Below, one piece after another: positions 1 to 33,807 of a DNA stretch of 33,807 nt (positions are counted from its first letter, which is position 1; each line of letters begins with the position of its first letter). Under the pieces are notes generated by a model that had not been told where the DNA came from, ran no database searches, and was given only the letters and a program-made list of their open reading frames with translations. The translations under genes were made by a program, and so were the position numbers. This DNA comes from Clostridia bacterium (GTDB lineage: Bacteria > Bacillota > Clostridia > Christensenellales > Borkfalkiaceae), in assembly GCA_017456665.1 (NCBI GenBank), contig JAFTIY010000104.1, positions 1 through 33,807 on the forward strand. Direction: 5' to 3'.

Positions 1-1107
1 TGAATGAACGTAACCTTTAATCTTGTTAACGCCGTTTTCTTTAACGGGATACCAAGTAACGGGAGCGTTTAAAGAAACACCGCTTACAGCTAAGTTGATT
101 TTAACTTGTTGAGGAAGAACTTCTTTACCGATTTTGTCGATAGTGTTAACGTCGGTAGCTAAAAGGTCGTAATCTTCAGCATTGAGCTGTTGAACGCTTG
201 CAATGTATTCGGTATCTGCGCCAACGGTAGCTTCGTTGCCTGCCATAAGTTGAGCTACGTTTTCAGCGGTTAAAGCTGAATCGTAAACGCGGCATTCCTT
301 AATGTCAACCGTTGCGAAGCCGATAGTAGCGTTAGCAGTAGTTCCGTTTGCTTCAGATTGAGCACCTAAAGTGAAAACGTATTTGCTGTCTTGACGAGTC
401 ATAGCAACGCCGGTAAGGGGCTTTTCAACCATTAACTGACCGTCGATATAAATGTATGCGGTGTTGGTATCTGCATCTTCAATAGCAATAACGGTAGTCC
501 AATCGGTAGTTACCTTGGGAACGTCGGTAATGCAAGATTCCATGTGTTGTTGCTTTTCGTCGTGAGTAGCACCGGGAGCGAATTGATAGTTTTCGAGTTG
601 AACGCCAACGCAGTTTTTCCAAGGAGTAATTTGGAAAGAGTCGTTGTAACGGCCGGTAGCCAAGCTGTAGTGGTCGCCCCTATTGGTCGTATTGTCGCGA
701 CGGAAGGTGAAAGCTACAGAGAAAGAACCGGTGATAAGGTCAGAGAAGTCTTTACCTGAAGTGCCGAGTTCGGGAGCATATAAGCAACCGCCCTTGTTAA
801 GGTTAGCAGAAGAACCGTCTGCATTACGTTCAGAAACGAGTTGTAAATAGTTTTCGCCCTGTTCGTCTTGTTTAACCTGAAGAGCTTCGGGGTTAGAAGA
901 CGTTACGTAAGGAAGAAGGTCGAAGTTATTGCCGGAAGTATCCTTACCGGGATTTTCTGCATCCAAGAACTCGTAGTGAGCAAAGGGAGTAATTTCGATT
1001 GCAGCTTCTTCAGCATTAGCTTCAACTGCTTGGTTAACGTTCATTAAAGAACCTGCAGCGCCTGCCAAAAGAGCAAAAGAAAGAACTAAACTAAATAATT
1101 TTTTCAT
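1..1107 (-). CDS. Secreted LamG/concanavalin A-like domain protein (3' end outside window)
   Basis: The reading frame is open from the ATG at 1107 to the window edge (369 codons), so the C-terminus is missing. An AAGGAG ribosome binding site lies just upstream. The N-terminus (MKKLFSLVLSFALLAGAAGS) is a signal peptide with no lipobox cysteine at its end. After it comes a LamG-like stretch (roughly residues 43-290) that starts with FAHYEFLDAENPGKD, resembling the starts of both LamG domains in the gene at 3156-6050. The domain includes a 'TAYIYIDGQLMVEKPL' strand typical of LamG folds and ends with a conserved 'ECRVYDSALTAENVAQLMAG' type segment. It lies 47 bp downstream of the substrate-binding protein gene on the same strand, so co-transcription is likely. 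A carbohydrate-binding or glycan-processing surface role is inference, because any catalytic domain would lie beyond the window. Confidence 0.85.
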   Translation of the reverse strand, partial: MKKLFSLVLSFALLAGAAGSLMNVNQAVEANAEEAAIEITPFAHYEFLDAENPGKDTSGNNFDLLPYVTSSNPEALQVKQDEQGENYLQLVSERNADGSSANLNKGGCLYAPELGTSGKDFSDLITGSFSVAFTFRRDNTTNRGDHYSLATGRYNDSFQITPWKNCVGVQLENYQFAPGATHDEKQQHMESCITDVPKVTTDWTTVIAIEDADTNTAYIYIDGQLMVEKPLTGVAMTRQDSKYVFTLGAQSEANGTTANATIGFATVDIKECRVYDSALTAENVAQLMAGNEATVGADTEYIASVQQLNAEDYDLLATDVNTIDKIGKEVLPQQVKINLAVSGVSLNAPVTWYPVKENGVNKIKGYVHS

Positions 1108-1135
1108 ACTTTTCTCCTTAAAATATGTTTAATTT

Positions 1136-1151
1136 ATTTGTTTTAACAAAT
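1136..1151. repeat. Short A+T-rich inverted repeat between two genes
   Basis: ATTTGTT and AACAAAT arms separated by TT lie in the 47-bp gap between the lipoprotein gene and the downstream LamG gene. The stem is weak and A+T only. It could affect mRNA processing or partial termination, but it may also be chance in A+T-rich DNA. Confidence 0.3.
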
Positions 1152-1154
1152 TAA

Positions 1155-2951
1155 TTAGCTTTTTTTAACAGCTTTACCGCTATTGATGTAGTCGTTGTAT
1201 TCGTCTAAAATATCCTGACCGCTGTAATCTTCAAGCCAGCTATTAACCATTCTCTTCCATTCCATGTTCATAAGCATAGGAACGGTAGTAAGATCATCCC
1301 AAGTTAAGGTTGCGGGAGAATAGGTATCTGCATCGTCAGCCGTGAAATACTTGTTGTTTTCGTTTTTCTTGATAGTAGCGATAGTTTCGTCGAATAAAGA
1401 CTGACAGTCATTAAGGTTTCTAACCGCAGTTTGGGTGTAAAGAGCGGGATAATCGCTCAATACTGAATTTGCTTCAGAACGAACTTGACGGGGAACGATA
1501 ATATCAGCGTTGGTAGCAACGGTTGATCTGTAGTGCATCGTCCAGTCAACTAAAGCGTATAACATAGTAGCGGGATCTTCGCTGGTAATAGCGAGCTTAA
1601 ATCCTTCAACGTCGGTTTCTAAAAGAGAAACCTTTTTGCCGTCTTTAACTTCGTAGTGAACGCCTTCAACGCCGTACTGTAAAAGTTCGTAACCTTCGTC
1701 GCTTAAAAGGTAATCGTAGAATTCAAGGCATTTTCTGATACGAGCGTTGCTCATATTTGCATTGATGCAGAAGCCTTGCCAGTATCCTTCTTTACCTGCA
1801 CCGCCCCACGCGCCGTTAGGACCTGCGGGAGGATCTATCATAACGATCATGTTAGTAGCGGTAGCGATATCGCATTTGTAGGTATTCATAAGGCCCGAAA
1901 CGAATTGGTTAAACCAGTTGTGAGCGTACATCATACCAACGTCGCCTTGCATGAATCTTGATTGTTTGCCGCCGTTATCTAAGGTTAAAGAGTCTAAAGA
2001 CATATAACCGTTAGACATAAGACGGGTAATAAATGCAGTTGCATATAAAGAGCCGTTAGTAATGTTTGAATAGGTGTAAGAGCCATCAGCTTCAACGAAT
2101 TGGCCCCAGCCTGCTTCAAAAGCGTTAAAAATCCAAGCGTCCATATCGGTGTTCTTTTCAGAAACGTAGCCGGTGGTATCGTTTAAACCGTTGTTATCGG
2201 GATCGTATAAAGTAAACGCGCGAGCTAAGCGGTAAAACTCAAGAAGATCAGCGGGTTCTTTGAACGCCCATTTGGTGCGGATTTCATCGGTAATTTGAGA
2301 AGCGCTAGAAACGATTTTTTCTTTAACTAAAATATCGTCTAATTTAGCGTTTAAGTTGTTGATCCAGTCTTTACGAACGAATAAAGATTTTTCGTTGCCC
2401 CATGAAGAGGGAATAAACCAAGATTTGCCGTCTGCATATTCAATATTTGAACGCATGTAAGCAAACTGTTGCATGTGATTATAGATGTTGGGGTAAGTTG
2501 TTTCGTTTACCCAGTCAGAAATAGCGATTATATCACCATTGGTAATAAGCCTTTTGAAGAAGGTTGAATCTTCCGGACCTTCGGTTAAGAAAATATTGGG
2601 AAGGTCTTCATCTGATTGCATAAGACCAAGTTGTTGTTGCCAGTTTGAAGAGCTGTTCATAGCCACGATGTCTACCCCTACTTGCTCCTTTAAAGCAGCA
2701 TAAACGGGTGAGTTTTGTCTACGAGCATCGTTAAAAGCAGCCCAGTCGTTTTTGAAAACGTCTATTGATTCAACAACCTCGTCCTCTTTAACAACGTATG
2801 CGCCGCCGTCTGCCCCGTAATCGTAAAAGGGATCGTACGCGTCGGGATTGCTTCCGCCACCGCCGTTATTATTGTTGGGTTTACAAGCAACAATAGCAAA
2901 GCAGCTAACTAATGCCAATAAAATGGCCATAGCCTTTTTAAATAATTTCAT
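1155..2951 (-). CDS. ABC transporter substrate-binding lipoprotein (large sugar/oligosaccharide type)
   Basis: This 598-residue protein has a lipoprotein signal peptide. The preferred lipobox is IVAC, with Cys23 as the lipidated residue, followed by a flexible N/G-rich linker (residues 25-34). The body resembles the large extracellular solute-binding proteins of the LipO/YtcQ type found beside carbohydrate ABC permeases in Firmicutes. Visible cues are the 'LPNIFLTEG' region, the 'WFIPSSWGNEKSLFVRKDW' segment and the C-terminal 'YDYLLSDEGYELLQYGVEG' segment. It should bind a sugar or oligosaccharide outside the cell and pass it to membrane permeases. No permease or ATPase gene is in the window; they may lie beyond the left edge. 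The gene is flanked on the same strand by two LamG genes, which supports a glycan-use locus. The exact ligand cannot be read from sequence. Confidence 0.85.
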   Translation of the reverse strand: MKLFKKAMAILLALVSCFAIVACKPNNNNGGGGSNPDAYDPFYDYGADGGAYVVKEDEVVESIDVFKNDWAAFNDARRQNSPVYAALKEQVGVDIVAMNSSSNWQQQLGLMQSDEDLPNIFLTEGPEDSTFFKRLITNGDIIAISDWVNETTYPNIYNHMQQFAYMRSNIEYADGKSWFIPSSWGNEKSLFVRKDWINNLNAKLDDILVKEKIVSSASQITDEIRTKWAFKEPADLLEFYRLARAFTLYDPDNNGLNDTTGYVSEKNTDMDAWIFNAFEAGWGQFVEADGSYTYSNITNGSLYATAFITRLMSNGYMSLDSLTLDNGGKQSRFMQGDVGMMYAHNWFNQFVSGLMNTYKCDIATATNMIVMIDPPAGPNGAWGGAGKEGYWQGFCINANMSNARIRKCLEFYDYLLSDEGYELLQYGVEGVHYEVKDGKKVSLLETDVEGFKLAITSEDPATMLYALVDWTMHYRSTVATNADIIVPRQVRSEANSVLSDYPALYTQTAVRNLNDCQSLFDETIATIKKNENNKYFTADDADTYSPATLTWDDLTTVPMLMNMEWKRMVNSWLEDYSGQDILDEYNDYINSGKAVKKS

Positions 2952-2988
2952 TTAACTTTAACCTCATTAATTTTGTACGTATAGGTCA

Positions 2989-3008
2989 GCTTGCAAAAAA
3001 ACGCAAGC
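2989..3008. repeat. Inverted repeat upstream of the lipoprotein gene
   Basis: GCTTGC and GCAAGC arms flank an A-rich 8-base loop. The right side belongs to AACGCAAGCGTT, a LacI-operator-like near-palindrome. The repeat lies in the leader of the lipoprotein gene. It could be an RNA hairpin or an operator. No T run follows it on the transcribed strand, so it is not a good terminator. Confidence 0.35.
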
Positions 3009-3086
3009 GTTAACAGCTTTTTTTATTACTTTAACGGTAAACAAACTAAAAGCTGCAAAAAACAAACTTTGATTAAATTACAACTA

Positions 3087-3114
3087 CTGTCTGCGCCCTA
3101 ACGGACGCAGACAG
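3087..3114 (-). terminator. Stem-loop downstream of the two-LamG gene
   Basis: A perfect 9-bp stem (CTGTCTGCG paired with CGCAGACAG) encloses a 10-base loop 42 bp beyond the stop codon of the LamG gene. The transcribed strand continues with TAGTTGTAATTT rather than a strong U tract. It may be a weak terminator or a 3' stabilising hairpin that lowers readthrough into the lipoprotein gene. Confidence 0.5.
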
Positions 3115-3155
3115 AGTTAAGGTTATAGAACGAATTGGTTCTTATTGGTTAAAAA

Positions 3156-6050
3156 TTAGTCTTTTTTCTTAAATAATACGATAGAAGCGCCTGCTAAAAG
3201 AATTAATGAAAGCATAGAGCCGCTGCCGATAGCGCCCTTACAAGATTGAACGTTGCCTTCGCTAGTTGAGGTTTGTTCAGAATCACCGGGTTGTTCGGGA
3301 TTTTCAGGTTGTTCGGGTTGTTCGGGTTCTTCAACGTATTCTTTAAATCTTACTTCGATTTCGGTATCGGTTTCGATAATGATGCTGTAAACGCCTTCAA
3401 CAGCTTCAATAGCTTGGCCGTTTACTTCAACGTAATCAACAACGTAACCTTCAGCGGGAGTAACGTTAATAACTAAGGTTTCGCCACCCTTTGAAGAAGT
3501 GATGCCACCAACGTCAACGGTACCGTTTTCGCCTCTTACGTAAGCGTCTACAGAGTAAATAGCTTCAGCAAAGGTTGCGGTAACAACAGCGTCGCCTGCT
3601 ACTTTGAAGGTGTAAACTGCTCCGTCGGGAGCGATTTCTTCGCCGTTTACGTATACGTTGGTTGCAACGTAGTATTTAGCGGGAACGGGAGTGATGGTAA
3701 TAACGGTATCAATACCAGCCTTTTCAGCGCTGAATTCAACAGTACCGTTTTCCATTTCGCCAGCAGTAATTGAATATTGATAAGGAACGAAGGTTGCGGT
3801 TAAAACGATATCTTCGGTACCAACGGTAATAACGTATTCGCCATTTTCGTTAGCAGCAACTTCTTGACCGTTTGCATAAACCTTATCTAATACGTAGTGG
3901 GTAGCGGGTTTAACAGCTACTAAAACGTTGTCGCCTTCAAGGCCCCAAGTTTTTTCAGCTTCTAAAGTGCCGTTTTCCATTTCGCCGTTAGTGATTTCGT
4001 AAGAAGGAGTTACGGGAACTTCTTGAGTTACTTTAATTCTAGCGGTAGAAATAGCTGCGAGTGAATTACCTACGTTTTGAACGTAGCCTTGTGCCATCCA
4101 TTTGCCTTCTACTTCTTCAACAGCAGTCCAAACGATGGGAAGATTGATTTGTGATTTTTGTGCAGCAAGGTTAGAAAGAGTAGCTACTACGGTTGCATTG
4201 CCCATAAGAGATACTTTTTCATCGCTTGACATAGCTTCGTATAATTCAGCGGTAACAACCTTATCTTCTGCAAAGGTTAAAGTGGTATCAACGCTTTCAA
4301 TCCAAGATTCGGTTAATAAGCTGTTGGTTTTTAATTCGCCGTTGTTTTCGTAAACGTTAACTTGGTCAGCGGTCATTGCGAAGTCGTAAATAGCAACGTT
4401 ACCAACCGAACCAACGAAGTTCATAGGTCTACCTTCGTCCCAAATAGCTGCGCCACCGATAGAGAATCTTTGCATTGCAGAGTTAAGATCATAATCAGCA
4501 GGACAATCAACAGAAAGTTTTTGAGCGCCGTTAGCATAAACGGTAACCTTTCCGCCGGGTTGTACGGTTAAAACAACTGAACATACGCTTGCAGCCGTAC
4601 CTTTTTGAATTTCATATCCCCAGTATGCGTCACTCTTACCCATATCTGCACCTGCGGTGAATCTGAGTAAGTCGTCTTCGCCTGCATATTGGAACCACAT
4701 CCATTTGGTTGAAATCCAGTTATCAAGACCAAAGCCGATAGGAGTACACCAGTATTCAGAGCCTTGAACACCGTCTGCTTTTACGTCGAATGCAAGAGTG
4801 AAAGCCTTAATGTCGTTAGAGAAGTCGTCTTCTTCATTTAAATAAAGCATGCTGGTACCGTCGAAATGAACGCCGATATCATTTTTGGTGGGATAACCCA
4901 TAACGTGTAAGTCGTAGTTACCCATAGAGTCTTTACCGAGATTGTTTTCGTCAGCAAAGTCATATTTAGCGATAGGAGCTAAAGTTTTAGTTTCAGCAAT
5001 AAGAGCAATTTTACCGTATGCTTTAACGCCGTCGGGATTGTAAACGCTGGTTAAGTTACCAACTAACATCTTTTGTCCGTCAACAACTTCAACGCCCGTC
5101 CAGTTAACTAAACCTTTACGGGTTGCGCCTGATTGCATAGTAACGTCGATTGAAGAACGAGCAGGAGCAAGTTTAATGATTTCTTCATCGGTTGCAGTTT
5201 CTTCAACGATAATAGTGCTTGAATAGTCTGCAACTGCAGTTTTTGCCTTATCAACGTCAGCAGTGGTTAATTGGCCGTTTTTCCAATAAGTGGTCATTTC
5301 AGCTTCGCTCATAGCAAAGTCGTAAATGCTAACTGCGCCAACTTCGCCGTGGAATGCAGAATATTGGTTACCCCAAGTACAGTCGTTACCGATAGCAAAA
5401 CGAGTGTTACCGTCTGACATTGACCAATCAGCGTTAACGTCGTAAGAATATTTATTTACGCCGTCAATCCAAAGATTTGCCTTGCCGCCTACTTCAAAAG
5501 AAATAGTAACCTGGTAAGTAGTACCGGGAGTAGCAACCATTACTTCTTTACCCCAGTCACGACCGGTAGTTCCATCGGTTGTACCGTGTGAACTATAACG
5601 ACAAGTGTAAACGCTTCCACCGTCGGCATTTTGACCGATTGTTAACCAGTTCCATTTGCTAGCGCCCCAGTCATTCCAACCAAAGCCAATAACTTGTGCA
5701 CGGTTAGGAACATTTGCTCCGGGAGTCATTGTAAAGTTAAGCGTGTATGAACCTATTGTTTCACTTATATCGCTTTCCTCATTAGCCGCATAAATTGCAC
5801 CGCCTGCAAATAATGCACCGTTTGTGCCTTTAGATACTTCGCCTGTGGTAGCGAGATTGTAATTACCCATCAAATCTTTGCCGAGATCGTTTTCATCAGC
5901 AAAGTCGTACTTTGCGATCGGGTTAACCACGGTAGGTTGTACATCGTCTGCTTGAACTTTGTTTAAAGTTAAGCCGCCGATAACAGAGCTTACGGAAAGT
6001 GTTAAAGCGCATACTGCAACTAAAACGTTTTTCCATTTCTTTGTGAACAT
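3156..6050 (-). CDS. Surface protein with two LamG domains, three Gly-rich beta repeats and a Cys-containing C-terminal anchor
   Basis: The protein has 964 residues. ATG 6050 is preceded by AAAGGAGG at good spacing. Residues 1-35 form a signal peptide. Two tandem LamG-like domains (about 44-265 and 357-580) both begin with a near-identical PIAKYDFADEN-LGKD--MGNY segment, so they look like an internal duplication. Residues about 684-900 hold three roughly 70-residue repeats, each with a MENGT or ENGTV turn and a 'V-ATF' end, of the InlB/bacterial-repeat type. A Pro/Glu-rich linker (PEQPEQPENPEQP) follows. The tail has SCKGAIGSGS (Cys near 936), a hydrophobic helix and KKKD. There is no LPXTG motif. 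It probably sits on the cell surface and binds glycans. It is the first gene of a leftward group with the substrate-binding lipoprotein, and an AraC-type regulator is divergent from it. Confidence 0.85.
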   Translation of the reverse strand: MFTKKWKNVLVAVCALTLSVSSVIGGLTLNKVQADDVQPTVVNPIAKYDFADENDLGKDLMGNYNLATTGEVSKGTNGALFAGGAIYAANEESDISETIGSYTLNFTMTPGANVPNRAQVIGFGWNDWGASKWNWLTIGQNADGGSVYTCRYSSHGTTDGTTGRDWGKEVMVATPGTTYQVTISFEVGGKANLWIDGVNKYSYDVNADWSMSDGNTRFAIGNDCTWGNQYSAFHGEVGAVSIYDFAMSEAEMTTYWKNGQLTTADVDKAKTAVADYSSTIIVEETATDEEIIKLAPARSSIDVTMQSGATRKGLVNWTGVEVVDGQKMLVGNLTSVYNPDGVKAYGKIALIAETKTLAPIAKYDFADENNLGKDSMGNYDLHVMGYPTKNDIGVHFDGTSMLYLNEEDDFSNDIKAFTLAFDVKADGVQGSEYWCTPIGFGLDNWISTKWMWFQYAGEDDLLRFTAGADMGKSDAYWGYEIQKGTAASVCSVVLTVQPGGKVTVYANGAQKLSVDCPADYDLNSAMQRFSIGGAAIWDEGRPMNFVGSVGNVAIYDFAMTADQVNVYENNGELKTNSLLTESWIESVDTTLTFAEDKVVTAELYEAMSSDEKVSLMGNATVVATLSNLAAQKSQINLPIVWTAVEEVEGKWMAQGYVQNVGNSLAAISTARIKVTQEVPVTPSYEITNGEMENGTLEAEKTWGLEGDNVLVAVKPATHYVLDKVYANGQEVAANENGEYVITVGTEDIVLTATFVPYQYSITAGEMENGTVEFSAEKAGIDTVITITPVPAKYYVATNVYVNGEEIAPDGAVYTFKVAGDAVVTATFAEAIYSVDAYVRGENGTVDVGGITSSKGGETLVINVTPAEGYVVDYVEVNGQAIEAVEGVYSIIIETDTEIEVRFKEYVEEPEQPEQPENPEQPGDSEQTSTSEGNVQSCKGAIGSGSMLSLILLAGASIVLFKKKD

Positions 6051-6081
6051 CTCATGTTCCTCCTTTAAAGATATAATTCAT

Positions 6082-6097
6082 ACGCAGTTTTCTGCGT
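6082..6097. repeat. Hairpin in the leader of the two-LamG gene
   Basis: ACGCAG-TTTT-CTGCGT forms a 6-bp stem with a 4-base loop between the likely promoter and the start codon at 6050. It could stabilise the mRNA or act as an operator. Confidence 0.4.
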
Positions 6098-6107
6098 TTG
6101 ATCCAAT

Positions 6108-6113
6108 GTTATA
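6108..6113 (-). promoter_or_regulatory. Candidate -10 element for the two-LamG gene
   Basis: TATAAC on the minus strand lies about 58 bp upstream of the start codon. The hexamer at 17-bp spacing (GCTAAT) is a poor -35. A weak -35 is common in promoters that need an activator, which fits the adjacent AraC-family gene. No transcription start is proven. Confidence 0.4.
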
Positions 6114-6189
6114 ATAATGTTTACGCGCAAATTAGCGGGTATTTTGCGGCAAAATCAACCCTTTTCACTACCCTTGCAAATCGCTCAAA

Positions 6190-6209
6190 AAAAGTATACA
6201 TTATTTGAG
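6190..6209. promoter_or_regulatory. Direct repeat copy 1 (candidate AraC-type operator)
   Basis: The sequence is AAAAGTATACATTATTTGAG. It matches 18 of 20 bases of the copy at 6294-6313, with starts 104 bp apart, close to ten helical turns. It overlaps a GCTCAAA/TTTGAGC inverted repeat (6183-6210). It is upstream of the LamG promoter and between divergent genes, where AraC-family proteins often bind as direct repeats. Confidence 0.5.
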
Positions 6210-6293
6210 CTGTTAAAATTTGCTAACGGCTGTTTTGTTATGCGTAAATTTACTGCTTTTAGGGTGCGTTTTGCACCTTTTTTTTATGTTAGT

Positions 6294-6313
6294 AAAAGTA
6301 TACTTTTTTTGAG
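6294..6313. promoter_or_regulatory. Direct repeat copy 2 (candidate AraC-type operator)
   Basis: The sequence is AAAAGTATACTTTTTTTGAG. Its first 14 bases form the perfect palindrome AAAAGTATACTTTT. It is the partner of the copy at 6190-6209 in the same orientation. Confidence 0.5.
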
Positions 6314-6419
6314 TAATTTAAGTAAAATAAGGCTACTTAAATTTACCCATTTTTTTATCGGAAAGGTAAAAATATATACCTAAAAAAGTAAAACTTACCG
6401 CACCTTACAAGGTAATTAT

Positions 6420-6452
6420 AAATGCCGTAAAATCGTTTGTCAATAGGCATTT
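6420..6452. repeat. Inverted repeat in the divergent intergenic region
   Basis: AAATGCC and GGCATTT arms are 19 bases apart, upstream of the regulator promoter. The rest of the 6051-6644 gap is A+T-rich with no convincing gene. This repeat could be another operator. Confidence 0.3.
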
Positions 6453-6496
6453 TAAAATTATGTCATATTTTTTAACTTTTTGTTTTAATTTATCAC

Positions 6497-6525
6497 TTGC
6501 ATTTTTTTCCGTTTTGTTGTATAAT
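6497..6525 (+). promoter_or_regulatory. Sigma-A promoter of the AraC-family gene
   Basis: TTGCAT, a 17-bp spacer and TATAAT. The start codon lies about 120 bp downstream, so the leader is rather long. Confidence 0.7.
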
Positions 6526-6644
6526 TAAAAAAAACGCACAACTTATTTTTTGATTTTTTTAAAAAATCATGCATAAAATCTACGTTTTTTCGTTTTATAA
6601 AAAATTTTTAGCTTTTAAAGCAAGCGTTTTAAAAAAGGTAAAAA

Positions 6645-7667
6645 ATGAAACTTAAATTTTGTGATATTCAAAATCATGCCTTAGAACCAATATCCTATTA
6701 CATGAAAACCTTTGACGAAAGTTACCCCGGAATGGGCATGCACACCCACCCCTACTTTGAAATTATGTACGCGTCGGAAGGCTCGTTCTTCCTTGATATT
6801 TACGACGAAAAGCAATCTTCAGATTTTAAGCGCTACAATATTAAAAAAGGGCAAATTATAGTTTTAGACGCGCACGTTTTCCATCGCATTTTATTAGATG
6901 AAAATCAGTATGCCATTATTTATAACGTAGAATTTATGCCGAGATCGCCCGATGAATACAATCCCTTTGGCGTAAATTCAATTATGAAATTAAACTATTC
7001 AAGCCTGTTTTTGCAAACCAATTTTAAGTATATTACCAATAACCCGTTGGGGTACGCCGTAGTTGCCGATACTCACAACGTAGGATCTGCATTTAAAAAC
7101 TTGGTTATTCTTCTTGCAAACCAAATTAAATCGGTTGAAAACGCATGCGCAGTATTTACCGCACAGCTATCTTTATTCGTTGAAATATCTAAATGCCTTT
7201 CATTTAACACCACCCCATCAACCCACTATATACGAAAGGCGGTTGCCTGCATACAAGAAAATTTTCACCACTCCGATTTTACCGTAGACGACGTTGTTAA
7301 TCAGGTTGGAATAAGCAAGGCTTACCTTCAAAGGCAATTTAAAATTCAAACGGGTATGACCATTTTAGAAGCTATTAACAACCTACGCATTCAAAAGGCG
7401 GCAGATTTGCTCGTTAATACCAATATGATGGTTAAAGATATTGTAATTCAAGTTGGCTTTAAAAGTAAAAATCAAATGCTTTACGAATTTAAACGAATTA
7501 TGAAGGTTACCCCGCTAAAGTACAAATATATGCACAATAAAGCTACCATCGATCACCATTACGTTAAATACAATTCGTACGCACTGCCCCAGTTTGATAA
7601 TCCTTCTTATCATGGAAGCTTTACAAAATCGGCAGATGAAAGCACTGAAGGCGGCGAAAACGGCTAA
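6645..7667 (+). CDS. AraC-family transcriptional regulator with N-terminal cupin sensor domain
   Basis: The protein has 340 residues. The N-terminal half has a cupin-like sugar-sensing domain ('HTHPYFEIMYASEGSFFLDI' and 'GQIIVLDAHVFHRI', residues about 33-85). The C-terminal region (about 200-300) holds two helix-turn-helix units: 'TVDDVVNQVGISKAYLQRQF' and 'MVKDIVIQVGFKSKNQMLYEF', with the typical 'TPLKYK' end. It should bind DNA as a dimer and respond to a small ligand, often a sugar in this family. It is divergent from the LamG/lipoprotein group, which is therefore its likely target. A weak AAGG ribosome binding site precedes ATG 6645. The C-terminal 40 residues are not typical of the family and have no clear function. 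Confidence 0.9.
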   Translation: MKLKFCDIQNHALEPISYYMKTFDESYPGMGMHTHPYFEIMYASEGSFFLDIYDEKQSSDFKRYNIKKGQIIVLDAHVFHRILLDENQYAIIYNVEFMPRSPDEYNPFGVNSIMKLNYSSLFLQTNFKYITNNPLGYAVVADTHNVGSAFKNLVILLANQIKSVENACAVFTAQLSLFVEISKCLSFNTTPSTHYIRKAVACIQENFHHSDFTVDDVVNQVGISKAYLQRQFKIQTGMTILEAINNLRIQKAADLLVNTNMMVKDIVIQVGFKSKNQMLYEFKRIMKVTPLKYKYMHNKATIDHHYVKYNSYALPQFDNPSYHGSFTKSADESTEGGENG

Positions 7668-7760
7668 AACAAAAATAGCGCAGTTTTACTCATTTAATAC
7701 ATTTTTAATGGATAAATATTGGTTAAGAGTGTAAAAAAACAGCATTTTAACAAAAAAAAT

Positions 7761-7804
7761 AAAACGCTAATTTTAAAAATAAAGGTTTTTAGATTTAGCG
7801 TTTT
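7761..7804 (+). terminator. Intrinsic terminator of the AraC-family gene
   Basis: A 10-bp stem (AAAACGCTAA paired with TTAGCGTTTT) has a 24-base A+T-rich loop and runs directly into a T tract (7801-7808). Confidence 0.75.
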
Positions 7805-7813
7805 TTTTGTTAC

Positions 7814-7829
7814 TCTTACTTAAGTAAGA
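7814..7829. repeat. 16-bp perfect palindrome upstream of the phosphoesterase gene
   Basis: TCTTACTTAAGTAAGA is perfectly self-complementary. It lies about 88 bp upstream of the -35 element of the next gene and just past the terminator. It is a candidate operator for a dimeric regulator. Confidence 0.45.
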
Positions 7830-7916
7830 AGTTTTGCTGTTTAATTTGTTAAAATTTATTCTTAACGTTTTTTATTGCTCGAGGTTAAAAAATATGCTCT
7901 ATATTAATAATTGCTA

Positions 7917-7945
7917 TTGACACCCCCTAACTTTGATGTTATAAT
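7917..7945 (+). promoter_or_regulatory. Strong sigma-A promoter of the phosphoesterase gene
   Basis: TTGACA, a 17-bp spacer and TATAAT, both hexamers consensus. The start codon at 7986 lies about 40 bp downstream of the -10. Confidence 0.85.
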
Positions 7946-7985
7946 ACGCTTGCCAAGTAAAAATTTAGTCATAAGGAGAAAAACG

Positions 7986-10900
7986 ATGTTTAAAACCTGG
8001 CGAAAATTACTTACCTACGTTTTTGCGTTTATGCTTGCAGTATCATGCTGCTTGGGTATTTTTGCGTTAAACGGGCAAAAAACAGTTACAGTTAGCGCAG
8101 TTGATTCTTCTAACATAGCAATTATAGAAGATTATCTCGATAAAGCTAACGAACTATCCGTGCAAAGCGAATACCAACAAAAATCAAAGGCGAGATTGGT
8201 AGTTTACTTAACCAACCTAATAGAAAATTTCAGTACGTTGAGCGGTAGCGAAAAAACGGCTTGTATGAACAACCTAAAGGCTACCTATTATCAGTATTAT
8301 AACGATTACCTTTACGGCGACGTACAAAAAAGCGAGCATATAATGTCGCTTGGCGTTATATCCGACCCACACGTTACCGCGGTTGATTACCCCTATAATT
8401 TTTATACTGCTCTTACCGACTTAAGAAATTTAAGACCGGAGCTTTCTGCAGTTATGGTAACGGGCGACCTTTCTGAAGACGGAGTTTCTGCCTATAACGA
8501 ACAAAACTCAAATCTAGATGATTACTACGATTTTATAACCAATTTAAATTATAAAAACATAGATGGCGAAAGCATTCCCTTTTTAAGCGTAATGGGCAAC
8601 CACGACGTAAGAGGACCTACTGCCGACGGCTACGGAGCAGATCACTATCAGCCCGCAGTTGATATGTATCTTGAGCGAGAAGGAGTAGATAGCTTATTCT
8701 TTGATAAATGGATTAACGGCTATCACTTTATTATGCTTAATACCACTCAATACGAGCGCGACGACTGCACGTTAAGCGCATCGTGTATTGCTTGGCTCGA
8801 TAAAGCTTTATCTGAAAATGAAGACGGAAGACCTATTTTCGTGCTTATTCACCAATATAAAGACGTTATTCACACCGACCAAAACGCGGCGTATACCTTT
8901 GAAGAGGTTATTGCCCGCCACCCTTCAGCAATAGTTCTTTCAGGCCACAACCACTACGGCTTTACCGTTGCCCCCATTGAGCAAGAAGGTAAGGGAACTT
9001 ACGTTAACATACCTACCATTCAAAAATCTAACGTTGGAACGTATAACGCTCCCGGATATTACGTAATAGACGTTTATAAAGAGGGCGTAGTTTTACAGGC
9101 AAGACTCTCACGCGAGCAGCAATGGGTGCCCGAATCAAACGTTGTAGCTCGCAACGAAAATTATGCAAACGTTGAACTATTCTCTGGTAAAACCGCTATT
9201 GTAGAAGAGCTTGCACATCAATTCGTAACCCTTGAAAAAGTTGACGCCGTTAACAGCGTTAGCGGTAAGGCTATAAAAATTAGCGCTGAAAACAATCAAA
9301 ACGCAACGGTAGTGCTTCCGATAATGGCAAAATCTACCGTTGAAGCCTACGAAGGCTACGCGATTTACGTTGAAAGCGACAAACCTGTAAAATTAGAAGT
9401 TGGCTCTGCCCTTTTAAAGCCAAACAGCCCTTATTACGTGCTCGAAGGCGAAATAGTTCAAAAAACTACCGGTGAAAACGGCGAGGTTGAAGCACCCGGC
9501 TGGGTTATTATTCCTAAAGACAGCTTTGACTCAAAAGCTCACCCCAATCCCTACCGCTACTTAAATATTTACCCCGCGGTTAACAGTACCGTTTACGTAG
9601 ACGCAGTTTGCTACTTCTTTGATTTAGACGTATTTATTGATTCTATCGCTAATATTACCTATTCATTCCAAAACGCTTTAGGCGAAACCATTTTAGAAGA
9701 ACAGGCAATTTTTGGCTCTGATTTGAACGTTCCCGCCGACCAAACCAAGGATGAAGACGCAGGCTATACCTACCAATTCGCAGGTTGGGATATAAACGGC
9801 GATGGCCAAGCTGATACCCTACCCCAATCGGTAAAGGGTAAATTTACCGCAAAACCGTTATTTACTGCTACTGCAAAGCAGTTCACTTATACCTTCTTAA
9901 ACGCTGACGGCTCTACTATATTATCGGTTACCGATTATTACGGCAACAAAATAGATATTCCCGAGTTGCAAGACCTTGAGGGCTGGGACACCGACGGCGA
10001 CGGCACTATTGAAGGCCTTTCGGGCTATATTGACGGCAACGTAACTGCAAAGGCTGTATTTAAAAATACGTCTAAAGAATACGAATACATTTTTAAATCT
10101 AAAGATGGATTCATTTACAAAAAGGGCTGGGTAAACGCAGACGAAAGTATGGTTATACCCACTAATCCTGTAAATAACGACCAAAACACACTTTTCGTTG
10201 GCTGGGATTTAAACGAAGATAACACACCCGACCAACTGCCCGAAAACGGAATTATTAACTCAAATCTTTATGCAACCGCTGTATTTTATACGCTTAACAC
10301 CTATCAAACCTACTGGCAGGCTTCAATGATTGGCGTTACCATGCAAAACGCTACTCAAGCCAGCGGCGAACACTTAAAATTACAAGCTCAATCGTGGGCA
10401 AGCTCCCCCACCGGCTCGGCTGTAGTTGCAAGCTGGAACGGAATGGGCTTAAAGGGCGAAAATAAAAAACAACTATCTTCCCCCTACTTTACTCTACCTA
10501 TTCCCACCGATAAAGGCTCTAACGGCTTTGCGCTATGGTTAGACGTTGGCGATAACGACGGCTATGCGTTTACCCTTTATAAGCAAAATAAGGCAATAAA
10601 CAGCGGCAACGTTTACGCATTGAGCACCGACGGCGAAACGTATACCTTAAACGCAAGCTCTGCAATTTCGCTGCCAAACTCCTTTAAAGGCTGGCTTTTA
10701 ATCCCCACTGCTTCATTCGGCTCGGCCGCTAATCTTGAAGAGGGGCAATACCTGCAAATATTGTTCGATTTTAACGCGGCAAGCACCGATACCGAAAAGC
10801 AAATAGCTTTTGGCGCTGCTATTCAGTTTAATAATTCCGTTCAAACGGTTATCGACAGCTTAAGCAAAAACTTCTTTAGCTTTACTAACTACGACGGAAG

Positions 10901-11654
10901 CGTTATCTCTTACGGAGTGCTTAACCAAACCACTCCCCTAAACGCTCCAACCGCACCCTCTCGCCCCAACGACAGCTATTACACTTATACCTTTGCCGGA
11001 TGGGATATTAACGGAGATAACGTGGCAGACGAGCTACCGCAATACTTAACCGCAAGCGTTTACGCTACTGCAGTTTACAACGTTGAAGCAGTTCAGTTTA
11101 CCTATAAATTCGTAGACGAAAATAATAACCTTTTACTTGAAAAAACGGCTGATTATAACTCATTAATTCTCCCGCTATTTAACTACAAAGGTAGCGTTGA
11201 CGAAAACCATATTTTAAAAATTACCTATCTCGATTACGAAGAAGGAATGCTTTTAACCGAAAACGTTACCTTTACCGTTAAGCTTGAAGAGATAAAAAAG
11301 ACCTTTACCTACAAGTTCTTGGTTGACGATTGGGTTTACGCTTACGGCACGGTTGAGTTTGATCAACCCGTTCCCAAGCCTCAAGATCCCGTTAAAGAAG
11401 GCTATGAATTTGTAAAATGGAAGGGATATAGCGAAGAAGATTTACTGTTTTACGACGACGAGTTTACCGCAATGTTTAAAGAAGCTGAAGAAATTCCTGA
11501 AGAAAACAGCTCTACCACTTCTTCTTCAATAAGCTCAAGCGAAGAGCAAAATACCCCCTCTGCTCTTCCCCTTATTTTAGGTATTAGCGCGGGCATTATC
11601 GTTATAGCCGTAATAGCAATATTAATCGTGCTTAAAAAACGCAAATCAAACTAA
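7986..11654 (+). CDS. Membrane-anchored calcineurin-like metallophosphoesterase with InlB-type repeats
   Basis: The protein has 1222 residues. ATG 7986 is chosen over an upstream in-frame start because AAGGAG (7973-7978) sits at the right distance and the signal peptide starts there; the upstream codons overlap the promoter. The metallophosphoesterase domain (about 118-370) shows all metal motifs: SDPH (D127, H129), TGDLSEDG (D161), GNHD (N205, H206, D207), an IHQ histidine and GHNH (H321, H323). It probably hydrolyses phosphoesters outside the cell. The remainder is beta-rich with several InlB/Flg_new-like repeats. Four of these contain GWD-NGD-like acidic loops (W near 601, 667, 740 and 1006). 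The end has a Ser/Glu-rich linker, a transmembrane helix and KKRK, with no LPXTG motif. The natural substrate is unknown. Confidence 0.88.
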   Translation: MFKTWRKLLTYVFAFMLAVSCCLGIFALNGQKTVTVSAVDSSNIAIIEDYLDKANELSVQSEYQQKSKARLVVYLTNLIENFSTLSGSEKTACMNNLKATYYQYYNDYLYGDVQKSEHIMSLGVISDPHVTAVDYPYNFYTALTDLRNLRPELSAVMVTGDLSEDGVSAYNEQNSNLDDYYDFITNLNYKNIDGESIPFLSVMGNHDVRGPTADGYGADHYQPAVDMYLEREGVDSLFFDKWINGYHFIMLNTTQYERDDCTLSASCIAWLDKALSENEDGRPIFVLIHQYKDVIHTDQNAAYTFEEVIARHPSAIVLSGHNHYGFTVAPIEQEGKGTYVNIPTIQKSNVGTYNAPGYYVIDVYKEGVVLQARLSREQQWVPESNVVARNENYANVELFSGKTAIVEELAHQFVTLEKVDAVNSVSGKAIKISAENNQNATVVLPIMAKSTVEAYEGYAIYVESDKPVKLEVGSALLKPNSPYYVLEGEIVQKTTGENGEVEAPGWVIIPKDSFDSKAHPNPYRYLNIYPAVNSTVYVDAVCYFFDLDVFIDSIANITYSFQNALGETILEEQAIFGSDLNVPADQTKDEDAGYTYQFAGWDINGDGQADTLPQSVKGKFTAKPLFTATAKQFTYTFLNADGSTILSVTDYYGNKIDIPELQDLEGWDTDGDGTIEGLSGYIDGNVTAKAVFKNTSKEYEYIFKSKDGFIYKKGWVNADESMVIPTNPVNNDQNTLFVGWDLNEDNTPDQLPENGIINSNLYATAVFYTLNTYQTYWQASMIGVTMQNATQASGEHLKLQAQSWASSPTGSAVVASWNGMGLKGENKKQLSSPYFTLPIPTDKGSNGFALWLDVGDNDGYAFTLYKQNKAINSGNVYALSTDGETYTLNASSAISLPNSFKGWLLIPTASFGSAANLEEGQYLQILFDFNAASTDTEKQIAFGAAIQFNNSVQTVIDSLSKNFFSFTNYDGSVISYGVLNQTTPLNAPTAPSRPNDSYYTYTFAGWDINGDNVADELPQYLTASVYATAVYNVEAVQFTYKFVDENNNLLLEKTADYNSLILPLFNYKGSVDENHILKITYLDYEEGMLLTENVTFTVKLEEIKKTFTYKFLVDDWVYAYGTVEFDQPVPKPQDPVKEGYEFVKWKGYSEEDLLFYDDEFTAMFKEAEEIPEENSSTTSSSISSSEEQNTPSALPLILGISAGIIVIAVIAILIVLKKRKSN

Positions 11655-11668
11655 ATAACTTATAAAAA

Positions 11669-11695
11669 AATGGTCGGAATCATTTTCCGACCATT
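11669..11695. terminator. Bidirectional terminator between convergent genes
   Basis: An 11-bp perfect stem (AATGGTCGGAA paired with TTCCGACCATT) has a 5-base loop, with A-rich DNA on the left and T-rich DNA on the right. It can end both the phosphoesterase transcript and the leftward six-gene lipid operon. Confidence 0.85.
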
Positions 11696-11718
11696 TTTCT
11701 TTGTTTTTATATAACTTT

Positions 11719-12672
11719 TTAAAAATATTTACTTAAAAATTCTTTAATTTCGCCATCGTATTTCTGCTTGTTCTCTGGGCGTAAATGTGAGTGCTTTCCG
11801 TATTCAAACCAAGCCAATTTTTTGTTCTCATGCGGAATTTTATCATATAATATTTGAGCCATTACGGGAAGAGAATATGCGTCTTCTCTGCTGTGAAGCA
11901 TAAGTATTGGCTTTTTAAGCTTGTGTATTATATCTATATTGCCTACCCTCATCGAATGCCCGGTAATAAGCTTAAACCATTGATCTACCATCTCTAAAAC
12001 GGGATGAATGGGCTTTTTAAGCTCTATCATATGATTTTTAAAGCTCTCGCTAAAATTGGGATACATTCCTTCTGCAATCATTCCGCCTATATAATCGGGG
12101 CAATTAGGCGAAGTAAGCGTCATAAGCGCGCACGAAGAGCCTATGCAAATTCCGTGCAGAACTATGTTTTTAACTCCGTATTCCTCGTGTAAAAATTTTG
12201 CCCAGCATAAAATATCTTTATGCTCCTCATACCCCAACGTGTTATACTTGCCGTCGCTTTTGCCGTGAGCCCTTTGATCTATAACCAAAACGTTAAACCC
12301 GCTTTCGGGATATGGCTCTGAAAAATAATACCCGTAAACGTGGGATTCTGTTCTGCCCGAAATAAAAATAAGCGCCTTATCGTAACCAAAATCGTAATAT
12401 TCACCGTAAAGGTTTATGCCCTCGTTTACTATATGCAAATCCTTTTTATACTGCTTGTTTTTTAAGCTCCACTCAAAGCCCTCGCCGTACATGGCGTTTT
12501 GAACTGCGTTATCTGAAGGAACTACGCCCTTCCACTTGCTTTTTTTAGTGCGCTTTAAATGTATTACAAGCAAGATATACGCAACAGCGTATATTGGCGC
12601 AATTATTAAAATAGCAGCTGCTAAAATGCAAAGCAACACGAATATTGCTATGCCCAAGGGGGTTTCAAACAT
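11719..12672 (-). CDS. Membrane-anchored alpha/beta hydrolase with a GxCxG nucleophile elbow
   Basis: The protein has 317 residues. Residues 5-38 are one long hydrophobic N-terminal segment followed by a basic patch (KRTKKSKWK), so the hydrolase domain probably faces the cytoplasm or lies close to the membrane. The fold is supported by 'LIFISGRTESH' (oxyanion region), 'VLVIDQRAHGKSDG', the nucleophile elbow HGICIGSS (Cys176), D264 in SREDAYSLP and a His in GKHSHL (H294 or H296). The usual elbow has Ser; here the codon is TGC, as in dienelactone-hydrolase-type GxCxG enzymes. It is the last gene of the fak operon, 12 bp after the acyltransferase, with an AAAGGAG site. It may cleave thioester or ester-linked acyl groups, for example as a lysophospholipase or thioesterase; this is inference from context. 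Confidence 0.85.
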   Translation of the reverse strand: MFETPLGIAIFVLLCILAAAILIIAPIYAVAYILLVIHLKRTKKSKWKGVVPSDNAVQNAMYGEGFEWSLKNKQYKKDLHIVNEGINLYGEYYDFGYDKALIFISGRTESHVYGYYFSEPYPESGFNVLVIDQRAHGKSDGKYNTLGYEEHKDILCWAKFLHEEYGVKNIVLHGICIGSSCALMTLTSPNCPDYIGGMIAEGMYPNFSESFKNHMIELKKPIHPVLEMVDQWFKLITGHSMRVGNIDIIHKLKKPILMLHSREDAYSLPVMAQILYDKIPHENKKLAWFEYGKHSHLRPENKQKYDGEIKEFLSKYF

Positions 12673-12684
12673 AAAAATCTCCTT

Positions 12685-13326
12685 TTAATTGATGCCTTTT
12701 ACCTTTTTATCCAGCTCGCTTCTGAGCTCGTGAACCTTTTTTTCTACTATGCCGTTTAGCATAATAAGCTGTTCTTTAGTAGGATTTAAACTGCTGCAAT
12801 AATCGGTTAAGTATATTTTTTTGCCGATTATAACGTGAGTGCGCTTTAAAAAACCGTAATTTCCGTCGGTAACAACGGGTAATATGGGCACGTTTGCACG
12901 CAGAGCAATTAGAACGTAGCTTATTTTAAACTCATGAATATTGCCATCTGGCGTGTTGCGCGCCTCGGGAAAAATTTGCACCAATCCGCCGTTTTCTAAA
13001 ACCTCAACGCTTTCATCCATAAAGCTCATGCTCTTGCATTCTCTATCAGCCTTTATTCCGCCGTGAAACTTGGTTAAAAGGTAAAAGATTTTGTTCTTAT
13101 TAAACACGAATTCAGAAAGCACTACGTAAAGCTTCCTAAACGGAAAAAGATAGGCGTTTACAAAGTAGTCGAACACGCAAAAGTGATTGCTTACCACAAG
13201 CGCCCCGCCCTTTATAAACCTATTTTGCTCTTTTTTATCTTCATAATAGGTTTTTCGCTTAAAAAACGCAAGCTGTAACGGCCACGCTAAAAGCATACCT
13301 ATACACCTAAAAATATCGTAAATCAT
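12685..13326 (-). CDS. PlsC-like 1-acylglycerol-3-phosphate O-acyltransferase
   Basis: The protein has 213 residues. It shows the acyltransferase motif I NHFCVFD (H48 and D53, the HX4D catalytic pair) and FPEARNTPDG (119-128) in place of the usual FPEGTRS. The Gly-to-Ala change at the glycerophosphate-binding motif suggests altered acceptor preference. An N-terminal hydrophobic stretch (about 8-22) fits a membrane-associated enzyme. The family transfers acyl groups from acyl-ACP or acyl-CoA to lysophosphatidate or other lysolipids. The start codon overlaps the stop of the upstream ligase-ACP gene (ATGA, 13323-13326), a sign of translational coupling. The natural acyl donor may be the ACP domain of that neighbour; this is inference. 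Whether it is the cell's main plsC or a specialised remodelling enzyme cannot be decided here. Confidence 0.85.
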   Translation of the reverse strand: MIYDIFRCIGMLLAWPLQLAFFKRKTYYEDKKEQNRFIKGGALVVSNHFCVFDYFVNAYLFPFRKLYVVLSEFVFNKNKIFYLLTKFHGGIKADRECKSMSFMDESVEVLENGGLVQIFPEARNTPDGNIHEFKISYVLIALRANVPILPVVTDGNYGFLKRTHVIIGKKIYLTDYCSSLNPTKEQLIMLNGIVEKKVHELRSELDKKVKGIN

Positions 13327-15266
13327 AGCTCGTTAATCATTTGTGTGATTTTCTTTTCAAAATCGTTTACAGAATAGCCAAAATCGCTACCCTCTTCATA
13401 CTTGAGAGTTATGCCGTATTTTTCGTTAATTTCGCCTATTAACGTAAAGTAATCTAAACTGCTGCCGCCAAGATCTAACATAAAATTGGCGTTGCAGTCT
13501 ATTTTGCTTTTATCGGCATCTAACAGCCTTGCAAATAGCTCGATCAAAAACTGTTTAACTTCGCTACCTTCTTCATTACAGTTGCAAACAGGGCTACCTT
13601 CTTCAAAATTTTTAAATAGGCGCACCTTATTTTCGCTTATAAGCCCTTTAAGATAAGAGCGGCTTACCTTTATGCTGCCCTTTGTCATTATCTCATCGTA
13701 AGTGAAATATATCTCTTTAACTTTATACGACTGCGGAAGGCTTGCGTTGCAATCTTCTATCTCCCGCGCAAGTTGACTTATTTGCTCGCCGGTAATTCCC
13801 TTTGCTACTTGAACAACGAGCATAAGCTTGCTGTTGTCTTCGCTTCCTAAAACGCTGAAGTTTACAGCGCTGGAAAGTGAAAAGCTCTTTTCTGCCAAAT
13901 CGGGATTTAAGTTTTCGCCGTCGTCGCTAAATACTATATCCGAAATTCTTCCCTCTATATAATATCTTCCGCTTTTGTCAACGCGCACCACGTCGCCCGT
14001 ATCAAACCAGCCGTCGTTTATAATTTCTTTGCCGTCTACTATTAGCCTTTTACAAACCGAGCTTCCCTTAACCAAAAGCTGATTTTTATCACCGATTTTA
14101 TACTCAACCGAATCAAAAGGTAGGCCTATAGCACCGTTAACGCGTATTTTAATATTTTTAGAGCACTCTACGGAGGGTATGCAAACCTCGCTCATTCCAT
14201 ATCCGTTTACCAGCACGTATCCCAGCGAATTTATAAGCTTTAACGTAGACTGCTTAATAAAACTTCCGCCCGAAATACAAAAGGTTACGCTTTTACCAAA
14301 AAGCTTTTTTCGCACGCTATCAAGCATTTTTACCGCTACGGCTTTGCCCAAATGCGGAAATACTCTCTGTAGCTTATACGAAAGTTCTATGGCACTAAAA
14401 AACCTGTTACGTTCCCCTTCTTTTTGAGCCTTCACCTTTGATAAAAGCCCTTTTTCAAATGAGTGCCAAAGTAGCGGAACTGCAAAAATATGGGTTATTT
14501 TATGATTGCGCACAGTACGCAAAATGCTTTCTGCCGACATATCGGGTAAAAATACGAAGCTTGCACCAAAAAGCGAATACCATAAAAATACCGCCACCAA
14601 GCCAAAAACGTGATAAAGGGGCAAAAACATAAGCTGCTTTATAGCTCCCTTATACGGTTTAATTATATCCCTATTCAGTTTTGATATACCCTCTACGTTT
14701 ATAAGCTGCGCGCTAATTTCGCTACCCGTATATATACAAATCTTTTTACTTAAAGTAGTGCCGCTCGTACTGATTGCAATTTGGTTTTCAAATGGAGGAA
14801 AATCCACCGCTGCCACTTTTTGCCCGCACTCAATTACCTCTTGGTAATGGTAGCATTTGCCGTTAAAATCTAAATTTTCGCAACCTATTTTTATAATAGC
14901 CGAAGTATTTAAGGTATTCAAAATTTCGTTGGTAAAATGAACGGGCTGGCGCAAGTTTATTAAATAGGGCTTGTTGCCGCTTTTTAAAATAGCCCAAAAG
15001 GCAATCATCCACTGCAAGCAATTTTCGCCGCACAGCGCGATATACCCGTTAGTTACTCCTATTTGAGATATTATGCCCTTAGCCAAATCGTTTATCAATG
15101 CTTGTGCTTGCGCATACGTGCAAAAAACCTTACGCGTCATAGTGGGCTGCTCGGTCATTACCAAATCGCCGTTAGAAAAAACTATATCGTAAATATCTTT
15201 AAAGCGTCTTTTACTAAGTGAAAGACGCTTTACGTTTTGCATTATTCTTTTATAAGTTTTATTCAT
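13323..15266 (-). CDS. AMP-forming acyl ligase fused to a C-terminal acyl carrier protein
   Basis: The protein has 647 residues. The adenylation domain (about 25-550) shows STSGTTLSKK (166-175, a variant of the usual TSGTTGxPK), YGMSE (356-360), DGWFDTGD (418-425), YYIEGR (435-440) and a candidate catalytic lysine at 533 in GSIKVSR. A Cys/Glu-rich linker (about 555-570) joins an acyl carrier domain (about 571-647) with the phosphopantetheine site LGGSSLD (Ser603). The enzyme should activate a carboxylic acid, probably a fatty acid, as acyl-AMP and load it on its own carrier arm. Its ATG follows the transporter stop codon directly (TAA then ATG), and its end overlaps the acyltransferase gene. 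The position between FakAB, a transporter and a PlsC-like enzyme favours acyl recycling. An aryl or amino acid substrate is not excluded. Confidence 0.87.
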   Translation of the reverse strand: MNKTYKRIMQNVKRLSLSKRRFKDIYDIVFSNGDLVMTEQPTMTRKVFCTYAQAQALINDLAKGIISQIGVTNGYIALCGENCLQWMIAFWAILKSGNKPYLINLRQPVHFTNEILNTLNTSAIIKIGCENLDFNGKCYHYQEVIECGQKVAAVDFPPFENQIAISTSGTTLSKKICIYTGSEISAQLINVEGISKLNRDIIKPYKGAIKQLMFLPLYHVFGLVAVFLWYSLFGASFVFLPDMSAESILRTVRNHKITHIFAVPLLWHSFEKGLLSKVKAQKEGERNRFFSAIELSYKLQRVFPHLGKAVAVKMLDSVRKKLFGKSVTFCISGGSFIKQSTLKLINSLGYVLVNGYGMSEVCIPSVECSKNIKIRVNGAIGLPFDSVEYKIGDKNQLLVKGSSVCKRLIVDGKEIINDGWFDTGDVVRVDKSGRYYIEGRISDIVFSDDGENLNPDLAEKSFSLSSAVNFSVLGSEDNSKLMLVVQVAKGITGEQISQLAREIEDCNASLPQSYKVKEIYFTYDEIMTKGSIKVSRSYLKGLISENKVRLFKNFEEGSPVCNCNEEGSEVKQFLIELFARLLDADKSKIDCNANFMLDLGGSSLDYFTLIGEINEKYGITLKYEEGSDFGYSVNDFEKKITQMINEL

Positions 15267-16652
15267 TTATGCTACAGCAGACTCCTCTTTTTCTACGTCG
15301 GGTTCAACTTTACCCATTTTTGACATTCTGTTTGATAAGAAAAAGGTCATCACGAATGCAATCATGCAAAATCCTGCAACGAAGAATGGGAAAAACGCCA
15401 TTAAAGGCCCTGCAGTAAGCTCTGTTCCGCCTAAAGTTCTTATTGCAACTAAAACCACCTGCGTTGCAAGCGAAGCCGATACAGCCTCAAATAACCCCTG
15501 CACCGCAAAGTACATAGAAGAAGCACAAACCTCACCCTTCTTGTTTTCGTCTGAAGCGAGCTGGGCGGGTACCGTGTAAGTGATAGAGAAAAATGCGCCT
15601 ATCGAAAACGATACTATAAGTGCACACGCTATTGCCACCGGCATTTTTAGCGCAGTGGGAACTACGTGGCACAGCATCATAAGTGAAATACCTACCGAAA
15701 AGGTTAATAGTATGTATTGGAAGGCGAATCTCAAACATTTCTTCTTTAAAATCTTGTTGTATAAAAGCAAGGTAAATGGAACGGGCGCAAACGCGCTTGC
15801 CATTACGAAGGTCATATTAAGCCCTTCTCCCACGTTTGAAAAAAATACGCTTATGCCGCCGAGAAATAGTTGTAAACCCAAATTCATAACGGCAACTATG
15901 CAAAGCCAATAAACGAACTGTTTGTTTTTAAAAGCAAATTTGAGAGAGGTTATAAAGCTTACTCTCTGTTGCTCTATCTCGCCCTCACTTACTCCATCGA
16001 GAGTTGATTTTTCTTTGATAAGGAAAAGAGGTATAAGCATAGTTAGCGCAAGAGGCATAAATATAAGTGCAACTACCCTAATATTAACTCCAAAACCTAC
16101 GAAAAGGGGCACTAACGCAAAGTTTAAGCTAAAATACACAACGTCGCAAATTGATTTTACAGTAGAAATAAAGTTTCTATCTTGCTCGTTGTCTACTATC
16201 TCGGCAAAGGTTGCGTAATACGAAACCATAGTAAGAGTATATCCCGAATAGAATATTCCAAGCAAAATAACGAACCATACGGTATTAAGCAACGAAAACT
16301 CAGCGTGTTGCAAGGGGAATAAAAATAAAACGTACGCAATAAGTAGTGGAATATAGCCCATTAAAATTGCAGGTCTTCTACGCCCCCAGCGAGTGCGTAA
16401 ATTATCGGTAAAGGTAGAAAGCGGAATATCTACCAAACCGTCGAATATTTTGATTATCATCGAAAGAACCATCCACACACCTACGACTATAAGCGTGCGG
16501 TTTTCATACGTCCACGATTGAATATTTGCATCAAACCCATCGGTAATAAGCCCGTTACAAAGATGCGTGCCCAATATTACGTTTAACATATTGAGTCCAA
16601 GCCCCGAGCAACCGTATAACAGCATTTGCCATCTTTTGGTTAACTTTTTCAT
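15267..16652 (-). CDS. MFS_2/GPH-type (MelB-like) cation-coupled transporter
   Basis: The protein has 461 residues with about 12 predicted membrane segments. The family signature is 'DGLVDIPLSTFTDNLRTRWGRRRP' near residues 72-95, split here only by position: the acidic D-x3-D and the WGRRRP loop are typical of MelB/GPH carriers. GPH members classically take up sugars with Na+ or H+, but the same superfamily includes animal MFSD2A, which carries lysophosphatidylcholine. The gene lies inside a lipid-related operon (21 bp after fakA, directly abutting the ligase-ACP gene), so a lysolipid or fatty-acid-derived substrate is plausible; this is inference. A strong AAAGGAGG site precedes ATG 16652. 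The C-terminus is short, acidic and cytoplasmic. Confidence 0.85.
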   Translation of the reverse strand: MKKLTKRWQMLLYGCSGLGLNMLNVILGTHLCNGLITDGFDANIQSWTYENRTLIVVGVWMVLSMIIKIFDGLVDIPLSTFTDNLRTRWGRRRPAILMGYIPLLIAYVLFLFPLQHAEFSLLNTVWFVILLGIFYSGYTLTMVSYYATFAEIVDNEQDRNFISTVKSICDVVYFSLNFALVPLFVGFGVNIRVVALIFMPLALTMLIPLFLIKEKSTLDGVSEGEIEQQRVSFITSLKFAFKNKQFVYWLCIVAVMNLGLQLFLGGISVFFSNVGEGLNMTFVMASAFAPVPFTLLLYNKILKKKCLRFAFQYILLTFSVGISLMMLCHVVPTALKMPVAIACALIVSFSIGAFFSITYTVPAQLASDENKKGEVCASSMYFAVQGLFEAVSASLATQVVLVAIRTLGGTELTAGPLMAFFPFFVAGFCMIAFVMTFFLSNRMSKMGKVEPDVEKEESAVA

Positions 16653-16673
16653 AAATCTCCTCCTTTCTTTACA

Positions 16674-18317
16674 CTATTCAAACGATATAACCATATCGAA
16701 AAATTCATCGGTCGTTTGAACTACCGTAAGCTCGGTATATACGTATTTTTGCGATACGTATGCGCAAATTTTGTCTATTTCGCTTTGATTAGCTTTTGAA
16801 CTGGCAAACAAAGTTACAACGTCTTTAAACTGTTTTTCCATAACGGCATCGATAGCCTCGCATGCAACAGTCGCATAGCTATTACCAACAGATAAAAGCT
16901 CGCTTCCGGTAAATGCAAAAATCTCGCCTACACCTATTTTCTTTCCATCGTAATTAGAACTTTTTGTGGCTACCGATAAAGTTACGGTTATTAAGTTTGC
17001 AGTTACCGACCGTATATTTTCAAGAACTAACGAAATATCCTCTTCTTCAAAATCAATCATCGGCAAAACTGCGTAGCATTCCGAATCAGATTGAGTATTT
17101 ACTACGCTAACTTCAGCCTTTTCATAAAGCTTTGCCGCTTGAAGTGCCGCAAGATAGGTATTTTTGCCGTTTGCAAACAATAGAATTTTTTGAGAACTAG
17201 CCATATCGAACGCAACTATAAACTCCTTTGCCGACGGGGGGCAAAGATTATCGCTCATAATCACTAAATCTGCACCCATGTTTGCAAAATATTCCTTCAT
17301 AGAAAGATCGTGAGCAACTGCAATTACGGCAAATTCTCCTTTGGGCTGTTCGTTAAATACCTCAACCTCTCTTTCTTGGCGAGCTTCGTGGTGCTGTACG
17401 CTCATATTTTCTACCTTAACGGCCAAAAATTCGCCGTATTTATGGCAAAGCTCGAACACCTTTTCAGGTAACTTCGTATGCACGTGCAGCTTAACCTTTT
17501 CATCTGCAACCGAAAGCACGATAGAATCGCCCAATAAACTCAATTGCTCCTTTAGCAATTGTAAATCAAAGGTCTCTTTTTCATCGGTTAACTGCACTAA
17601 AAGTTCAGTGCAATAGCCGTATTCAAAAACGCTACTGCGATTAAATGCTGAAAAATCGACGTTTTGAGGCGTGCTTTCGCTATGAGCCGGGGCTAAAATT
17701 TCGCCACGCAAATATTTTTGCATTCCTTCAAGAACGTAAACTATCCCCGCTCCGCCGGCATCTACTACTCCCGCCGATTTTAACACCGGCAAAAGATTGG
17801 GAGTGTTTTCAAGCGATAGCCTTGCTTTTATTAAAAAGTGGTCTATAGCATCGTTAATCGAGGTTATCTCGCCATTTTCGATTTTTGCATGAACGTACTC
17901 GCTAGCCTCCCTAATAACGGTAAGCAACGTGCCTTCAACCGGCATAGCAACTGCGCCGTACGCACATTCAACGCCCTTTTTAAAGGCTGATGCGAGCATT
18001 TTGCAATCTGCCTCTTCTAGTAAAAAGAAGCTTTCTGAAATGCCTTTAAAAAACTGCGAGGTAATAACCCCCGAATTTCCCCTAGCACCAAAAATTATCG
18101 CACTTGCAAAATTTTTAGCCGCTTCGGCAAGCGACTGATTTTTATCCTTAATTGCAAAATATCCGTTTTGCAAGGTTAAAATCATATTAGTTCCGGTATC
18201 ACCGTCTGGCACGGGAAAAACGTTAAGACCGTTTACTCGGTCACGGTAAAGAACTAAATTTCGTATGCCGTAATCTATTAAATTGTGGTACAATTGACCG
18301 TTTATCGTATGTATCAT
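16674..18317 (-). CDS. fakA: Fatty acid kinase catalytic subunit FakA (DAK2 domain)
   Basis: The protein has 547 residues, the usual length of Firmicutes FakA. The N-terminal DAK2/DhaL-like kinase domain has PDGDTGTNM (37-45, Mg-ATP site), GARGNSGVITSQ (77-88) and GVVDAGGAG (183-191). The middle domain keeps YGYCTELL (Cys236) and KLHVHT (His278 and His280), which correspond to the conserved Cys and His pair of FakA. The C-terminal domain is DegV-like. FakA phosphorylates fatty acids held by FakB to give acyl-phosphate, which enters phospholipid synthesis through PlsX/PlsY. It starts 2 bp after the fakB stop, with AAGGA inside the end of fakB, so the two are translated together. Annotations as 'dihydroxyacetone kinase' for this family are misleading. 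Confidence 0.9.
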   Translation of the reverse strand: MIHTINGQLYHNLIDYGIRNLVLYRDRVNGLNVFPVPDGDTGTNMILTLQNGYFAIKDKNQSLAEAAKNFASAIIFGARGNSGVITSQFFKGISESFFLLEEADCKMLASAFKKGVECAYGAVAMPVEGTLLTVIREASEYVHAKIENGEITSINDAIDHFLIKARLSLENTPNLLPVLKSAGVVDAGGAGIVYVLEGMQKYLRGEILAPAHSESTPQNVDFSAFNRSSVFEYGYCTELLVQLTDEKETFDLQLLKEQLSLLGDSIVLSVADEKVKLHVHTKLPEKVFELCHKYGEFLAVKVENMSVQHHEARQEREVEVFNEQPKGEFAVIAVAHDLSMKEYFANMGADLVIMSDNLCPPSAKEFIVAFDMASSQKILLFANGKNTYLAALQAAKLYEKAEVSVVNTQSDSECYAVLPMIDFEEEDISLVLENIRSVTANLITVTLSVATKSSNYDGKKIGVGEIFAFTGSELLSVGNSYATVACEAIDAVMEKQFKDVVTLFASSKANQSEIDKICAYVSQKYVYTELTVVQTTDEFFDMVISFE

Positions 18318-18319
18318 CG

Positions 18320-19249
18320 CTATTCCTTAATGATATTGCTCATTATTTCTTTTTCTGCGGTTAAATCGTCGGTAACGGGAGCGCCAAGGTAATAAACACC
18401 AATCATTCCCGGCCCAATGTTAGCACCACAGCCTGCATAAACGTCGGTAACGTATACCTTTTTAGGATTGAGCTCAATCAATTTTTCTTTTAGCGTGTTA
18501 GCGTAAAGCTCTCTGTTAGAGTGAGCAATAAGCAGGTATTGCTCTTCTATATTTTCAGCCGTGCGTTTAACGTATTCAGCAGTAACGTCAAGCGCCTTGC
18601 CTATACCTTTAACCTTGGTTAATACGGTAGTATAACCGTCGGCATTGCAATCGCCCATCGGCTTAACACCGGCAAAATTGCCCATTATAGCCTTACCCAT
18701 AGTAATTCTTCCACGGCGGGCAACGAAAATAAGATCGTCGATGGGGCCCATTTGATGCACTCTGATTTTATTTTGCTCAAGCCAAGCAATAACCTCATCA
18801 AAGCTCTTACCTTCATTCTTTAAAATGTGTGCATATAAGGTTAAAAGGCCTATACCGCCCGACATGCGAAATGAATCAAAACAATATATTTGTGCTTCGG
18901 GATAGTTTTTCTTTATCTCTTGAGCAGCGTTGCAAGCAAAATTGTAGGTGGAGCTGATTTTTGAAGAAATCGAAACACTGATAACCCCAATCCCCTCTTT
19001 TACGTATTTTTCAAATGCTTCATAGTATTCTGCCGGTGAAGGAGGTGCTGTGGTAATTTTACACTTTTTATTAGAGAGCGCCCTATAATATTCTTCACGG
19101 GTAAAGTTATCCCACTCTAAATCGGTTAAATAATCTCTGCCGTCGCTAAAATGCACGTGCCCGCGAACGTAATCGTTCATACCGACGTCTTGTCTTATTT
19201 GTTCACTAAGATCGCAAGTACAATCGGGTAAAATAACAAAATCCCTCAT
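18320..19249 (-). CDS. fakB: Fatty-acid-binding protein FakB (DegV family)
   Basis: The protein has 309 residues. Typical DegV features are LPDCTCDL near the N-terminus (variant of DSTxDL), ITTAPPSPAEY (65-75), SISSKISSTYN (93-103; SSxLSGTY in many members), ARRGRITMGKA (178-187) and GANIGPGMIGV near the C-terminus. The family holds one fatty acid between two alpha/beta domains and presents it to FakA. The usual His before the GPG loop is replaced (GANIGPG). It is the first gene of a six-gene operon and directly precedes fakA. AAAGGAG precedes the ATG. Chain specificity cannot be deduced from the sequence. Confidence 0.88.
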   Translation of the reverse strand: MRDFVILPDCTCDLSEQIRQDVGMNDYVRGHVHFSDGRDYLTDLEWDNFTREEYYRALSNKKCKITTAPPSPAEYYEAFEKYVKEGIGVISVSISSKISSTYNFACNAAQEIKKNYPEAQIYCFDSFRMSGGIGLLTLYAHILKNEGKSFDEVIAWLEQNKIRVHQMGPIDDLIFVARRGRITMGKAIMGNFAGVKPMGDCNADGYTTVLTKVKGIGKALDVTAEYVKRTAENIEEQYLLIAHSNRELYANTLKEKLIELNPKKVYVTDVYAGCGANIGPGMIGVYYLGAPVTDDLTAEKEIMSNIIKE

Positions 19250-19297
19250 AAAATCTCCTTTTAAGTAGCGCGATATATAACATCGCTCCCCTCATAG

Positions 19298-19315
19298 GCG
19301 CACGCATGCGTGCGC
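19298..19315. promoter_or_regulatory. 18-bp perfect palindrome in the fak operon leader
   Basis: GCGCACGCATGCGTGCGC is perfectly self-complementary and very G+C-rich for this region. It lies between the operon promoter (19345-19374) and the fakB start, in the 5' leader. It may be an operator for a dimeric repressor or an RNA hairpin. A second imperfect stem (GCGAT with ATCGC) follows closely at about 19269-19286. Confidence 0.55.
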
Positions 19316-19344
19316 TAAATATTTATTTATATAAAACAATCTTT

Positions 19345-19374
19345 ATTATACATCGGTTTTTCGACTTTTGTCAA
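19345..19374 (-). promoter_or_regulatory. Sigma-A promoter of the fakB-fakA operon
   Basis: On the minus strand TTGACA (19369-19374), an 18-bp spacer and TATAAT (19345-19350). Both hexamers are consensus. The predicted leader is about 90 nt. The remaining intergenic DNA up to 19540 is A+T-rich with no gene. Confidence 0.85.
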
Positions 19375-19540
19375 CAATTTTCTACCTTTTTTTACCCTTA
19401 TCAACCTTACGGTGAATAAATTAGCACTTTTTTCTAGCCATATTGCTTTTTTATAGGCAAAAATACCGTTGTTTTTAATTTAAAATTTTTATTTTGCATT
19501 ACTTAAAAAATGAATTTTATTTCGAATATCAATAAAAAAA

Positions 19541-19566
19541 GTAGGCCTATAACGCGATTAACGGCA
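19541..19566 (+). repeat. Intergenic motif copy A
   Basis: The copy reads GTAGGCCTATAACGCG, then ATTAACGGCA, beyond the engB terminator. It shares the core GGCCTATA-CGCGATTAACGG with the copies at 29444, 30316 and 32192, all on the plus strand and all beyond the terminator of a leftward gene. Confidence 0.8.
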
Positions 19567-19583
19567 GTTTGAGCAATAAAAAA

Positions 19584-19614
19584 AACCGCTCGCCAAACAA
19601 CTTGGTAAGCGGTT
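19584..19614 (-). terminator. Intrinsic terminator of lon-engB
   Basis: A 7-bp stem (AACCGCT paired with AGCGGTT) has a 17-base loop and is followed on the minus strand by a T run. It lies 7 bp past the engB stop codon. Confidence 0.8.
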
Positions 19615-19620
19615 ATTTAT

Positions 19621-20250
19621 TTAACTGTTTTCACCCGATTCGTCATCATCAGCTTGCATTTTTGATTGATATGCAGCCATAACGAAATCAAGCCTTTCTA
19701 AAATTTTTTCTTTTCCGTAACCGTTTTCGTTTGAAATCGCTATCATATTGCCCTCGCCCAAGCAAAGCCTGTTTGCTATTGCATTTGCAGTAGGCTTAAT
19801 TCTCGTTTTAGAAAGCTTATCCGCTTTAGTGCAAATAACCGTAAAAGGAATAATATAGTGGTTCAAATAGTTAATAAAATCGATATCGTCGGCATTTGGC
19901 TCACGCCTGATATCTAAAAGTAAAAAGGCGTGATCTAAATTTTTGTTATCGGCAAAAAAGCTTTCTATCGTTTTTGCCCATTTAAGCTTTTCGCCCTTAG
20001 AAACCTGAGCAAAGCCGTACCCCGGAAGATCGGCAATAACAAACTGCTCAAAATCAAAATAATTAACCAGTCGAGTTCTGCCCGGATCGCGCGAGGTGCG
20101 CGCAAGCTTATTGCGGTTTGCAATCATATTAATAAACGAACTTTTACCTACGTTGCTTCTTCCGCAAACGGCAATTATAGGTTTATCAAAATGCATAAAT
20201 CCGCTTTTATCTGCCGCCGACTTTAAAAATGTGGCGTTTTTTATAATCAT
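19621..20250 (-). CDS. engB: Ribosome biogenesis GTPase EngB (YsxC/YihA)
   Basis: The protein has 209 residues, a normal family length. It carries GRSNVGKSS (P-loop G1), the TSRDPGRTR segment (G2 region, residues about 52-60), DLPGYGFA (G3), TKAD (G4) and a 'AISNENGYG' G5-like loop. EngB is an essential GTPase that acts late in 50S subunit assembly. It follows lon on the same strand with a 62-bp gap that has no terminator, matching the lon-ysxC order seen in Bacillus. AAGGAAAG precedes ATG 20250. The acidic C-terminal tail (ADDDESGENS) is not conserved in the family. Motif copies A and B flank this gene in opposite orientations. Confidence 0.93.
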   Translation of the reverse strand: MIIKNATFLKSAADKSGFMHFDKPIIAVCGRSNVGKSSFINMIANRNKLARTSRDPGRTRLVNYFDFEQFVIADLPGYGFAQVSKGEKLKWAKTIESFFADNKNLDHAFLLLDIRREPNADDIDFINYLNHYIIPFTVICTKADKLSKTRIKPTANAIANRLCLGEGNMIAISNENGYGKEKILERLDFVMAAYQSKMQADDDESGENS

Positions 20251-20276
20251 ATTCTTTCCTTTTTATTTAATAAAAT

Positions 20277-20302
20277 AGCGTTTAATCAACCTATAGGCCG
20301 AT
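20277..20302 (-). repeat. Intergenic motif copy B (diverged, inverted)
   Basis: On the minus strand the copy has CGGCCTATAGGTTGATTAAA at its core, about 18 of 26 matches to the plus-strand type. It lies in the lon-engB gap, inside a probable operon rather than after a terminator. With copy C it shares CCTATAG-TTGATTAA, so these two may form a subtype. Confidence 0.65.
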
Positions 20303-20312
20303 TTTTTCGATT

Positions 20313-22724
20313 TTAAAAATCAATAATTACATTTTTAAATACTTCGTTTATATCGCTAACGGGAACAAACTCAATCTGCTTTCTTATCTCGGCAGGAATT
20401 TCTTCAAGATCTTTAACGTTAGCAGAAGGAATAATAACCTTACGTATTCCTACGCGGTAAGCCGCAAGCGCCTTTTCTTTTAAACCGCCGATTGCAAGCA
20501 CTCTTCCGCGAAGGGTAATTTCGCCCGTCATAGCAATATTTTTATTTACTAATTTGCCTGTAAAAGCCGAACAAATTGCCGTTGCCATGGTAATACCGGC
20601 ACTCGGTCCGTCTTTAGGGGTTGCGCCCTCCGGTACGTGAATATGAATATCGTTTGAGGTAAAGGTACTTTGCTCTATGCCAAGTTTTAGCGCGTTTGCC
20701 CTTATATAGCTTATTGCCGCACGCGCGCTTTCTTTCATAACGTCGCCAAGCTTACCCGTGAGCATAATATCGCCCTTGCCGGGCATTAAGCATACCTCTA
20801 TGGTCAAAGTAGTTCCGCCAACCGAAGTCCATGCAAGGCCGGTTGCCGAGCCTATTTCGTTTACAAACTTTTCATCATCGCCATTATATTTTTTAACGCC
20901 TAAGTATTTTTCAACGTTTTCACACGTTACAACGTATTTTTTCTTTCCGCCGTTTTCGGCTATATCACATGCTATTTTACGGCAGATTGCAGATATCTCT
21001 CTTTCTAAATTTCTAACGCCTGCCTCACGCGTATACCCATCTATAACTTCGTTAACCGCACTTTCGGTAAATTTTACTCTACTCTCGTCAACCCCGTTTA
21101 CCTTTAACTTTTTAGGTATTAAATAGCGCTTTGCAATTTGCAACTTTTCTTCACGGGTATAGCCCGAAAGCTGAATAAGCTCCATACGGTCTAAAAGTGG
21201 TGCGGGAATAGTATCGAGCGAGTTTGCGGTAGTTACGAACAACACGTCTGACAAATCAAACGGAACTTCTAAATATCTATCGCGGAAAGTGGGGTTTTGT
21301 TCGGGATCTAAAACCTCTAAAAGCGCACTTGCGGGATCGCCTCTCAAATCTGAAGAAATTTTATCTATTTCATCCAGCAAGAACACGGGATTTGCGCTGC
21401 CTGCGTTTTTAAGTCCGTAAATAATTCTACCGGGCATTGCCCCTACGTAAGTTTTTCTGTGGCCTCTAATTTCTGCCTCATCCTTAACTCCACCAAGGCT
21501 CATTCTAACGAATTTTCTACCCGTTGCCCTTGCTATAGAGGTTGCAACCGAGGTTTTACCAACACCCGGAGGCCCAACGAGACATAAAATTGACCCGCCT
21601 ATTTTACCCGTAAGCTTCATAACGGCAAGGTACTCTATAATTCTTTCTTTAACCTTTTCAAGCCCGTAATGGTCGGCATCAAGCACCTCTTTAGCCAAGG
21701 CAATACTCTCGCAATCGGTAGTTTTTTCATTAAACGGAAGGTCTAAAATCCAATCGAGATATCCGCGTATTACGGTATAATCGGGAGAACTTGGATTCAT
21801 TTTAGACATTCTCGAAAGCTCTTTAAGTGCCTTTTCTTCAACCTCTTGGGGAAGATTTTTTTCTTTTATTTGTTTTTCGAGCAAATCCTTTTCGTTCTCA
21901 TCGTCGCCAAGCTCTTGATGTATTGCGCGAAGTTGTTCTCTTAAATAATATTCCTTTTGCCCTTTTTCTACGTTTTTACGCACTCTTTCGCTTATTCTCT
22001 TGCCCGCTTCTGCTATTTCTTCTTGAGCGATAAGAGCGGCAAGTAGTTCTTCCGAGCGGTCTAAAACGGAAGCAGTTTGCAAAATCATTTGCTTTTCGGT
22101 ATCAGAAATTTCGCTTCTAAACGCTGCTACGTTTACGAATACGTCGGGATTTTCAACCGAAAGCAAACGCTCTGTCTTTTTATCCTTTTCATCCAAAGAT
22201 GCGCCGAACACGCTTTTAACCTTTTCACGCAAAAGTCTAAAGCAAGCTTCAAGCTCCGGCCCATCTTCAAAGATAGGCTCAACAGTTTGAACCTTAACCG
22301 AAAAATAATCCTCAGTTGTTACGTATTCGGTAATTTTTGCACGGTAAATACCTTCGATATGAACGCTTACGTTCCCATCGAAGTGAAACATTCTCTTAAT
22401 TTTACAAACTACGCCAACCGAATAAATTTCAGAAGGAGTGGGATCTTCGGTATCTCTGTTTCGTTGTGTTGCAACGAAAATATTTTTACCGCTGTCGTTG
22501 GCAAAAGAAAGCGCGGCAAGCGATTTTGCCCTGCCTGCGTTAAAAGAAGTTGCGATGTTGGGAAAAACAACTAATCCCTTAAGCGCAACCATAGGTAGCA
22601 CGTTTTCTTGCTCTGCTATAATTGCGGCAAGATCTACCGATTGAGAATTAATAGCCCCGTTTTCGCCGCCGGCAGCCTTACTTTCCTGTTTGATAATTTG
22701 ATTTGTTTTGTTAATATCTTCCAT
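20313..22724 (-). CDS. lon: ATP-dependent protease Lon
   Basis: The protein has 803 residues from the ATG at 22724, which has AGGA five bases upstream. A GTG eight codons earlier (22748) has no ribosome binding site. The N-terminal LON substrate domain begins at '[20 protein letters not shown]'. The AAA+ module has GPPGVGKTS (Walker A), FLLDEIDKI (Walker B) and the sensor region '[13 protein letters not shown]'. The protease domain has the Ser-Lys dyad: Ser in [11 protein letters not shown] and Lys in [10 protein letters not shown]. Lon degrades misfolded and regulatory proteins in the cytoplasm. It has its own sigma-A promoter and is followed by engB. No CIRCE or clear CtsR box is visible upstream. 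Confidence 0.95.
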
Positions 22725-22818
22725 ATAATTCCTGTTTACAATCGGCACGCTAGGCCGAAAGGTTAGTTTATCTTCTTTACTGTATGCGCGCGTTGTGCAT
22801 TCTTTTTTAAGTTTATAT

Positions 22819-22847
22819 ATTATATACTATAACGTAAATAAAAGCAA
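22819..22847 (-). promoter_or_regulatory. Sigma-A promoter of lon
   Basis: Minus strand TTGCTT (22842-22847), a 17-bp spacer and TATAAT (22819-22824). The leader to ATG 22724 is about 90 nt. Confidence 0.75.
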
Positions 22848-22896
22848 GCGTTAAAAGGATGTTTTTTTGGCACTTTTTAACGGTGTTTTTAAATAG

Positions 22897-22915
22897 CGAT
22901 TAATTTTATTAATCG
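22897..22915 (-). terminator. Stem-loop in the lon/SDR gap
   Basis: CGATTAAT-TTT-ATTAATCG forms an 8-bp stem with a 3-base loop, downstream of the leftward SDR gene and upstream of the lon promoter. No T run follows directly. It is the only candidate for ending the SDR transcript before lon and may be leaky. Confidence 0.45.
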
Positions 22916-22955
22916 AATGCCATACTTCCATTTGCAAAAACACGAAAAAGCCGAG

Positions 22956-23753
22956 CTATTTAAGTATTTTTTTAAGTAGCAGATTGCGCATTTTTTCAGG
23001 CAATAAACTAAACGCTTTCAATAATAGGCTGTTGTTTATAGTATAAACGTTTTTAACCCTCTTTGCCGTTACCGCCCTTTCTATAAGCTTTGCAAGCTTT
23101 TCGGGAGCAATACTTTTTGAACTTACGCTGTTCATAATCTTGTAAAATTTTTTAGTATTGTTTTGATAGTGAGTAGAACTTTCACAAAGTTTATACATTT
23201 GCTGGTTACTTACGTCAATCATTCCGGTATCGATCGCGCCCGGCCTTACCGTTACGACCTTTATTCCCAATAACGAAAGCTCTGCCCTTAGTCCTTGTGC
23301 ATATTTATCGAGCGCGCTCTTGTTCATCATATAAATTCCGTTAAAGGGCATAATCTTTTGAGTGGCTAACTCGCTGGTAACTATTATTACCCTTCCGCCT
23401 GTAGAGTATAACGGAAAGAAAATTTTGTTTACCAAAAACGCCCCGTATAAATTGATTTCGTAACTTCTTTTAAAGGCATCGTACTCCATCTCGATAAGAG
23501 AGTTCATGCGGTAAACGCCGGCTAAATTTATTACCGCTTTTAAACTATCGGCAACGTCGCTAACCTGCTGAAATGCACTTTTTACGCAATTTTCATCGGT
23601 AATATCGCATTCAATATCAACAACGTTGTTTATTTTTTGCTTGGGCAGGTTAACGTCTAACGAAAAAACAGAGTATCCCTTTTGAGCAAAATATTTGCAC
23701 ACTGCCCTGCCTATTCCGCCGCTGCCGCCCGTTACTAAAATGTTATTATTCAA
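22956..23753 (-). CDS. Short-chain dehydrogenase/reductase
   Basis: The protein has 265 residues. It starts with TTG at 23753, preceded by AAGGAG at good spacing. The Rossmann motif TGGSGGIG (8-15), the NAG-like 'INLAGVY' segment, a catalytic Ser in 'IIVTSELAT', and YMMNK (YxxxK) define an active classical SDR that uses NAD(P)H. 'RPGAIDTGM' follows the active site as in the family. The C-terminal 40 residues are hydrophobic and basic, as in SDRs acting on lipids or retinol-like substrates. The substrate is unknown. It is divergent from a second SDR, and the two promoters abut. The pair resembles each other in fold but not closely in sequence. Confidence 0.87.
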   Translation of the reverse strand: MNNNILVTGGSGGIGRAVCKYFAQKGYSVFSLDVNLPKQKINNVVDIECDITDENCVKSAFQQVSDVADSLKAVINLAGVYRMNSLIEMEYDAFKRSYEINLYGAFLVNKIFFPLYSTGGRVIIVTSELATQKIMPFNGIYMMNKSALDKYAQGLRAELSLLGIKVVTVRPGAIDTGMIDVSNQQMYKLCESSTHYQNNTKKFYKIMNSVSSKSIAPEKLAKLIERAVTAKRVKNVYTINNSLLLKAFSLLPEKMRNLLLKKILK

Positions 23754-23781
23754 AATAAACTCCTTTTACCGTCTTTTTTAA

Positions 23782-23810
23782 ATTATATCACATTTACCTT
23801 GATAATTCAA
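23782..23810 (-). promoter_or_regulatory. Sigma-A promoter of the leftward SDR gene
   Basis: Minus strand TTGAAT (23805-23810), a 17-bp spacer and TATAAT (23782-23787). Its -35 directly adjoins the -35 of the rightward promoter. Confidence 0.75.
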
Positions 23811-23827
23811 GATTTTTGTGGTATATT
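23799..23827 (+). promoter_or_regulatory. Sigma-A promoter of the rightward SDR gene
   Basis: TTGATA (23799-23804), a 17-bp spacer and TATATT (23822-23827). The expected start of transcription is close to ATG 23835, so the mRNA may be leaderless or nearly so. Confidence 0.6.
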
Positions 23828-23834
23828 TATTGGT

Positions 23835-24656
23835 ATGAAAACAAAATGGTTTAACGAAAAAACTGTAATAATAACCGGCGCAAGCTCGGGGTTTGGAAAA
23901 ATACTCAGTACGAAGCTAATCAAAAATTACGGCTGCAAGGTTATTGGTATTGCACGCACCTTAAGCAAACTCGAACAGCTAAAAAAAGAGCTTGGCGATA
24001 ACTTTAGCTTTTATGCGTTCGACGCTGGCAATCAACAAAACTGGGAAAGTTTAGCTAGTACTTTAAAAGAACAAAATATTCAAGTAGATATTTTAATCAA
24101 TAATGCGGGCGTTCTTCCACCCTTTTGCAAGTTCGATAAAATGCCGAGTAGTAGTATCGAAAGCGTAATGCAAACTAACTTTTTTGCAAGTGTATATTCG
24201 ATTAAAGCACTTATAGGCCAACTTAAGCAATCAAAAACCCCTGCAATAATTAACGTTGCAAGCTCTGCAGCGCTAGCTACCGTTGCGGGATCTACAGGCT
24301 ATTCAGCTTCAAAAAGTGCATTAAAAAGCTTTACTCAATCACTTATTTTAGAATACCCCGAAATTTACGTTAGCATCGTTTGCCCCGGCTTTGCAAAAAC
24401 AGATATATTCCGCTCGCAAGCACAAACTACCGAAAAAGAAAGCAAATTGATCAACGCAGTATGTTCCTCGCCAGATAAAATCGTTAACTCAATGATTAAT
24501 GCGATAGCTAAAAAGAAAAAAAGAGTGGTGCTTGGGCTAGATGCACACGCCATGGATATTTTTGGCCGTATAATGCCAAAAACTACTGATAAACTTATTT
24601 ATACCATTTTAAAAAAAGCAAATATATCGCTTTTTAACGACGTATTTAACCAATAA
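23835..24656 (+). CDS. Short-chain dehydrogenase/reductase
   Basis: The protein has 273 residues from ATG 23835. An upstream in-frame TTG-type start at 23799 is rejected because it lies within the promoter. TGASSGFG (cofactor loop), 'DILINNAGVLPP', 'IINVASSAA' (catalytic Ser) and YSASK (YxxxK) are all present, so it should be an active NAD(P)-dependent SDR. The 'PGFAKTDIF' segment follows. The C-terminal region (KKKKRVVLGLDAHAMDIFGRI) looks like that of SDR family members acting on lipid-like substrates (DltE/YqjQ type). There is almost no Shine-Dalgarno sequence (only TTGG close to the ATG), consistent with a leaderless transcript. A terminator at 24794-24823 ends the unit. The substrate is unknown. 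Confidence 0.85.
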   Translation: MKTKWFNEKTVIITGASSGFGKILSTKLIKNYGCKVIGIARTLSKLEQLKKELGDNFSFYAFDAGNQQNWESLASTLKEQNIQVDILINNAGVLPPFCKFDKMPSSSIESVMQTNFFASVYSIKALIGQLKQSKTPAIINVASSAALATVAGSTGYSASKSALKSFTQSLILEYPEIYVSIVCPGFAKTDIFRSQAQTTEKESKLINAVCSSPDKIVNSMINAIAKKKKRVVLGLDAHAMDIFGRIMPKTTDKLIYTILKKANISLFNDVFNQ

Positions 24657-24674
24657 TAATTATTAAAAAGCCCC

Positions 24675-24695
24675 CCTATGAGTCGATTATCGGCA
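24675..24695 (+). repeat. Degenerate intergenic motif copy G
   Basis: CCTATGAGTCGATTATCGGC matches the motif core CCTATAGCGCGATTAACGGC after allowing a one-base insertion and several substitutions. It lies 18 bp after the rightward SDR gene. The similarity is suggestive only. Confidence 0.4.
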
Positions 24696-24698
24696 ACT

Positions 24699-24790
24699 AA
24701 TGGAGCAACTTTGTGTTAAGTTGGTTTTAATAATTTAAACCTATTAATTATAAACTTTATTTTATAAACCGCCAACTTTGTTAGCTCCAA
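24699..24790. repeat. Split inverted repeat in the SDR 3' region
   Basis: TGGAGC and AAGTTGG on the left are matched by CCAACTT and GCTCC on the right, with a 50-base A+T-rich centre. The arms also share a direct AACTTTGT-TTA element. It may be a structured 3' untranslated region or the remnant of a small mobile repeat. No gene is seen in the rest of 24657-25000. Confidence 0.4.
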
Positions 24791-24793
24791 TAT

Positions 24794-24828
24794 AAAGCAC
24801 TTGATTTTTAAATCAAGCGCTTTTTTTA
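24794..24828 (+). terminator. Intrinsic terminator of the rightward SDR gene
   Basis: A 14-base stem with one mismatch (AAAGCACTTGATTT with AAATCAAGCGCTTT) has a 2-base apex and runs into a T tract. Confidence 0.85.
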
Positions 24829-24925
24829 TTACTTCGTATTTGCTTTTTTTTGCAGTTAAAAAAAGTTTACGAAAAAAATGGCTAAATTTTGTTCAAAGTA
24901 TTTTTTAGAAATACCCTATTTACCG

Positions 24926-24955
24926 TTGACAAATACTCCGCCAAACTGCTATACT
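24926..24955 (+). promoter_or_regulatory. Sigma-A promoter of the metal-efflux operon
   Basis: TTGACA, an 18-bp spacer and TATACT. Immediately downstream is an ArsR/SmtB-type operator. Confidence 0.8.
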
Positions 24956-24962
24956 ATTATTG

Positions 24963-24988
24963 AACACTTGAAAAGTTATTCAAATGTT
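24963..24988. promoter_or_regulatory. SmtB/CzrA-type operator
   Basis: Half-sites AACACTTGAA and TTCAAATGTT (9 of 10 complementary) are separated by AAGTTA. This is the 12-2-12 layout known for SmtB/CzrA sensors, including the TGAA-n-AGTTATTCA core. It covers the expected start of transcription and ends next to the GAGGGAG ribosome binding site, so bound regulator would block transcription of the operon. Confidence 0.75.
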
Positions 24989-25000
24989 TGAGGGAGTTTT

Positions 25001-25345
25001 ATGAATAATCAATCAACCGATTTAAGCGTAAGTGAATTTGTAAGAAAAAAAATTCCAAATGAAGAAACGATGTACGACCTTGCCGAGCTGTTTAAGGTGT
25101 TTGGCGACAGTACGAGAGCTAAAATACTGTGCTGTTTAGAGGTTAAAGACCTTTACGTAGGCGAAATAGCAGAGGTACTAAATATGAGTATTTCAGCAGT
25201 TTCGCACCAGTTACGCGTGCTTAAAAACGCAAAACTCGTTCGCGGCAGAAAAGAAGGCAAAGAGGTTAGATATTCGCTAGATGATAATCACGTTATGATG
25301 ATTATTGAATGCGGAATGTCGCACCTTAACGAAAGAGATAATTAA
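25001..25345 (+). CDS. ArsR/SmtB-family metal-sensing repressor (alpha-5 zinc-type site)
   Basis: The protein has 114 residues with a winged helix-turn-helix (about 28-95); the recognition helix is SISAVSHQLRVLKNA. The C-terminal helix has D95, H97, H108 and E111, which is exactly the DxHx10Hx2(H/E) alpha-5 site of zinc/cobalt sensors such as CzrA and SmtB. The alpha-3 CxC motif of CadC/ArsR is absent (EVKDLYVGE in that place). It should repress the operon until Zn(II) or a similar ion binds. It is the first gene of the operon with the HMA protein and P1B ATPase and has a matching operator over its promoter. Confidence 0.92.
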   Translation: MNNQSTDLSVSEFVRKKIPNEETMYDLAELFKVFGDSTRAKILCCLEVKDLYVGEIAEVLNMSISAVSHQLRVLKNAKLVRGRKEGKEVRYSLDDNHVMMIIECGMSHLNERDN

Positions 25346-25359
25346 TTTAGGAGAAACTT

Positions 25360-25578
25360 ATGAAAAAAAGCTTTAAAACGAAAAACGTAGACTGTGCACA
25401 TTGCGCTGAAAAAATGAAAACTGCCATTGAAAAAATAGATGGTGTAAATCAAGCATCAGTAAACTTTTTAACCCAAAGATTAACTATCGACGCCTGCGAC
25501 GAGCAATTTGATCAAATTTTAGTTTTGGCAGAGCAGGCGTGCAAAAAAATAGATAACGATTTTGAAATAGTAAAATGA
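25360..25578 (+). CDS. Free-standing heavy-metal-associated (HMA) domain protein
   Basis: The protein has 72 residues with a single ferredoxin-like HMA domain. Metal ligands are in [11 protein letters not shown] (Cys12 and Cys15), the form seen in the N-terminal domains of ZntA/CadA ATPases rather than the GMTCxxC form of copper chaperones. It likely hands zinc or cadmium to the downstream ATPase, which lacks its own N-terminal HMA domain. A GGAG site lies upstream. Its end overlaps the ATPase start by 4 bases (ATGA at 25575-25578). Confidence 0.9.
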
Positions 25579-27479
25579 AATTAAACTTAAACAAAAAAGA
25601 CAAACGCTTTTTAATAAGATTACTCTTTGCCCTTTTTCTATTTACACTAACCTTTACTTTAGATAAAATTTTTACCCTTTCTAGCCTATTCGACAAAAAC
25701 CTGGGCTGGCTATTTACACTTGCCGTTTATCTTTCAATTTATATTTTTATTGGATACGACGTATTGATAAAAGCAATAAAAAATATAATCAATCTTCAGC
25801 CCTTTAGTGAACATTTTTTAATGATGATTGCAACGCTCGGTGCGTTTGCACTTGGCGTTTATCGCGCTATAGGCGGACTTTCGGTTGAAGGGTTCGACGA
25901 AGCGTGCGCCGTTTTACTCTTTTATCAAGCAGGCGAGCTATTTCAAAGGCTTGCAACTAATAACGCGCGTAACAGCATTTCAAAACTAATGGATATAATG
26001 CCCGACAACGCAAATTTAGTTACCCAAAATAAAGTTATAAGCGTTGATCCTTATGAAGTTGAAATTGGTAGTACACTAGTTGTTTATTCGGGTGAAAAAA
26101 TCGCCATCGACGGCGTTGTAATAGATGGCAATTCATTAATCGATAACAGAGCGCTAACAGGCGAAAGCATGCCCGTTGAAGTAGGCGAAGGAAGCACGGT
26201 TTTAAGCGGATCAATCAATTTAACGAGTGAAATAAAGATTAAAACCACAAAAAGTTTTGAATGCAGTACTGCGAGCAAAATTTTAGAGCTGGTAGAAAAT
26301 GCAAGCGATAAAAAAAGTAAAACAGAAAATTTTATAAGTCGCTTTGCAAAGTATTACACGCCAACAGTAGTAATTTGCGCCCTACTGCTTGCCATTGTAC
26401 CCCCCATTTTTACGGGCGATCACGCAACTTGGATTTATCGTGCGCTCAACTTTTTAGTAGTATCTTGCCCTTGCGCATTGGTTATTTCTGTTCCGCTAAC
26501 CTTTTTCGTTGCGCTAGGCAACGCTTCTTCAAAAGGAATTTTAGTTAAAGGCTCAAGTTATTTAGAGCTTTTAAGCAAGGCAAATATTTTTATTTTTGAC
26601 AAAACGGGAACTTTAACAAAGGGTGAATTTGAAATTTGCGACGTATATCCACAAAATAATCGCGAAGAAATTTTGCGACTTGCCGCAATTTGCGAGCAAA
26701 ATAATCCGCACCCGATTGCAAAAGCTATTTTAAAAGAATACCCCTTAAGCGAAAGCGGTTATACCCTAACCAATATATTTGGCAAAGGAGTTAGAGCCGA
26801 AAAAGAAGGTGAGATTATACTGTGTGGCAACTCGGCACTTTTTAACGAATACGGCATACAATGTGAAACGGCAAGCGAAAAAACTGCGGTTTACGTAGCA
26901 AAAAACAACCGTTACGTTGGAAGTATTTTTCTTGAAGACGGCATTAAAAGTGGCGTTAATGAAGTTATAGGCCAACTTAATAGTGAAAACTGCACTACGC
27001 TTATGCTTACCGGAGATAACCAAGCTGCTGCAAAAAGCGTTGCAAGCAAGGTTAACATCACAAACTACAAGCACTCACTTTTGCCCCAAGATAAAGTAGC
27101 CGAAACAGAAAAAATTATTGCAAGCAAAAATAAAAAAGATATAGTTTGCTTTATTGGCGACGGGATAAACGACGCGCCTGCTCTTATACGTGCCGACGTT
27201 GGCGTTGCGATGGGCGCAATAGGAAGCGACGCTGCAATAGAAGCGGCCGACGTGGTTTTTTTACAAGACGATTTAAAGTGTTTGCCACTTGCAAGAAAAA
27301 TCGCCAAAACTGCGGTAACTATATCAGTTCAAAATATTGTTTTCAGTATTGCCGTAAAGGTTATAATTATGCTGTTATCAGCTCTAAATATAACTAATAT
27401 GTGGATAGCTATTTTCGGCGACGTGGGGGTTGCTATTATTGCTATACTAAACGCGATACGCGCAATAAAAATAAAATAA
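25575..27479 (+). CDS. P1B-type heavy-metal-exporting ATPase (Zn/Cd/Pb type)
   Basis: The protein has 634 residues. The actuator domain has TGES (195-198); the transmembrane metal site has SCPCAL (CPC 298-300); the phosphorylation site is DKTGTLTKG (Asp342); NPHP (378-380 region) marks the nucleotide domain; [10 protein letters not shown] forms the hinge. The last membrane helix has '[18 protein letters not shown]', with the Asp typical of zinc/cadmium exporters (ZntA/CadA). It should pump Zn(II), Cd(II) or Pb(II) out of the cell. The N-terminal HMA domain is missing and is supplied by the preceding gene. The alpha-5 type regulator suggests zinc is the main signal. Confidence 0.93.
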
Positions 27480-27496
27480 AAATTTTAAAACATTAT

Positions 27497-27526
27497 AAAA
27501 GAGCATACCTATTGGTATGCTCTTTT
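27497..27526. terminator. Bidirectional terminator between the ATPase and histidine kinase genes
   Basis: A 13-bp perfect stem (AAAAGAGCATACC with GGTATGCTCTTTT) and a 4-base loop, with T or A tracts on each side. It serves both convergent transcripts. Confidence 0.88.
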
Positions 27527-27543
27527 GTTCATTTGTTCAAAAT

Positions 27544-27569
27544 AGGCGTTAATCAATCTATAGGCGGCC
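27544..27569 (-). repeat. Intergenic motif copy C (diverged, inverted)
   Basis: On the minus strand the copy has CGCCTATAGATTGATTAACG as its core, starting right after the histidine kinase stop codon and before the shared terminator. It is about 18 of 26 identical to the plus-strand type and close to copy B. Confidence 0.65.
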
Positions 27570-28625
27570 TTAATATAAAGTTACGGTAAAAATACACCCG
27601 CCTTCTTTGCAATTTTCGCAGGTAATTTCTGCACCGTACTCATCCAATACTTTTTTAACCAATGCAAGCCCCAGCCCGTTACCTTCAGAGCGGTGGCTAC
27701 TGTCGCATTGGTAAAATTTATCGAATACGTGTTTAATTTTTTCTTCACTTATACCGCAACCGTTATCTTCAACCGAAAAAATTATTTTTTGATTTTCAGA
27801 AAAAAGTCGCACTTTTATATAGCCGTTTTCTTTACCAAATTTTATTGCGTTATCTATAAGATTTAACCAAACGTGATTTAAAATATTTTCATTACCAACG
27901 TAGTTAATTGGCTGAAGATCAATATCGGGCTCTATATTTTTCTCACTCCATTTAGGCTCTAAAACCAAAATACATTGCCTTATTTGTTCATCTAAACTAA
28001 ATTGTTTTTTACTCGCATCGATCTGCTTGTTTTCTACTTTAGAAATAAGTAAAATATTTGAAATAAGGGTATTTAATCTGCGCGTACTTATTAAAATACG
28101 TTGCAAGTACTCCGCCCTATCCTCCTGCGAGATGCTTTCATCCTGAAGTAAGGTAACGTAGCCTTCTATAGAACCAATAGGCGTTTTAAACTCATGCGAT
28201 ACCGCCGAAATAAAATCCGATTGCAAAATTTCGGTAGTGTTAAGTTCTTTAACCATTAAGTTAAAGTTGTTTATCATACAGTCTATTTCATAAATAACGC
28301 TTCTATCTTCAATTTTAGTTTCAAAATCACCGTTTGCCACGTTATTCATACTTTTTGAAAGTTTATCAATAGGCGAAATAAATAATCGTGAAATAAAATA
28401 AGAAAGCGTTCCGCCGATAATAATACTAAAAAGCAAGGTCCAAACGTAAATTGTAAATTCAATTTCTATTTGCAACAATTTATATAAGAGGTCGGCAAAT
28501 ATTTGCGCCGCAAAAGTAGTAATAAGTAAAACTACGAGTATAATCGGAAAAAAGGTTCGGGTAATATTACGCACCGGTTTTATGTATTTTGCGTTATACT
28601 TAGTTAGCTTTTTCTTTTTTCTCAT
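27570..28625 (-). CDS. Sensor histidine kinase (two transmembrane helices, HAMP)
   Basis: The protein has 351 residues. Two membrane helices (about 24-48 and 58-80) are separated by only about ten residues, so there is almost no extracellular sensor domain. A HAMP linker (about 82-133) leads to HisKA with ISAVSHEFKTP (His144). The ATPase domain has NLIDNAIKFG (N box), EDNGCGIS (G1) and GNGLGLALV (G2). The tiny outer loop suggests it senses the membrane or works with a partner protein, as in intramembrane-sensing kinases of Firmicutes. Its start overlaps the response regulator stop (ATGA). Confidence 0.92.
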   Translation of the reverse strand: MRKKKKLTKYNAKYIKPVRNITRTFFPIILVVLLITTFAAQIFADLLYKLLQIEIEFTIYVWTLLFSIIIGGTLSYFISRLFISPIDKLSKSMNNVANGDFETKIEDRSVIYEIDCMINNFNLMVKELNTTEILQSDFISAVSHEFKTPIGSIEGYVTLLQDESISQEDRAEYLQRILISTRRLNTLISNILLISKVENKQIDASKKQFSLDEQIRQCILVLEPKWSEKNIEPDIDLQPINYVGNENILNHVWLNLIDNAIKFGKENGYIKVRLFSENQKIIFSVEDNGCGISEEKIKHVFDKFYQCDSSHRSEGNGLGLALVKKVLDEYGAEITCENCKEGGCIFTVTLY

Positions 28626-29293
28626 ACCCTTACCACCTTATAGCCCAATCCTCTTATCGTAATTATTTTAAAATCCTCACAGTTTTTAAATCTATCACGT
28701 AGTCGGTTTATGTGAACGTCTACCGTATGGGTATCCCAGTCGTTTTCATACCCCCAAATATCATCCATCAACTGCTTGCGGGTAAAAGTTTTGCCCGGAT
28801 AAGATGCCATTTTATATAGCAACATAAATTCCTTTTGCGGAAGTATTGAGCTTTCACCCCCCGTTGTAACGGTAAGTGAATCGCATTCAAGCACGGTTGA
28901 GCCAATAACGAGTTTGCGGTCGTTAATCATTTGAGCTCGGCGAAGAAGTGCGTTTACTCTAACCACCATTTCGTTTACGTTTACCGGCTTAACCATATAA
29001 TCATCTGCACCAACGGCAAAAGCAAGCTTCATATCGTCGAAGGTATCTTTTGCTGTAATAACCAAAACGGGAATGGTTCTTCCGCTTTCGCGCAAATAAT
29101 TTACCAAATCGTATCCGTCGAGCTCGGGCATCATAATATCGGAGATAATCAAATCAAAATATTCGCTGCTTAAAGCATCGATAACCATTTTACCGTTAGA
29201 AACACCCTTTACGTCATACCCGTTTTTGATAAGTACGCGCTGGAACAAAACGTTTAATTCGCCGTCATCTTCTGCTATTAAAATTTTATACAT
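28622..29293 (-). CDS. OmpR-family response regulator
   Basis: The protein has 223 residues. The receiver domain has acidic residues 8-10 (EDD), phosphoacceptor Asp52 in SDIMMPELDG, and the Lys of DDYMVKPV. The C-terminal winged helix spans about 130-223 with 'DTHTVDVHINRLRDRF' (recognition helix) and 'IRGLGYKV'. It should activate or repress genes after phosphorylation by the overlapping histidine kinase. No target is obvious in the window. AAAGGAAAA precedes the ATG. Confidence 0.93.
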   Translation of the reverse strand: MYKILIAEDDGELNVLFQRVLIKNGYDVKGVSNGKMVIDALSSEYFDLIISDIMMPELDGYDLVNYLRESGRTIPVLVITAKDTFDDMKLAFAVGADDYMVKPVNVNEMVVRVNALLRRAQMINDRKLVIGSTVLECDSLTVTTGGESSILPQKEFMLLYKMASYPGKTFTRKQLMDDIWGYENDWDTHTVDVHINRLRDRFKNCEDFKIITIRGLGYKVVRV

Positions 29294-29322
29294 TTTTATT
29301 TTCCTTTGCTTTTTACCTAATT

Positions 29323-29351
29323 ATTGTAACACAATACCAAATAATTTTCAA
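29323..29351 (-). promoter_or_regulatory. Sigma-A promoter of the two-component system
   Basis: Minus strand TTGAAA (29346-29351), a 17-bp spacer and TACAAT (29323-29328). The leader is about 25 nt. Confidence 0.72.
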
Positions 29352-29443
29352 GTTAATAGCGTTAATAATTATTCTACAAAAAATCAACTTTAGTACACAT
29401 TAACCCCATCGCCACACCTTGCATTAGCCAATTTAATAAAAAA

Positions 29444-29469
29444 GTGGGCCTATAGCGCAATTAACTAAC
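29444..29469 (+). repeat. Intergenic motif copy D
   Basis: The copy begins GTGGGCCTATAGCGCAATTA and lies 13 bp beyond the terminator of the Cys-rich hypothetical gene. It is identical to copy E over the first 15 bases. Confidence 0.8.
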
Positions 29470-29482
29470 ATTTCATCTTAAA

Positions 29483-29517
29483 AAACCCGCGCCGTTTTTT
29501 ATAAAAGGCGCGGGTTT
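29483..29517 (-). terminator. Intrinsic terminator of the Cys-rich hypothetical gene
   Basis: An 11-bp G+C-rich stem (AAACCCGCGCC with GGCGCGGGTTT) has a 13-base loop; the minus strand continues with a T run. Confidence 0.88.
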
Positions 29518-29547
29518 AAAGTTATTTAGCGATTAAAATAATTAGTT

Positions 29548-30186
29548 TTATCCGTTAGGAAAAAGAGGCAATTCAAAAAATCCGGCACAAACCTCTTGCG
29601 TATATTCTTGACACGGGGGTATTGCCGCATAGCCGTATGAGGGAACTAAAAGCTCTACCTCCATTACCATTTTTAATATTACCGTTACACAGCACGAAAC
29701 TGTAAATGTATTGTTATCGGTATTAAATACCCCCTCGGGCGCAACTATCGAAACTACAGCCTCAACAAAATAAGGAATGATTGAGGGCTCTGGAACAAAC
29801 ATAATAACGTCGCCCGTTAGAGTTGTAGAGCTGGTTGCAACCCCCTCAACGCCGTTTGCATCGGTATAAATCACCTCGAGCGGTACCGTTAAGGTAACCT
29901 GAACTCTGGCAAAATTAGGCCTATCGGTAAGCCTATCGATTTCAACGTTGGTAACCGTAGCTTTAGTGGTGGTACTTTTTGCCGAAACGAAGGTTAACGG
30001 ATATGTAGGGTTAGCCGGATTAAAATCTGTTAAAGTTAAAACAATGCCGTCTTCTTGAGTTTGTTTTATACAAGCATCAAAAACCTTTTTGGTTTGAATG
30101 CACACCTTCTCGCAAAGTCCGTTTAATGGGTTGCCCGTTATTTGACAAGGACAGCGCTCGGACTGAAAATTAGAAAAAAATGACAT
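29548..30186 (-). CDS. Cys-rich beta-structured protein of unknown function
   Basis: The protein has 212 residues from ATG 30186, chosen because GGAGGT lies seven bases upstream; a longer frame from 30249 lacks a site. It has no signal peptide or membrane helix. Nine cysteines fall in two groups: C12, C14, C25, C29 and C39 at the N-terminus, and C165, C166, C192 and C200 at the C-terminus. Between them are beta-strand-like, Thr/Val-rich segments. The end 'PSYGYAAIPPCQEYTQEVC' looks conserved-family-like, but I cannot name the family. Cys clusters with a secreted-like beta core but no export signal are seen in spore coat or exosporium proteins of Clostridia, so a spore-surface role is a guess. 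It is a single-gene unit with its own terminator. Confidence 0.75.
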   Translation of the reverse strand: MSFFSNFQSERCPCQITGNPLNGLCEKVCIQTKKVFDACIKQTQEDGIVLTLTDFNPANPTYPLTFVSAKSTTTKATVTNVEIDRLTDRPNFARVQVTLTVPLEVIYTDANGVEGVATSSTTLTGDVIMFVPEPSIIPYFVEAVVSIVAPEGVFNTDNNTFTVSCCVTVILKMVMEVELLVPSYGYAAIPPCQEYTQEVCAGFFELPLFPNG

Positions 30187-30315
30187 TTTTTTACCTCCGA
30201 ATTTTACTTTCACTTTAATATATGCAATTTTTTGTTTTTTTTGACACAAGTATAAAATTTAGCTCTTTTATTTTAAATTAATTTAATATTAAAATAAACA
30301 ATAAAAAGATAAAAA

Positions 30316-30341
30316 GTGGGCCTATAGCGCGATTAATCCAT
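30316..30341 (+). repeat. Intergenic motif copy E
   Basis: The copy begins GTGGGCCTATAGCGCGATTA, the best match to the consensus, and lies beyond the tsf terminator. Confidence 0.8.
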
Positions 30342-30359
30342 GTTTAAAGCAAAAAATAA

Positions 30360-30385
30360 AACCGCTTTGCAAAAGCAAAGCGGTT
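30360..30385 (-). terminator. Intrinsic terminator of rpsB-tsf
   Basis: An 11-bp perfect stem (AACCGCTTTGC with GCAAAGCGGTT) and a 4-base loop, followed on the minus strand by T-rich DNA. Confidence 0.87.
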
Positions 30386-30401
30386 AATAATCAACTATTA
30401 A

Positions 30402-31061
30402 TTAGCCTTTCATTTTAGCAACTTGAGCTGCAACTTCATCAGCTAAGTTTTCATTTTTCTTTTCAAGACCTTCGCCCATTTCGTAACGGGTAAATCTTCT
30501 TACAGAGATCTTTTCGCCGATGGTAGCGGTAGCTTCGATAACTAATTGTTCGATAGTTTTAGAAGTATCTTTAACGAACTTTTGGTTTAATAAGCAGTTT
30601 TCTTCATAGAAGCTTTTAATTCTGCCTTCAACCATTCTTTCGATAATATGTTCGGGCTTACCTTCTTCTTTAGCTTGAGCACGTAAAATGTTCTTTTCGT
30701 GTTCAATTACAGAAGCGGGAACTTCGCTAGAGTTAAGATATTCGGGCTTTGCAGCAGCAATGTGCATAGCGATATCGTGAACGAGGGTTTTGAATTGATC
30801 GCCGCGAGCAACGAAGTCGGTTTCGCAGTTAACTTCAACTAAAACACCGATAGTACCGTTCATATGAATATAACTTTCAACTAAACCTTCAGCAGCGATT
30901 CTACCTGCTTTTTTAGCAGCTTTAGCGATACCTTTTTCACGAAGGTAATCGATAGCCTTTTCCATATCGCCGTTGGTTTCGGTAAGAGCGTTCTTGCAAT
31001 CCATCATACCAGCGCCAGTTCTTTGACGAAGGGTCATAACGTCTTTAGCGGTAAAACTCAT
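30402..31061 (-). CDS. tsf: Translation elongation factor Ts
   Basis: The protein has 219 residues. It has the N-terminal UBA-like domain ([19 protein letters not shown]) and the nucleotide-exchange motif CETDFVAR. It recycles EF-Tu by releasing GDP. It is shorter than the roughly 290-residue Bacillus and E. coli proteins, with one core subdomain reduced, as in other short-form EF-Ts. The gene follows rpsB by 23 bp, the common bacterial order. AAGGAG precedes the ATG. Confidence 0.95.
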
Positions 31062-31084
31062 AATATATATCTCCTTATCGTAAA

Positions 31085-31900
31085 TTAGTTTTCTTGTTTA
31101 GCTTCAACAGCCTTAACAGCTTCTTCAGCGATAGCGTCTTCAGCTTGAACTTCTTCAGCAGTTACTTGAACTTGAGCCATATTGGTAATTTCTTCGCCGC
31201 GAGCCTTAACAGCGTCTTCGCCTTGCTTAGCTTCGATAACAGCGTCTGCAATGATAGAAGCGAGAAGCTTAACGGCACGGATAGCGTCGTCGTTACCAGA
31301 AATTACGTAATCAACCATATCGGGATCACAGTTTGTATCGGTAATAGCAACTACGGGGATACCTAATTTTCTTGCTTCTTTAACAGCGATGTCTTCACAG
31401 TTGGGGTCAACTACGAACATAACGCCGGGAAGAGTTCTCATTTCTCTGATACCGCCGAGGTTGGTGTGGAGTTTATCTCTTTCAGCTTTTAAAGCGATAA
31501 CTTCTTTTGTGGGAAGAAGGTCAAAATCGCCCATTTTTTCCATTTGGTCAAGTTTGGTAAGTCTTTCAACTCTTGAACGAATGGTTTTGAAGTTGGTTAA
31601 AGTGCCGCCGAGCCATCTTGAATTGATGTAGTACATACCGCATCTTTCAGCTTCTTGTTGAATAGCTTCTTGAGCTTGTTTTTTAGTACCAACGAATAAA
31701 ATGTTTTTGCCTTCTCTAACGCTATCTACAACAAATTTGTAAGCATCTTCAATTAAACCAACGGTAATTTGAAGGTCGATAATGTGAATGCCGTTTCTTT
31801 CGCCGTAAATGTACTTGCGCATTTTGGGGTTCCATCTTCTTGTTTGGTGACCAAAGTGTACACCTGCTTCAAGAAGCTGTTTCATAGTGGTTACTGCCAT
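31085..31900 (-). CDS. rpsB: 30S ribosomal protein S2
   Basis: The protein has 271 residues from ATG 31900 ([19 protein letters not shown]), preceded by GGAGG at seven bases; an upstream in-frame ATG at 31930 would add ten residues not found in the family. The conserved '[13 protein letters not shown]', '[11 protein letters not shown]', 'WLGGTLTNF' and 'DTNCDPD' segments are all present. S2 binds late to the 30S subunit. An acidic tail (about 235-271, many Glu/Ala) extends past the usual core. It is first in the rpsB-tsf operon and has a structured leader. Confidence 0.96.
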
Positions 31901-31939
31901 AATTTTGCCTCCGTTTAATCCTCCTTGCATTACCCTTTT

Positions 31940-32034
31940 TGCAGATTTGTAAAAAAAGGCGTGAGCGGCACTAATCTTACTGATGTGGATTTTAAGACAA
32001 CGAAACCGCTGAAATACAAGTGTGAATTTTCAAC
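31940..32034 (-). promoter_or_regulatory. Structured 5' leader of rpsB
   Basis: The leader is about 135 nt. On the RNA, AGCGG (from 32006-32010) can pair with CCGCU (31964-31968), enclosing a UCUUA/UAAGA stem (31993-31997 with 31975-31979). A CCTTTTT/AAAAAGG stem follows before the start codon. This could be an S2 autoregulatory leader as known for other rpsB operons; I do not claim a match to a known family. Confidence 0.45.
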
Positions 32035-32040
32035 CATGCT

Positions 32041-32069
32041 ATTTTAACATATTATTAACTCTTTTGCAA
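32041..32069 (-). promoter_or_regulatory. Sigma-A promoter of rpsB-tsf
   Basis: Minus strand TTGCAA (32064-32069), a 17-bp spacer and TAAAAT (32041-32046). DNA between 32070 and 32190 is A+T-rich with no gene. Confidence 0.75.
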
Positions 32070-32191
32070 ACGTTTTTCGCTCACTTTTACATTTTTTATT
32101 CATTTTTTGCATATTATTTTGCAAAATTTTACTCTAAATGTTAAGCATTATTTAGCACAAAGGGCTTTTTGAATATTTTTTTTTACAATAA

Positions 32192-32217
32192 GTGGGGCTA
32201 TAACGCGATTAACGGCA
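32192..32217 (+). repeat. Intergenic motif copy F
   Basis: The copy begins GTGGGGCTATAACGCGATTA and continues ACGGCA, matching copy A at its 3' half. It lies beyond the terminator of the GH3 gene. Confidence 0.8.
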
Positions 32218-32232
32218 TATTCAACTAAAAAA

Positions 32233-32258
32233 AGCGAGATTAACAAAAGTTAAACTCG
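32233..32258 (-). terminator. Intrinsic terminator of the GH3 gene
   Basis: GCGAG-A-TTAAC pairs with GTTAA-A-CTCGC around a 4-base loop, with one internal A-A mismatch; the minus strand continues with a T run. Confidence 0.82.
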
Positions 32259-32297
32259 CCTTAATTGTTATCAAATAAAATTTGCTATTTGTAACGT

Positions 32298-33807
32298 TTA
32301 TTTGGGTAGCTTAACACACTTCTCGCGAGTGATAAGCTTCCATATTCCTCTAAACGGTTTATTATTTGCTATATCGAGCAATCCTTCGGCCATTCGATGA
32401 GAAACCAGCCCTTCGCTCGCATACGAAAGAGATCGAAGGCTCATAGCCTTAATGGTTCGCATACCAAAGTAAGCGTTTTTAATTTTTGTTTCTTTGTCGG
32501 GCGAATTTTTTCCTATTTTAGCAAATTTTAACACACATTTAAATACGAAATTAAATAACCCGTAAAGAAATTTTCCGCCCGCCGTTTTATATTCACGCAT
32601 AGGAGTATTGAGGTCATATGGATAGGCTACGGGGGCTAAGGTTATTTTTCTGCCGATAACCTGCTCAAAATCTTCATCGGTAATACCCAAAATGCTTTGC
32701 TTTGTACTGTAAAGCTCAATTATTTTAGCAGGAGATAACAACTCCTCCCCATCAGTAATCTCTATGCTCTTTTCAATAATAACGGTATTTGCGTCGCTGC
32801 ACAGTTGAAATTTATAAACGCCATTTTCTATTTTCCACGAATCACCTGCGTAATATTTCATATCCTGCAATTCAACGGCTACGTCTACCCTCTTTTCTTC
32901 GCCGGCTAAAAGATAAACCTTTTCAAACCCGCGAAGCTCGCGAACGGGCTTAACAAAGTTTGTTTTTGGAGCTTGAACAAACAGTTCAAGCACCTCGCCA
33001 CCGGCAAAACTACCCTCGTTTTTAACGGTTACGCTAACGGTAAATTTATCTCCGTTTCGCAAAAGCTCCATATCGCGATAAGAAAATTTAGTATACGAAA
33101 GCCCAAAGCCAAACGGATATCTTACCGGAACGTTAAAGGTCGTATAATATCTGTACCCAACGAAAATACTTTCTTTATATAAATCGTTAGTAGTTACCGC
33201 AAGTTCGCTACCAAAAGGAAGGTCTGTATAGTGATAAGGCCAGCTCTCGCAAAGCCTACCCGATGGGCAAGCCTTACCAAAAAGCAAATCGTAGGTAGCT
33301 CGGCCACCTTCCTGCCCCGGTAAATACATATTTAAAATAGCTGCCGCTTGTTCAGCCTCGTCGAGCTCAACGGGGCTTCCGCCGTATAAAACGAGCACCA
33401 CTTTTTTACCAAGTGTGCACAATTTTTTAAGCAACGTACGCTGATTTTTTGGCAATAGCATATTTTCGCGATCGAAGCCCTCGCTTTCGGCATCCTCAGT
33501 TAATCCACCGAAGAAAATAACCGTATCGGCCGATTTTGCACGCTCAACGGCATTCTTTTCGCACTCATCGTTTAAGTTCCCGTTAACGTAATAACCAACC
33601 GCATAATCATATTCAATCAAGCTATCATCAAACGCTTTTTTGGGCGTAATTAGCTTAAAAGGTCGAAGCAGCGAAGAGCCCGAGCCTTGATAACGCATCT
33701 TTTCAAACATTTCGCCAACGACCAAATATTTGCCGCTAGTAGATAATGGCAAAGTGTTATTTTCATTTTTTAAAAGTACTGCGCCCTCGGTTGCAATATC
33801 GCCTGAA
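32298..33807 (-). CDS. Glycoside hydrolase family 3 protein (beta-glucosidase-like; 5' end outside window)
   Basis: The frame stays open to the right window edge ('EGAVLLKNENNTLPLS' is encoded at the edge), so the N-terminal TIM-barrel domain with the nucleophile Asp lies outside. What is visible is the C-terminal (alpha/beta)6 sandwich with 'VIFFGGLTEDAESEGFDRENMLLPKNQ', a typical GH3 sugar-binding loop including a likely acid/base carboxylate, then 'YRYYTTFNVPVRYPFGFGLSYTKF' and a fibronectin III-like domain. About 100 extra residues follow, rich in basic residues, with no clear family match. No signal peptide can be judged. The enzyme should release terminal beta-linked sugars. An internal TTG could mimic a start at 33752, but it lies inside the conserved domain. 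Confidence 0.88.
   Translation of the reverse strand, partial: SGDIATEGAVLLKNENNTLPLSTSGKYLVVGEMFEKMRYQGSGSSLLRPFKLITPKKAFDDSLIEYDYAVGYYVNGNLNDECEKNAVERAKSADTVIFFGGLTEDAESEGFDRENMLLPKNQRTLLKKLCTLGKKVVLVLYGGSPVELDEAEQAAAILNMYLPGQEGGRATYDLLFGKACPSGRLCESWPYHYTDLPFGSELAVTTNDLYKESIFVGYRYYTTFNVPVRYPFGFGLSYTKFSYRDMELLRNGDKFTVSVTVKNEGSFAGGEVLELFVQAPKTNFVKPVRELRGFEKVYLLAGEEKRVDVAVELQDMKYYAGDSWKIENGVYKFQLCSDANTVIIEKSIEITDGEELLSPAKIIELYSTKQSILGITDEDFEQVIGRKITLAPVAYPYDLNTPMREYKTAGGKFLYGLFNFVFKCVLKFAKIGKNSPDKETKIKNAYFGMRTIKAMSLRSLSYASEGLVSHRMAEGLLDIANNKPFRGIWKLITREKCVKLPK

Follow-up and report, generated by a model that had tools for sequence, protein, structure and literature searches.

A conserved six-gene operon joining FakAB to a carrier, a ligase-ACP, an acyltransferase and a hydrolase: a candidate acyl-salvage and lysolipid re-acylation module

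Introduction

Bacteria without fatty acid synthesis must build their membranes from the acyl chains that surround them. Gram-negative bacteria have the LplT–Aas system; the acquisition of chains by Gram-positive bacteria from lyso-lipids, as opposed to free fatty acids, is undescribed in the papers we searched. The 33,807-nt stretch of clostridial DNA analyzed here (the window) puts this problem in a concrete form. A FakA and a FakB gene sit in one operon with an MFS_2 carrier, an acyl ligase with its own acyl carrier domain, an acyltransferase and an alpha/beta hydrolase. What is such a set for, in bacteria that already have an ordinary FakAB pair? The answer we favor, at a probability of about one in two, is a module, in bacteria without de novo fatty acid synthesis, that is dedicated to acyl salvage and lysolipid re-acylation. 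Our best reading would make it a Gram-positive analogue of LplT–Aas lysolipid recycling joined to a specialized FakAB. With one evident candidate per step in a conserved operon (carrier, activation, re-acylation, release and phosphorylation), how Gram-positive bacteria obtain chains from lyso-lipids becomes directly testable.

The six-gene operon

The six open reading frames all lie on the minus strand, running from 19249 down to 11719 in the order FakB, FakA, MFS_2 carrier, ligase/ACP, acyltransferase and alpha/beta hydrolase, with successive intergenic distances of 2, 21, 0, −4 and 12 bp. The operon is real: the initial annotation had its coordinates, gaps and gene names right, and its domain assignments for all six genes are borne out by Pfam and NCBIfam. 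The single shared promoter it proposed is also there, a sigma-70-type TTGACA-N18-TATAAT ahead of fakB (19345..19374, minus strand) that matches the consensus at 12 of 12 positions and ends about 95 bp from the fakB start; promoter-like sites can be seen by eye before fakB in several relatives as well. Between the −10 box and fakB, within an AT-rich leader, lies a perfect GC-rich 18-bp palindrome, GCGCACGCATGCGTGCGC (19298..19315), present once in the window against 0.01 copies expected. It is possibly an operator or a leader hairpin. As a conserved operator we rejected it, the palindrome being absent upstream of the modules in seven relatives, and an Rfam search of the whole window gave no match.

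A strong 14-bp hairpin with A/T flanks (11666-11698) closes the operon and is probably a bidirectional terminator, common to the operon and a convergent gene. This downstream neighbor (7911-11654) encodes a surface phosphoesterase, a predicted 1247-aa surface protein with repeated GWDINGDG segments (a weak match to the Listeria–Bacteroides repeat). Two large minus-strand ORFs of 598 and 964 aa, within 1155-6050, have no Pfam match over cut-off. On the upstream side an EngB-like GTPase gene, on the same strand as the operon, has its stop at 19621.

A gene set that recurs

Relatives were searched with the ligase, and with the carrier at order, class and phylum level, and the surrounding DNA was read; the gene-neighbor survey sampled about 1,100 genomes. 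The identical six-gene order occurs in three other families of the class (L073, L074 and L075, the last with its fakB cut by the contig start), the proteins being 42–70% identical to those of the window; for L073 the identities in operon order are 66, 50, 70, 49, 53 and 55%. The same order minus the ligase is found at L047, L056, L076 and L077, and at L057 FakB-FakA-hydrolase is divergent from MFS-acyltransferase. Five module forms are without the ligase, a fact that counts against lysolipid salvage. At L076 the acyltransferase (8511-9152) and FakA (10509-12164) are each split into two ORFs, which suggests frameshifts or assembly errors.

A second layout, FakB-MFS-FakA-hydrolase (L043, L048 and L051–L055), is directly adjoined upstream by genes in the order ligase-acyltransferase-acyltransferase-ligase2-ACP-LRAT(-PPTase)-hydrolase. 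One or more genes of this long layout are missing from L053–L055, and no LRAT was detected in the long-layout locus of L051. Shorter forms and 10–11-gene forms turn up in about 15 further genomes. Across the order and class samples, fakA and/or fakB adjoin the carrier in 17 of the 19 loci whose carrier is at least about 42% identical; the carriers of the two exceptions, L078 and L079, are 42–43% identical and have other neighbors. The initial annotation had proposed a search for this gene order in other genomes, and had considered that relatives might carry the genes at unrelated loci. The search found the opposite, the genes being kept together in many genomes, and recurrence in other families rules out a chance adjacency of the six. 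The annotation did not know the arrangement as a described system, and none of the papers on FakAB with acyl-ACP synthetases and lysophospholipids that we searched describes it.

The module's distribution is patchy. Counting the window's own genome in the first two samples, carrier matches came from 21 of 396 genomes of the order (E limit 1e-30) and 10 of 391 of the class (1e-50); apart from that genome, the phylum sample yielded 0 of 397 (1e-60). A near-complete genome of the same genus, G001, had no carrier match. Scanning a named genome collection produced a single relative, a MAG labelled Erysipelotrichaceae (L034), with genes for hydrolase, FakB, FakA, a 190-aa protein, ligase-ACP, a double acyltransferase and LRAT; the 190-aa protein, without a Pfam match, is by its position a putative PPTase.

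The own genome holds a paralogous cluster on another contig (L035:1-7495, contig C35) in the order ligase-carrier-acyltransferase-acyltransferase-ligase2-ACP-LRAT, the LRAT lying at the contig edge. Its parts are a ligase-ACP, a second ligase, a free ACP, two acyltransferases and an MFS_2 carrier extended at its C terminus by about 200 residues. Clusters of this type recur as a unit (L036, L041, L042, L059, L060, L062, L066, L070 and L081). LRAT fused to a 4′-phosphopantetheinyl transferase domain, and linked to ligases and ACPs, was observed at L043:12553-13581 and L041:14265-15266.

These long forms bring in our main rival explanation. The genes could be a cluster that makes or remodels a specialized lipid such as an acylated glycolipid or aminolipid. 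Two ligase/ACP pairs and the acyltransferases would then build the product, FakAB would supply acyl-phosphate, and the MFS_2 carrier would export the product or import a head group. The long form adds a second ligase, a free ACP, a second acyltransferase, further hydrolases and an LRAT-domain protein that is in many cases a fusion with a phosphopantetheinyl transferase, and it does resemble a biosynthetic cluster that activates its own ACP. The patchy distribution, down to a near-complete genome of the same genus without a comparable carrier, is of a piece with this. But no linked ketosynthase, glycosyltransferase or aminotransferase was seen in loci with annotated neighbors, and the ligase is present less consistently than the FakAB-MFS-hydrolase core. 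We consider such a cluster unlikely on balance, although it is the alternative we take most seriously.

A second FakAB with an altered FakB

The first gene of the operon (18320-19249, minus strand) encodes a FakB-like member of the DegV/EDD family (PF02645, 167.7 bits, 4.6e-49; TIGR00762, 180 against a cut-off of 99.7). Against the FakB1 equivalog NF038249 it falls below cut-off, at 83 of 350. FakB1 of S. aureus holds the fatty acid carboxylate by Thr62, Ser95, Ser171 and His270, and its Arg173 packs onto the acyl chain (PMC8892158). The module FakB does not have this four-residue network. His270 becomes Asn277, and Asn (in the motif NxGPG) occupies the position in 19 of 19 module FakBs, whereas 26 of the 27 FakBs sampled outside the module keep His; the sole non-His residue among those others is a Thr, in L072, near another MFS_2 gene. 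At the Ser171 position the module FakBs have Arg, Lys or Gln where Gly or Ser is found elsewhere, while the Thr and Ser positions of the network are mostly kept.

Judged by these residues, the module FakBs are a distinct subfamily with a predicted change at the ligand-head site. Their sequences mark them as FakB-like, and as putative rather than established fatty acid FakBs. The original claim that FakA and FakB here phosphorylate exogenous fatty acids therefore stands as far as the domains go and falls short for a canonical FakB. With Asn for His in every module member, that activity should be presumed of the subfamily rather than taken as given. A bolder idea comes from the same Asn and from the basic residue beside the ligand head: the module FakB might not carry free fatty acids at all, but take another acyl ligand, or a chain direct from the Cys-nucleophile enzyme described below. 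We think it rather doubtful. Were it true, acyl groups would pass from imported lyso-lipids to acyl-phosphate or ACP with no free fatty acid intermediate.

FakA itself (16674-18317, minus strand) is of the module type, with DAK2, middle and C-terminal domains (PF02734/PF21645/PF13684). It exceeds the family cut-off (TIGR03599, 457.1 bits against 396.1) and lies below that of the narrower FakA_VfrB equivalog NF038248 (352 of 975). Aligned to solved FakA chains, its metal/nucleotide motif DGDTGTN is intact; D38, G39, D40, T41, G42 and N44 are near-invariant over 19 sequences, as are Cys236, His278 and His280. A maximum-likelihood tree groups the nine FakAs of the six-gene type in one clade (100/100) and those of the long type in another (93/84), each separate from the main clade of housekeeping FakAs. 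A single clade of all module FakAs, with support of only 56/70, we did not accept.

Could the pair be no more than a second copy of the general FakAB route for fatty acid uptake, with lipid housekeeping genes in loose linkage around it? The intact FakA and FakB domains would fit, as would the PlsX found in every host tested and the PlsY found in nearly all. Set against them are the different ligand-head network, Asn in all module FakBs where nearly all the others have His; the separate, fully supported clade of six-gene-type FakAs; and partner genes conserved alongside across families. A plain duplicate is, to our minds, improbable.

Hosts without fatty acid synthesis

The case for salvage gains further from the hosts. 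FabF was over cut-off in 0 of 15 genomes, the only strong match being in G363, by a search that was positive in 13 of 14 control genomes. A FabH-type domain is absent from 16 of 18 genomes and present in 2, one of them the own genome. There, judging from translations, the FabH-like gene sits among acyl-CoA dehydrogenase, electron-transfer flavoprotein and thiolase-like genes, an apparent acyl-CoA/ETF/thiolase operon, and we rejected it as evidence of FASII. PlsX was found in 15 of 15 genomes, PlsY in 13 of 14 and ACP in 18 of 18. Immediately after plsX in the own genome come genes that read as RNase III and SMC, and neither fabD nor fabG intervenes. Absences from that genome, which is just 61% complete, would by themselves mean little; the absence argument rests on genomes at least 90% complete. 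Because these hosts are largely without FabF and FabH, and have PlsX, PlsY and ACP, their acyl chains probably come from outside.

Every module genome tested, apart from G115 (70% complete), encodes a second FakA of housekeeping type in addition to the module's own; in the four module-free genomes FakA is single-copy. With this second FakA, PlsX, PlsY and ACP in hosts without FabF or FabH, the module is very probably an addition to the ordinary FakAB–PlsX–PlsY route. Acyl acquisition is most needed by hosts without fatty acid synthesis, a point against the specialized-lipid cluster. In hosts that already have housekeeping FakAB and PlsX, salvage by itself leaves a second set unexplained, and FASII is missing also from relatives without the module; both points count against lysolipid salvage. 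Conserved linkage, in hosts without FabF and FabH, nonetheless gives good support to the initial description of the operon as a dedicated lipid salvage or remodelling module.

The carrier

The MFS_2 carrier (15267-16652, minus strand; PF13347, 3.3e-27) belongs to the GPH/MelB–MFSD2A family. A PDB sequence search returned no match at E ≤ 1, so the fold comparison alone speaks. The first Foldseek match of its model (pLDDT 84.9) is MFSD2A with bound lysophosphatidylcholine, 7mjs. MFSD2A and MelB nevertheless tie as nearest folds, both at a Foldseek E of 1.8e-9 and with VIA-align Z scores of 32.4 and 33.3, respectively, and this tie counts against lysolipid salvage. Against the MFS profile MelB has an E value of 1.5e-8 and LplT one of 0.042.

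The carrier has the MFS_2 fold and cation site seen in MFSD2A-type symporters: D71, D75 and T139 correspond to the MelB cation residues D55, D59 and T121 and are kept in all 18 module carriers. None of the MelB galactoside residues D19, D124, W128 and R149 is retained. Conservation of the cation site extends widely through MFS_2 and that of the sugar residues is confined to MelB orthologues (PMC8329300), so loss of the latter is no proof of a lipid substrate. We predict from these residues a cation-coupled carrier that is not a MelB-type galactoside carrier; a canonical sugar symporter is disfavored, if not decisively.

Side by side with this stands the possibility of acylated sugar or glycoside uptake, in which the carrier would import a glycoside, the hydrolase deacylate it, and FakAB or the ligase recover the chain. 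The GPH sugar-symporter family to which the MFS_2 carrier belongs (although TIGR00792 is below cut-off) lends it something, as does locus L078 (1777-5186), where the genes on either side of a carrier with 42% identity to the module's encode a ROK-family kinase and an amidohydrolase. Those neighbors suggest that the L078 carrier takes a small polar substrate and that related carriers may differ in what they move, and they too count against lysolipid salvage. The module, however, has neither a glycosidase nor a sugar kinase, and every one of the MelB sugar-binding residues is gone. We rate acylated sugar uptake as very improbable.

Ligase-ACP, acyltransferase and hydrolase

An AMP-forming acyl ligase with a C-terminal acyl carrier domain (13323-15266, minus strand; PF00501, 7.2e-34; PF00550, 1e-7) follows the carrier. 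Its A10-type Lys533 and carrier Ser603 are invariant in 13 sequences, and with both intact the protein is a predicted acyl-ACP former; its scores against curated families come nowhere near an equivalog cut-off. The PlsC-superfamily acyltransferase (12685-13326, minus strand; PF01553, 4.7e-17) has its NHx4D at residues 47-53 and PEARN as motif III. Across relatives this motif is mostly PE(G/A)-R, with K, H or Y in some members. It is like the FPEGRI of E. coli Aas and unlike the FPEGTR of E. coli PlsC, and the protein falls short of PlsC itself (TIGR00530, 53.6 of 102.95 bits; PEARN, not PEGTR). Aas is found both by the acyltransferase profile (3e-14) and by the ligase profile (3.6e-10).

The alpha/beta hydrolase (11719-12672, minus strand; PF12146, 4.6e-11) has an N-terminal hydrophobic helix (5-39) and, in a model of pLDDT 94.1, is closest in fold to the P. 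furiosus esterase Pf2001 (Z 32.2, rmsd 2.2 over 264 residues, 24% identity). Its triad is Cys176-Asp264-His294. Instead of the GxSxG of serine hydrolases, all 17 core hydrolases have a Cys nucleophile, in GxCxG or, at L057, CxCxG; the accessory hydrolases encoded in the long clusters carry Ser at this position. Cys nucleophiles in the alpha/beta fold are known from acyl-transferring enzymes and hydrolases alike. The module enzyme may then act as a thioesterase or acyltransferase and not as a simple lipase, and a suitability for acyl transfer would also serve a specialized-lipid cluster. Of the release step assigned to this gene in the initial annotation, the alpha/beta hydrolase domain holds good, the plain lipase reading is weakened, and release becomes one possibility.

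A working model

How would an acyl-salvage and lysolipid re-acylation module operate? The carrier, driven by a cation gradient, would bring a single-chain lipid to the inner leaflet, most likely a lysophospholipid or similar lyso-lipid. The ligase would adenylate a free fatty acid and load it onto its own ACP domain, from which the Aas-like acyltransferase would hand the chain to the lyso-lipid to make a two-chain membrane lipid. The membrane-anchored Cys-His-Asp hydrolase would remove acyl chains from lipids, either releasing them as free acid or passing them on by acyl transfer, and the module FakB and FakA would turn the removed chains into acyl-phosphate for PlsX/PlsY. The direction of transport, the lyso-lipid substrate and the order of steps are what we infer around the observed genes.

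Comparison with known systems

The closest known logic, which the initial annotation did not name, is LplT–Aas lysophospholipid recycling. In that E. coli system lysophospholipids are carried inward by LplT and re-acylated by Aas, which is both acyl-ACP synthetase and acyltransferase (PMC13170283). Like aas-lplT, the module combines in one operon a transporter, a putative acyl-ACP-forming ligase and a PlsC-superfamily acyltransferase, the last with HX4D and an Aas-type motif III, and both enzymes are detectably homologous to Aas. In the module, however, ligase and acyltransferase are separate proteins, the ligase has its own ACP, the transporter is an MFS_2 protein and no relative of LplT, and FakA, FakB and an alpha/beta hydrolase are added. 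With neither the fusion nor LplT, it is not an LplT–Aas system.

With the FakAB plus PlsX–PlsY route for exogenous fatty acids in Gram-positive bacteria (PMC10146087), the module shares the FakA architecture, the FakB/DegV fold and hosts that have the downstream PlsX and PlsY. It differs in being a second copy, in its Asn for His270 and a basic residue or Gln at the Ser171 position, and in its company of carrier, ligase-ACP, acyltransferase and hydrolase. The carrier resembles the lysophosphatidylcholine symporter MFSD2A in its MFS_2 fold, first Foldseek match and Asp/Asp/Thr cation site, but is only about 14–16% identical to it, and MelB matches equally well. The hydrolase has its nearest fold in Pf2001 and the Hydrolase_4 lipases, yet carries Cys in the nucleophile elbow where they have GxSxG. 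What is new here is a FakB subfamily defined by its altered ligand-head site, together with invariant active-site changes in several module proteins that set them apart from the textbook systems. The module may work like both LplT–Aas and fatty acid FakAB.
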